From: Lunularia cruciata
Lineage: Eukaryota; Streptophyta; Marchantiopsida; Lunulariales; Lunulariaceae
Direction: 5' to 3'
Length of the DNA stretch: 64,000 nt
NCBI GenBank assembly: GCA_948567375.1
Contig: OX419761.1
Coordinates: 9,834,243-9,898,242 of the forward strand
The notes beneath the pieces were generated by a model. It was given only the letters and a program-made list of their open reading frames with translations. It ran no database searches and was not told the DNA's origin. Below, in pieces: positions 1 to 64,000 of the stretch. How positions within the stretch are numbered: position 1 is the first letter of the stretch; every line of letters begins with the position of its first letter. A program made the position numbers and the translations under genes.

Positions 1-1212
1 AAAGAAAGTAGTGAAAAATAGTCAATGGAAGATCTTTGGGATTAAAGGAAGATCACAAAGGCAAGAGTTGCCTTTGTTAGTCATAAGGACCATATCTATT
101 GGTAAGACAAATGGATGTTTCATGGGTCTAATAAGAGAAGTCCAGAGTGTCCAACACAATGGAAAAATTCTTGAGAAATTGAAAGATGTGGTCAATGAGT
201 TCCAAGATGTCTTTCCAAATGCATTACCCGCAAGTTTACCACCAAAAAGAAGAGTAGATCATAAAATTGAGATACTTCCTAGGAAGACACCTCCTTGTAA
301 GGCCCCATAGTAACTATCACCTCATGAGTTAGAAGAATGTAAGGCTCAAATCAAGGATATGTTGCTGAAGGGGTTTATCCAACCCAACGTATCACCATAT
401 GGGGCTCTTCTATTGTTTGTGAAGAAGGATAGAACAATGTGCATGTGCATTGACTATTGGGAACTGAATCAAAAAACTATGAAAAACAAATATCCATTAC
501 CTTGCATGGATGACTTGTTTGATCAACTCAATGGGGCAAGGCACTTCACCAAACTTGATTTGCAAAGCAATTATAACCAAATTAGGATTCCGGAAGAAGA
601 CATACACCAAATGACCTTTCAAACAAGGTATGGTCACTTTGAGTACGTGGTGATGCTACTTGGCCTCACCAACGCTCTAGCCACTTTCATGAGTTTGATG
701 AATGACAAAATTTGGTCCATACTTGGATAAATCTGTTATCATTTTTCTTGATGACATCTTAGTCTATAGTAGGACATTGACAAAGTACAAGCAACATCTA
801 CAAGAATTCCTCCCAATTTTGTGTTAAAATAAATGAGATGCCAAAATCTCAAATTGCAAATTTGGAAAATCTGAAGTTGACTATTTAGGGCAAAGAGTAA
901 GTGTATAGGGTATCTAAGTGCTAAAAGATAAAAATAGAGGTCATTCAAAAGAGAGTGCTCCAGATATCAGACTCAACTCAAGAGTTTCTTGGGATTGATG
1001 GGGTTTTATTGTTGATTTTTCAAGGTCTTCTCAAGATTGCACAACCTCTAACAACACTATTGGGCAAGGGGAAGAAGTGGATATGGGGAACTACATAAGA
1101 ATTGGCCTTTTAGGAGTTGAAAGACGCATTACTACATCACCAATCTTGAAATATTATGACCCAAAATGGCCAATCAAGATGGCCATAGATGCATTAGGTG
1201 TAGCAATAGGAG
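1..1212 (+). pseudogene. Chromovirus-like Ty3/Gypsy pol remnant (RT to start of RNase H)
   Basis: Translated pieces follow the usual order of a Ty3/Gypsy polyprotein. The protease-RT linker (about 11-310) is followed by reverse transcriptase (about 330-900), with a recognisable IDYWELN block near 450 and the catalytic stretch FLDDILVYS at about 748-774. Then comes the beginning of RNase H (ILKYYDPKWPIKMAIDA, about 1146-1196). The frame is broken by a stop at 308-310, by a one-base shift near 705-735 and by several later stops, so it is not functional. The pattern resembles plant chromoviruses, but no chromodomain or integrase is present to prove that. The left end lies outside the window. The right end is abrupt at about 1213, where family A LTR sequence begins in the middle of its reading frame. 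Confidence 0.8.
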
Positions 1213-1731
1213 GACCAACAATGGCTACAAAGTGGAGTCCTCTCAAAACCTGATTAAGCAAAGCATTGTGGGGACACTCATGGCCATATTCAAGCCCAAG
1301 CAAACAATATACGTGAACATGCAGCAAGTGGTCTTCTTTCATCAGATGTTTGCAAGAGAGAAGGTGAACTAGGCAAAGTGTTTCCATCAGAGAACAAGGC
1401 ACATGATCATAAATTGGAAGACCAATTTTCCAACACACTTTTTTGCACCACTTGTAGCGCACTTCTACTTTGGATTCAACTTGCTGATAATGGAGGAGAG
1501 GCAACATATGGTTTTGCATTTCCATCTTGATCTTCAATGAGAAGCGGATTAAAAAAGGCAACGATACATTGTACAACTACGAGCCAACAACAAGCATTTC
1601 ATCAAAACGGGATAGAGAGATACGGTGGAAGGAAGAAGTCCAAAGACAAAGAAGAAGACTAAATCCAAAGAAGTGGCCTAACCCTAGCCACAACAAAAGA
1701 CCTGAAGACTCAATCCATGAGGTAAGAAGGC
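1213..1731 (+). repeat. Family A long LTR, outer copy, part 1 (5' truncated)
   Basis: This is the left part of a family A LTR that continues at 3552-5904 on the other side of a nested insertion. It begins inside the U3 reading frame at the conserved domain (NGYKVES, then YVNMQQVVFFHQMFA, AKCFHQR and HFYFGFNLL) and reaches the basic/acidic linker. The LTR start (TGTGGTACCC) is missing, so the 5' end was lost where it meets the upstream pol remnant. Its last five bases, AAGGC (1727-1731), are the left target-site duplication of the nested short LTR. Confidence 0.82.
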
Positions 1732-3546
1732 TATGGTACCTACATTTTTCATTTTGAACCAGTTTTAAAGAAGAAGTGCATTATTGAAACCAAATTGAAA
1801 CCAAATTGAAAAGAAATGATGAGAAGCATGTATTTTGATTTGACCTGAAGAAGTCTACTTTGTGTCAGAGGAAGAGGAAGAAGGAGGTCAGATGCCGCAG
1901 GAGGGTTTCTTTGCATCGGAATAAAGGTTGCAGGTCAGGATTGCTGCAGGGGCCATATCTCAATGAACACGTGTCCAAATCATACTTGCTACATTTTGTT
2001 GGAAGTGTCTCATTTAGGGCTTTCCATTACCACCAAAATTGTAAACTTTGGACGCATGTAGCAGATGTTACAAGCATTTGAAGTTTTGGGAGTAGATGTA
2101 TAGAGTAGTTGAGTGTCTTCGGGTTGGTGTCTTTGAGTCTATATAACTTCAGACTTTAGACTTCAAGTTTACACAACTTTGGGTCTAGACTTTTCCTCAA
2201 GATAAATATAATTCAACCCGAGGTAGTCAGACATTGGATGTAAGAGTCTTTAGGTCAGATATTTGAAGCATCTAAAATAGTTATGATCGGGAAAGAAGTT
2301 ACTTAGGATACCCATGACTTCAATTTCAATTCTGATTGAAGATATAATAGAATTAGAACAGAAATAGTAGTAGTGAATGAACCCAAAGTGCATGATCAGA
2401 TAGTAAGTGTCTTTGGGTCAATTACATGAGCAATTAGGGGAAAATGGGTTACAAATTTAAGCTATAGATAGCATACCTATGCTTTTAATTACAATTCTTG
2501 ATGAGGATATAGTAGAATTAGCAAAGGAATTGATAGTAATTAGACCTAAAGTTGTAGAAGTAGGAGTGCATGTGTCTTTGGAGTTGTCATCTGAGACATT
2601 AGAACAAGTGGGTCGGAAGATATAACGTTAAATAAGGACCTACTAGTGTAATTGTAGTTCAGAGTGAAGAAGACATAGAAATAGTGAAGGATTTGGTAGT
2701 TGAAGATAAACCAAAAGAATGAGCAGTAATAGGAAGATCATCAAGTTTGGAAGCCAAAGAAGAGGTTGACATTGGATTGGAGTAGTAACCGTTTTGAGAT
2801 TTGAAGAGGCAGATATGAAGAGGTGCATTATCATTTCAGATCTACAAGTAGAAAGAGTTGTTAGGAAATGGTATATTAGTTAGTAACTATCAAGTGCTCT
2901 GCCTATTAAGGGTGGCATTTGCAATATGTTGTTGTTCATTATTCATTATTTTTGAGAATAGATAAAGCAAAGTGCGGATTTCAGTACTCGTTGCTTGAGC
3001 TTGATTCCGAGTATCAACATTATGTGTTTGTGTTTGTGAGTGTGTGAAGAATCAGTATGCTTGTTGGATGTTGGATTCCATAACCTTGATCTTCATCTTG
3101 TGTGTTTGATCTTGAGTGAAGTGCAATCGGAGCAATGCCTTGACAGATCTCAGAGGAATTGTAATGTTGGTAGTATTCTACATTTGTGAATGCAACGCAA
3201 TGTTGATGTGAAGCAATTTCAATCAAGGAAGGTGTGCCTTTAGTGGAGGGGTGGAACATAATTTTGAGATAAAGTCGTTTTGCAATGAAGTGTCATTTTT
3301 GGGAGAATCTGAATCATCACAATCAAGATTGTTTGGAAAGATTTGATGAAGTTGTGATTATATATGACAAATTGTTGTAACAAGACTATGTATCAATGCT
3401 TGTTACTCTCTTCTGGGTGTAGTTGCTACCTAAGAGATTAAAGACAAAATCAAGGACTACATTGTGACATTTTTGACTAGTATCTTTGCAAGAACAAAAT
3501 TTACTTACCTGATTACCGCAAAAGTGATATTTTCTAGGTTGTCACA
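1732..3546 (+). repeat. Short-form solo LTR of family A, flanked by TSD AAGGC
   Basis: The left end TATGGTACC corresponds to TGTGGTACC with one G-to-A change. The right end GGTTGTCACA matches all family A LTR ends. A perfect 5-bp duplication, AAGGC, flanks it at 1727-1731 and 3547-3551, and the outer LTR reading frame resumes immediately after. At 1815 bp it is about half the long-form length. The conserved U3-ORF domain is absent and is replaced by a segment (about 1850-2110) that also occurs in the short LTRs at 7541-9412 and 10158-11592. The C-terminal end of the coiled-coil frame (about 2500-2790) and the LTR 3' portion (about 2860-3546) are kept. Confidence 0.9.
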
Positions 3547-3551
3547 AAGGC

Positions 3552-5904
3552 GGTGAAGGACAAGATTCAAAGATAGAGTCTGAACTGGAGATAGAATCCA
3601 AAAGAGGAGATTCCAAAGAAGCTAAACTCACTTTATAGAGTGAGGATTCCGGGAGTGAGAGTGAAGGTGAAGATGAAGTCCAACAATCAGTTGAGGCAAA
3701 AGAGGATGAGGCATTCTATGCAGCGATTGATCATATGGAGGGAGGAGACGGCCCTTGCTTGCCCATGGAGGAGATGGATGAAGAACCAAAGAAGGAAGAC
3801 TGGAAGGGAGGAAGAGCCAAGAGGTCAATGATAGTTGAACCTATAGGTCCAAGCTCAACCTATAAGGAAGAAGTAAGCTTGGAGGGAATGTCATTGAAGG
3901 TATGAAAATCAAGACTCTGGGAGAAGGCTTTGGTGGAAGAAGCATCAATAGCAACGGAGTACAAAGAAGGAGCCAAAGACAAAGAAGGCTTTAATGGGGT
4001 GAAGTATTTGTTGCATATTGTGAGTCCATTGTTAGAGCTATTGAAGAAGCAGAAGAAAGTGATCCAACAAGATCATGTGGAGGTGAAGAATGAGTTGCAA
4101 ATGGTGAAGTATTTGCTACATGAAGTAAAGGAATTGAAAGAGATTGTAACTCAAAGAGAAGAAGAAGCTAAGGAACTTTGAGTGGATCCAGCCTTGAAGA
4201 AGAACACTTTTGAGAACTTGCAAGAGAATTTCAAGAAGCATGGAAGAGAGATGCACAGTCAAGCCAAAGAGTTGAAAGAGAAGACAACATTATTGGTGAA
4301 GATGAAAGGTGAAGTCAACAAAGTTTGCATTGAAAGCATTCATGTGAAGGCGATGGTGGTTGTGATAGAGCAGGAGTTAGAGAGCTTGAAGAAGAGTGCA
4401 GCAAGGAAGGATCAAGCATGGTAGAGGGAGTTGGTGATCCGACACCAAGAGGAAGAAAGATTGAGAAGCTTGGCAAGAAGTGCTGAGGTGCAAAGTGCTT
4501 AGTATGTGGAGGAAAAGAAGATGCTTGTAGCCAAGTACAAAGACAAGTTGAAGATGTAAAGAGAAGAGTTGAAAGCATAATGATCTTGAGGGTATGTATC
4601 AAAGTTAGTAAGAGAAGTTGTTGGAAGACTATGAGCAATGCTTAGCATGGAATCTGAGGGAAAGTTGAAGGAAGTGAGACTGCATGAGTTGAAGTTGCTA
4701 GTGCAGGAAACAAGAAAGAGGAAAGCAAAAGATGTAGATATGAACACTCTATTGATTTGTTTAAGGTAATAAGTGGATAGGAAGATAATTGAAGTAGGAG
4801 AAAATGTAAGTCTTAGATTAGACTTAGTAAATTCAGAGTTAGAGAGACTTTGGAGTAGTATGAAGGAAGATAAGAAGTTTGAAGTTGTAGAAGTAGACGT
4901 AAAGGTGTCTTTGGATCAATAACCTAAGACATTAGAGAAGATTGGGTTGGAGGATAAAGATGTAGAAAGGTTACCTATGACCTCAATTGTAGTTTGTAGT
5001 GAAAAGATAGTAGAAATAGCAAAGGAATAAGTAGAATTAGATAGACCCAAAGAAGGAGAAGTGATAGGATAATCATCGGGTTTGGAAGCCAAAGAAGAAG
5101 TAGACATCGGATTGGAGTAGGAACAAAGTTGAGATTTATAGAGGAAAATATGAAGAGGTGGATTGTGATTTCAGATCTGCAAGTTTGTAGAGTTGTAGAA
5201 CTTTATTTTTGTTAGTAACTGTCAATTGCTCTACTATTTAAAGGAGGCATTTGTAGTCCTATGTTGTTCAGTATTGATAATTTCTGAAGATAGATAAAGT
5301 AAAGTGCTGAGTTCAGTGCTTGTCGCTTGAGCTTAATTTGAGTATTGATTTTGTGTGTGTGCTCGTGAGTGTGTGGAGAATTTTGAAGTGCAAGTTAGTG
5401 TGTTTGATAGATTCAGCAGCCTTGATCTTCATTTTATGTGTTTGATCTTGAGTGAAGTGCAATTGAAGCAATGCCTGAATAGATTTGAGAGGAATTGTAG
5501 TGTTGGTAGTATTTTGCAATTGTGAGTGCAGCGTTGAGTTGACCTGAAGCAATTTTGATCACGGAAGTTGTGCCTTCAATGGAAGGTTGGAACAAAATTT
5601 TGAGATGAAGGTGCTTTGCAGTGAAGTAGCCATCTTCAAAGAAATTTGAATCATCACAATTAAGATTTGTTTGGACAGAATTTGATGGAGTTGTGATAAA
5701 GGAGTGTTGAGTTATGATGAGACTGAGCGTCAGTGATTGTTACTCTCTTTCATGTGGTTTCTACCTGAGAGACTAAAGAAGAACTCAAGAAGAAGTACAT
5801 TGTTACTATTGGCTTTACATTTGACCAATTCTGACTCGTATCTCTGTGGGAACAAACTTTACTTACTTGATTACCACAAAAGCGCTATTTTCCAGGTTGT
5901 CAAA
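3552..5904 (+). repeat. Family A long LTR, outer copy, part 2, with coiled-coil end of U3 ORF
   Basis: The reading frame interrupted at 1731 resumes here with the acidic linker (about 3580-3900), then a lysine/glutamate-rich coiled coil (about 3930-5120). It has stops and ends near the GLEAKEEVDI-type C-terminus seen in other copies. A TATTTAAA box follows at 5235-5242 inside CTATTTAAAGGAGGCATTT, a block conserved among copies. The LTR ends at TTGTCAAA, against TTGTCACA elsewhere. No primer-binding site follows, so this is a 3' LTR or solo LTR rather than a 5' LTR. Confidence 0.82.
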
Positions 5905-7540
5905 TGGAAGAGAACCACCAATCAGAAAAATGCAATTGGCATTGCCAAAGAAACATTCCTACCCATGAGGCAACAAAGAAAGTCACTTTGAGTCAACACG
6001 ATGACTCTAAGCCAGAAAATGAGAAGCCAATGAATGTAGCCAAAACAAAGGAGGCCCTAAAAAATCAACTAAGACATGATAAGGACTCCTTTCCTTTGTT
6101 GATGTTAGCATGCATTCTCTACATGGTGATGCTTACAATGGAGGTTTTGGAGGAGATCCTATTGTTGTACTAGAAATTGGATCCAAAGATGACAGAACTA
6201 GCAGCTCTTGTGCACCAACTAGCTCAAGCCAAGGTGAACAAGAATGCCAAAGAGAGAGATTGGCAACTAGAGGAATTCTAAAGGGAGGATATAAAAGGAC
6301 ATGAGAAGTATGAGATGCTACTCTAGTACTTAAATAAAGAGGTTCATGATTACAATCAACAAATCTTCCAACAACAAAATCAACATAAAGATGAGATCCA
6401 AAACTAGGATGACAAACTCATGACCTTGCAAATCAAACTGGAAATGGCTCATGCTAACATGAATAAGTGGAGATGAGATATGATAATCTGAAGTAGTTGA
6501 CCAACCTTCATATCTCAAACTTATCCACAAACTTGAAATGGAAATAGGAGAGGAGAGCATAACAAGAGACAATAATCCATAAGGAAATGAAATATGAGCT
6601 TTGTAACAAATGAACCAACATGGAAAATGAACAAGTTGGGTTGCTCATGATTATTGGGCATATAATAATGCAACTACTCAGCCAATTGGAATGAATGGCC
6701 AATTGGACCTCCCAATATATGAAGGCAAAGGACTTGCAAACCCAAATTGATGCACTACACAAACAAGCATATCATGATGTTTTCTACCAAGCTGAAAGCC
6801 ACACCAATGCAAAATTTGAGGAGGTGCAAACCGGCTTTGTATAGGTTGTGGATGGATAGAAAAAGGAGCCCATAGAACTCATTCAAATATGCAAAGCAAT
6901 TGGAAGTTTGTCAAAAGCACCACCAGCTCCTCCCAACAAGGAATAACAAGTAGGGTATTATCTTTTGAAGGCAACAATAGTCATTTCTGTTCCCAGATGA
7001 TAGAATGCAATTTAGAACATGTAGTTGAGGTTTTGGTTTTTTGTACTTACGAGGTTTGTACTTTGTACTTAGTCAGTAAGAAGCAGCATAAAAGGTTAAT
7101 GTTAGCCAATTAGAGGTAAAATACAATTGGTTGAGGTTACTATAGTCCATAGGTACCTAACTTTTGGGTTAGGGATAATAGATAAGGTTTGATCAACACT
7201 AAGTGGCTTAGATATAACTGGGAAATTTACATCCCTTGTAGCCATTGGATCTTTTCACAACTATGTAGGAAGTGTATAAAAGACTTGGGCTTGATGATCA
7301 TTGGTTCGATCTGGTGCATCCTTCTTTTGCAATAATACAAAGTCTATACCATCATGACTCTTGATTTGGTGTATGTGTATTATTAGTCTACACTTGGTAT
7401 GAATGATGGCATTCTTAGCTGAGTAGGAGTGAAGAATCTTGAGGTACAAACCAAAGCACTAGAATGCATGGTAGTATTTGTATGGAACTAGATAAACAAC
7501 TCTAGGAGCTCAACCAAGGTCATGAACAATACAAGAATAG
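5905..7540 (+). mobile_element. Unassigned decayed retroelement with coiled-coil frame and LTR-like tail
   Basis: A broken plus-strand frame (about 5905-6990) encodes lysine/glutamine-rich helices, for example HQLAQAKVNKNAKERDWQLE near 6215, and ends near a proline-rich APPAPPN. From about 7060 to 7445 the sequence looks like an LTR: it has a TATAAAAG box near 7276 followed by AATAATAC, typical of promoter and poly(A) regions. I see no RT, integrase or confident boundaries. The right side is interrupted at 7540 by a family A LTR and appears to continue at 9413, because the duplicated AATAG lies on both sides. It could be a gag remnant of a Gypsy element or a non-autonomous element; I cannot decide. 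Confidence 0.4.
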
Positions 7541-9412
7541 TGTGACAACCCAACAAATATCATGTTTGCGGTAATCAGGTAAGTAAAGTTTGTTCCCATA
7601 GAGATACTAGTCAAAAATTTCCAAGTACAAAGTCAAATGTCACAAATGTGGTTCTTCTTAAATTGTCCTTTAGTCTCTTGGGTAGAAACCAAATCCCAAA
7701 GAGCGTAACAAGTGTTCAATCTTGACAACTTGTCACTAATCCACACATTCATAATCTCAACATAACAAAGCTTTCCAAACAATCTTGATTATGATGATTT
7801 TGTCTTTCCTAAAGATGGCTACTTCATTGCAGAGCATCTTTACCTCAGAATTATATTCCACTCCTCCATTGAAGGCACAATTTCCTCTATCAAAATTGCT
7901 TCACATCAACACTATGCTGGACTCACAACTACAAAATACTACCAACACTACAATTCCTCTTAGATTTGTCAAGGCATTGCTCAGATTGCACTTCACTTAG
8001 GATCAAACACACAGAATGAAGATCATGGTTGTGGAATCCAACATCCAACAAACTATTGACTTGTACTTCAAAATTCTCCAAACAGTCACAACTACAAAAA
8101 CACAGAGTTGATACTTGGAATTAAGCCCAACGACATGCATTGCTTCACAACACTTTGCTTTATCTATCATTGAGATTACACAAAATGAACAAAATGGCAT
8201 TGCAAATGCTGCCTTTAAACAGATAGAGCTCTTCAATAGTTATCTAACTTCCTAACTACCTCTAACAACTTGCAGATCCTAAATGACAATGCACTTCTTC
8301 ATATCTACCCTTCAAAATCCCAAATCAGTTTCTAATTAGATCCAATGTGACCCAAAGTGACTTCATATACTGCTTAGTCTTCTTTGTCATTGGGTTCTAC
8401 AATGGCTAAGTCCTCTACCAATTCTACCATTTCTTTACTTTGATCTACAATTAACCTTATATGTAATCTTCATACCTCCCTATCTTGCAACCCACCCTTC
8501 TCTAAAGTGTCAAGTGTCAAATATAAAGACACCTACACTCCTACCTCTCTTACTTTGGGTCAAACTACTATCAATTCCTCATCAAGAATTGTAATTGAAA
8601 ACATGTGTACACTATCTACGCCTTGAATTTATAACCCACTCTCCCCTAATTGCTCATATAACTGACCCAAAGACACTTACTGTCTAATCATGCACTTTGT
8701 GTTCATTCATTACTACTATTTCTCTTTTAATTCTATCATATTTTCAATCAGAACTGAAATTAAAGTCATGGGTATCCTAAATATCTTCTTTCTCTACTCT
8801 TACTTCCTCTAATGTCTCTAGCAAGACTCTCAAAGTCACATTCACTGCACTTTGAGGTCCAACTACCTCAGATCTAGTCACCTTTTTCCTGAGGCAAAGA
8901 AGCTTCTAACCCGAAGTTGTAGAGACCCGACTAACATAGACCCAAAGTACTATGAACCCAAAGATACTAACCCAAAGACATTCTACTACTATATACATCT
9001 ACTCTTGAAACTTCAGATGCTTGTTACTTTTGCTACAGACCTCCAAACTCTACAATGTTGGTGGCATCAAAAAGCCCTGAACAAGATGCTTCCAACGAAA
9101 TATGGTACAAATGATTTGGACTTATAGTCATTGAGATATGGCTCCCGTAGTAATCCTGACCTGCAAGTTTTATTCCTCCTTTGGGTCTGCACTCCTTCAG
9201 CATCTGATCCAAGTTTTTCTTCCTCTGACACAAAGTAAGCTTTTCTAGATCTGATCCAATCCAAGTCCTTCTTCCTCCAACACAAAGTTGACTTCCTTGT
9301 GCCTGATCAAAATGTAGGTTGCCCCTCATTTCTTCTCCATTTGGTTTCAATTTGGTTTCAACAAGGCACTTCTTCTTCAAAAATAGTCCAAAATGAAAAA
9401 TGTGTGTACCAA
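7541..9412 (-). repeat. Short-form solo LTR of family A (minus), TSD AATAG
   Basis: Read on the minus strand it ends with GGTTGTCACA at 7541. It starts near 9412 with a decayed TTGGTACAC version of the family start, which lacks one base. The duplication AATAG is found at 7536-7540 and 9413-9417. The 1872 bp include the segment shared with the other short LTRs (about 9010-9300), the C-terminal coiled-coil coding end (about 8290-8890) and the roughly 0.7-kb LTR 3' portion (7541-8267). The conserved U3-ORF domain is absent, as in the other short forms. Confidence 0.87.
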
Positions 9413-9879
9413 AATAGGTTTTTGAATGCTTGGTATCTTGCCAAGTAACACTCTTATGTATGAATGAGTATTGCAAATCATTTGAAGCTCCCGAGATATT
9501 GTGCTTTATAGGAAGAATAGAATTTTATTTGTGGTCTTCAAAGTGATGGAAATTTTGGAAGCTCATACTCTTGTTTAGTTTGCAAAGCCACAAGACACTA
9601 GTTGTAGGGTGATAAATCTTGCATAGCACACTAGCATGAGTTACACGTGGATTGTGATTCTTACAAACTACACTAAGGTAGTCCAAATCTCAGGCAGATG
9701 ATAGGAGAAAAAAGTGCTCCAAAAAAAAACCATTCCTTTAAAGAATCCTCTAGATTTGGCCGATAGTGAATAGAAGGATAGATCACTTAGAATTTCATAA
9801 TGTCCCTAAATTTGGTGAGATTACCCTCTTTTGGGAAGGATGCCCCCCAACAGGTTAAACATGAAATAATATATTGTCA
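9413..9879. other. No recognisable gene
   Basis: This stretch joins the AATAG target-site copy to the Copia remnant. I see only short broken frames and no RNA gene. It is probably the continuation of the sequence left of 7540 or the 5' part of the Copia element. Confidence 0.4.
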
Positions 9880-10157
9880 TCATAATGACACCTTCATCTT
9901 GTTTTCAATCAATTCCAACTTGTGTCCTCCGGGGAATGATCTATTCTTACCAATTATACTATAGTACATCAACATTGGGTTACCATAAAAGTCCACCATT
10001 TCCTAAGCCTACAAGTCATCGGATCCATGCAAGAAGGCTAGATAAAAATTACTCAAACTCTTTATGTGCAACAAAAGCTTGTAGAACTTGGTTTCAAAGA
10101 GTGTCAACCAAATTCCACTCCTACAATCCCAAGAATAGCTATACGCTCAAGATTGTC
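9880..10157 (+). pseudogene. Ty1/Copia reverse transcriptase remnant, part 1
   Basis: Decayed plus-strand frames around a GNDLFL block and a later LVELGFKECQPNSTPT segment resemble the end of a Copia RT, where a catalytic YVDD is usually followed by such a block and then by the substrate-loop region. The catalytic motif itself is not readable. The frame stops at the TTGTC duplication (10153-10157) and resumes at 11598, so a nested LTR interrupts one Copia element. It is clearly non-functional. Confidence 0.6.
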
Positions 10158-11592
10158 TGTGACAACCTAGTATATATCACTTTTGCAATAATGTGTGAGT
10201 AATCATTTATTCCCATAGAGATACATGTCAAGAATGTTCAAATATGAATTAAAAGTAACTTGGTAGTTCTATTGGTTACATCTTTAAACTATTGGGCAAA
10301 AACAACACCAGAAGAGAGAGTAAACACTCATTAGAGATTTTACTACAAATAATTGTTATTGAAAGTAACAATTCTTCAATTCTAGTCCAAATTTGCATAA
10401 CTTATGATGATTCAATTGATACAAATAGAACTACTTCACCACAAAGTGACTTTGCTTGGAATTGTATTCCACTCCTCCATCAAAGGTATAACTTCTCAAT
10501 TCAAGGTGACTTTGCATTAGCTTTTGGTATGTGATTGTAGATGATAAATATTGATGATACTACAATTCTCAAAAATCCGTCAAGGTATTGCTTTGGATGC
10601 ACTCTACTCAAGATCAAACACACAAAATGGAAGGCAAAATTATAGAATCGAACATCTAATAATCTCTCAATTGCAATTTGAATTTCTTCATACATTCACA
10701 AACAAAGACATTCAATTGATACTCAAAATTAAGCAAAATGATGAGCACTTTATCAACACTTCATGTTAACCATATTTTTTTCATTATCGAATGTAAAACA
10801 CTCCAAATGATTGCTCTAAATAGTCAGATCACTTGGAAGTTGCAAAATTATCTAAACTACTTAACTATTACAACTACTCTCTACTATGTTGTAGATACAA
10901 AGCACCTCTACTTGCAAAACTGTTCCTTTGGGTTTTTTATTGCTATGGACTTGAATCTGATCTGAGTACTACTTGTACTTTGGCTTCTTCACTTGAGTTC
11001 CCTACAAGTGTCTCCTATACTTCAGATTCTACATCTACCTCTATTGTTGTCTCCTCCTCAATCTGCACTGCAATTGAAGTTATAGACTGTCTAACTATTT
11101 CATCCTCCCATCTTCTAACTCTCTCATATGTCTTGGGTAACTCAGCCAAATCCACTTGCACTCTGATGTCTGACTACCTTGGATCAGGTCACTTTCAACC
11201 TAAGATGAAGTAGCTTCAATTTCAAACTTGAAGTATTTTTCATTTACTCCATAAACTTCAAATGCTTATAACTTTGCAATTTTGGTGGCAACAGACAGCC
11301 CTAAAAGATATGCTTCCAATGAAATATAGCTCACACAATTTGGACATGTGGTCACCAAGATATGGCCCCCAAAGTAATTCTCACCTCCAAACTTCCATTC
11401 CAATGTGAAGTATCCTTGGATTTGGTTGGTTTATCATCCTCATATGGATTCTACATCAGTGGATCTGATTCCTTCTTCAAATTTTCCTACTTGGACTTAT
11501 ATAGACTTAACCTACATACTAACTCTTTTTTAACTTTTTCCAATAATTAATTTTACTCTCAATTCTACCAAAAACAAAACATGGGTACCACA
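10158..11592 (-). repeat. Short-form solo LTR of family A (minus), TSD TTGTC
   Basis: On the minus strand it starts TGTGGTACCCATG at 11592 and ends GGTTGTCACA at 10158. A perfect duplication TTGTC lies at 10153-10157 and 11593-11597, with Copia coding sequence on both sides. At 1435 bp it is the shortest copy. It holds the short-form segment (about 11200-11400), a remnant of the coiled-coil C-terminus (about 10960-11200) and the LTR 3' part. The conserved U3-ORF domain is missing. Confidence 0.91.
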
Positions 11593-11597
11593 TTGTC

Positions 11598-12000
11598 CCA
11601 CCACACCTAAAGACAAAGCTAAATATGCAGATTATCCTTTTGCTAATGTTGTGGGTTCACTCCTTTGTGCATCTAGCAGTTCAAGGCCTGATTTTCCTTT
11701 ATTGTAAGCATGCTTGCTAAGTTTATGGCAAATCTAGGCCTTCATTATCTTCAAGTTGTTAATCATTCTCAATACCTTAAGAGTACCACCTATTATTATT
11801 TACAATATTGGAGATTTGACAACCTAAGACCGCTTTTGGCTACAATGATGTTGATTGGGCAAGTGAGGTTGACCCATGATCGTCTACATACAACTATTCT
11901 TTTATTCTTTCACAAGAAGCCATTAGTTGTGTTAATATGGTATCACAAGCTAAAATTCCTAGTGGCTAGGGCACATAGGAAAGTTTAATCTTTAGTCTTC
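11598..12000 (+). pseudogene. Ty1/Copia RT-RNase H remnant, part 2
   Basis: This is the continuation of the Copia frame. A KAKYADYPFANVVGSLLCA block near 11620 is the conserved RT end, followed by a decayed linker and a DADW-like start of RNase H near 11850. Stops and shifts are frequent. At about 11938-12000 a segment (ATTCCTAG...GGAAAGTTTAATCTTTAGTC) begins that recurs at about 12540-12600, so the element is rearranged here. Confidence 0.65.
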
Positions 12001-12540
12001 AATGACCAACTAATTGCAGAACTTCCAAGGTTAAAAACATTAACTACTATTGCTATATCATCAACCAATTTGGTCTTCAATATTCAGCTAGCTGGTTACC
12101 CATTGTACAAGGTTTTATTAATGCAGATTGGGCAGGAAGTGCTCAAGATCAAAATCAACATCCTTGGAAGCTATGCAATTAATTGTTCATTGAAGAAGCA
12201 ACCTACTGCTGCTTTATCATTAACCTAAGCAGAATATAGAAGTGCCACTAATGCTCCATGTGAATCAATTTGGCTTCACACCTTGTTATAAGACATGGGA
12301 TATCCACTTGATGATCCTATAATCTTATATACAGATAATATCAATAGATCAAACTTGCTAATAATCCAATATTTCATGCCAGGACCACAAATATTGAAGT
12401 TCATGATCATTTCATTAGAGAGAAGGTATTGGTAGGAGAAATAGATTTGTAGATATTGGCCTAGATGAGATCTGAAATATTTAAGATCTCATCTAGGCAT
12501 CAAACATATTAATATTAGCGTGAGGGAGAGTGTTGATAGA
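12001..12540 (+). pseudogene. Second Ty1/Copia RNase H fragment
   Basis: A second Copia RNase H is readable: NADWAG near 12125, KKQPTAAL near 12193, AEYRSATNAPCESIWL near 12230, LYTDN near 12325 and HARTTNIEVHDHFIREKVL near 12380. Just downstream is a purine run, GAGGGAGAG, then TGTTGATAG at about 12523-12540, which looks like a polypurine tract and LTR start; little or no LTR follows. It is flanked by the two copies of the GGAAAGTTTAATCTTTAGTC segment, which suggests it was joined or inserted into the first Copia element. Confidence 0.6.
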
Positions 12541-13089
12541 GTATAACAACCTAATATTCCTAGCAGCTAGTGCATGTAGGAAAGTTTAATCTTTAGTCAC
12601 TATTTCAAATTTATGGTGATGAGTGAATCAACATACTTGTGTACCCAGTAGGACTTGTGTCCCACACATTGTTCTTTGGTGAACTTTGGTATCTCCACTT
12701 TCATTTTTCACTTCATAATAAGTTGGAGCTCCAACCGATAGAAAACCTCAACCTTGTCAATCCCCAAAGCTGAATACATTACATTAGCTACTGCCTCTTT
12801 TGAAGCTATGTGGCTATGTGAGTTCTTAGAGAGCCTCAACATTAATACTTCACATCCTACCCTTATACTTTATGATAATCAGAGTGTACTTGCTTTGGTT
12901 CATGATACTAAGCACCACAAGTGTCCTAGACATATATCAGTGCTTTACCATTTACCAAAAAAATAGTTGAAGACAACCGTGTATGTTTTCGATACTATCC
13001 TACTTTAGACATGATAGCAAATTTATTCACTAAAGCCCTTTATGGCCCAAAATTAAACTTACCCATGCTAGGCTTATTAAGAGGAGTAT
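12541..13089 (+). pseudogene. Ty1/Copia RNase H C-terminal part and PPT
   Basis: The C-terminal half of a Copia RNase H is readable: PKAEYITLATASFEAMWLCE at 12763-12822, LYDNQSVLALVHD, HHKCPRHI and NLFTKAL near 13020. The frame runs into TTAAGAGGAGTA (about 13077-13088), a plausible polypurine tract. What follows, TGTTGTGCAT, would be the LTR start. It belongs either to the first Copia element or to a third copy. Confidence 0.7.
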
Positions 13090-13193
13090 TGTTGTGCATA
13101 TATATATCACTACACAACATATATTGTTGTCAACATCACACACTATAAAAGCACAACTCACAGATAAGTCATACATGGACTCTAAAGTACCAC
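13090..13193 (+). repeat. About 105-bp direct repeat, copy 1 (possible Copia LTR)
   Basis: It starts TGTTGTGCATATATATATCA directly after the Copia polypurine tract. It contains an ACTATAAAAGC box near 13142 and ends GTACCACA. A diverged direct copy lies at 13646-13750, on the other side of a family B LTR. It may be the whole or the start of a short Copia LTR. Confidence 0.6.
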
Positions 13194-13645
13194 AATAATC
13201 AGTTTGTTTAGACAACTCAAATTACACTCAGTCAGATTAGTAATCAATCTGTCACTCAATAATCTACCAACAACTGCGTATTGATTACAATCAAGCCACA
13301 CCCACTCTAGTTAAGAGAATCCAGGTGACGCTCACTGGCATCTATCCACCATAGCCAGGAACTCGAAGGCTCAACATCAGGGAAGTGAGCTCCTTGGAGC
13401 TACACTTTGAAATTATAACCCTTGGACTTGAGCTAGGTCTCAACCCCTAACGGTCCTACTGATGGCACACCCAATGGTGCAAATAGTACAAATGACGGTG
13501 CGGCTTCCCATGTAGTAAGTACCCTGAACATGAAATTTGAGCGCTGACAAGTAGCCTATGAGTAACTACCAAAATACTCTTGACTACCAACACTACTACT
13601 CCAGAGTCCAAGCAATCTAGGCGTGATGCTACAAATGGCGTGACA
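13194..13645 (-). repeat. Family B LTR (minus-strand 3' LTR)
   Basis: 452 bp similar to the family B LTRs at 39262-39676 (minus) and 57031-57482 (plus, also 452 bp). On the minus strand it starts TGTCACGCCATTTGTAG and runs to AAACTGATTA, where the final CA is mutated. It is bracketed by the 105-bp direct repeat. Its position downstream of the family B integrase fits the 3' LTR of the minus-strand element. Confidence 0.78.
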
Positions 13646-13750
13646 ACTCTCATGCATATATACATTGCTACACAACATACATCATTGTAAACATCACACA
13701 CTATAGAAGCACAACTCACACATAAGTCATACATAGACTCTAAAGTACCA
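13646..13750 (+). repeat. About 105-bp direct repeat, copy 2
   Basis: Diverged copy of 13090-13193. It shares the block CTACACAACATA and the region ACATCACACACTATARAAGCACAACTCACA, and it ends TACCACAATT. It sits between the family B LTR and the family B pol frame, so it is either family B internal sequence or a second Copia LTR. Confidence 0.6.
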
Positions 13751-16700
13751 CAATTGCCACTCTAGTTGGCAGTTAGTTCCCTCCAACTCCAAATAGCCAT
13801 CTACACCAAGTATATGGTATACCTTATGGTGGGCAAAAGATCAAGAGGCCGGGTGCTATTGAGCCCCATTGTTAGTCACCTGTCTACAATCTATACCATA
13901 TAAAGGATGAACTAGCTATAAATTAAGTACATCTAGGACATAACTATTGTCCTTGAGGAACCACCGTGAGGGGAGGAGTCATACATGCCATATGACATCC
14001 TCTCAAACAACTATCATACACTAACATAGTAGTAGCTCTACCAAAAGAGCCACATAATATACACCGCAAGCCTACACGTACAAGCGCCAAGCTTGGGTCT
14101 ATAATACCATCAATGTTTGGGAGGTGGCATAACATATAATTGCGCACATAATCTTTCCAAAAACATCATCATGTCCTTCCAAAACGAGGACTCTAGATGG
14201 CAAAACCTCATGCACTCTTGAGATAGTGTGGCCTATAGAAACATCAAGTGTTGTTGGTGTTGTCTATTATAGATATACATAGTCACTTAGATGAAATCAA
14301 TGGATTGAGGGTCTATAACCTCCTCTTCTAATGGTAGCATAGCATAAGGTATCCCTATGGGGAGCAATAACCAAGTTGTCAAAGGCCATTGACATCACTC
14401 TCTAAAATATTCCTGCCCATTGAGAAAATGCACTCATCCATACATCTGAATCATCCAAGTCCAACACTATAGTAGCATCTAGATGAATGGCTATAGGTAA
14501 ATCTGGATCTTGTCCATAGAGTAGAAAGTAAGGAGAGAAGGATGCTAAGGAGGCTTTCCAACTATACCTATAGCTCATGGGCAACCAAGGTAACTGGAGA
14601 TCCCAATCTCCCTAGTGGCCTCTTTGCAAACCATACTTTTGCAAACCTCTCTTCATTGTCCAAACCACTCTTTGCTAAGCCATCTACCTCAGGATGATCT
14701 CAGGAGGTAGTACAATGATCAATCAAAGCCTTGTCACACAAGACCTGAAACTCCTCCAAGAACTCTATACTTTGATCGGTTAAAACCTCAGCTGGTGCAC
14801 CAAAATGACTAAGAACCCAATCCAAGAACAAGTAAGCTATCCCTTCATTGGACTTGTTAGGAAGTGCCACCAACTCAATTCACATGGAGAACTGCTCCAC
14901 AATCACCAAAACATACCTATGATGTCTCACAGTCAATGGCAAAGGTCCAACAAAGTCCAAACTCGAACGGGAACCCAAACCCATGATAGGTAATGGGTGT
15001 AATTGTGGCATAGGAGCATTAAATGAAGCTCTAACTCATTCACAAACCTCACATCTAGCAACAAACTATTGTACATCAGTCTGGATACCACACCACCAAT
15101 AATGACTCTAGAGCAAGTTATATGTATGTACGCTTTACTCCAAAATGTCCTAACTCCTCATGAGCATGACGGACTAACTGTGGTCTTTGAGATAGAAGTG
15201 GTACTACTTGCACTCTACCATCCTCCTATACACACAAAAGGTATTTGCACTCCAATCTGAATTGTCTGGCCTGGTGAAGAACACAATCTCTCTTCTTGGC
15301 CCCAATTATGCCACCTAGAACACAAGTACAAAGATAGTCCAACACTAAAACATCATGAATGTCTTGCTGAACTTTACCACTATCTCCATTCTTTGGATTT
15401 GTGACATCAATAACTCCTCCTCTATGCCTTGAGAGAGATACCACCAAAGTCTCAAAAAATATATAGAGAAAGGTGGATGCATGCCAACTTGGCACCATCT
15501 CCTCATTTGTCTCACCATGCCAATGTGCTCCAGATAATCTTGCAATCTGGAACATGGGTTTCTACTCAACTCATCTACATCATAATTCACCACTCCAAGT
15601 TTGTGAATAACCATGAAATCATAATCTTGTAAAATCAAAGCCCATTGTGTAAGCTTCCTTGAAAGCTTGTCAAACTCCATCAATCACTTCAATGGCTGAT
15701 GATTAGTGATGAGAATAAAAGTATTACCAAATAGGTAACATCATAAATGTGCTACTGCCTATATTGCTGCCAAGCACTCTCTCTCACATGAACTATATTT
15801 TGCCTCCATTGAAGTGTTGGAATGACTAGCATAGGCCACCACAAACTCCTTCCTCTCATCACCATTTTGGGTAAGCACTGCTTCAAGCCCCAACATACTC
15901 CAATCAGAGTGAACCTGAAATGGTCATCCTTTGATCGGTCTTCTCAAAATAGGAACAAATGTCAACCTCTCCTTGTGCTCTTTAAAGCTCTCTCTTGCTC
16001 ATCTCCCCAATACAACTCTCGTGTAAGTTTGGTCAGCCTTGTCAAGGCCATGGCAACGGCACTACATCCTCTTACATAATGGTGATAGAATTTTGCCAAC
16101 CCAAGGAATGCTCACACTCTGCTCACATCTGTAGGCCAAGGACTACTTGCAATACCCTCCTCCACCTTGGTCTGCTGAACACCAAGTCCTCCAAGGTAGA
16201 TAGTGTGACCCAAATACTCAACCTACTTGTGGAAGAATCCACACTTCCCAAGATGCAATTTGACTCCATGAGATCTCAACCTCTCAAACACCTCCAACAA
16301 ATGTCTCTCATGCTCCTCTACCGTAGTTCTATAGACCAAAATGTCATTAATATAACACCAAGCAAAACCCAAATCTAGCTAGGATCCTATCCATGACACT
16401 CTAGAACTCAATAGGAGCATTCTTTAACCCAAATGAGATAAGAACCTCCAAATGATAAGGGAAGAACCTCCACTGATATAATACATCCTTGCAATGAGGA
16501 TCAATAGCCCAAAATGCTATCTTGGACTTATCTTTGTCCCTAAATGACAATTGATGATATCTTGCTTGAAGATCCAAAGTGTTGAAGACCTTTGCATGCC
16601 CAATTGCATCAAAGATCCCCTCCGGTGTAGGCATGGTATACCTATCAGCCCTAGTCTGTTGGTTGATAGGACGGTAATCTCCCTACATTCGCCTATTTGT

Positions 16701-16894
16701 GTATTTTGCCTTGCATATCCTTCTTGGCTGGCATCATTGTAGCTGATGCATACTCTTCATGTGAAATCTCCACCAAACTAGCCTTGAAAAGGTCACTAAT
16801 CTGGCTCTGAATGAATGCTCTCTCCATGTCACTATATTGATAGGCACGTAGGAAAATTGGTATATTACTAGTCAGCTCAATCTTGCTTGAACAT
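13751..16894 (-). pseudogene. Family B Ty3/Gypsy pol remnant: RT, RNase H, integrase
   Basis: Minus-strand order is RT (about 16890-15690), RNase H (about 15683-15345) and integrase (about 15060-14400). RT matches the plus-strand family B copy at about 63080-63950. Its catalytic block reads YINDILVY (about 16330-16365), so the first catalytic aspartate has become asparagine by a single transition. RNase H shows LTQWALILQDYDF and VVNYDVDELSRNP. Integrase shows SYRYSWKASLASFSPYFLLY and GQDPDLPI near 14500. Frames are broken throughout. At 16894/16895 the sequence switches abruptly into a family A LTR, and about 750 bp that lie just upstream of RT in the plus-strand copy are missing from both sides of the family A insertion. 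Confidence 0.78.
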
Positions 16895-17873
16895 TGCCAT
16901 GATTGCTCCCACAATGCTTGGCTTAATGGGATCCCAATAAGACTCTACTTTGTAGCCATTGTTGGTTTGCAGGGCAAAGAATGAATTCCTAATTTCTACA
17001 ATGTCTTCTGCATCATCACACTTCATATAAAAAGTGACCCCGGCTGCATCTCTTGCTTCCTTCCCTCGTATTAACTTCCAATTTGACTCAGTCCATGAAG
17101 TTGGATTTCCTCTCTTCCCATTACTTTGGGGGATTTCTTACAATTACTTGCAACTATCTTTGCCATGCAACCTAGAAAACTAACATTACAATTCCAGGCC
17201 AGAAAGATCATACAAAGTCTGTTTATGACTTTGATTCTAGCTATGATGTCTAATTGCCAATTGCAAAACTCCTCACTGCAAGTGCATTCTTACTCTTCTT
17301 CACCATGATTCGCTCACAAGTTCTTTAACATTGGAAGATTATCCCCTCTTCTGGATGCAACACTCTAACTCCTTCTGGTCTTTTAAAAATTTCACTCTCA
17401 ATTTACCTCTTGATGTGCATTACTGTAGGATGACTACTCAAAAGGATAGGGTATCTACTTGACATGTTTGATTTCCTTGTGTGCAATCATAATTTTATAG
17501 TACTTTGGGGTGCAGTCATTCTCCAATCAATTTTAAAATCAACCACCACTTCTTCTACGTGTTGGTTTCCTGTCACTTTCAAAGTATTCCTCTCTTGCCT
17601 CTACTGTTTCTTTAAGTGTACTTTCTTGGCTGGCATGACACGTAGAAAGGTTGTTACATCTTCTTTGCATTGGCTTTCACTTTCTATTTCAAATATGCCC
17701 TTCTTTGGGTTTGTCTCCTTCTAAGCCCCATCCGACTTCCAATTCCTGGTCCAAAGTCAACTTCTTTGGGTTTACTCAAAAGACACGTAAGTTCATCTTT
17801 TCTTTGTGATTTGGCTTCCTCAACAGACTTCTTCTTCAAAAATCATCAAAACAAAAAGAATGTGGGTACTACA
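16895..17873 (-). repeat. Family A 3' LTR, truncated (first 979 bp)
   Basis: On the minus strand it starts TGTAGTACCCACATT at 17873, directly after the integrase frame and a purine tract. It covers the N-terminal third of the U3 reading frame and stops at 16895 in the conserved domain (around NGYKVE and the following DPI-type segment), where family B RT begins. The remaining roughly 2.8 kb, including promoter, R and U5, are deleted. Confidence 0.85.
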
Positions 17874-17888
17874 TACTTCCTTCCTCAA
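17874..17888 (-). promoter_or_regulatory. Polypurine tract of family A
   Basis: Minus-strand TTGAGGAAGGAAGTA lies immediately upstream of the LTR start TGTAGTACCC. It overlaps the last codons of integrase (LTFEEGSM). Its position defines the 5' boundary of the 3' LTR and hence the long-LTR interpretation. Confidence 0.82.
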
Positions 17889-19150
17889 ATGTGAGCATCC
17901 CCGCAAACACCGACAGTAACTTCTTTATACAATGTTGGTTCCATGGTCCAATATTTTGAACCCTCTACTTACTTACTTGGGTTGCAAATGGATTGCCTTC
18001 CAGGTCTACAAGATGAATAGATCCATTATCATAGATGTGCAGCACTTAGTATCGCTCCATCCACCTTGGATGCAGCTTGCCTGGAAAAAATATTTGGCAA
18101 TTGTCATACAACAACAATTAAATTGCCCTCCTGAACAGTAAGGGCATTGATTTGCTTATCATGCCTGACCTTCCATTGTTATTGAACCTCCTTTTTGATT
18201 TGCATTGCATCATCTCTTTTCTCTTCTAACCACATCAGTTGATGGATCTAAAGATCTTGGCTTTCTTCTTTTCACAATAGTTCTTCAAGAAGAATCCAAT
18301 ATGTTGGTACTCCGAATTCAATTGGTAGGATTGGATGCAATTTGTATGTCAAGAACTAAGGCATATTTTTAATGGTAATCTTTTTAACTCTTCTATATGC
18401 CCACAAAATGGTAGGGAACTTTGTGTCCCAATTGTAGACATAATTGATCGTCACCTTATTCAAAATTTGCATAACAATCCATTGGACTTCTCTGTTAGTT
18501 CATTTGCTTTTGGATTATAAGGAATCATCTTCCAATGTTTTATCTGGAGGTACTTGGTTAATGTTTCCACCATGGAGTTAAAAAAATGAGTCCCCCAATC
18601 ATTGACCAACTCTAGAAGACATCTGGAATGTGAAGGATGTTTGGAAAACAAATTTGGTGACTATTTCTACATCATCTCTCTGAATTGCCTCGACTTCAAC
18701 CATCTTGGTAGCATAATTAGTGCACACCAAGATGTATATCTTCCTTATGAATTGGGTCATCCATTGAATCAGACACACAATATCAATGCCCCATTCTCAA
18801 ATGGAGCCAATGGAAAAATTGGTCTCAAAGGCCACTAGGAAGTAGCAGTTGGCTTTCTTGTGCACTAGCAAGCATCACAACTTTGTATATAGGCGTGAGT
18901 ATCCTTGTACATCATAGGCTACCAAGATTTAAAAAGAAAGAAGAAAGAATCTTCTTTACAATACTTTTTAGGGCATAGTGTCCTCCCAATACTTCTGAAT
19001 GCAAGGACTTGATTTCTCCTCCAATTTTGTATCCCTCTAAGCATCTCCAAGGTACTTCATCTTTGCCCATCTTAAATAAAATGTTATTTTTTAGCTAGTA
19101 TGGTCCTATCTTCCTGAGGAAGACTGCACTCTACTCCGGTTCCAATCCCT
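17889..19150 (-). pseudogene. Family A integrase
   Basis: The minus-strand frame carries an N-terminal zinc-region remnant (LHSEVLGGHYALKSIV near 18960), a decayed catalytic core (about 18700-18350, for example WALLTMGGLIF-like and the IPYNPKANELTEKSNG block near 18500) and a C-terminal segment GSIHLVDLEGNPFATQ at about 17975-18025. The last residues FAGMLTFEEGSM (17909-17874) run over the polypurine tract and one codon past the LTR start, where a TAG stands in place of the TGG found in other LTR copies. Many stops make it non-functional. Order and motifs fit a Tat-type Gypsy integrase without a chromodomain. Confidence 0.78.
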
Positions 19151-20560
19151 CAAGACAATGGCAAGTATGCAGATCATGATATTTTGCCGACCTTGTACTT
19201 CACATTGCCATTAAATGGTATAACTCTTTATCAGGAAATTGATCATCTACTTCCAAGTCTTGGTCTTGAGTTTCCAACCTAGATAGGAAGTCTGCATTTG
19301 AATGCAAAGCTCCATTCCTTACTTGTATAGTGTATTTGAACTCTTGAAACAACAAGATCCATCTTACAATTTGCCCAAACAAATCCGCCTTCTTAACCAA
19401 ATGTTGTAGAGCACAATGGTCCACATAGAAGACAAACTTGTATCCCAACAAATAATGATGAACTTCTTGCAGGCGTACACCATTCCAAGTGCTTCTCTTT
19501 TAGTGGTTGAATAGTTTTTTTCTGAAATTCAAAGTTATTGGTTGGCATAATAAATCAAGTAATCCTTCTTCTTCTTGTCCTTCTAACTTAAGACCACTCC
19601 AATTGCCATGGACAAAGTGTCCACATACACATGGAAAGGGGCATCCCAATTTGGAGCCTGCATAAATGGTGCTTCAACCATTTTCTTCTTCATTTCTTTG
19701 AAAGCTTTTTCTTGTTCTGCTTCCCACAAGTAGTCTTTGGACTTCTTTCATAAGCTTTGTTAATGGTGTAGCAAGCACCATGTAGTTTGATACAAAGCAT
19801 TGTAGTATCCGACATGTCCCAAGAAGGCCCTCAACTCCTGAATATTTTTAGTGGATTACAAAGTTGAGATGACTTTCACCTTCTCAACATCAACTTCAAT
19901 ACCTTGGCTTGATACACCCAATGCCCTAGAAGAATTCTTTCCTTCATTGCAAAGAAGCATTTCTCCAAGTGTAATGACAAGCTGGCAAAATGACCCTTTC
20001 AAAAGTTTGGTGAAGGGAAACCAAATGTACTTCTCTTTGCCTAAACACACAAAAATCATCAATGAAGACTTTTACAAATTTTCATAGAAAATCTTTTAAG
20101 ATTACATTCATCATTTGCTAGAAAGTAGCGGGAGCATTACATAACCCAAAAGGCAGTTGATTGTAAGCAAAAGTGCCCTAATTGATAGTGAATGTGGTTT
20201 TTTCCTTATCCTCTTCTTGGATGTATTCTTGATTATAGCCTAAAAATACATCAAGAAAACTATAATAGGGATGACCAGCTACTTGGTCCAAAATTGTATC
20301 AGTGAAGGGCAAGAGATGATGATCCTTCCTTGTGACTGCATTCAACTTGCAAAAATCTTGGCACACTTGAATCTTCCCAGTCTTCTTCTTTGGAACAATG
20401 AAAATGGGGATGACCCATTCACTGCTCAAGATGGGAAAGATTATCCCGGCCCTTAATTTCATCTTTCACCTAAAGTGAGTACTTTGGGTTCAAGTGGTAC
20501 TGTCTTTGCCAAACTGGAATTGCATTTTCAACTAGATCAATCCAATGTTCCCCAAATTGG
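19151..20560 (-). pseudogene. Family A reverse transcriptase and RNase H
   Basis: RT begins near 20460 with LSSEWVIPIFIVPKKKTGK and VCQDFCKLNAVTRKDHHLLP. It continues with SFLDVFLGYNQ (about 20265-20230), YNQLPFGLCNAPATF (about 20165-20120) and the catalytic FIDDFCVF (about 20043-20072). RNase H is visible as KFVFYVDHCALQHLVKKADL (about 19440-19380) and ends with HSNADFLSRLE (about 19262-19300). These blocks are characteristic of plant Tat/Athila-type elements. Stops and small frame changes, for example just after 20178, make it a pseudogene. Confidence 0.84.
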
Positions 20561-21520
20561 CATGGAATACCCAGCATTTGATCAATAGACCAAGCAAATA
20601 CATCCTAATACTCTATAAATATGGCAATGTATCCTGCCAACTCCTCCAAAGTGATTGTCTTTGGAATCTTTAAAGTTTTTCTTTGGACAATACATTATCT
20701 TGACTGTCATTGGGGTTGATGACTCCTTCAACATGACTGACTTTGCTTAACTTGAGTTGAACTGCAGTCAAACCTCCTTCCTCCAAATTGGTTTCACCAG
20801 AGGCAATGTTGTATGGGTTTTTGTCTTTGACCTCTACCTCGTAGCACTCCAAGTAATTGACTTGGAGTGCAAGTTATCTTTGGAGTCACTTGAAGACAAA
20901 GACAATGAATTTTTGGATTCATCTTCATCTTTTGACAAAGTTGTTTCCCCAAGGTGGGGAACCTTTGTCCTACTCACAGTCACCAACTTTTGGTCTTCAG
21001 ATGAGATGCCCTTGAACCTCAACTTCTACTAGTGCTAATTTATAATAACTTAGGAAAGTACAACCAAGGTTTGCCAATCAACAACATATAACCAATTTTG
21101 GTTACTAGTTGTAACACAATGTAATTTAACTTGAAGGGCACTCCTCTAATGATCATAGTAATTTTTTATAGAATGCCCAAAGGCCGTCTCTTGGTTTGAT
21201 CCGCAAACTTCAGAATTTGGGGTGTTGGCTCACACGTAGTATACCCTAACTGATGTGTAGTGTCTTTTGTCATGACGTTCACACCCAACCTCAAATCAAT
21301 GGGTATAGATGTGATCATGGAGCTTGTGATCTCCATGTCCACTTCAAGAGATCCCAAACCTTCTTGTTCAATATGATAAATTGTTAGCAAGTCCTTCTTG
21401 GTCATCGCACTTACTTTCTTGAGGGCTACATCTAGCTGCTTCTTGTACATCTTGTTGTCCTCCCACAATTGCTTAAATGTGACATTTGCATTTGTGGATG
21501 CCAAATCTGCCACAATATCA
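20561..21520 (-). pseudogene. Family A aspartic protease and linker to RT
   Basis: The protease region at about 21310-21060 (minus) reads PIDLRLGVNVM, then LGYTTCEPTPQILKFADQ and RRPLGIL, and later a LLIGKPWL block. This is the Tat-type pattern in which a DxxSGVNVM-like active site is followed by LGxxxxEPxPxxLxxADQ and LLGRPWL. The nucleophilic aspartate is kept but the serine/glycine context is altered. The linker from about 21000 to 20561 is acidic (EDESKNSLSLSSSDSKDN) and has no recognisable domain. Confidence 0.72.
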
Positions 21521-23995
21521 TATTGGGGTACTTCCCCCCAACTTCACCTTCTTCACCTTTGTCTTTGGGTTTGGAGTCTCTCCTTGTTCAAATTGGACTT
21601 TGGGGTGCTTCAAAATGGTGACCAAAGTACCAATGGTCTTATCTTGAGGTTCTTTGGGTTTACCTACCTTGGCTTGCATCAAATTCTTTACTTTGGATTT
21701 GATGTCCACCAAAAAGACGGGAGGCTTTGTCTTTGTATCCTCCTCCACACTCGTTCTCGAGTTCATTATAATGCTTCTTTGATTTCTTTTTGCAAAGCTT
21801 TAGCTTTAGCTTTTGCTAGAATCTTTTCCTCCTTTGCAAAAAGAATAGTGTTTGGCCTCAATCTCTTTGCTTTTCATAAAGATGAAGAAGTAGTACTTGC
21901 TTCTTTGGGATCACGCTTCTTCTTACTCACACGTGTCTCAACCTTCAAAATTTCTAGGTCTGGTCATTTGCCTTTGGAAGACGGACTACATTCTTGAGAT
22001 CTCTCTTCCTCAAGTGTTAGACAATTTACATCTGTATCTCCTTTTGCCTATAGCGCATCTTGCTCAGCTAGGGTTTGCACATACTTCACCGGTGGCTTTG
22101 GGTTAGGAGGTTGCAAGCACTAATTTCCAATGTGGCCCAATCCCTTACAATTTCCTTAGAGTGGAACATATACAACTTGATGCCTCAGCTTAGGGCAATT
22201 CAGAGACCAATGGCCCATAGAGCCACAATTACAATAGACACCCAATGCAACATTTTGAGGCCTATTTTGGCCGCCCATTGGTGGTCTTTGTAGAAGAGCA
22301 TTATTGTTATACTCCCTTGGTCCATATCTTAGACCTTGATATGATGTGCTTGGTTGAGATTGTACCTCTTGGGTTTGGTACACTATCTCTTCTTCCTCAC
22401 TTTGGTCCCAACTTGGAACCCAATCAATTTGTTGCACTGGAAATGCATTACGGGTGAGACACTCCATGTTGGCATGACCTTACTTGCCACACGTAGTGCA
22501 CCATACATTTGGTCTGCCAAATAAAGGAGGCTTTCTTTGGTCCTTTGCCCTAATCATCTGGATCTTGAAATCTGTGAGCTCTTTTATAAGAGTCTCCAAC
22601 TTATTATCAGTCTTATTTACACTTTGTTTGGGGTATCAATGGCTTCTTTCCTCCTCATCTTTGTATTCTACTTTGCTTTAAATCTTTTCTGGATTCCAAA
22701 GAAGAACTTGAAGATGTGGAGGATTCCTCCAAAGAAGGAGATTTACTACAAGAAGCTCTTCATTTGGGCTTCTTGCCTTTCTTCTCCCAATTTCTTTGGT
22801 TTTTGGAAGAATGAGAGTAGGCCGCCTCATACCAAGCAACATGTTTGAGGACTTTGTCTAGGGAATTTAAGTTCCCCTCCTTGGCAAAGATATGAATCTC
22901 TGGTGACAATCTTCCAAGGAATCAGGTAATAGCTTGGGCATCGTAGTGACCTACCACATCAGATTGCTTTGGATCTTGGTTCAATAAGGCCATGAACCGC
23001 TTAGAGTAGTCTCTCAACTTCTCTTTCTTCCCTCTATCCAAATCATTGAGTGCCAAAAAGACACTCATGTTGTAATTGACTTCCTGGAATCATTCCAAGA
23101 AGCTATGTCTAAAGTCTGCCTACTTGGCTGGGCTGAACCATTTCTGGGTTACATGCATATACCAGCTCCAAGCTTTCTTTCAGAGCAGACTTGGGAAAAT
23201 GCACAACTGGTCAGTAGATTCATGCTCCTTATTGGCAAAGGAGATGACAAAGGAGATGAATTTTTTGATGAATTCATCAAGATCTTTATCTTGTTCCATC
23301 CTCTTGTACTTCTGGTAGGCATGTTGGGTTATGTGTCATTTTAAGACTCTAGAAGACAAGTTGCGGTAATGTGGGGCTTGATGGACCCAAGGTACTATGT
23401 GATCATTGTGCATTGAGTTCAACCCAAGGGTTCACCAAGTTCAAGATGGAGTCTTCATTCACAGATGGTTCTTCAGCTGGTACGTCGACTTCAACCCAAG
23501 TCAAAGACAAAGGTTCAATATCTTAAGTTGCCTCTTTGAGTTTCCTCTGAACAAGTTGAGGAAACATATGAAGAAGATATTGACACTCTTCTTCTGTTAG
23601 AATTTGTGCTATCTTTTCAAGTATGAATTCTTTGATGAAACTGGCTCCCTTGGTAGCTTTTGAGGAAGTCGGTTTACTGGGTCATAGCAAATCTTTTTGT
23701 CCAATTGTGTCTTTCTTCTTCTTGGGATTCAGAGATGCAAAGTAGCCTCACCACGCAATCTCTTGTTTCTACTACTCAAGGTCTTTCAAGGCTTCTTAAA
23801 CTTTGTGAAGAAGTTGCAAATTCAATGCCTCCTCCACTTTTGTCAAAGGTGATATGGCGCTTTTGGTGTTATTCTTCTTCATGATGCACATTTATTTATG
23901 AGCTCTCTCTTCTTGTTGTTCTCTTGATGCCAACATTTATATTGGTTGAATGCCTAATTTCAAATTTGGCTTTGTATTCTTCCATTTCCAAAATT
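21521..23995 (-). pseudogene. Family A gag with zinc knuckles
   Basis: A capsid-like retrotransposon gag segment is readable at about 23330-22850: DEFIKKF, then WYMHVTQKWFSPAKWADF, EEFQEVNYNMSVF-like, LRDYSKRFMALLNQDP. A first zinc knuckle, CTTCGKxGHANMEC, lies at 22459-22500 with a TAA where glutamine is expected. A second, CNCGSMGHWSLNC (about 22190-22250), has only one residue between its first two cysteines. A third weak one, NCKGLGHIGNxC, follows at about 22110-22150. Downstream (about 22000-21520) comes a lysine-rich, KPPVF-containing linker before the protease. The order PBS, gag, protease supports a real 5' LTR at 24025. Confidence 0.75.
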
Positions 23996-23999
23996 TGTA

Positions 24000-24017
24000 T
24001 CCCTAGCAGCGGTGCCA
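24000..24017 (-). promoter_or_regulatory. Primer-binding site of family A, tRNA-Asp type
   Basis: Minus-strand TGGCACCGCTGCTAGGGA starts 7 nt after the LTR end TTGTCACA. It matches the complement of the plant tRNA-Asp 3' end (TGGCGCCGTTGCCGGGGA, from general knowledge) at 14 of 18 positions. All four differences are transitions. A tRNA-Asp primer is common in Tat/Athila-type plant elements. Confidence 0.82.
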
Positions 24018-24024
24018 AAAATCA

Positions 24025-25541
24025 TGTGACAATCCAACAAGTATCACTTTTGCGGTAATCATGTAAATAAAGTTCATTCCCACAAAGATATGGGCTAGAA
24101 ATGGTCAATTACAAAGCAAATAGTAACAATTTAGTTCTTCTTGAGTTTGTCTTTAGTCTCTTAGGTAGAAACCACACCCTGAAGAGAGTAACAAGCACTT
24201 ACTTGCAGTCTTGTCACAAATTTCACACTCATAATCAAAATATTACCTAATCTTTCTAAACCAACTTTGTTTGTGATGATTCAAATTCTTCCAAAGATAG
24301 CTACTTCATTGCAAAACTACTTCTCTTCAGAATTGTGTTCCACCCCTCCACTAAAGGCATAACTTCCTTGACCAAAATTGCTTCACATCAAACTCACGCT
24401 ACAGTCACAAATGCAGAATGCTACCAACACTACACTCTCTCAGATATGACAAGGCATTGTTTCAATTGCACCTCACTCATTATCAAACACATAGAATGAA
24501 GATCAGCACTATGGAATCCGACATCCAACAAGCACACTGACTTGCACTTCAAATTTTTCCACACACTCAAAAATACACACACAAACTTGATACTCGGAAT
24601 TAAGCTCAAGCAACAAGCACTAAAAATCAGCACTTTGCTTTCTCTATCTTCAAAACTTTAGAATACTAAACAACATAACATTGCAAATGCTTCCTTCAAA
24701 TAGGCAGAGCATTGTGACACTTAACCAACAACTATACCATCCTACAACAACTCTTTGAACCTATAGATCCAAAATGACAATGCACTTCTTCATATCTGCC
24801 TCTTCAAATCTCAAATCTATTTCTACTCCAATCCAATGTCTACTTCAACTTCAGCTTCCAAACCCAACGATCCTCCTCTTACTTCTCCTTCTTCAGGTCT
24901 ATCTTCTCTACTACATCCTCCACTATTTCTATTACTTCATCATCTTGAACTACAATTTCACTAACGTGTCACCTATCTACTTCTTTATCTCCCGATCCAA
25001 TCTTCTCTAATGTCTCGGATAGCTGATCCAAAGACACCTGCAATCCTACTTTTGAAACTTTGAACTTCTTATCTTCTTTCACACTACTCCAAAGTCTCTC
25101 TAGCTCTGAATTTACTAAGTCTAATATGAGACATACATGTCTCCTACCTCAATCATCTTCCTATCTACTCGTTCCCTCAAGCAAATCAAAGATAGTTTTA
25201 TCCACATCTTTCACTCTTTTCTTTCAAGTTTCTTGCACAAGCAACTTCAATTCATGGAGTCTTGCTTCCTCCAACTTCCTTTCAGATCCCGTGCTCATCA
25301 TTGCTTGCATTCTCCCAACCACTTCTCCTACCAACTCCAACGTATACCCTTGAGATCTTTTTGTCTTCAATTCTTCTCTATACATCTTTAACTCATCTTC
25401 ATACTCAGTTGCCAACATCCACTTCTCATCTTCATATTGAACACTTTGCTTCTCAACACTTCTGACCAGACTTCTCAACCTTCCTTCCTCCTGGTGTCGG
25501 ACTACTAACTCCCTCTACCATGCTTGATCCTTCTCTGCTGC
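24025..25541 (-). repeat. Family A 5' LTR, 3' portion (coiled-coil end of U3 ORF, promoter, R-U5)
   Basis: On the minus strand the U3 frame resumes at 25541 after a nested insertion. It encodes the end of the coiled coil (SVEKQSVQYEDEKWMLATEY and VGEVVGRMQAMMSTGSERKL, about 25440-25250), then less well preserved C-terminal sequence to about 24790. The promoter block follows, and the LTR ends TTGTCACA at 24025. The other part of this LTR is at 29956-32229. The two parts join without loss across the insertion: the other copies have the same sequence uninterrupted (around GCTGCACTCTTC on the plus strand). Confidence 0.88.
24695..24702 (-). promoter_or_regulatory. TATA-like box of the family A 5' LTR
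   Basis: Minus-strand TATTTGAA is the decayed version of the TATTTAAA seen at the same place in other copies (5235-5242, 29254-29261). It lies about 670 bp from the LTR 3' end and downstream of the U3 reading frame, so transcription from here would exclude the U3 ORF of this LTR. No experimental start site is known. Confidence 0.5.
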
Positions 25542-25542
25542 T

Positions 25543-28500
25543 GTGGTACCCACTTTTTTTTCTTCTGTTTTGTTAGAGTTTTAAAGAAGAAGTTAGTAAG
25601 AAAGCCAAATTACAAAGGAAAGAATGCTTGGGTGTGTCTTCAAAGTAAACTCAAAGAAGTTGACTTTGGGGCGGAAAGTGGAAGTACTCAGAAGGGGGTA
25701 CAAAGAGACAAGTCCAAAGAAGATCATCTTTGGACCAAGAAGTAGACCGATACAAAGACAATGTAACAAACTTTCTTTGTGGCAAGAAAGTACACTTCAA
25801 GAAACGGCGGAGGCAGGAGAAGCATGCCTTGACAGTGATAGGAAATCAAAACACAAAAGATGGTAGGAGTTGATTTTGAAATTGACTGAATAATGACTGC
25901 ACTTTGGAGTAATATAAAGTTGCAATTGCGTAGAGGGAAATCAAATATGCCAAGTAGATATCCTATTCTTTTGAGTAGTTGACTTGCAGTAATGCATGTC
26001 AAGAAGCCGATCAAGAGTGAAATTTTCAAAAGTACAAAAGGGGTTAGAGTGTCACATCTAGGAGAGGGAATATTTTTCTAGTGCCGAAGAACAAGAGAGC
26101 AAATCATGGTAAAGAAGGTCAAGAATGCACTTGCAATAAGGAGCTTTGCAATTTGGAGGTTAGATATTGTAGCAAGGATCAAAGTCTTGAATAGACTTTG
26201 TATTACATTTTTAGCTTGGAACTGGAATTTCAATTTCCCAAGAGTCATGGCAAAGATAGCTGCCAGTAATTGTGAGGAATGCCCTTAAGTCAAGGGGAAG
26301 AGAGGAAATCCGGCTTGATGGATTGAGTCAAATTGGAAGTTAATATTGGGGAAGGAAGCAAGAGAGGCAATTGGGATCACCTTCTATTGGAAGTGTGATG
26401 CTGCACAGGAGATTGCAGAAATTTGCAATTTGTTCTTTGCTCCGCATATGACTAATGGCTACAAGGTGGAGTCCTATTGGGACCCAATTACATGAAGCAT
26501 CATAGGAGCAATAATGGCTATGTTTAAACCTGAACAAATGACATACGTGAACATGCAACAGGTTGTCTTCTTCTACTAGATGTTTGCAAGCGTGAAGGTG
26601 AATTGGGCAAAGTGCTTCCACCAGCAAACAAGGCAAATGGTCATCAATTGGAGAACTAATTTGCCTCCACATTATTTTGCACCATTGACAACACACTTCT
26701 ACTTCAGGTTGAATTTGTTGATGGCGGAGGAGAGGCGATGCATGGTGTCACATTTCCATCCTGATCTATGACAAGAAGTGGATGAAGAAGAGCATCACTA
26801 CATGTCACACCTACAAGCCAGTGATGATCACTTCATCAGAACAAGACAGCGAGTGATGGAAGAAGTAAGAAGTCGAAAGACAAAGAAGCAGACTAAAACC
26901 AAAGAGGAAGAGTTGCCTCAAGCATAGTAGAAGAACCTAAGACTCACTATGCAAGGTAAGAAGGCTATGAGAGAGGAGACTTCAAAACCGAGTCTAAAAG
27001 TGAGACAAATTCTAGAGGAGGAGACTCATAAGAAGAGAAGCTCACATTACAAAGTGGGGAATCCAAAAGTGAGAGTGAGGGTGAAGAAGAAGTTCAGCAA
27101 TTAGCTGAAGAGGAACAAGATGAAGACTTTCATGCGGCAATTGATTGTATGGAGGGAAGTGATAATCCCTGTATAGCCTGGGTCATGGAAGAAATGGATC
27201 CCGAGCAAAAGAAGGAAGACCATGTAGGCCCAAGTTCATCTGGTAAGGAAGAAGGAAGCTCAAATGCAATATTGCTGAAAGTACAAAGATCAAGACTTTG
27301 GGAGAAGGAGCCGGTAGAAGAGATGAAGTATGAAGACGTGGCCTGTAACACCCATTTGTGCATGTGTGTGGTATTGTGATATTTAGCTTGGTAATACAAG
27401 TACTTGAGAGATAATATTTATATAGAGATAAAGGATGGTTCTACATTAGTCATGATTAGCTAGAGTAAGTCATAACTAAGATAGAAGGGACCTTACTTTA
27501 GAGGAGGTGGAAAAGATGAGCACCACTATTTTGGATTCTAGTGTGTTGACTTGGTATTATTCCTAGGTGTTTAGCTTTGAGGAGGATTCTTCTCTAGTCC
27601 AAGGATAGCCCATGTGAAGGAATCCTTGACTTAGTGGTTGGGTCAAGATAAGATCACATGCTAGTGGAATATGCCCATGTGAATGGATATTCCTTTATAC
27701 TTTTTGACTTTACTTGACTTTTAGTCTAGTAACTTGAGTTACTACGGTAATTAGTAACTTTGGTGTGTAACTATTTCACAAGTATATAAACAAGGGGTGA
27801 GGAGGTATTCATCATCCTTTCATTTGCAACTATCTCTCTCTCATAAAGTTCTCAAGTGAGCAATGTCTTGAGTCTTGGAGTGTTAGCCTTGGAGGAGTAT
27901 GATGGAGTTGGAGTTCCTTGCCTTCTTAGTCCATGGTGCGCTACCATAATAGCCGTCAGAGGTTCATCTTGAGTGAAAGACAGGCCGGCTCACAGGCCAA
28001 AGACAAAGAGAACTTGGGAGGAGTACAATATTTAATGTAGGTTGTAACACCATTGTTAGAGCTGTTGAAGGTGCAACAGAAGGTAATCCCACAAGATCAA
28101 AAGAAGGTGAAGAATGAGTTGGAGATGGTGAAGTATCTACCAGAAGAAGTGAAGGGATTGCAGGAACATGTAGCTCAAAGAATAGAAGAAGTTTAAGAGC
28201 TTTGGGTGGATATAGTCTTGAAGAAGAAGACTTTAAAAAAGTTGCAAGAGAGTTTTGAGTCAAGGGGAAGAGAAATGCAGCGTCAAGCTGAAGAATTGAA
28301 GGCGCAGGCAATGTTGCCGATAAAGATGAAGGAGGAAGTCAGTGAAGCACGCATAAAAAGTATTCATGTGAAGGTGATGGCAGCAGTGATGGATCAAGAG
28401 TTAGAAGGCTTGAAGAAGAGTGCAACAGGGAAAGATCAAGCATGGCAGAGAGAATTGTCAATCCGACATCAAGAAGAAATATTGAGAGAATTGGTAAGAA

Positions 28501-29137
28501 GTACGGAGATACAGAGTTTTCAGTGTATGGAGGAGAAGAAGATGCTTGCTACTAAGTACAAAGATGAGTTGAAGATGTACCGGGAAGAGTTGAGGGCAGA
28601 GCAATCTTGGGGGTATGCATCAGAATCAATAGGAGAAGTTGTTGGAAGATTGTGAGCAATGTTGAGCACGGAGGTTGAAGGAAGATTGGGAGAAGTGAGA
28701 TACACAAATTGAAGTTGCTTGTGATGGAAACTTGGAAGAGAAGAGCAAAGGATGTAGATATGAACACTCTTCTGATTCGTTTAAGGGAGAGAGTAGATAG
28801 GAAGATGTTAGAAGTAGGAGACAATGTAAGTCTCAAATTAGATTTAGTGAATTTGGAGTTAGAGAGAATTAGGAGTAGTGTGAAGGAGAGGAAGAAGTCT
28901 GAAGTTACAAAAGTAGGAGTGCAGGTGTCTTTGGACTTGCCATCTGAGGCATTAGAGAAGAGTGGGTTGGGAGGAAAAGAGTTAGATAGATTACCCTATA
29001 GTGTAATTGTAGTTCAAAGTGAAGTAGTAGAAAAAGTGAAGGATTTGGTAGTTGAAGATAGACCCAAAGAAGGAGGAGTAATAGGAAGATCATCGGGTTT
29101 GGAAGTCAGAGAAGAAGTTGACATCAGATTGGAATAG
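25543..29137 (+). pseudogene. U3-encoded ORF of the nested solo LTR
   Basis: Plus-strand frame in the order seen in all long copies. A basic N-terminal part comes first (about 25560-25870). The conserved domain (about 26106-26770) begins MVKKVKNALAIRSFAIWRLD, includes the block NWNFNFPRVMAKIAA, then YVNMQQVVFF, WAKCFHQQTRQMVINWRTN and HYFAPLTTHFYF, and ends MVSHFHPDL. An acidic linker (about 26780-27343) and a coiled coil (about 27999-29137) follow, with segments such as MNTLLIRLRERVDRKMLEVG and a C-terminus SSGLEVREEVDIRLE. The frame is interrupted by stops, shifts near 25870-26100, and an unrelated solo LTR. No known enzymatic motif is visible and I do not know the function. Confidence 0.75.
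27344..27994 (+). repeat. Solo LTR of a fourth LTR family, innermost nested layer
   Basis: 651 bp starting TGTAACACCC and ending GGCTCACA, flanked by GGCC (27340-27343 and 27995-27998). It interrupts the U3 frame of the surrounding LTR. A TATATAAA box at 27783-27790 and a following pyrimidine-rich stretch suggest promoter and R region in plus orientation. Only 4 bp of duplication are clear. The family cannot be named without internal sequence. Confidence 0.75.
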
Positions 29138-29955
29138 TAAGAATTGTGAGATTTGAAGAGGCAGATATGAAGAGTGCATTGTCATTTTGAATCTGCAAGT
29201 AGGAAGAGTTGTTGTAGAACCATATTGTTGTTAGTAACTATCAAGTGCTTCACTATTTAAAGGAGGCATTTGCAATTTGTTGTTGTTCAATATCCATAAT
29301 TTCTAAAGATAGATAAAGTGAAATGTTGATTTCAGTGCTTGTCGCTTGAGCTTAATTCCAAATATCAACATTGCATGTGTGTTTGTGAGTGTTTAGAGAA
29401 TTTTGAAGTGCAACACAATGTGTTTTCAATTTTTCAAGGTTTGTTGGATGTTAGATTCCGCAACCTTGATCTTCATTTTATGTGTTTGATCTTGAGTTAA
29501 GTGCAATCAAAGCAATGCCTTGACATATCTAAGAAGAATTGTAGTGTTGGTAGTATTCTGCATTTATGACTGTAGTGCAATGTTGATGTGAAGCAATTTT
29601 GATCAAGGAAGTTGTGCTTTCAGTGGAGGAGTGGAACACAATTTTGAGGCAAGGTCATTTTGCAGTGAAGTGCTATCTTTGGGAGAATTCAAATCATCAA
29701 AATCAAGATTTGTTTGGACAGAATTTGTTATGTTGTGATTAGGAGTGTGTGAATTAGTGGCAAGTTGGCAAGATTGAGTGCTTGTTACTCTCTTCTGGGT
29801 GTTCTTTCTACCTGAGAGATTAAAGATGCAACCAAGAAGAACTAAGATTGTTACTTTGCTTTGTATTTGACCAATTCTGACTAGTATCTCCACAAGAACA
29901 AACTTTACTTACTTGATTACCGCAAAAGTGATATTTGTCAAGTTGTCACAACTAC

Positions 29956-32229
29956 ACTCTTCTTCAAGCTCTTTAACTCCTTCTGCATCACAGCCGCCAT
30001 TGCCTTTGCATGTATGTTTTCAATATGAGCCTTGCTTACCTCTCCTTTCATCTTCTCAATCAATGCTTTCTACTCTTTCAACTCTTTGGCTTGCCCGTTC
30101 ATCTCTCTACCATGCTGCTCAAAACTCTCTTGCAACTTCTCTATAGTCTTCTTCCTTAATACTATCTCCCTCTGAAGCTCTCAGCTTCTTCTTCCCTTAG
30201 GGTTACCATCTCCTTCAATTCTACTATTTTGTCAATCAAATATTTCATCACTTGCAACTCATTCTTCACCTCGGGATGATCTTTCTGAATCTCCTTCTTT
30301 TGCCTATTCAACAATGCAAACACCGGACTTACAATCTATGACAAGTATTCCACCCCATCAAAGCTTCTTGCTTCTTTTTCTTGGTCTTTGTATTTCATCC
30401 CCATCAATGCTTCTTCTGCCAAAGTCCTACTCCGACACCTTGATCTTTGTACTTTCAATGACCTTCTTTCCGAGCTTACTTCTTCTTTATTCACCCGGCT
30501 CGGACCTGCAGGTTCAGTTGGCAGTATCCTCTTCAATCTTACCTCCTTCTGGACATCTTTCTTTGGTTCTTTGTCCATCTACTCCATGGGTAACTCTAAG
30601 CACATGCCATCTCCTCCCTCCATACAATCCATTGCGGCATGAAACTCCCCATTGCCTTCTGCCCCAATTGACTATTGGACTTCTTCTTCCCCCTCACTCT
30701 CACTACCCAACTCCTCACTCTATAATGTGAGTTCAGCTTCTTTGGTTTCCCCTCTCTTTGACTTTGTCTCTGCCTTAGACTTTGTCTCTAAAGTCTTGTC
30801 TTTCACCACCTCCTTGCTTTTCAGGTTGAGTCTTTGTGCCTTTTGTGGTGGCTAGGGTAAGGCTATTCCTTTAAATTTAGTATGCTTCTTTGTCTTTGGA
30901 CTTCTTCCTTCCACCATCTTCCACTGTCCTGTCTTGATGAAGTGATTATCACTGAACCACACTTGGAGCATGTATCTTTGCTCCTCCTCATCTGTTTCTC
31001 ACCAAAGATCAAGATGAAAATGTGAGACCATGCAATTATTCTCTTCCAATGTCAGCAGATTTAATCCCAAGTAGAAATGCATTGCAAATGGTGCAAAGTA
31101 GTATAGCGGCAAATTGGTCCTCCAATTGACAACCATTTGCCTTGTTCTCCAATGAAAGCACTTGGCCCAGTTCACCTTCTCTTCTGCAAACATCTAGTGG
31201 AAGAAGACCACCTATTGCATGTTCACATACTTTGTTTGCTCTCGCTTAAACATTGCCATGTTGCTCCCACAATGCTTTGCACAATGGGGTCCCAATAGGA
31301 CTCTACTTTGTAATCATTGTTGGTTTGCGGGACCAAGAATAAATTCCTAATTTCTAGAGTTTCTTCTGCAGTGTCACACTTCCTATAAAAAATGACCTTA
31401 GCTGCATCTCTTGCTTTTTTCCCCACTACTAACTTCCAATCCAACTCAGTCCATCAAGCCAGATTTCCTCTCTTCCCTATTACTTTGGGGCCTTCTTCAC
31501 AATTACTTGCAATTATCTCTGCCATGCAACCTGGAAAACTAACATCCTAGTTCTAGGCCAGAAAGGTGATATGAAGTTTGTTCGAGACTTTGATTCTAGC
31601 TATGACATCTAATTGCCAAATTGCAAAACTCCTCATTGCAATGGCATTCTTACTCTTCTTTGCCATGATTTGCTCACAAGTTCTTCACCATTGGAAGTTT
31701 ATCCTCTCTCCTAGATGTGGCACTCTAACCCCTTGAAGTCTTTGAAAAATTTCACTCTCAATTGACTTCTTGATGTGCATTATTGTAGGATGACTACCAG
31801 AGAAATAGGGTATCTACTTGACATGTTTGATTTCCCCTTATGCAATTGTAATTTTATAGTACTTCAAGGTGCATTCATTCTTTAGTCAATTTTGAAATTG
31901 ACCTCTACTTCTTTTGCGTGTTTTTTTCCTATTACTTTCAAAGTATTCCTCTCTTGCTTCCACCATTTCTTTAAGTGTACTTTCTTGGCTAGCCTGACTG
32001 CAAAAAGGTTGTTAGATCTTCTTCATATTGGCCTTTGCTTTTGTTTTGAAGATTCTCTTCCTTGGGTTGTGTCTTTGCAAGCCCCATCCAAATACTTCCA
32101 ATTCTTGACCCAAAGTCAACTTCTTTGGGTTTACTCTGAAGACTCATAAGTTCATCCTTTTCTTTGTAATTTGGCTTCCTCAACACACTTCTTCATCAAA
32201 ACTCACCCAAAAAAAATGTGGATACCATA
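29956..32229 (-). repeat. Family A 5' LTR, 5' portion (N-terminal two thirds of U3 ORF)
   Basis: Minus-strand start TATGGTATCCACATT (TG changed to TA) at 32229. The U3 frame then runs through LLRKPNYKEKDELMSLQSKP (about 32190-32130), the conserved domain (about 31650-31000, for example FAEEKVNWAKCFHWRTRQMV and FHLDLW), an acidic linker (about 30950-30600) and the first coiled-coil part (about 30580-29956, KDVQKEVRLKRILP and later KKTIEKLQESFEQ). It stops at the ACTAC target-site copy. Flanking sequence at 32230 and above is family B. Confidence 0.87.
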
Positions 32230-34311
32230 GGAAAAGTGGCTAGGAGGTGTTGAACTAGGTTCACCACTGCCATAGGTGACCTATCAGCCACTACCACCAT
32301 CTAAGACTGGCACCCAACATCCAAGATATCATCAACAATGATGTGGTCTAGTTGCTAAATCCCATCATAAGCATGTTATAGAACCTCTCTAGGTAAGAGC
32401 TTTGTCCACCAAACACAAAGATGATGAGCCCATGATCCCACTCTAGTTGCATCCAACAACACGGCAGGTCCCATCCAAGTATGGACTTGATATGTGCTCA
32501 CCACCACCTTAGGGCACCCATCACAGAGATGTTCTCCAAATTATAAGCTGGAGAAATAGATTGATGAACTTGAAGATGTCGTAGTATCTATAACATTTCC
32601 CAAAACACACCAAAACAAGGATCTTGAAGATCCAAACCTTGGCAAGTGCATATATGTCCTTGATATAGCCATCCAAAAATCACCAAATGAATGAGACCAT
32701 GTCTCTCCAAATCTTGCACTCCCAGCAAGGAAATGTATGTTGGTAAGGTCTTCTAGTAACCTTTGATTGTTGACATCAATAATAAGTCAAGATATCAATA
32801 AGCCAAGTGTGCTATATGATGTAGAGAGACTCACCTAGCAATCTCATCTCTTTCCACATACAAGTATCTTTGTTATTGTATACCCGCCTATAGTATCGTA
32901 GCTAGTCTAGTACTAATCCCATCAAACAACTCCAATAGACATACTCTCTCTATTGGATACTACCAAGCCATGAGTGTGATATCCAAAGGTGTCAAGGTAA
33001 TTAACTTGGGACTCTTATCCTCACATTGTTTGCCTAGTGGTACAAAGGTGCCACTCCAAGCATGGTGCACCAATTGATCTCCATGCTACTGCAATGCCTC
33101 CTTTGAACTCCACAAAGGAAAATCCAAGTGATCTCCTCTAGTATTGGAGTATCCTCTAGTACTATAGTATCCTCTACATGGACGTTCCTCTCCAATAAAT
33201 CACCAGGCCAAGTAACAAAACCATTGGAAGTCAAAATTGATGTTGCCATGGTCCCGAACTGTAGTGAGCCAAGACTACCACTACTAAAGTGTACAAGTAG
33301 TTGATATATCCATCCCTCACCTGATTTCCAACATAGGATGCTATCTCCTCCCAATAGTCAATACTGAAACCCATGGGATATAACACCACTCCCCTAACTA
33401 ACACATCATATGACTCAACCACTAACGCAATAGCCTGAGCTCTCATCACATAGCTATCAATTGGATGACAAGGCTTAATCTGAATAACAAGCTCTACACA
33501 TGTGATATATTGTGTAGAACCACCACCTAGAGATGTGTGGATCCAAAATGTACACCTCTCCACATTGGTCTTTTGTAACTCCAGACCAACAACTACAGCC
33601 TTCCCAACATACAAGGTTGCACACTAGAGTCTAGTAAGACCCTTTGTGGATTATAGATCTTCCCTGAAGTTCCCACCAAACAAAAAATTCCCCTATAATT
33701 ATCCAACAAGACAACTCTAGATGTAAACCACGCTTGCTCAAAGGCCAGTCTAGTTGGTAGCTCCTCCAATCTAGTTGTTGTTACCTACCATAAACCACTG
33801 GTCGTTGAGCGGATCCCATGTTCCTCAACCAAGTCACTCCACTATCAACCACCTCTGATCTAGTAGTAGGAACCACATCATCCTTATTTTCACAAAGCAT
33901 GGCAGCCAACCAAACCATTGGGGCTGGGTCAACTCCTAATCGACACATGTAACTAGTTGAGAATAAAGGAAAGCATATAATCAGTTGAGCCGCTCCAACA
34001 TTTTGCTAGACTGAGTCTGTGTGATAGCAGGTGGTTGACTAGTAGATAGTCCATCATGCACCCCATCACCACCTACCACACCTACATTAGGACATCTAGG
34101 AGCCATGGATGTTGTCTGTAGTACCTTAGAGAGTGTTAAAGACTAGGGTAGTTTGACCTGTCTACTAGCCTCTCCTCTCTATGAGTCCAACTCCATTGAT
34201 GCTCCTCTAGGCTTTGGAGCAGGTATTGCACTCCTAGTCACTATGGCAGATGCATCTTCCTATGTTGCTCCGCACATGAAGTCTAAGACGTCTCTATCAC
34301 CCGTATACGAG
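32230..34311 (-). pseudogene. Family B protease region and linker (minus)
   Basis: This matches the plus-strand family B copy at about 60200-62330. The protease-like block is readable in reverse around 33600-33470 (VGKAVVVGLELQKTNVERC, HTSLGGGSTQYITC), with the following ESYDVLVRGVVLYPMGFSID at about 33420-33360. Further down (33050-32250) lies linker sequence without a domain I can name. At 34311/34312 the match to family B breaks off where the family C fragment begins. At the other end it stops at the family A LTR start. Stops are frequent. Confidence 0.72.
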
Positions 34312-36465
34312 ATAAATTCTTACTTGTGTGATCTTTCTTTAACCCCAATGATTGACCATTGGTGGGTTGTCACTACTTTCTTCCTCCAATCTACCATAGG
34401 TTTGTAATGCTCTATCCATGGCATGCCTAAGATTGCATCATAATGAGCTAATTGTATCACTTACTACTCAATTGCTTTCTGATATTCTCCTACAAAGAGT
34501 GTTACTCGTCTAGGTAATGACTCAATCCTCTTTGTTTTCCTGTTAGGTAACTCTACTTGTTTGCTCTCATCTCTCTCTAAATTTATTCTCAATCTTATTG
34601 CAATAGAGCAAGACAAGAAATTCTCTATTGCTCCCGGATCTATTAATACTCTCACTTGATTGCCTTCTAAGACTCCATTCACAACAATCAATTGTGAGGT
34701 TGCCTTTTGGGACCTTTGCGTGCTCATCTTCTTCCTTCCCTTGCTTCTCTACTTCCTTAATGAGCAAGTAAGGCCGTGAGGTACATTTACTAGCGATCTT
34801 TGTTTTTTGAAGTGATTTCCACCTCCTCCTCTTCAATGTATCTCTCCATGTTGTTCAAAGATTGCCTATATGAAGGCCGAGGCTCTCTAAGGCCCTCTAG
34901 GGAGACAAGCACAATAGTTAGTATACATGTGCCCAATACGGCCACAATTGTAACAATGGCGTTGTTTTCCTTGAGTTCCTTCTCCTCATGGGACCCCATC
35001 TCTCTATTCTTCTACCCGTCCACACTCTCCTTGAAGCAATCATGCTCCTAAGTCTTGAAACCAAAGGTTGCCCAGTTCCATCGGTACTAGTCTACCCATG
35101 TGTGGCATTTCTGCCTAATAATATTGAGGTGGAATTACTCCTTCACCTCCTCCCAATGCCCTTGCTATTCTTTGCACACAAGCAATGGCTTCAAATATCG
35201 TGCAAGGATTTTGCACCATGACTTCTTGGTGAATCTACTCCTTCAACCCTTGTTTGAAATTGTCGAGAGCCTCTATTGGACTCATGTCGGTTATTGTATC
35301 TTGTAGATCCAAAAATGCCTCCACATACTCTTGTACATTGTTCTTCTATTTCAATAGTCAGATCCGGGCCATTTGTACAAAATCCACCAATTGAAAATTC
35401 TTCAGCAATCCTTCTTGCATTACTATCACATGATCTCCCTTCTTTCTACCAACAAGATTGTTCCTAATCATTGTACCATGTGAGGGCTTTATCGGTCAAG
35501 TACCCACATGCAAACACACATGCAGCATGCTCAATTATCTCTGTTGAGAACAATTTGAAATATCAATTCATTCTTGAGATCCAATTTTCCACTACTCCTA
35601 TCATATGCTATGCCTTGTAAGGCTTGATGTTGTAGGTCTTCTTCATCCGGAGTAGCAATGTGACTTCATTGTTGACCGGGTTCAAAGGTGCGGGTGCCTC
35701 TCCAGGTACTTCAGCCATAGGAACTGGGTTTTGAGCCGGCTCTTCTTCTTGCATTGCTTGATCATTCTTGAGGATCTGCACTTGACTTTGTAATGCCATG
35801 ATTGTCATCTTAATCTCTCAAAATTTGTTCAACATCTCGTGCATTCCTTGCACCAACTCCTACAAATACGGATCCATGGTTCCTACAACACTCAATCGCT
35901 ACTCTCTACTTCAATAGAGAGTTAATATGATCACTCTAAAGGGTGCACAAACTATTGGGACTACCTTTGGGACCTTAGAAGCTATCACTTGTTGATAATA
36001 CTCCTCACCAAAATTTCTAACCACAAAATCTCTAAACATCACTTTTGGTCTCACTATATAACGAATTTCTATTTGAGTGTTGAAAGGAAGAAGATTTGAG
36101 ACATTCACATCCATAACATCATTATAGAATGTAGATTGTCAAATCCTACTCTCTATTGTATACCACCACGGGTAAAATCACTAGGTTTGGTGAGTTCATC
36201 ACTTGGTCCATGAATTCGGCTCCAAAGTGATAAATTAGCAATACTCTCATCTGCTCATGTTTGATGTACATAACCTTGATGTGGAATGGATTCAAGAATG
36301 GGAAGCTAGGTGCAGAAAATTGTCCTCCTCGTGCATCTATCCCATCCGCTCTCTAAAGCCCTTCTCAAGTCTTGCAATTACTCTATGTTCTCCACCTCAA
36401 ATTACTCAATTTCAGTAGTCGCTGTCTTCCAAGAGAAGTGATCCACTCTCTTGGATTAAACACTT
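34312..36465 (-). pseudogene. Family C Ty3/Gypsy gag-protease fragment
   Basis: Minus-strand gag begins about 36114 (decayed) and includes MTIMALQSQVQILKNDQAMQ near 35808. A zinc knuckle CYNCGRIGHMYTNYC occupies 34911-34955. The protease (about 34720-34464) reads NGVLEGNQVRVLIDPGAIEN, where the usual DSG/DTG active site is DPG. It is followed by the YDAILGMPWIEHYKP block (about 34445-34400). The element then ends abruptly at 34312 against family B sequence, so RT, integrase and the 3' LTR are missing. The gag/protease style is that of a chromovirus-like Gypsy element and could be the same family as 1-1212, but the regions do not overlap. Confidence 0.75.
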
Positions 36466-36477
36466 GCTCTAATACCA
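36466..36477 (-). promoter_or_regulatory. Primer-binding site of family C, initiator tRNA-Met type
   Basis: Minus-strand TGGTATTAGAGC is one base after the LTR end TTACA and matches TGGTATCAGAGC at 11 of 12 positions. It fixes the LTR end and orientation. Confidence 0.85.
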
Positions 36478-36478
36478 T

Positions 36479-37104
36479 TGTAATACTCCAAGGACAAGAG
36501 AAGAGAGAAAACATAAATTTCACACTCAATCCTCCGATGCTCCAAAGGAACACCTTCTCTTTATTATATAGACAAATAAGATCTCCTCTAAGGAAGCTCC
36601 ACCATAGGATTAGACACATAGATAGGTGACATATCAGCAAGCTCCACCCTTGGATTACTTACTTGGATGGGTGATATTTTGGTCCTGGTCCTATTTGGTT
36701 GGTCAAACAAGCTTTGATTAGAGGGAATCTTTTAAGGAATCTTCTTGTAGGAATCTCATAATCACATGGGTGAGGTACCATTAGAAAGCTCTCAATGAGA
36801 AAAAGCAAGAGGGAGAGAAGTTCAACCTCCCCTCCATTTGGAGAGGAGGGAGGTTTGCACATTTTCAAGGCCTAATTCATCCGTTTAGGCCTCCAAAATT
36901 GTCTTCAAAGATTTCAAGCATATTTTGGTTCCTACTCTATTAGTAGAAGGCCCTTTTTGGTGATACATCTTTCTGATCTATTTAGTCCTTCATGTGTAAC
37001 ATCCTTCTATATGATCTATTTTGTACATCATGTATAATAGTATTCCAAATTGTTACCAAACTAAATTTTACATCTAGATCATATGGCTAGCTCTTGGTAT
37101 TACA
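36479..37104 (-). repeat. Family C 5' LTR
   Basis: 626 bp. On the minus strand it starts TGTAATACCAAGAG at 37104 and ends CTTGGAGTATTACA at 36479, giving an inverted terminal match TGTAATAC/GTATTACA. A primer-binding site follows directly. Sequence right of 37104 is family B gag. Confidence 0.85.
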
Positions 37105-39261
37105 TCAGAGCACCGGTCACTAGTGTGACCAAATCTGTGGCAATGCTCACATTGTCTTTGTGTTGGCTGTGATGCACCAGAGATATCAGATCTGTTGCCC
37201 AGAGGGCACGTGCTCCTATGGTGAGGTCCACCACAAGTCCAACAAGCAACACCACTACTAGTTGCTTGTTGCTAACCCTAAAATGAAGGTAAGGGTCTAG
37301 CTACAATAAGGCCTCCACTTGCTCTATAAGATCTAGGTTGTCCACCCTGTCCTCAAAAACCATGCGTGGTGCACTCTACTACACTCTAGAAGAAGTAGAG
37401 GTCTCCCTACCAAATCCAGATGTCACCACTCTCTCCTCCACCATGTTGAGCTCAATACGCTCAGCCAACCAAAGACTATCACCAAAGTAGGCAAAGTAGC
37501 CTGTAACAATGTAGCATCATGGACTCTACTTCCCAAATCCTTGTCCAGTATCCCATACCAAAATTGGACTACCTAGGCCTTAGTAACTCATGAGTAAAAT
37601 TGATCAGCCGTCTCATGCAAGTGTATGCCTTGCGTAGGCTCTTCCATTGGAACTCTTGCAAGCTTCTCAACTTGTCAATCCGCACTCCCTGGTAGTTCTG
37701 CTTTAAATATAGGAAGAACTCTACCATGGGATTAAACCCCGGTACTACACCACCTCTTGTGGTAGTACCTCCACTCATAGTAGCACCATCTCCAAGAAAT
37801 CCATGAATGCTACTAGAGCTAGAACTCATGGGTACAACCAATCTATCCCTAGAAATTGAGCCAAAATAATGGGGACATAGTTTGGAGACCAATACTGTCT
37901 CCATAGCTCAATCTCCCCCAAGTGAGCTCTCTTTAACTCATGGTAGTCATCCATCAACAGACCCTCCAAATGCTAAAACAAACCCTTTTATACCATAATG
38001 GGTGTGAACAAAGTCGAGTTCCGCATCTACTACAAATCACACCAACTATCAAACTCCTTGATGAAGTCATCCAGCTCAATAGTATCCACTATACCAAAGT
38101 AATGCATGGGGTTTTTGGAGGCCCCATAGATCTTGTCCATGTCCCACAACAATGGTGCGGGCACACCAAGTGCACTCTCAATTGGGTCAGCTCTTGTGTC
38201 AAACACCAACGCGAAGTCAATCTCCTCCCTCATTGGGACCTAAGATATAGATTGATACCGAGCACCACTCCAAGTAAACCCAATGCGTACTGCAATGCTA
38301 TCTCTTCTGGAATCCCCAAAGAATTCCGTCATGACAACGTAACCAAGAACTGCAACACACAACTATAACCTCCGCAAGTACCCCATAAGTGCCAACACCA
38401 CCAAGTGCCAACACCTCCAAGTGCAAACACCACCAACTAAATGTCATCGACTAATGTTGCTCTAACAATAACAATTACACTAAGGGAAGGACAACCTGTA
38501 AATTACCATCACAACATGCACTCTCACGGTCTGCAGGTCATCATTTCATACCTCACCGGAGAGAAACACAAGTAGTCTGACTAGTCATCACTCCAGCCTC
38601 ACTACCGAGAGCACACCAAAGTACCAACGTTGTAAATTCAAGGCACCCCACACAAACATGGTGCACAAACATGAAGTAGAGAATGGAGGGGATCCAATCA
38701 CAAGAAGGCTAAACAAAAACCTTCCATCTCACCAATCAACACTAGATTGACTTTGCCACTATTTGGCATTTGACATAATTGGAGTACCTATCTACTTCTT
38801 GAGCTACAAGGATCATCAAGAATGGGATCAAAGTTCTTCTTGCCAAAATCTAACATAAACCCTTCACAAATTTTGACATAAATCTAATGCAAACATGACA
38901 TAAATCCCTAAATTTGGCTGACCATTAAATCCTCCACTAACTCTTCATTTGAGCCAAATCTGGAAAATGTGTTTTGTCCAATCTCTAATTCACGAGAGTG
39001 AGTTCACAACTCCACCTTCAATTTCACTTTCTGAGCTCAATTCGCACCAGATTGGTCTTGTGTTCCAATCTTGAGCTCAGAATCACAACTACCGCTTGAA
39101 ATCGACTCTCTCTGGCTCCAAATTTAGCCAGCGCTTCCGCACACAATCACTCCCAAGGAAATCAAAACTACGATCAAGGTACCACGATCCATCGGGCTTG
39201 GAGATACCACCACCACCCTCAGTTCATGCACCCAATTTCCCCCTAACTCTCTCCTCTTTGT
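37105..39261 (-). pseudogene. Family B leader and gag (minus)
   Basis: A leader (about 39261-38250) precedes gag. Gag pieces matching the plus-strand copy include DFALVFDTRADPIESALGVP (about 38220-38160), ETVLVSKLCPHYFGSISRD near 37900, and FLYLKQNYQGVRIDKLRSLQ with RKAYTCMRRLINFTHELL (about 37720-37575). A zinc knuckle CEHCHRFGHTSDRC-type lies at about 37112-37153. About 200 bp found downstream of the knuckle in the plus copy are missing where the family C LTR starts. The frame has many stops. Confidence 0.77.
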
Positions 39262-39676
39262 TGTAATCTGTTTGGTTACACAACTCAAATCACACTCAAT
39301 CATATCAGTACTTGATCTGTCACTCAATAATCTGCCAACAATTAGGCCTTGATTACAATCAAGCCACCCAACTCTAGCTAAGAGACTCCATGTGATGCTC
39401 GCCAGCTTTCTATCCACTCCAACCAGGAGCTCGAAGACTCAACAATAAAGAAGTGAACTCTCTAGAGCTGCACTCCCAGGGTATACTCTTGATTTTGACC
39501 TAGGTCTCACACCAATGGTCCCGTTGATGTTACACCCTATGGGACTCCACCGTGTAATCAGTACCCAAAATACAAAATCTGACTGACCGACCAAAAATAG
39601 TTTATACCTCTAACTACTATCATTGCTAACTCCAGTGTTCGAGCAATCTAGAGGTGAAGCTACAAATGGCATGACC
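39262..39676 (-). repeat. Family B 5' LTR (minus)
   Basis: Aligns with the LTRs at 13194-13645 and 57031-57482. On the minus strand it begins GGTCATGCCATTTGTAG (first base mutated) at 39676 and ends CAGATTACA at 39262. It is slightly shorter than the others (415 against 452 bp). Outside it the sequence turns unique. Confidence 0.78.
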
Positions 39677-41337
39677 CCGTTTCACATTTAGTGTTCTCAC
39701 CTCCCATACATTTCTTGATGGGAAGTCCTCAAATTCTATACTTCTGTTTTACCGTCCTAAAACGTGACCATCCATAAAGTTTGATGGGGTTTTCATAAAT
39801 TTCCACCTCTCGTATTCCATAAAGTTCATAAACTTTCCGTAAGGTTGGATTAGGAAAATGGAGAAGGAGCGACCTTAGCGGCCGCAAACCTCCCAAGAAA
39901 CAAGCACGGATGGAGCCTGTTGCCCCATCCTCAATGCCCAGCAAGGGGAAGGCACGCTATAGCTTCCCTTTGGCTAAGAAAGAGCCCAATCCCTTTTGAG
40001 TAATCAAGAGGGAGCTGAGCAAATTAGAAGAACTCTCTCTATAGATCAAATTACTTCACGAGGTAGGAGTACTAATAAGTAGCATTTTGGTAGTATGACA
40101 TAGAAAAGCTTAGAGAATACTATTGTCACCTTGTAGTCACCTTGCAAGCGGCTTGCTGAGCTCTAAGCTTTTCTCTACTTTTCCGAGGTGACTGTAGTAT
40201 TCCTTTTTCCTTGTCTTTCGAGGTATACTATTTTGGCATTTTGGCATTTTCGCCTTTTTGCCCTTTATTTCAAAAATGTAAACCGGAACGGTGTGCAGCA
40301 GAAGTTAATGCTCCGCCTCACTTTAGTAGAATGCACCTCCGCCTTCCTGTATTATCGTTTACTAGTTCTCGATCCATGAAATCGTTTGGATGCACATGAA
40401 CTTTGAATAAGTGAGGTATTCCATCCACGTATAGACAGGATCTTCTCCTGCCTTGATTTGCTGCCATATGGCAGAGACAAAATACAGATAGTACTAAGAT
40501 AAGCTCGAAACCCGCTCAGCTGGCGAGTTTTGAAGACACCGGTAATGAAGGGTACAGTTTGGCACGAGGCGACATGGAGAATGCAGCAAATGGTCGATAA
40601 ATTGGATGGTCGTGGGTATGGCCAGATGGATCAATCAGATCAACGTCCGGAATATCAAAGTAAATGCCCAGTCTATTTCTTTCGATGGAGAGCATAAAGT
40701 ATTGGACAGATCGGAAGATGTTATCAGCTTTAAAGAAAGTGGAAAGTCCACTTAGTAACTGGGAGCTCACCAACGATGAACAGATGAATCACTAAATTGG
40801 AGTAGCAGGAGCGTATAATGTCGAGTCAAAAAGGAAATTGAGATTATACTTCAACGACTAGAACAGACACGAATTGTAGTGTGTGCCTTCTGTGATATTG
40901 AATTTTGTTTACATCCTAAAAGGGGAAACTTCAACGAGTGAAGGTTTGCGGGAGATATACTGAAATTCTTGTTCCTTTCACCTTCTCCCGACGTGGGAGA
41001 TTAACGCGGTTTACATCGGTGCATTTAATCATTTTCCTCACGGCTGTAACATCTCCCTCTCAGTGTGAGCTGGGATGGTGATGCTGAATGTTTGTTTGCC
41101 CTACTCTAGAACCTAAAAAATTTACTAACAGTCGTCACCGAACATATGAGTGCACCTATAAGTCGCAATCTGAACAGTCACGCTGTTCGAGACGGGATGT
41201 GCAACATAGTCCACCTAGTCGTAAGTATACCAGGATGAGCTTGAGATCACGAATTCAGTGATCTACCTTGAAATGTGAGTTTGGACAAGGCGTTGGAACG
41301 GTCCGAGTTTCCAGCTTTCCTGAGAGTGAACTGTCGA
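39677..41337. other. Non-repetitive DNA 3' of the host gene
   Basis: The base composition is richer in G+C than the retroelement regions. No transposon protein is recognisable. It contains one orphan minus frame (40516-40773) and presumably the 3' untranslated region of the gene at 41338-42399. A short frame at 39729-39944 (minus) is not convincing. No RNA gene was seen. Confidence 0.5.
40516..40773 (-). CDS. Orphan 85-codon open frame, function unknown
   Basis: An uninterrupted minus frame encodes 85 residues with a mixed, protein-like composition, for example RNRLGIYFDIPDVDLIDPSG in the middle and HPIYRPFAAFSMSPR towards the end. I do not recognise the family. It lies 564 bp downstream of the methyltransferase-like gene on the same strand, so it could be part of that gene's 3' untranslated region, a separate small gene or exon, or chance. 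No signal peptide or membrane segment is seen. Confidence 0.2.
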   Translation of the reverse strand: MVSSQLLSGLSTFFKADNIFRSVQYFMLSIERNRLGIYFDIPDVDLIDPSGHTHDHPIYRPFAAFSMSPRAKLYPSLPVSSKLAS

Positions 41338-42399
41338 TTATTGCCAGTAATGAGCGTAGAATCCTCTCAGTCTAAGCTCAGCAAGCATGCGAGTAGCATC
41401 ATCTCTGGTCCATTCCTTCACAAATTCCCACTGGGTGTCGGGATGATAGTAGTGAATTTCTACGAAAAGCTCATCCACGATCTTAGCCATCTCCGGATCT
41501 TGAACCCATCGATACAGAATGGCCCATTCGCTGCCTTCGATGTCCATCTTCACCACCACAGTGTCCTCAGCGGTGAGCTTCAGATCCTCCTTAATAAATC
41601 GAGTGATATTTACCCATTTGTTATCGTCGATATCACCTGCAAACTTGTTGTAGGTTTTCATCCTGTTTACCATCCACTTGGGGATATACCCATACCGGGA
41701 CCTGAGTTTCTTCCAGCCGTGTTGGGAATCTGGAAGCCAATTCTTGTCCTCGTTGAATCCCTCTGGAAGCCTTAAAAGCCTGGGCTCTGCTTCAAAGGCA
41801 TGTACCTCAGTGAAGTCGCAGGGATATCTCTCCATAAACCACTTGATGCTGGTTTGAAACTTGTTCCCTCCCAAATCGATGTACACCCTTCTCTTGGGCA
41901 AGTTGAGATTTTCCCTCGTGCCCAAAAACCAGTGCTCGCTCATTGTCTTGTCATCCATGTCCCGAGTGAACTTCAGAGCAACTCCTCTTCTGTAGTTGTT
42001 CTCAGGATCCAATTTCTCGATCAAATGTCCCTTCACACGGCAGGAGGCTGGAGGCAGAGCCCACTTCATCTGCCTCCAAGCATCCTCCTCTAGTGTAGAA
42101 TGCCTTGTCCCATAGGAATCAGGCATATGCCCTTCTACTGTTTCGCAATCTGCAAAGCCTTTTGGTTGATGTTGTTCGTATATGTGCTCCTTGGCCCAGT
42201 TGGCCCTCATCTGCAGCGAGTACTGAATTCCCTTGAGGAGCTGCTCATGTACAGCTTGATGATGGAAGACGTGCACTCCTAGATCTATTGTGAAGTAGGC
42301 GATCAAAAACCATACTAGTCCCGCTGGTAGTGCCATAGATCGTATAGGTGAAAATAAACTGAAATGACCACCATTTCTCTTTGGGCTTAACACACCCAT
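41338..42399 (-). CDS. FkbM-type methyltransferase-like membrane protein (plant DUF7870-like)
   Basis: The one intact gene: 353 codons, single exon, ATG at 42399 with a G at +4, TAA at 41340-41338. Residues 22-44 (MALPAGLVWFLIAYF onward) form one hydrophobic segment after a short basic N-terminus, suggesting a type II anchor in the secretory pathway with a lumenal catalytic-like domain. VYIDLGGN at 172-179 resembles the SAM-binding motif I of FkbM-type methyltransferases. VVVKMDIEGSEW (271-282) matches their conserved DIEGxE block, and LFVEIHYYHP (301-310) the following strand. Plants have a family of such proteins of unknown substrate. My family label is from memory and the biochemical activity is inference. 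A second in-frame Met at residue 22 would keep the anchor. It is the only frame here with no decay, so it is probably under selection. Confidence 0.85.
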   Translation of the reverse strand: MGVLSPKRNGGHFSLFSPIRSMALPAGLVWFLIAYFTIDLGVHVFHHQAVHEQLLKGIQYSLQMRANWAKEHIYEQHQPKGFADCETVEGHMPDSYGTRHSTLEEDAWRQMKWALPPASCRVKGHLIEKLDPENNYRRGVALKFTRDMDDKTMSEHWFLGTRENLNLPKRRVYIDLGGNKFQTSIKWFMERYPCDFTEVHAFEAEPRLLRLPEGFNEDKNWLPDSQHGWKKLRSRYGYIPKWMVNRMKTYNKFAGDIDDNKWVNITRFIKEDLKLTAEDTVVVKMDIEGSEWAILYRWVQDPEMAKIVDELFVEIHYYHPDTQWEFVKEWTRDDATRMLAELRLRGFYAHYWQ

Positions 42400-45300
42400 C
42401 CTGTGTTCTTACGTCGGAAGCAGCTTGATCTCAGTCTGTTCACACGACAGATCAGTTCGGATATGCTCAAAATCATTTCCAACTTTGCATACAGTTCTGT
42501 ACGCAAGTACACACAAACTTCATCAGATAAGTTTTTCCCTGTTTCAATTCATCTAAGCAAATAATCCAACATAAACCAAGCAGAGGCGCTCTCATCTTCC
42601 AGGCTTTCAGTTGAGGCCAGCCAGATAAGAGTCAATCATGAATCATGACGATCACCGAGTCGATCCACGTTAAATCGGGAGTTTCAAATCATGGCACGGG
42701 CAGAGAGAGAGACAGAGGTGTCCGTCTGGAACACAGTTTAAATGTTTGTCTATTTACAGAGTCGTATCGGGTGAAATTCAGTCGAGGCTAACAGCGCTTC
42801 TCACCATGTTGTATGTCAAAGAGACTCAGTTAAGGGAGAGAACAACCAGCCTCTCTGAGTGTGTCGAGACTGAGCGCATTCAAAATGTGAAAATCTAAAA
42901 GAGCGAGACTATACAGCATATAGATTTATATAACGAGCACCTGACAGATAGGAGCGGCATGATATCCGGATCATCTTCGAGGCCCAAGATGGAGAGAGTG
43001 ACGATTGCCTTACTATTTCACGCGCTTCAAGAGAGGGGGCAGTCTAGAGGGACCTACAAGCAGGGAGAGTAGCTGGCAGCGACTAGACTCCTATCACGTC
43101 CGTTAACGTTCAATCTTTACAATTAATCCCTTGTACGATGATGATTGATTCCCAGGTCTCTCTAGATTCCTGGAAACATTTCGCTCTTGACATGATCCGT
43201 CTGATAGACATTTGAATCCGATGGAAGAAAGACCATGCAAATTCCTGTGTTCCATTGCCCTCTAAAACCCCAGCGGGAACGAGCTAGACATGGTGTCTGT
43301 CAAATCCATTCAACTCCATATATTTCGCTCATAAGAAACACGTCGCAATTTGCGCGTGAGAGATTCAGTACTGACCAGAGTAGATTGTACGGAACGTTTG
43401 AATACATCTGCACTCCTGCAGTCCCAAACTCTGCCGGCAACTCTCTTCCTTGCTTATCTCCTACTCCGTCCCTCTCTATTTCTTCCCTTCTTTCATTCTC
43501 CACCTCAATTAGAGCGAGCAGGTCATCAAAATCTCAAACTCCGCTTGAGGAGAAAGGATGATCCGCAGAAGCTCGTAAAAGCAAAGCTTTACAAGATCGA
43601 GATCGAACACTCACCCACTCGGTAGATACTGAATATAACCTCCGAGGGATAGATGGAAATATATACCTCGAATTCAGAGTGCCAGTGGTCCATTCCGTAC
43701 TGATTAGTATTCGCCAGGCCATTGGCGCTCCGATCAGTGCAACGAGAGGGCGGGCGGATACTGTTCTGCTTGTGATCAGTGCCGGTTAGTACTTTGTAGC
43801 GATCACGTGAATTGTGGAGCATGATCCGAACTCCATGTAAAGTTAGGACTCTACAGCGGTCCCTGAGCTCCACGGTTTTGCTTCATTTGTAGCACGTTAT
43901 ATTTCTAAAATATTCTGAGGAAAAACCTGAAACCCGGGATTCAGCCACGCGACAAATCTACAACTGTATGGCGTGTCACATGACAAGAATATGGCGATTG
44001 TACATCGTTCTCTCATCCAACAATAGGTGCTGTTGTCAATTTTGTGTACTTTTAGGAACTCAACCTACTTTAAGGGCCCCTAAATTGCTGACATTGCTCT
44101 CGATAGTTAAGTACGGAATGTAAGAGCTATTTAATTGGCATAACATAATACCGACTGCTCAAATTTGGCTATCTGACTGCTCAAATTCCAAATTGAGTGA
44201 GTGCTTTGATTGTATGTTTTTTAGATCTAGACCAGGTGTGATATTCTTGACACTGTATTTGCTTGAAGCTACTTATTTGGGGGAGAGACTTTTGTCTCTT
44301 CCTTGTACAGCTTGACGGGGTCTTCCCGTCCTTCATGTGTTTTACGTGATCCTCTTTCTGCTTATAGGACCCAAATGAGGCCATCTAAACTGGTCTGATG
44401 AACTGACATGTATCATGTTAGTGGGCCCACCATTACCTGGTCTTGCCTCTGTCCACATTAAGATTGATGCCATGATAAGTACCACTGTGCTATGCATTCG
44501 TCTCTGTGCTCTCGAGCATCTTATGTCGAGACGTGTATCTCCACTGCAAATCTGCATATACACTTTGAGAATTGTTTAAATAACGAAAGGAGTGTTGTAT
44601 AAATCTCAGTTTGTGTCACTTGACGAAGAAAAATGAATTATACATATTAACTTTCGTAGCCTTGTACACTTTCTTTCTGACATATTGCATCAACTGTAAC
44701 TAGCAATGCTTAGTATCGGTAGCTATGGAAAGCGTGTATAGCGGTCCTTACTCCCATGTGCCCTGACAAGAACTTCGATTATCCACAGGAAAGAGAACCA
44801 CGTACACTGCAGAAATGGAACTGGTTATGAGGTCAAAGGGGGTATCAAATTTAGATTGTCCAGGACCGGAGAAATCAGAAAATTATTTTATAGGTAAAAT
44901 TGGTAAAACAAAACTTATGGGTAACACCAGGCGGTATATTAAGTTTCACCGTAATAATAAAATTTCGTGTAATTCGTAGCCAAAGAAATTATAGGTAATA
45001 TAAAACAGATCACCCGGAAAATCTATAATCTAAATTTGAAAGATGTGTAACCTAAGTTTGAAATACCTTTTCACCAAACAAATTTCCAGATTCTCCGATC
45101 CGTTCATTTTCTAATCGAATCCTTTATATGGCTATCCATAAATGAAATTACCAAATCACTACTCTACCCATAGAGATCCATCGAATCCAAGATTCGAAAA
45201 CCCTCAATAGGGGTTTTAATAAAAGGTTTATGGGTACTCCTAAAGATCTGCCAAAGATTTGACGGGCACTTTGTAAAACTTTTATGGGAGCTGGGGAAGA

Positions 45301-45879
45301 GAACTTTTGGAAAACATCTGGGCAGTCGGTAGAATTCCGTAAAATTTTGTAGAATCCGTAAAGCTGACCCACAAGAATTTATGATAACAGGTGCTTCCGT
45401 ATGCACCTTATCTTAACTTAAATTAATTTGAATTTGGAACTATATCCCATCAGATAGAGGGAAGCAGCCATCTTGGTTTCAATCAACCACGTCCGCCACA
45501 GTGCCACAGGGTTATTTTTGGTCTCCTTATTCAATTCGCAATAAGGTCATTTCTGTTCTCCTCCGCCACATTAGCAACATTTTAGTAAAGGACATTAGTG
45601 CCAGAAGTAGTCAATGCCGTGAATTTATGCATTAGCTTTGCATTGATAGTTGAGGACATTGATACATCATTGATGCTCATACCTTGAAGTCATTCGGGAT
45701 GTATGTTGCCATTTTGCTCATACCTTGAGGTTATTTGGGACATACTTGCATTCTGCTTTCATAGTGGAGGACATTTTGGGGGACATCCAGGATATCATTG
45801 GCGTTCATACCTTAACCCATTGGGAAATGCCAGGACCCGGTACTCATCAACAACAACTCACGAAGAATAGGTAAATATA
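42400..45879. other. Non-repetitive DNA 5' of the host gene; no further gene seen
   Basis: Immediately upstream of the minus-strand gene (42400-43620) the sequence has purine- and pyrimidine-rich runs (for example GAGAGAGAGACAGAGG near 42705 and a pyrimidine run near 43470-43500) typical of a plant 5' leader and promoter. I cannot place a transcription start. Open frames at 43235-43625 are low-complexity and I do not believe them. 44040-45400 is AT-rich with nothing recognisable. At 45640-45810 the phrase GCTCATACCTTGA recurs loosely with 'GAGGACATT', a short degenerate repeat. Confidence 0.5.
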
Positions 45880-46505
45880 TCTAAAGGGGATCAAAGCGGA
45901 TCTAGAGGATGAGAATGACTCTTCATATTTAGATGATTGGCTAGATGGTTTAGATGATTTTAGTGACAGGATAGAGCTCTTGCTAGAATGGTTGGAGTTT
46001 GCAAATTGCCAAACATATTTTGAACCAAGAGTTTCTTTTACTCATGGTTCTGAATTATGATGAAATATTTTAGAGATCTTGATCCAAAGGCTTTCAGACA
46101 ACTCACTTGAATGGATGTCCATTCCTTTTATGCTTTGGTGGATTTTATTAAAGATCATGTGGTATTTAGAAAAAACATACAAGAGAATTCAGACCCCTAC
46201 CTGGATCCAACTGGCCCTTACTCTTAACCAATTTGGTCCCCAAGGGAATGGGCCATGTGTTGCACACACCATGAATATATGGTGTCAGAGTATCAGGTCA
46301 ACAGTTGTATTCATTGGGAGTCATGATAGCCATTTTATCAATTCTTTGGAAGGAAGTGTGGTGGCAGAATTGAGATGAGAGAAGGAGTATTTCATCATTA
46401 TTTGCTAAAAATGGTTTCCAAAGATATGTGGGATTGGTGGATGGAACATTGTACTTCAACTTCTGTAGTGGAAAGTGTAACACTCTTCCACAATTAAGAC
46501 ATCCA
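45880..46505 (+). pseudogene. PIF/Harbinger-type transposase remnant
   Basis: An acidic N-terminal part (SYLDDWLDGLDDFSDRIELL, about 45927-45985) is followed by PTWIQLALTLNQFGPQGNGP (about 46196-46255), then VAHTMNIW, and after a frame change KNGFQRYVGLVDGTLYFNF (about 46408-46465). The WLQLAxTLxxxGxxGNGACV and YVGFVDGTLFP patterns are typical of PIF/Harbinger (nuclease-type) transposases, where the D of VDGT is catalytic. The rest of the DDE domain is missing because a minus-strand Copia element begins right after. Terminal inverted repeats were not found. Confidence 0.68.
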
Positions 46506-49130
46506 AGTAACAACTACACCCCCAATGTAAACATATATCATGTAGTATTCTTTCTACCATCCAAATCTCTTCCCAAATATACAGCAGTGAAGCCTTCTAA
46601 GATAACATCTGTCCACTTAAAACCCAGCGCCCTATCCAAAGTGTCTCTCAAGTAATGCAAAAGCCACTTTACTGCTTCCCAATGCTCTCTTTATGGATTT
46701 GATATGAATTTGCTTACAACTCCCACAACATGTCTGGACTAGTGCATGTATGGCCTAGTGCCTACCACCACATACATCAGTTACCAATTATTGATGCATA
46801 AGGTACTCTTCTCATGTATTTTTTGTCTTCATCTGTCTTTGTTGATTGGTCCTTAAAAAGTTTGAAGTGACTTTGCAAGGGAATGGTCTGGATATTAGCA
46901 TTCTGTAGACCAAACTTGACCATCAGCCCTTGAATATACTTCTCTTGAAACAACTTTAAAATACCTATAGATCTGTTTTTGCTAATTCTCATCCCAAGTT
47001 CATGTTCAGGAGGACCCAAATCTTAACAATTGACAATTGACAATTGTCAGAGTGCTTAACATTAGACAATTGACACTTTAACTTGTTGATTTCCTTCATA
47101 TTGGACCCAACAACCAACATATCATCAAAATTAAGTAGAAAAATAAAGTAAGTATCAGCAAATGACTTAATATAGCAACAATGATCCATCTTGCATCCAG
47201 CATAACCTTTATAGCCATAAAGTTATCAAATTTCAAGTACCACTACTTAAGTGTATGTTTCAAACCATAAAGACTCATCTCCAACTTGCAAACCATGTCT
47301 TCTCTATCAGTAGCCTAAATCCCTCTAGTTATTCCATATAGATGTTCTTCTCAAGGTCTCCATGTAGAAATGTTGTTTCTACAACTAGCTACTCTAGATG
47401 CAAATTATCTATAGCCAGAAGAACTAGAACCAATTTGATAGTAGTCATCTTAACTACAAGAGAGAAAATCTCATCATATCATAGGTTTTTAGTCTACTAA
47501 AAACCTTTTGCTACTAGTCTTGCCTTGTAATCCTTGCTTCCATCATGTCTTTCTTTCCTTTGGGTAACTTATTCAATGACCACGTCTCATTCTTTTCCAA
47601 GGATAATATCTTTTCCTTCATTCCAAACTCCCACTCCATTGAGCAATCCATTTTCATTGCCTTTCAGTAGCACTCTAGTTCACCATTTTCTGTTAGAAGC
47701 AAATAATACATGGATGAATAATATCTCTCCACTAGTCTTTTCACTCTAGTAGATCTCCTCAAATCAGTTTTATGCATGACTATATATGCCACAATATCTT
47801 TGTTTTTTATGAACTCTTCTTTCTTGCAAAATCAATCTTTGAAATAGTTTTCAACGTTGCTTCTTCTCATTGTTTTATTTGTTTTATTGTAAGCTTAGAC
47901 TCTATTGCAAGCTTGTCTTTATACGTGGCACTCTCATGAAAATGACATCTCTACTCTTGAGTACCTTTCTATTGTCTTCATCCCAAAAATGACAACACAC
48001 ATTATCATGTCCATAGCCAATGAAGAAACACTTGTTTAACTAGAATCAAGCTTGTACCTATCACTATCTTTAATCCTTACATATGAAACACAACCAAAAT
48101 TCTCAAGTATGAAAGATTCACCTCCTTTCTTGACCATTCCTTCTTAGGAATCTTGAACCCCAATGGAATTGAGGATCCTCAATGTATGAGATATGCTATT
48201 GTGCTAATTGTATCTACCTAGAATGTCTTTGGCAACCTTACACGTAATCTTATACTTCTAGCCCTCTTGTTAAGAGTTATGTTCAAGCACTGAGCTACAC
48301 CATCTTGTTGTGGTGTTTCATGAATAGTTTTTATCATTCTAATCCCATTCTTTCTACAATAATCTTTGAACTCATAGCTACTGTACTGTCCACTATTATC
48401 ATATTTCAAGCATTTGGTTTTAAGACCAGTCTAGTTTTCAACCTCAGATTTCTACCTCTTGAAAGTACTAAACACATCTGATTTATTTTCAGAAAAAAAA
48501 ACCCATACCTTCTTGTTGGCATCATCTATGAAGGTGATATAATAGCAAGATCTTCCAAGTGACTCAATTGATGTAGTAGTGCCATACACATTTGTATGTA
48601 CTAACTCCAACCTTTGGAGCACTGGTAGCCATTGTGAAGGTGACCCTCTTTTGTTTCCCCAACATACATGGTTCACAAATGCCAAGTTGAATTTTCTTCA
48701 AATCTGGAATCTTGCCATTGGCAACTAATTGCTTCATACCCTTCTCACTCATGTGCCCAAGCCTTTGGTGCCATAGGATAAAAGGACTAACCCCTTCATC
48801 AATTATCATTATATAATATGATTTATTTGTAACATATAGGGTACCAACCTTTTAACCCTAGAGACCTTCCACTATCCATTTTCAAAACATGTTTAATATC
48901 CATCCAAACTCCAGCCCTAGCCACACCTGCCAGCAAGACCCCATCCCCAACCACACCTACCATTTTATAGAGTCATAATTAGAAAACCGATCTGACTCCA
49001 TACTCAACACCCAAGTCCTCCATCTTGGCTTAAGCAAGGTAAAGAAGAAACCAGAAATAGAGTTATACAACATTGTCTCAATTTTAACCAACAAGTTGGT
49101 GGCATGTTAAACAAATGATAACTTGTTGGT
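46506..49130 (-). pseudogene. Ty1/Copia pol remnant: integrase and RT (minus)
   Basis: Minus-strand integrase begins with the pre-integrase block LWHQRLGHMSEKGMKQLVAN and CEPCMLGKQKRVTF (about 48780-48640). It continues with ELVHTNVYG and YYITFIDDANKKVWVFF (about 48615-48500) and YDNSGQYSSYEFKDYCRKNG (about 48405-48345). RT is recognisable as HCCYIKSFADTYFIFLL with FDDMLVVGSN (about 47180-47100), where YVDD is expected. LGMRISKNRSIGILKLFQEK is near 47000 and MRRVPYASIIGN at about 46810-46777. It resembles the Tork-like Copia lineage. RNase H and both LTRs are not visible. Many stops are present. Confidence 0.78.
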
Positions 49131-50429
49131 ATGTTAAGTCAATGAGAATAAATTATCTATCAGATTGTCTAAATTATTTTTCAAATGTATGAGTATTTTT
49201 TTTTGGAATATTTTCAAGTCCATGAAATGCTATGGTGCCTCATCTTTTCATGAAATAAAATTTTTTGCTTTCATTTTACCTTGTTTCCTTAAAAATGATG
49301 ATGATTTGGAAACTTTCCAAGGTTGGAAGATTGTTTTACATTGTATACATTTGGCATAGAAGGAAACTGCAAAATGTAGAAGAAAGATAAAGAAGGGAGA
49401 GTGTAGAAGGAATAAGCTCAAAGGGATTGGACATGAAGGAAGGTTTGTGCTAAAGGACTTCAGCCTGGAAGACCTTTTGGCCAAACCAACCTTTGGCCTA
49501 AGTACCCATGATTGGCATGGGAAACCTTTGGCCTAGGAGTCAATCAATTTTAAATAGAATTCTGATGGTTTGGATGTACCACCACTAGACAAAGAACCAT
49601 AATTAATAGCCATTTGGTTGTATTGAGGCACTCACAGGTGTGGGTCACAACTGCTCACCCAAGGCACACCCACCAAAATCTAGTAACAACCAAACTAAAC
49701 CTTAAACCTAGGACTTGTTTAGTCAATTTTTTCTTTTTCATAATTAGCAAGTGCAAGGCTTAGACACGCATGAATTTCCATATCTTTGGCAAGGAAAGCT
49801 TGAGAGATTGAGTGAGCAGATGTTTGGATAGTTGTAGGTTCTATATATTAGATTTTCCCTCACTTTTGTATTAGACAGAAATGTGCACCTTAGTGAACAA
49901 ATTTAAGCAGCCTATGTGATGTACATCAAATATAAGCTAGTTGTTATAGAATTCACCAACACAGGGAGGTTTGTCATTGTGGACAAAGCCAACAACACCT
50001 TGGGCTTTGAGGACCTTTTTTGCCAAAGAACAAGGAAGAAGGGTAACTCAAGGCCAAAGAAGTACTCCATCTTGAAAGGTATAAGTGAAGGATGAGGTTA
50101 AAGATATATCCAAGGCTAAAGATACAATAAACAAAGAAGTAGAACACCCAAAGGCCAAAGAACCAGCACTTGTCATCAAAAAACAAGTCTAGATAAAGAA
50201 AGGATAGCAAGCCTTTGAGATGACAATGCCTCAAGGAGGAACATGCACCAAGTAGATAGTAGGTGCAACAATTGGAAAGGGTACTTATTTCCAAATTGGT
50301 TATCCATATAGTGGGATCAACATTAGGGATGATGGAGCAACTTCTCCCTTTCTATCAAGAGCTTCATTGAGATATAAACAACTACACAATGCTCATAAAT
50401 ATGCTCCATGTAATTGCTAAAGAGGTTCA
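49131..50429. other. Unassigned; decayed, no recognisable gene
   Basis: AT-rich sequence with short internal echoes (CTTTGGCCTA near 49485 and 49535). A lysine-rich broken plus frame around 49960-50230 includes KANNTLGFEDLF. It may be a fragment of a retroelement, but I see no RT, integrase, LTR ends or RNA gene. No PBS precedes the family A LTR end at 50430. Confidence 0.4.
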
Positions 50430-53118
50430 TGTGACAACCTAGCAAGTATCACTTTTGCGGTAATCACCAAGTAACATTTTTTCCCCACAGAGATATGATT
50501 CAAAAATGGTCAAATACAAAGTAAAATGTCTTAAACAATTCTTCTTGGCATTTTCTTTAGTCTCTTAGGTGGAAACCACACCTAGAAGAGAGTAAAAAGT
50601 ACTGAATCATAGTCTCATCACAAAACATGTCACCCATAATCACAATTCATCCATCCCTTTCCAATTCAACTTCCATTGTGATGATTCAATTTTCTCAAAG
50701 AAAGTTACTTCACTATGAAACAACTTCACCTTGGAATTGCATTCCACCTCTCCATTGAAGGCACAACTTCCTCAATCAAAATTTTTTTATGTCAATCCAG
50801 TGTTGCACTCACAATTGCATAATATTACCAACACTACAATTCCTCATAGATTTGTCAAGGCATTGCTTTGATTGCTATTCACTAAAGATCAAACATAGAA
50901 TAAAATCAGCATTGTGAAATCCAACATCCAACAAGATCATTGACTTGCACTTTGAATTTCTCCAAACACTCACAAATACACACACATGACTGATACTTGA
51001 AATTAAATTGAATCAACGAGCATAGGGTTACAACACTTTGCTTTACTCAACTTCAAAATTACAATATTGAAGTTGAACACACTATGAATGCTTCCTTTAA
51101 ATAGGCATAGCACTTGATAGTTACTTAATAACATACTGTTCTATAACAACTTTACCAACCTGTAGATCTAAAATGACAAACCACCTCTTCATATTTGCCT
51201 CTTCAAATCTCAAAACTGTTACTACTCCAATCTGATGTCTACCTCAACTTTTGCTTCCAATCCCAAGGTTCTTACAAGCACTTCTCCATCTTTGGCTCTA
51301 TCTACTTCTACTAATTCCTCTTCAACTTCTATCATTTCTTTAGTTTGAACTGAAATTGAACACATGGCTACTCTATTTACAATCTCATTCTCTAACCCAA
51401 TTTCTTCTAATGTCTTTAGCAACTCACCTGAAGATACCTACACTCCTACTTCTATGAATTCTACTTCCTACCCCTAATTCTACTTAGCATTTACTTTCAT
51501 CTCACTATGAATTTTATCCAAGTCTGATTTGACTAAATCTAGTCTTAGACTCACATTGTCTCCTATCTCCAACATTTTCCTATCCATACAATCTCTAAAG
51601 CAAATCAAAAAAATTTCAAGTCAACATCATTTGCCTTCCTCTTCCTTGTCTCCTACACCAACAACTTCAATCTGTGCAATCTTGCCTCCTCCAACTTAAC
51701 TTTGGAATCAATACTCAACATCACCTTCAACTCCACAACAACTACTCCTACTAAATCCAATCAACTCAATCGTTAGAACCATCTTCTCCTTACTTCTCTT
51801 TGCTTCTGACTTGTTCTAATACTTTGTCAACTCATCCTTAAATTTTGCCTTCAACACTCCTCTCTCTTCTACATACTGGACTAGCTGAGCTTCTATGCTT
51901 CTGATCAAACCCCGCAATCTTTCTTCCTCTTGATGTCTAACAGTCAACTCCCATTGCCAAGCCTAATCCTTCTTTGTTGCACTCTTCTTTAGACTCTCCA
52001 GCTCTTGCTCCATCACCAAAGTGATTTTCTGAGTGTATGATTTCTAACTTTGTATCAACAAATTCACCCTTCATCTTCTCAAATGACGCCTTTTGCTCCT
52101 TCAACTCTTTGTTGTGCTTCAAGAAATTCTCCTACAAGGTATCAAAACTCTTCTTCCAAAGAAATGCCTCATCCCAAAGTTCTTTGGCTTCCTTCTCTGC
52201 TTTGCTTAACTTACTCAAGTACCTCACTAGTTGCAGCTCATCCCTCACTTCAAGATGATCTTTCTTCAACTCCACTTTCTTTCTCTATAGCTGCACCAAC
52301 AAAGGACAAATGATCTTTGATAGATATTCAACTCCAGCATATCTTCCTTCATCATTTTCCCTATCTTTGTCTTTGGTCAGCACTTCTTTGGCTGGTGCTT
52401 TACTCCAAAGATGCAATCTTTATACTTTCAAAGTTACTCTGTTCAAGCTTTCTCTCTCCTCTTCAACCTTTCTCGGCCCAATAGTTATGACTTGCACTTC
52501 TCTTCAATCTTGCTACCCTTGGGAATGCCAAAGTAGTCTCTCTTGCTTGTTCATCTTCTAACTCTATTGCAGGTAACTCCAGACAAGGCTCATCTCTTCC
52601 TTCCATGCAATAGATTGCCTCATGGAACTCCCATTCTTCCTCTCTAATTGCTTCATCCATTGATTGCTGAATTTTGGGTTCTCCTTCACTCTTGTTGTTG
52701 GACTCTCCACTCTATAGAGTGAAACCTTCTTCTTCTCCCAATTCCTCATACTTTGACTTGGCTTCTTCTTCAAATTCTTCCTCCAAAGACTGTTCCTTCA
52801 CTACCAACATCTCTAGCTTTGGATTCAACCTTCTTGTCTTCTGTGGCTGTAGTAGCAATATTCTTCCTTTGGGTCTACTTCTCTTTTGTGGCCTTGGGAT
52901 GTCCTTTGACATTATCTTCTCCTTCTTGCTCTTGATGTAGTGGTTATCATCCTTATAGACTTGCTTGATGTAGTATTGCTCATCTCCATCCATGTCTCTT
53001 TGTAAATCAAGGTGAAAGTGGGACACCATCCTTCCTCTCTACTCCAAGCTAAGTAGGTTTAATCTGAAGTAGAAATGGGCTGCAAAGGGTACAAATTAAT
53101 GAGGCGACATATCCATTT
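50430..53118 (-). repeat. Family A long LTR (minus), 3' portion
   Basis: On the minus strand this continues from 56746-57030 after a nested LTR. It carries the rest of the conserved U3-ORF domain (FVPFAAHFYFRLNLLSLE near 53085, MVSHFHLDL near 53025), the acidic linker (KSKYEELGEEEGFTL near 52720), the coiled coil (about 52500-51230), and a decayed promoter block near 51100. It ends GGTTGTCACA at 50430. No PBS follows, so it is a 3' or solo LTR. The total without the insertion is about 2.97 kb, and the LTR start is cut off at 57030 by a family B element. Confidence 0.86.
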
Positions 53119-53119
53119 T

Positions 53120-55947
53120 GTGGTGCCCACATTTTTTGTTTTTCTCTGTTTATTAGTGTTTAAGGGAAGAAGAAAGCATTGGAAGCCAAATTGCAAAAGA
53201 AGAATGGACAAAAGTGACTTTGGAGGACATCCAAAGAAGGTGATATTGGATCCAATGATGGAGGTACTCAAAACAAAAGTACGACCAAAAAAAGTCCAAA
53301 GAGCACCGTCTTTGGGTCAGAAGGCATAGGTGATACGAAGACCGTCTAACAACCTTGGTACGTGGCAAGAAATTACACTTCAAGAAATAGTGGAGGCAAA
53401 AGAAGCATGTCTTGATAGTGACCGGACATCAACACGTAGAAGAGGAGTAGTCAAATTTGAAATCAACTGAAGAATAATTGCAATTCGGGGTAATATAAGA
53501 TTGCAATTGTGCAGGGACAAGTTGAATATGCCAAGTAAATTTCCAATTCCTTTGAGTAGTTGTCCTGCAGTAATGCATGTCCGGAAGCCAATTGAGAGTG
53601 AAATTATCCAAAATCCAGAAGGGGTTAGAGTGTCTCGTCCAAGAGAGGGCATTGTCTTTCAGTGTCGTAGAACGTGAGAGCAGATTATGGCAAAGAAGGT
53701 CACAAATGCACTGGCGGTGTGGAGTTTTGCAATTTGTAGGTTAGATGTAGTAGCCAAAATTGAAGTCTTGAATAGACTTTGTATTACGTTTTTTGCATGG
53801 AACTGGAATTTCAATTTCCCAAGAGTGATGGCAAAGATAGCTGCTAGTAATTGTGAGGAGGGTCCTGAAGTTGAAGGGAAGAAAGGAAATCCGGCTCGAT
53901 GGACTGAGTCAGATTGGAGGTTAGTATTGGGGAAGGAAGCAAGAGAGCCGACGGGGATCACCTTCTATCAGAAGTGTGATGTTGCAAAAGAGACGGCAGA
54001 AATTTAAAACTTGTTCTTTGCTCCAAGAACCACAAATGGCTACAAGGTGAAGTCCTATCAGGATCCGATTAGGAGAAGTATCATGGGGGCAATGATGGCC
54101 ATGTTCAAGCCAGAACAAACAATGTATGTGAATATGCAGCAAGCGGTCTTCTTCCACCAAATTTTTGCAGGAGTCAAGGTGAAATGGGCGAAGTGTTTTC
54201 ACCACCCAATAAGGCAGATGGTGATCAATTGGCAAACATGTTCTCCTCCTCATTATTTCGCACCATTTGCAGTGCATTTCTACTTTGGGTTGAACTTGCT
54301 GACAGTAGAGGAGAGGCATCACATGGTGTCCCATTTCCATCCTGACTTAAGACGGGAAGCGGATGAAGAAGAGCAATAGTATATGATACACTTGCAAGCC
54401 AACGACGATCATTTCTTGAAGACCAGACAGTGGAAAATAGAAGAAGTCACAAGTCCAAAGATGAAGAAGCGCAGTAAACCCAAAGAAGCAAAGTCACCTC
54501 CCGCTCAAAGGAAGACTCAAAGGCTGGTTGTGCAGAATAAGAAGATGGTGAGAGAAGCATCATTGGAATCAGAGTCTGAAGAAGAAACCGAGTTGCAAGA
54601 GGAGGAATCCAAAGAAGAGGAACTCACCTTAAAAAGTGAAGACTCTGGAAGTGATAGTGAGTGGGAACCTGAGGTTCAGCAATCAGTGGCGGTTAGTGAA
54701 GCTTGTCATACGATGATTGACAAAGTACCCGAAACAACGAGTCATTGCATAGCCATAGTGGGGAATAAGCAGAGACAAGAGGAAAAGGATGAGTATCCTA
54801 CGGGGCCGAGTTCAATCGGTAAAGAAGAAGAAATTTCAAATGCGGTGTCTTTGAAGATATAAAGATTGCAACTTTGGATGAAGGAGCCTATGAAGGAGGT
54901 GAAGACTAAAGACAAAGACGGTGACAAAGATAAAGAAAGCTTTGGTGGGATATCATATCTTACAAAAGTGGTCACCCCGTTGCTGGAGCTATTAAAGGAG
55001 CATCAGAATGTAATTCCCCAAGATTGTAGGAAGGGGATGAATGAGTTGCAGGTGGTGAAGCATCTATTGAGTGAAGTGAAGAGGTTGCAGGAGCAACAGG
55101 TCCAAAGAAATGAAGAAATTGAAGAACTTCGGAGGGATGAAGTCTTGAAGAAGAAGACTTTCAAGATGTTACAAGAGAGCTGCGAGGCAAAAGAGAAAGA
55201 ATTGTAGAGGCAAGCCGAAGAATTGAAGGAGCACGAGATGTGGCTGAGCAAAATGAAGGAGGAAGTGAGTGATGTGCGCATCAAGAATATTCATTTGAAG
55301 GCGACGACATCAATAATGGAGCAAGAGTTGGACAACTTTAGAAGAAGATGCTTGTTGTGGAGTACAAAGACGAGCTGAAGATGTAGCGTGAAGAATTGAA
55401 GGTAGAGCGCTCTCAAGGATATGAGTCGGAATCAGTAGGAGAAGTTGCAGGGAATTTGAGAGCAATCTTAAGCACGGAGGCTGAAGGGAGATTGGAAGAA
55501 GCCCGTCTACATGAGTTGAAGTTGCTTGTGCAAGAAACTTGGAAGAGAAAAGCCAAAGATGTGGACATGAACACGTTGCTAATTTGATTGAGGGAGCGTG
55601 TAGACCGGAAGATGTTAGAAGTAGAAGACAATGTTAGTCTCAGATTAGATTTAGTCAAATTGGAGTTAGAGAAAATTAAGAATAGTGTGACAGCGGAGAG
55701 GAAGTCCGATGTTGTAGAAGTAGGAATTCAGGTGTCATCGGACTTGTTATTTGACACATTAGAGAAGAGTGGGTTAGGAGATAAAGAGTTAGATAAGTCA
55801 CTCCTTAGTGCAATTGTAGTTCCTAGTGTACAAGTAGTAGAATTAGTGAAGGAATTGGTAGAATTAGCTATACCCAAAGAAGGAGAAGTACTAAGAAGAT
55901 CATCGGGTTTGGAAGCCAATGATGAGGTAGACATCGGATCGGGATAA
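53120..55947 (+). pseudogene. U3-encoded ORF of family A, best copy (about 940 codons)
   Basis: The frame is open from the second base of the LTR, with only a few stops, each explicable by a transition. (1) Basic N-terminal part, VVPTFF then KRRMDKSDFGGHPKKV (53120-53520). (2) Conserved domain, MAKKVTNALAVWSFAICRLD at 53687, then NWNFNFPRVMAKIAA, WTESDWRLVLGKEARE, YVNMQQAVFFHQIFA, HYFAPFAVHFYFGLNLL and MVSHFHPDL to about 54354. (3) Acidic Ser/Glu linker (about 54540-54850). (4) Long coiled coil (about 54890-55690). (5) C-terminal tail ending SSGLEANDEVDIGSG. A roughly 35-codon deletion with frame change lies near 55325-55345 compared with the other solo LTR. No protease, nuclease, signal peptide or membrane segment is seen. 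The protein is of unknown function; the coiled coil suggests it multimerises. Confidence 0.8.
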
Positions 55948-56065
55948 GTATCAATTTTGAGATAGAAAGAGGCTGATATGAAGATATGGATTGTCAGTCT
56001 GGATCTGCAGGTAGGAAGAGATGTTAGGAAGCGGTGCATTAGTAAGGAATTGCCATTTGCTTCAA

Positions 56066-56072
56066 TATTTAA
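56066..56072 (+). promoter_or_regulatory. TATA-like box in family A solo LTR
   Basis: TATTTAA inside CAATATTTAAGGGGAGCATTT, the equivalent of CTATTTAAAGGAGGCATTT in other copies. It is 119 bp after the stop of the U3 frame and about 670 bp before the LTR end. Conservation of the block among copies otherwise diverged supports a core promoter. Confidence 0.5.
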
Positions 56073-56745
56073 GGGGAGCATTTGCAATATTATGTTGTTC
56101 AGTATTCATATTTTTGAAGATAGATAAAGCAAAGTGTTGTTTTCAATGCTCGTCGCTTGAGCTTAATTCCAATTGTCAATTTTGTGTGTGTGTTTGTGAG
56201 TGTGTGGAGAGTTCCAAAGTGCAAGTCAGTGTGTCTATGGATGTTGGATTTTGCAGCCTTGATCTTCATTCTATGTGTTTGATCCTGAGTGAAGTGCATT
56301 GGAGCAATGCCTTGATAGATTTGAGAGGAATTGTAGTGTCGGTCGTATTCTGCATTTGTGAGTGCAGCACAAAGTTGATGTGAAGCAATTTTGATTGAGG
56401 AAGTTGTGCCTCCAATGGAGGGGTGGAACACAATTCTGAGGCAAAATTGTTCTTTGCGGTGAAGTGCCGTCTTTGTGAGAATCTGAATCATCATAATCAA
56501 GAGTTGTTTGGACAGAATTTGCTATGTTGTGATTATGTGTGTGTGTATTCATGACAAGTTGTCAAGATTGTGAGCTTGTTACTCTCTTCTAGGTGTAGTT
56601 TCTACCTGAGAGATTAAAGAAGCAATCAAGAAGAACTACAAGTTACTGTTTGACTTTGTATTTGAACAATTCTGAATCATATCTTTGCTGGAACAAACTT
56701 TACTTACCCGATTACGGCAAAAGTGATATTTGCCGGGTTGTCACA

Positions 56746-57030
56746 CATTCTACAACAAGTAATCATGTAACCTACTCGTTGGTGTAAACACTTTGCCCAA
56801 TTTACCACCTCTCTTGCAAAAATTTGGTGAAAGAACACGGCTTGTTGCATCGTTACATTGGTGGTTTGCTCTAGATAAAACATGGCCATCATCATGCTGA
56901 CTATCTCCCTTTGTATTGGGTCTCTATAGTTATCCACCTTGTACCTGTTCTTGGCATGAGCTCTATTGAAAGAATTCTTCACCTCGGTAGTTTCTTCTAA
57001 AGATTCACACTTCCAATAGAATGTCACACT
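56746..57030 (-). repeat. Family A long LTR (minus), 5' portion, truncated by family B
   Basis: This is the U3 frame of the same LTR as 50430-53118: VTFYWKCESLEETTEVKNSF, KNRYKVDNYRDPI, TMQQAVFFHQIFAREVVNWA. It is clearly a diverged version of the conserved domain. At 57031 a plus-strand family B LTR begins, so the first roughly 0.86 kb of this LTR should lie on the far side of that family B element, beyond the window. Confidence 0.85.
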
Positions 57031-57482
57031 TATCATGCCATTTGTAGTGTCACATCTAGATTGCTTGGCCACTGGAGTTGCAATGATAGTATTCAAAGGT
57101 ATTTTAGTAGTTTCCCATAGACTACTTTTAGATGGTCAGATTCTGTGTTCAGGGTACTGACTTCACAATGGGGTCCACCATCACTTTGCACCCTTTGCAC
57201 CATCAACTGTGCCATTAGCGGGACTCTTAGGATTTTAGACCTAGCTTGAGTCCATGGGTATATTCTCAAAGTGTACCTCTAGGGAGCTCACTTCTCTAAT
57301 GTTGAGCCTTTGAGGTCCTGGCTATGGTGGATAGAGGCTGGCGAGCATCACTTGGATTCTCTTAGCTAGAGTGGGTGTGGCTTGTTTGTGATCATTGCAC
57401 AATTTTTTGCAGTTTATAGAATGATAGATCAAATACTAAACTCAATTGAGTTGATTTGAGAGTTGTAAACAATCTGATTACA
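57031..57482 (+). repeat. Family B 5' LTR (plus)
   Basis: 452 bp starting TATCATGCCATTTGTAG (TG changed to TA) and ending CTGATTACA. It aligns with 13194-13645 and 39262-39676. It is followed by a long leader and gag, so it is the 5' LTR of the plus-strand element. The 5 bp before it are ACACT; the partner would be beyond 64000. Confidence 0.82.
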
Positions 57483-58858
57483 TTAGAGAAGTGAAGTCAA
57501 GGGGAACTTAGGTGTAGGAATTGAGAGTGTTGATGGTATCTTCAAGACTTGCTGATTGTTGGTAGCTCAATCGGAGCTAAGGTTTTCCCTAGTGTGCAGA
57601 AGCTTGTTCAATTGATGCAAATTTGGCAATGAGATAGACGGTTTGCGGAAGCGCTGGCCAAATTTTGAACAAAGAGAAGTAGTTTTTGAGCAGTGGTTGT
57701 GATTTGAGGTCAAGAGGTGAAAGTAGGACCAATTTGTTGCAAGTGGGGCTCAAAAAGTGAAATTGAAGATGGAGTTGGGAACCCACCTTCGTGAATTTGT
57801 GATTTGGAGAGACTTGTTTTTTCAATTTGGCTAAGTGAAGAGTTAGTGGAGGATTTGGCGGTTAGCCAACTTTAAAGTTTATGTCAGATTTTGGCCAAAT
57901 TTGGAGGAGTTTTGCAAGTTTGGAGGAGTTTTGCCAAATTTTGAGAGGATTCAAAGTGGCAAGAAGAAAGGCCTCATTTGGATGAATTTTGGCATTTTGA
58001 GGCTTTGAGGCATAGGGCTATGGGCTATGAAGGCCTAGAACACCAGCTTGCTGGCGTGAGACTAGCTAGTTTAGAGTAGATCTTGGTCATTGTTTGGCAA
58101 AATCTGCCCATCTTGCAAGATTGTGTGCAAAAGGGTTTGACCCCTAGATCTCTTGTTCCTAGACTAGTGCTTAGCCAACTGGTCTACCCTCACTTGTTGA
58201 CCTAGTGATTGGCCCGCTGTTAACTATGCACTTCTAGCTTTGGCTAGTAGAGGCAATTTGATCCCATTCTTTGTGATCCTTGTAGCTTAGGATGAAGATA
58301 CAAACTCCTCTTATATCAAATGCCAAATAGTGGCAGAGTCAATCCCGTGTTGCTTTATGAGATTGAGGGTTTTTGTTTCAGTTTCTTGTGATTGGACCCC
58401 CTCCATTCTTTACTTCCTGTTTGTGCACCACATTTGTGTGAGGTGCATTGAATTTTAAGCGTTGGTGCTCTGGTGTGCTCTCAATAGTGAGGCTCAAGTG
58501 ATGACCACTCAAACTACCTTTGTTTCTCTCCGGTGAGGCAGGAAGTGATGACCTACAGACCATGAGAGTGTGTGTTGTGATGGTAGGTTATAGGTTGCCA
58601 TTTCCCCTAGTGTAGTTATCTCAATTAGAGTTACATTAGTGGGTGGTGTTCACTTGGTATTGGCACTTGGTGGTGCTCAGTTGGTGTTGGCACTTGGTAG
58701 GGTACTTGCAGTTGCAATTTGTAGTTGTAGTTCTGATTTATGGTTGCAATTGTGGTTACTTTTTCACGACAAAGTTCTTTGGAGATTCCAAAGGAGTTAG
58801 CCCTATAGTACGGGTTTACTTGGAGTGGTGCTCAATATCAGCCTATATCTTAGGTCCC
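57483..58858 (+). other. Family B untranslated leader
   Basis: About 1.4 kb between LTR and gag with no convincing frame. Directly after the LTR there is no TGG-type primer site. A TGGTATCT stretch lies about 50 bp further on, in the same place as TGGTATCT in the minus-strand copy. Confidence 0.55.
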
Positions 58859-60400
58859 AATGAGGAAGGAGATTGACTTTGAGTTGGAGTTTGATACAAG
58901 AGCTAATTCAGTTGAGAGTGCACTTGGCGTGTCCGCACCATTCTTGTAGGACATGGATGAGATTTATGGGGCCTCCAAAGGCCCTAGGCATTAGTCTAGT
59001 ACAGTGGGTACCATTGAGTTGGATGACTCATCTAGGAGTTTGATAGTTGGTGTGGTCTACAATAGATGCGGAACCTGACTTTGTTTACACCCTTCATGGC
59101 ATGGAAAGGGTTATTTCATCATTTGGGAGGGTCCATTGATGGAGAGCTCATTTGGAGGAGATTGAGTTATGGAGACAATATTGGTCTCCAAACTATATCT
59201 CTATCACTTCAAGCTTGGTTGCCAAGAGTAGGTCAAATGTACTCACGAGTTCTAGCTTGAGCAGTGTTGGTGGAGCTAATGGAGTTGCACAAGTTGGAGA
59301 TAATGGGGTTGCCGTTGTAGGAGGTGGTGTGGTATTGAGGTTTAACCTCATGGTGGAGTTCTTTTAGTGTTTGAGACAAAACTACCAAGGAGTGCAAATT
59401 GACAAGCTAAGGGGCTTGTAGGAGTTCCAACGAAAGGTAGGAGAGAGCTTACGTGAGGCATACACTTGCATGAGGTGGCTGATCAGTTTCACTCAAGGAG
59501 TTATTGAGGCCCAGACAGTCCAATTTTGGTATGGGATAGTAGACAAGGAGTTGCAACATAGAGTTTGTGATGATATGTTGTTATAGGGTACTTTGCCTAC
59601 TTTGGCAGTGGTCTTTGGTTTGGTTGAGCATATTAAGCTCAACATGGTGGAGGAGAGGGTAGTGACATATGGATTTGGTAGGGAGACCTACAATTGTTAC
59701 TTCTTCTAGAGTGCAGTAGAGTGCACCACGCCGAGTTGGTTTTCAAGGATAGGGTGGACAGCCCAGATCCTATGGAGCAAATGGAGGGCCTAGTAGAGCT
59801 AGACCCTTACCTACATTTTCAGGTCAGCAATAGCCATCAAGTGGTAGTGTTGCTTGTTAGACTTAGTGGTGGATCTCACCATAGGAGAGAGTGTACTCGG
59901 GGCAGCAGACTTGATACCTCTTGTGCATCACAGCTGGCACAAAGGCAGTGTGAGCATTGCCACATATTTGGTCACACTAGTGACCATTGCTTTGACCTAC
60001 ACCCAGAGTTACAAAGTCGTAGGGCTGTTATGATAGGTAATAGAGGAGCTATAGTTCATAGAGGATGAGGTGGTAAAGGTGGTGGTAGAGGATCTACACT
60101 TAGTAGAGGTGCGGTACCTACCCTTACTTTTGATTCAACTATGGCTACTCAGATTGAGCAATTGTAGCAGAGATTGGCTAGTATAGCTATTGCTTAGAGG
60201 AGATCAGATTCGGGTGTTGAAGCTTCCACCTCATATGCAGGTGATAGAGATTCATTGGACTTCATGTGTGGAGCTACACAAGTGGATGCAATTGTAGCAA
60301 TGACTAGGAGTGCAGTGCATGCTCCAAAGCCTAGAGGAGCATAAGTGGAGTTGGACCCACATAGAGGTTGGAAGACAGGTAAGACTTCCCTAATCTTTCA
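58859..60400 (+). pseudogene. Family B gag
   Basis: Pieces of the frame include ELEFDTRANSVESALGVSAP near 58880, a capsid-like segment (QIDKLRGL, then SLREAYTCMRWLISFTQGVI and VDKELQHRVCDDML, about 59397-59585) and a zinc knuckle CEHCHIFGHTSDHC at 59949-59990. It matches the minus-strand copy at 37105-39261. Frame shifts and stops (for example near 59705 and 60068) make it inactive. Confidence 0.77.
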
Positions 60401-62900
60401 TGCTCTCTAAGGCATTGCAGACAACATCCATGGCTCTTAGACGTCCCAATGCAAGTGTGGTAGGTGGTGATGGAGTGCTTGATAGACTACCTACTAGTCA
60501 ACCACTTGCTATTACATAAATTGAGTCCAGCATGATGTTGGAGGCGGCTCAACTGATTATGCGGTGCCCTTTGTTTTCAACCAGTGACATGTTTATATTG
60601 GGAGTTGACCCAGCCCTAGTGTTTTGTTAGTTGCCATGCTTTGTGAGAGTAGGGATGATGCAATTCCTACTACTAGAGCAGCGGTGGTTGATAGTGGAGC
60701 TAACTTGGTTGAGGAGGATGAGATCCGTTCAGCAACTAGTGGTTTATGGTAGGCAGCAGTAGCTAGAAGTTGCCAGCTAGACCAGCCTTTGAAAGAGCAC
60801 GGTTTACACTTGGTGTTGTCCTATTGGATAACTAGAGGGGGATTTTTCGTTTGGTGGGACCTTCAAGGAAGGTTTGTACACCATAGAGAGTCTTGTTAGA
60901 CTTTGGTGCCCAGCCCCTTATGTTGGGGAAGGTTGCAGTAGTCGATCTAGAGTTAGGGAAGACCAATGTGGAGAGGTGTCCATTTCAGATCCATACATCT
61001 CTAGGTGGTGGTTCGACACAGTACATCACACGTGGGGAGCATGTTGTCCATGTTCAGCCTGGTCATTTGACTGATAGCTCAATGGTGAGAGCTTAGGCTA
61101 TTATGACAATAGTTGAGTCATACGATGTGCTAGTTGGGAGAGTAGTGTTATACTCCATGAGTTTCAACATTGACTATTGGGAGGAGACAGCCTCTTATAG
61201 ACTAGTTTGGTAGTCTGGTGAGGGACGGGTATGTCAACTACCAGTACGCTTCAGTAGTGGCAGTCTTGGCTCACTACAGTCTAGAACCATGGTAGCATTG
61301 GTTTCAACTTTCAATGGTGCAATTACTTGGCCACGTGCCTTGTTGGGAGGGAACGCCCATGCAAAGTATACTCTAGTACCAAAGGAGATCACTGATTTGG
61401 AGTACGAGTGGGATTGTTCCATGCACATTGGATGTTCCATTGTGGAGTTTGGGGGAGGCATTGCAGCAGCATGCAGATTGGTTGGTGCAATAGGCTTGGA
61501 GTGGAGCCTTTGTACCATCAAGAGATGAGTGTGAGGATGAGCCTCCATAGTTGATTACCTTGACACCTCTAGATACCGCACTCATTGCTTGGCAGTATCC
61601 AACGAAGGGGATATGTTTATTGGAGTTGTTTAGTGGGATTAGCACCGGACTAGCTACAATATTATAGGCAGGTAAACAAGTACAGAGGTACTTGTATGTG
61701 GAGAGAGATGAGACTGCTAGGCGAGTCTCTCTACATCAAGTGGCACACTTGGCCTATCGGTATTTGGAGTTCTTATGGATGTCAGTAGTCAAAGGTTACC
61801 AAAAGGTCCTACCAGTAGATATTTCCTTACTAGGGGTGCATGATCTGGAGATACATGGGCCTATTTATTTGGTGATTTTTGGATGGCCATGTTAAGGACA
61901 TACACATGTTGGATGAGGTTTAGGTCTTTAGGATCCTTGGTTTGGTGTGTTTTGGGAGATGTTACGGACACTACGACATCTCTAGGTTCATTAGTTCATT
62001 TCTCCAGTTTACATTTTGGAGAACGTTCCTTTGATAGGTGATTCTTGTACCCGGGGGGTGGCAAGTACATATCAAGTCCATTCTTGGATGGGACCTATTG
62101 TATTGTTAGATGTAGATAATGTGGGATCATAGGCTCATCATCTTTGTCTTTGGTGGATGAACCTCTTACCCATAGAGGTTTTACAATGTGCTTATGATGA
62201 GATTCAATGACTTGACCACATCCTTATTGATGACATCTTGGATATTGGGTGTCAGTCTCAGACAATGGCAATGGCTGATAGGTTGCCTATGGTAGTGGTG
62301 AACCTAGTTGGATAGCCTAGAGCCACATTTCCCACACTCATGAGTTTCCTAGGCTCTCATGCTTTTTGAGAGGGAGCACCTGGACTTGTTTGGGACTCAC
62401 AATTACAACAATTGGTGGAGCCTAACGCAGATGAGAGAGAGAGCAGGTGATGGGTTTTCACATTGGTATTTTTACTATTCCAATAGTATTAGAGGCATCC
62501 AAGCAGCAGGTGTTAGGTCAGTCTATGGACTTGAACTATTTGACCTAGATTGTGAGCCTTGGCTTGGCAGAGCAGCATAGGATGTGCTTGATAGGCAGCA
62601 CTACTAGGACACTTGTGAGCCCTATGCCTATTGAGACAATTCAAGCAAATGTTGAGGGCAATGGACTGAGTGGAAAAGGTATTCTTGGGATGCAGCCAGT
62701 GGCTACTAGGGAGAGTGGTCTACTTGGAGTTCATCCAGGTGAGTGTGGTCTACTTGGATAACACCCTTGGTCTACTTGGGATGCAGCTAGAGGACATGTG
62801 GAGCTCGCAACCAAAGTGAAGGGAGTTTTTCACATAGAGGTTGGGATCTCTAGTGGTTGGAGGCAAGACACTACTGCTCCCAAGGGTCCAATGTAGCAGC
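60401..62900 (+). pseudogene. Family B protease and protease-RT linker
   Basis: The protease-like block LLDFGAQPLMLGK (about 60890-60930) keeps the aspartate, with DFG in place of the usual DSG or DTG. It is followed by CPFQIHTSLGGGSTQYITR and later ESYDVLVGRVVLYSM (about 61110-61160). The rest to 62900 is linker with broken frames, matching 32230-33600 on the minus strand as far as about 62330. I cannot name further domains. Confidence 0.65.
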
Positions 62901-64000
62901 CAGTAATTACATCTTCTACTCCTACAACAATTACAAAGGATACGTGGGAGCCAAATCTTGGATCCAAGCTTATAGGAGAGGAAAGACGGAGAGTTTGGAG
63001 GTTCTTGAGGAGCTACACGAGTTATTTTGCCTTTAGTATGAAGGATTTGGGTGCTTTGAAAGGACCTAGTATATAGATTGAGCTGGCTAGCAATACACCA
63101 GTTTTCCGATGTCCTTATCGCTATAGTGACATGGAGAGGACATTGATTCAAAGCCAAAGTAGAGACCTTTTTGAGGCTGGTTTGGTAGAGATTTCACATG
63201 GAGAGTATGCATAAGCTACAATGATGCTAGCAAAGAAGGATATGCATGGCAACTACACAATAGGGATGTGTGGAGATTACTATCCTATCAACCAACAAAC
63301 CAAGGCTGATAAGTATGCCATGCCTACACCAGAGGAGATTTTTGATACAATTGGGCATGCAAAGGTCTTCAATACTTAGGATCTTCAAGCATGATATCAT
63401 TAGTTGCCGATCAAAGAGGAGGAAAAGTCCAAGATAGCATTTTGGGCTATTGATCCTCATGGCAAGGATGTGTTATATCAGTGGAGGTTCTTACCATTTG
63501 GGTTAAAGAATGCTCTTTCTAAGTTCCAAAGGATCATGGATAGAATCCTAGCCGGATTGGATTTTGCTTGGTGTTATGTTGATGATATTTTGGTCTATAG
63601 CACTACTATGGAGGAGCATGAGAGACAATTATTGGAGGTGTTTGAGAGGTTGACATCTCATGGACTCAAATTACATCATGAGAAGTGTAGGTTCTTCCAT
63701 GAGCAAGTTGAGTATTTGGGTCACACTATCTACCTTGGAGGACTTGGTGTTCAGCAAACCAAGGTGGAGGCTATTGCACTTATTCCTTGGCCTATGGATG
63801 TGAGCAGAGTGCAAGCATTCCTTGGGTTGGTAAACTTCTATCACTGCTATGTAAGAGGATTTAGTGCTATTGCCATGGCTTTCATGAAGCTGACCAAGCT
63901 TACACATGAGTGGTGTTGGGGAGATGAGCAAGAGAGAGCTTTTGTATAGCTCAAGGAGAGGTTGCCATCTGCTCTTATTTTGAGGAGACCAATCAAAGGA
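62901..64000 (+). pseudogene. Family B reverse transcriptase, cut by window end
   Basis: RT begins near 63080 (PVFRCPYRYSDMERTL near 63100) and has ADKYAMPTPEEIFDTIGHAK near 63310. A long open stretch at 63404-63949 includes YQWRFLPFGLKNALSKFQRI, the catalytic CYVDDILVYS (63572-63601) and LGHTIYLGGLGVQQTKVEAI. It then reads AFLGLVNFYHCYVRGFSAIA, leading into RNase H. Upstream stops at about 63214 and 63377-63391 break the frame. The catalytic aspartates are intact here, unlike the minus-strand copy. Confidence 0.85.

Follow-up and report, generated by a model that had tools for sequence, protein, structure and literature searches.

Two nested LTRs in the Lunularia cruciata window

The interval 24025-32229 of the window, by which we mean the whole 64-kb stretch of Lunularia cruciata DNA that was analysed, consists of two nested Ty3/gypsy long terminal repeats (LTRs), one inside the other (Table 1). 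The outer LTR, about 3.8 kb long, is split in two by the inner LTR, which runs on the opposite strand and whose flanking 5-mers, GCTGC and ACTAC, agree at three of five bases. Inside the frame remains of the inner LTR, a stretch at about 27338-27998 is unmatched by the U3 frame described below. From its 3' end at 24025, the outer LTR continues into TGATTTT and then into the primer binding site TGGCACCGCTGCTAGGGAT, which had been predicted at 24017 and indeed runs from there to 23999. Its assignment to the tRNA-Asp type reflects a likeness in sequence and position to the sites of Calypso and Diaspora as described in PMC1142308, rather than a comparison with this plant's tRNAs; no tRNA genes were found within the 64-kb window. 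The partner 3' LTR of the outer element begins at 17873, directly behind GAGGAAGGAAGTA, in agreement with a polypurine tract expected beside the 5' end of the segment at about 17874. Since the two LTRs of the outer element are only 83% identical across 995 aligned bases, this element is old.

Table 1. Coordinates and strands of LTR features in the 64-kb window
Feature	Position	Strand	Remarks
Outer LTR, 5' part	29951..32229	-	U3 start and N-terminal/middle U3 frame; frame remains 30174-31684
Inner LTR (TGTGGTACCC...TTGTCACA)	25542..29950	+	Frame remains 26082-29125
TATTTAA box of inner LTR	29254..29260	+	Downstream of U3 frame end
Outer LTR, 3' part	24025..25541	-	C-terminal frame remains 25541 to 24906, then R/U5
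Primer binding site TGGCACCGCTGCTAGGGAT, tRNA-Asp type	23999..24017	-	7 nt past LTR end
Outer element, internal region	17887..23998	-	Matched along its length by L031 (internal region of another copy), 76% nucleotide identity
Polypurine tract GAGGAAGGAAG	17876..17886	-	Adjoins 3' LTR of outer element
Outer element, 3' LTR partner, start	16881..17873	-	Match ends abruptly at 16881
Solo LTR, well-sampled subfamily	53119..56745	+	Flanking 5-mers CATTT/CATTC; frame remains 53663-55944
Older LTR copy, 3' part	50430..53118	-	Split by the solo LTR at 53119-56745; frame remains 51234-53104
Piece of older copy (50430..53118)	56746..57030	-	Part of conserved domain, stop-free
Further LTR copy with frame	1211..5906	+	Frame at 1211-1711 and 3579-5111

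The same frame recurs across the window. Searches with tblastn matched it at 1211-5111, 26082-29125, 31684-24906 (minus strand), 57030-51234 (minus strand) and 53663-55944, and in a short piece at 17256-16880 (minus strand); the earlier reading had recognised it in at least five long copies. The solo LTR at 53119-56745 is missing about 106 bp within the frame, and the copy at 1211-5906 is interrupted by an additional LTR piece at 1734-3546.

The frame-bearing unit is an LTR

The ends of the unit were read in 33 genomic copies. Most of these (22 of 33) are solo LTRs whose flanking 5-mers agree at four or five of the five bases; a primer site of the tRNA-Asp type follows the 3' end in six copies and a polypurine tract precedes the 5' end in four, with both present in one copy. 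In the remaining two, the flanks agree at three of five bases (L019) or the 5' end is absent (L028). Copies start with TGTGGT (variants TATGGT and TGTAGT) and finish with TTGTCACA or near variants, a minority beginning with TA or terminating in CACA variants. Because the solo flanks, primer sites and polypurine tracts define these ends, the repeat spans TGTGGT to TTGTCACA or its near variants. An additional solo copy, L068, carries CACAT at both flanks, and the locus C7:5789964-5803569 has the unit flanking gag-pol on either side, with 91.5% identity over 3779 aligned bases (about 50 of which are the end of the internal region). The unit thus has the hallmarks of Ty3/gypsy LTRs: TG...CA termini, a short target-site duplication and an inner primer binding site and polypurine tract.

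The original prediction, that the segment carrying the frame is part of the LTR and that the same unit occurs alone with 5-bp target-site duplications elsewhere, was confirmed, given that the 22 solo units with matching flanks contain the frame and that primer sites and polypurine tracts adjoin its ends. Paired LTRs starting at an internal point instead would have spoken against it, and none of the 33 copies read starts there.

An 865-codon gene lies wholly within U3

Alignment of 30 LTR copies revealed one frame between near-fixed stops, 865 codons long from ATG to stop. Near-fixed stops occur only at the ends of this frame (column 349 in 30 of 30 copies and column 2950 in 28 of 29), and the ATG at column 355, present in 29 of 30 copies, is preceded by a leader of about 350 bp. 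In the other two forward frames, 64 of 1034 and 89 of 1033 codons are stops in the majority of copies. A TATA-like motif lies at column 3073 in 29 of the 30 copies (TATTTAA in 28, TATATAA in one), about 120 bp past the frame's stop. The frame is wholly within U3 and is present in both LTRs. A protein of about 900 codons in the U3 of a roughly 3.8-kb LTR had been predicted; its location and the size of the LTR stood, while its length is 865 codons in the best-resolved subfamily.

None of the 30 copies carries an intact frame, and each has 3-13 stops between the ATG and the end. The most widely shared of these internal stops is found in 12 of 30 copies (column 886) and the next in 10 of 30 (column 2419). 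L068 and a further copy, L069, are not intact either, their longest open stretches being 504 and 459 codons.

A second subfamily (B) also carries the gene in its LTR, at 51-56% amino-acid identity and with synonymous sites close to saturation or beyond it. Where its frame begins is less certain, because the ATG follows the stop in only two of the five copies shown. We also considered whether the leader encodes another protein (columns 85-349, in the same frame and mostly open in subfamily A) and rejected this: N/S counts were undecided, and all five subfamily B copies shown contain stops.

The U3 gene evolved under purifying selection

The substitution patterns of the copies show that the U3 gene was held under purifying selection during the multiplication of the family. 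Values of dN/dS for the frame among diverged copies ranged from 0.09 to 0.30. Between L069 and L068, dN/dS was 0.13 over 459 codons, with 63, 53 and 182 differences at the three codon positions. Comparison of the frame with that of the outer LTR in the window gave 0.19, and pol in the same matched comparison gave 0.24; the C-terminal half of the frame gave 0.19-0.30. Moreover, amino acids are conserved between subfamilies even though synonymous sites have come close to saturation or gone beyond it.

A frame evolving neutrally even between the youngest copies had been named as grounds for abandoning the prediction. Neutrality did not hold in the comparisons made (0.13, 0.19 and 0.19-0.30), which concern diverged copies. 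Of the tests inside the subfamily, that on transversions alone is clean; the pooled test of shared against singleton changes falls in shifted frames too. Shared transversions were 26 nonsynonymous to 20 synonymous and singletons 371 to 84, and the shifted frames gave 39 to 2 and 35 to 3; transitions within the subfamily did not differ between shared and singleton classes (p = 0.78). The constraint spans several subfamilies, each of them decayed copy by copy, a pattern typical of selection on the lineage that replicates.

The internal region ends shortly before the LTR

We read the internal region in three pieces on L031, another copy with LTRs on both sides, which is a single decayed element. 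Pfam matches followed the order zf-CCHC, RVT_1, RT_RNaseH(_2), Integrase_H2C2 and rve, and gag matches were weak and below the cut-off. The element is a Ty3/gypsy LTR retrotransposon. Only about 50 bp separate the end of the last pol frame from the LTR, which leaves no space for a 3' gene outside it; this pol frame is shifted by one base relative to that of U3. The possibility that pol itself runs on into the LTR was discarded, as frame and stops disagree: pol stops before the LTR, and the stop at column 349 is present in 30 of 30 copies. Neither a chromodomain nor an archaeal-type second RNase H was detected by Pfam in 16 open pieces of L031, a subset of its between-stop stretches. The pol motifs may be Athila-like.

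A putative accessory protein with no family match above cut-off

Judged from its sequence, the protein appears to comprise an N-terminal region, a conserved domain of about 230 residues, an acidic linker and a long, charged, coiled-coil-like part. The conserved domain is predicted, with low confidence, to be mainly helical, and two AlphaFold2 models were poor (mean pLDDT 37.5 and 41.7). The proposed check of the conserved domain against Pfam yielded no identification: no family in Pfam or NCBIfam scored above its cut-off for the U3 protein, and sequence searches of the PDB returned nothing with either a single sequence or a profile. Two sub-threshold hits, Mal_decarbox_Al in Pfam (E 0.0019; 17 bits, cut-off 25.4) and TIGR01110 in NCBIfam (E 0.016), fall in the coiled-coil-like part and were taken as composition effects. 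Transposase_32, suspected from the look of the domain, gave no match in Pfam, and neither did the plant mobile domain, Transposase_28 or Athila ORF-1. A genome search for Transposase_32 was also empty, which proves no absence because the control genomes were equally silent. The highest 19-residue Kyte-Doolittle mean was 1.18-1.77 in three open pieces, each taken from a different copy, with no clear membrane span of the sort that marks Athila env-like proteins. The make-up of the protein would most likely fit a structural or nuclear accessory factor of the element, rather than an enzyme or an envelope, although this is a guess.

Comparison with known elements

The closest known cases are MMTV sag and the group A CRM elements. 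The sag gene of MMTV is a separate protein gene in U3 and hence in both LTRs (PMC9412291). The arrangement described here is alike in placing a separate ORF wholly inside U3 and in both LTRs, a likeness of arrangement and not of kinship. Sag is shorter than the 865-codon gene. Unlike MMTV, an animal betaretrovirus, the present element is a plant Ty3/gypsy element, and a P2-like promoter is not in evidence. In the centromeric chromoviruses of CRM group A, the tail of pol alone lies in the LTR and is continuous with the rest of pol. Here, in contrast, a separate gene in another frame lies behind the pol stop, the stop at column 349 preceding the U3 ATG in every aligned copy; it occupies 865 codons and most of U3, and no chromodomain was seen on L031.

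Among plant Ty3/gypsy elements, Calypso and Diaspora have a primer binding site complementary to tRNA-Asp a few bases past the LTR (PMC1142308), and Athila carries a third ORF downstream of gag and pol (PMC2410132). Our element may share with this group a primer site of tRNA-Asp type just behind the LTR. The additional ORF of Athila-type elements, however, is an internal one placed between pol and the 3' LTR, and Diaspora is described as envelope-less, whereas here the gene is in U3. Retand, Grande and RIRE2 carry a large extra ORF of unknown function (PMC7264820, PMC11963269), which is antisense and lies between pol and the 3' LTR, whereas the present gene is sense, in U3 and without a Transposase_28 match. 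The plant elements Retrosat2, RIRE3 and RIRE8 are described as combining LTRs of at least about 3 kb with an extra ORF (PMC3485330). In the open-licence literature, searched by titles and the openings of abstracts, no separate plant protein gene wholly within an LTR appeared among the matches listed.

Expression, origin and alternative explanations

We consider it probable that this is a Ty3/gypsy element with a U3 of about 3.1 kb, in which a separate sense gene of about 865 codons, expressed from the 3' LTR, entered the LTR by a shift of the polypurine tract and encodes an accessory protein. Of its two copies, the one in the 3' LTR would be read, as the final gene on a genomic RNA ordered R-U5-gag-pol-U3 gene-R, and its message would probably be spliced so that gag-pol is skipped. 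A candidate splice acceptor, formed by a T-rich tract with a terminal AG at column 36 of the LTR, occurs in 27 of the 30 copies; a scan for donors in the last 114 LTR bases and about 1.1 kb of the internal region gave one weak candidate. Copies of the gene in the 5' LTR or in a solo LTR would lie upstream of their own promoter and would normally be silent. Entry into the LTR most likely occurred when a polypurine tract right behind pol became the plus-strand primer. A former gene between pol and the LTR, in the place of the Athila-type env-like ORF, would thereby have been copied within U3 into both LTRs. No relative turned up that has this gene outside its LTR and would thereby show the shift. 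None of the copies examined is intact, so current activity finds no support, and one internal stop is common to 12 of 30 copies.

Alternatively, U3 might hold a promoter for the gene within its first 350 bp, letting every LTR, solo LTRs included, make the protein, as MMTV does for Sag from P2. The U3 gene of MMTV has such a U3-internal promoter (PMC9412291), a leader of about 350 bp precedes the ATG and two-thirds of the copies (22 of 33) are solo; yet a simple TATA scan of one copy's leader found nothing, and frames in solo LTRs are as stop-laden (4-12 stops in 19 copies) as those in attached LTRs (3-13 in seven), and we regard this explanation as unlikely. Persistence of the frame through a host-derived gene or a host use under selection, rather than through the element, is very improbable: any host gene would be hard to discern in a set of 23749 first-look candidates (126 of them scored), but constraint across several subfamilies of individually decayed copies is what selection on the replicating lineage would leave. 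If the gene were an ordinary internal one and the LTR boundaries had been drawn too wide, it would sit between pol and the 3' LTR, as the Athila-type extra ORF does (PMC2410132, PMC7264820); this reading is refuted by the frame-holding solo units, by the primer sites and polypurine tracts adjoining the same ends and by the unit on both sides of gag-pol at C7:5789964-5803569. A chance opening in non-coding LTR, in whose favour stands nothing but the decay of every copy examined, is likewise refuted by the skew of differences towards third codon positions at a dN/dS of 0.13, by amino acids kept despite near- or past-saturated synonymous sites and by pol-like constraint in the one matched comparison.

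Plant LTRs are usually treated as regulatory DNA that holds control signals, and solo LTRs tend to be counted as dead scars. With a conserved gene of 865 codons in U3, the size of an LTR can be its coding size. This gene provides a plant counterpart to set beside MMTV sag, and relocation of the polypurine tract offers a testable route by which an extra gene can enter an LTR. Tentatively, and with considerable doubt as to the whole, we suggest that an accessory gene here became part of the LTR. Every insertion would then bring two copies, a solo LTR would be a gene copy free of gag-pol, and each round of reverse transcription would homogenise the gene. Its product would represent a new protein family, with a conservation comparable to that of pol at saturated synonymous divergence, that may act in trans from the solo LTRs which strew copies of the gene through the genome.

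Genome-wide boundaries of the repeated unit

Using the unit at 53119-56745 as a DNA query against the genome (566 Mb, 74 contigs; the window is C11:9834243-9898242), we scored 36 copies, the query itself included, of 14428 first-look candidates. Identity over the LTR's initial 2.2 kb is 86-100%, and ends were read for 33 of these copies, leaving out L008 and L016, whose 3' parts are broken, and C6:34761740. Twenty-four of the 33 copies have no adjoining primer binding site (PBS) or polypurine tract (PPT). The flanking 5-mers match in 22 of these (14 at 5/5, 8 at 4/5); by our own arithmetic, assuming equal base frequencies, about 1.6% of pairs would reach at least 4/5 by chance. Among the remaining two, L019 has flanks matching at 3/5 and L028 lacks a 5' end. 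A PPT lies ahead of the start in 3 of the 33 copies, a PBS behind the end in 5, and both are present in one (C7:5789964, in a tandem). A further solo LTR, L068, carries CACAT on each side. Because solo copies have matching flanks, and other copies a PPT before the start or a PBS after the end, the repeated unit is the LTR itself, about 3.73 kb long in subfamily A. The flanks of 22 of the 33 copies and the terminal PBS and PPT thus bear out the original prediction that the segment with the frame is part of the LTR.

The tandem (L027-L031-L024, C7:5789964-5803569) consists of LTRs and an internal region; its first LTR has about 50 bp of internal-region end with a PPT before it and a PBS after it, the pattern expected from recombination between LTRs. 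At locus L002, an open 321-codon reverse transcriptase frame (L002:366-1328; RVT_1, E 7e-30) stops about 170 bp ahead of a solo LTR; this LTR may be an insertion in a different element.

Nested repeats in the window

The window is a stack of old nested repeats in which one unit recurs many times, mostly at 67-83% identity in self-comparison. The outer LTR's 3' end, TTGTCACA, lies at 24025; TGATTTT and then TGGCACCGCTGCTAGGGAT come next. The internal region to its left matches L031 (another copy's internal region) at 76%, and the partner LTR begins at 17873, directly behind a PPT. TATTTAA occurs in 4 of 6 window LTR pieces, some 680-700 bp short of the LTR end. The element fits the description as a plant family in the original prediction.

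A second repeat family occupies 32230-39674 and 57033-62332 as inverted copies with 68-77% identity. At 41338-42408 on the minus strand, an open 356-codon frame, overlapped by a 167-codon plus-strand frame, matches the FkbM methyltransferase domain below threshold (E 6.5e-4) and is possibly an exon or gene remnant.

Coordinates of LTRs and inverted repeat pairs in the window
Feature	Position	Orientation	Remark
Outer LTR	24025-32229, interrupted	minus	split by inner LTR
Inner LTR	25542-29950	plus	flanking 5-mers agree at 3/5 only
Second repeat family pair	32230-34311 with 62332-60230	inverted	self-comparison
Second repeat family pair	37105-38847 with 59995-58239	inverted	self-comparison
Second repeat family pair	38896-39674 with 57886-57033	inverted	self-comparison

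An 865-codon frame in U3

Thirty LTR copies were aligned, with a mean pairwise identity of 0.886. One of the forward frames is interrupted only by lower-frequency stops; the other two have majority-stop codons at 64 of 1034 and 89 of 1033 positions. Near-fixed stops bound the open frame (column 349, 30/30; column 2950, 28/29), and with an ATG at column 355 in 29 of 30 copies it comprises 865 codons, against the roughly 900 proposed originally. Its commonest internal stops are at columns 886 (12/30), 2419 (10/30), 778 and 541 (9/30 each); individual copies carry 3-13 stops from the ATG to the frame end and 0-7 frame-breaking indels up to column 3100. Column 3073 carries a TATA-like motif in all but one of the 30 copies, TATTTAA in 28 and TATATAA in 1; the remaining copy has TATCTAA. 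Since the frame stop precedes this motif, the predicted gene sits in U3, ending about 120 bp upstream of the putative promoter.

The leader (columns 85-349) is open in the gene's frame in subfamily A, save for low-frequency stops, and the stop that ends it, six bases before the ATG, is kept in every copy (TGA 23, TAA 7). In all 5 subfamily B copies shown, the leader frame is interrupted by stops.

Subfamily B was sampled with a protein query, an open stretch of 172 residues adjoining the LTR at locus L030 (150 matches scored of 15722 candidates). Nine of 12 fetched loci have the LTR start motif, about 420-460 bp upstream of the match, and none was found in the other 3; at L079 it follows the PPT. 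Amino-acid identity to subfamily A is 51-56% (dN about 0.34-0.36); of six comparisons, one yields a dS of 2.7 and the other five leave it undefined. Within subfamily B, dN/dS is 0.26-0.40 in three comparisons. Of the 5 copies shown, 4 have a stop just upstream of where the start is expected, and 2 have an ATG behind it, so the start codon is less sure here.

Selection on the frame

Mean pairwise dN/dS within subfamily A is 0.39, compared with 0.57 and 0.63 in the shifted frames. Changes common to at least 4 copies have a lower nonsynonymous-to-synonymous ratio than singletons, but the pooled test drops in shifted frames as well, and transitions alone show no difference. The test is clean for transversions: shared changes number 26 nonsynonymous to 20 synonymous, against 371 to 84 among singletons, 5.96 to 1 expected without selection, and 39/2 and 35/3 for shared changes in the shifted frames.

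The strong evidence for selection comes from diverged copies, compared with codons omitted where either side has a stop. Locus L069 against L068 gives dN 0.135, dS 1.08 and a ratio of 0.13 over 459 codons, with differences of 63/53/182 by codon position. Paired with nine copies, L069 gives eight ratios of 0.09-0.13 and one pair with too few codons; eight pairs with L068 give 0.17-0.26. Against the outer window element, dN/dS is 0.19 for the U3 frame of L024 (482 codons) and 0.24 for the pol of L031 (932 codons). For the U3 frame, the remaining window comparisons have ratios of 0.18, 0.20 and 0.26, and one is saturated; two of the three L024 pieces share about 70 bases. Five comparisons of the C-terminal half range over 0.19-0.30. 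Selection on the U3 frame is of the same order as on pol.

The U3 gene is more diverged at synonymous sites (1.87; 29951-32229 against L024) than pol (0.74; 17874-24017 against L031), which might reflect separate histories of LTR and internal region, through recombination, or different rates.

Features of the protein and the element

The U3 protein has no Pfam match above cut-off and comes nowhere near the NCBIfam cut-offs; PDB sequence searches found nothing, whether one sequence (E up to 1) or a profile (E up to 10) served as the query. Two AlphaFold2 models (mean pLDDT 37.5 and 41.7) are mostly helix. Behind a conserved domain (about residues 80-345 of the L068 piece) come an acidic linker and a charged stretch whose hydrophobic residues, on a crude count, show heptad-like spacing; no membrane span stands out in three open pieces.

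L031 encodes sub-cut-off gag matches, zinc knuckles, RVT_1, RNase H, and integrase zinc-binding and core domains; a scan of 16 open pieces showed neither a chromodomain nor a second RNase H. Its last pol frame ends about 50 bp ahead of the LTR, one base off the U3 frame. We call the element Ty3/gypsy with no visible chromodomain; by its motifs, it may lie near Athila. Its PBS sequence and spacing resemble those of Diaspora/Calypso, as described in PMC1142308.

Expression, origin and novelty

Upstream of the LTR promoter, the U3 gene would not be readable from its own LTR's promoter; the copy in the 3' LTR could be read as the tail of genomic RNA. A T-rich tract with terminal AG near the LTR start in 27 of 30 copies is a candidate splice acceptor. 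The gene may have entered the LTR by a shift of the PPT, and its product may have an accessory role.

Additional ORFs of plant elements are described as lying between LTRs (PMC7264820), and a survey found extra ORFs of at least 250 codons in 3372 Ty3/gypsy elements, as well as LTRs up to about 5 kb, with no statement on ORFs inside LTRs in the passages covered (PMC6317226). CRM group A polyproteins run into the 3' LTR (PMC3059260), MMTV has its Sag gene in U3, along with a second promoter (PMC9412291), and Retrosat2 (PMC3485330) and Retand (PMC11963269) have other extra ORFs. Our literature search, mostly outside subscription papers, found no separate plant protein encoded in an LTR, and such a protein is likely new. 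The original observation and its reading both hold. To them this analysis adds proof of the boundaries from copies throughout the genome, an exact frame that lies before a TATA-like box, and selection of pol order.
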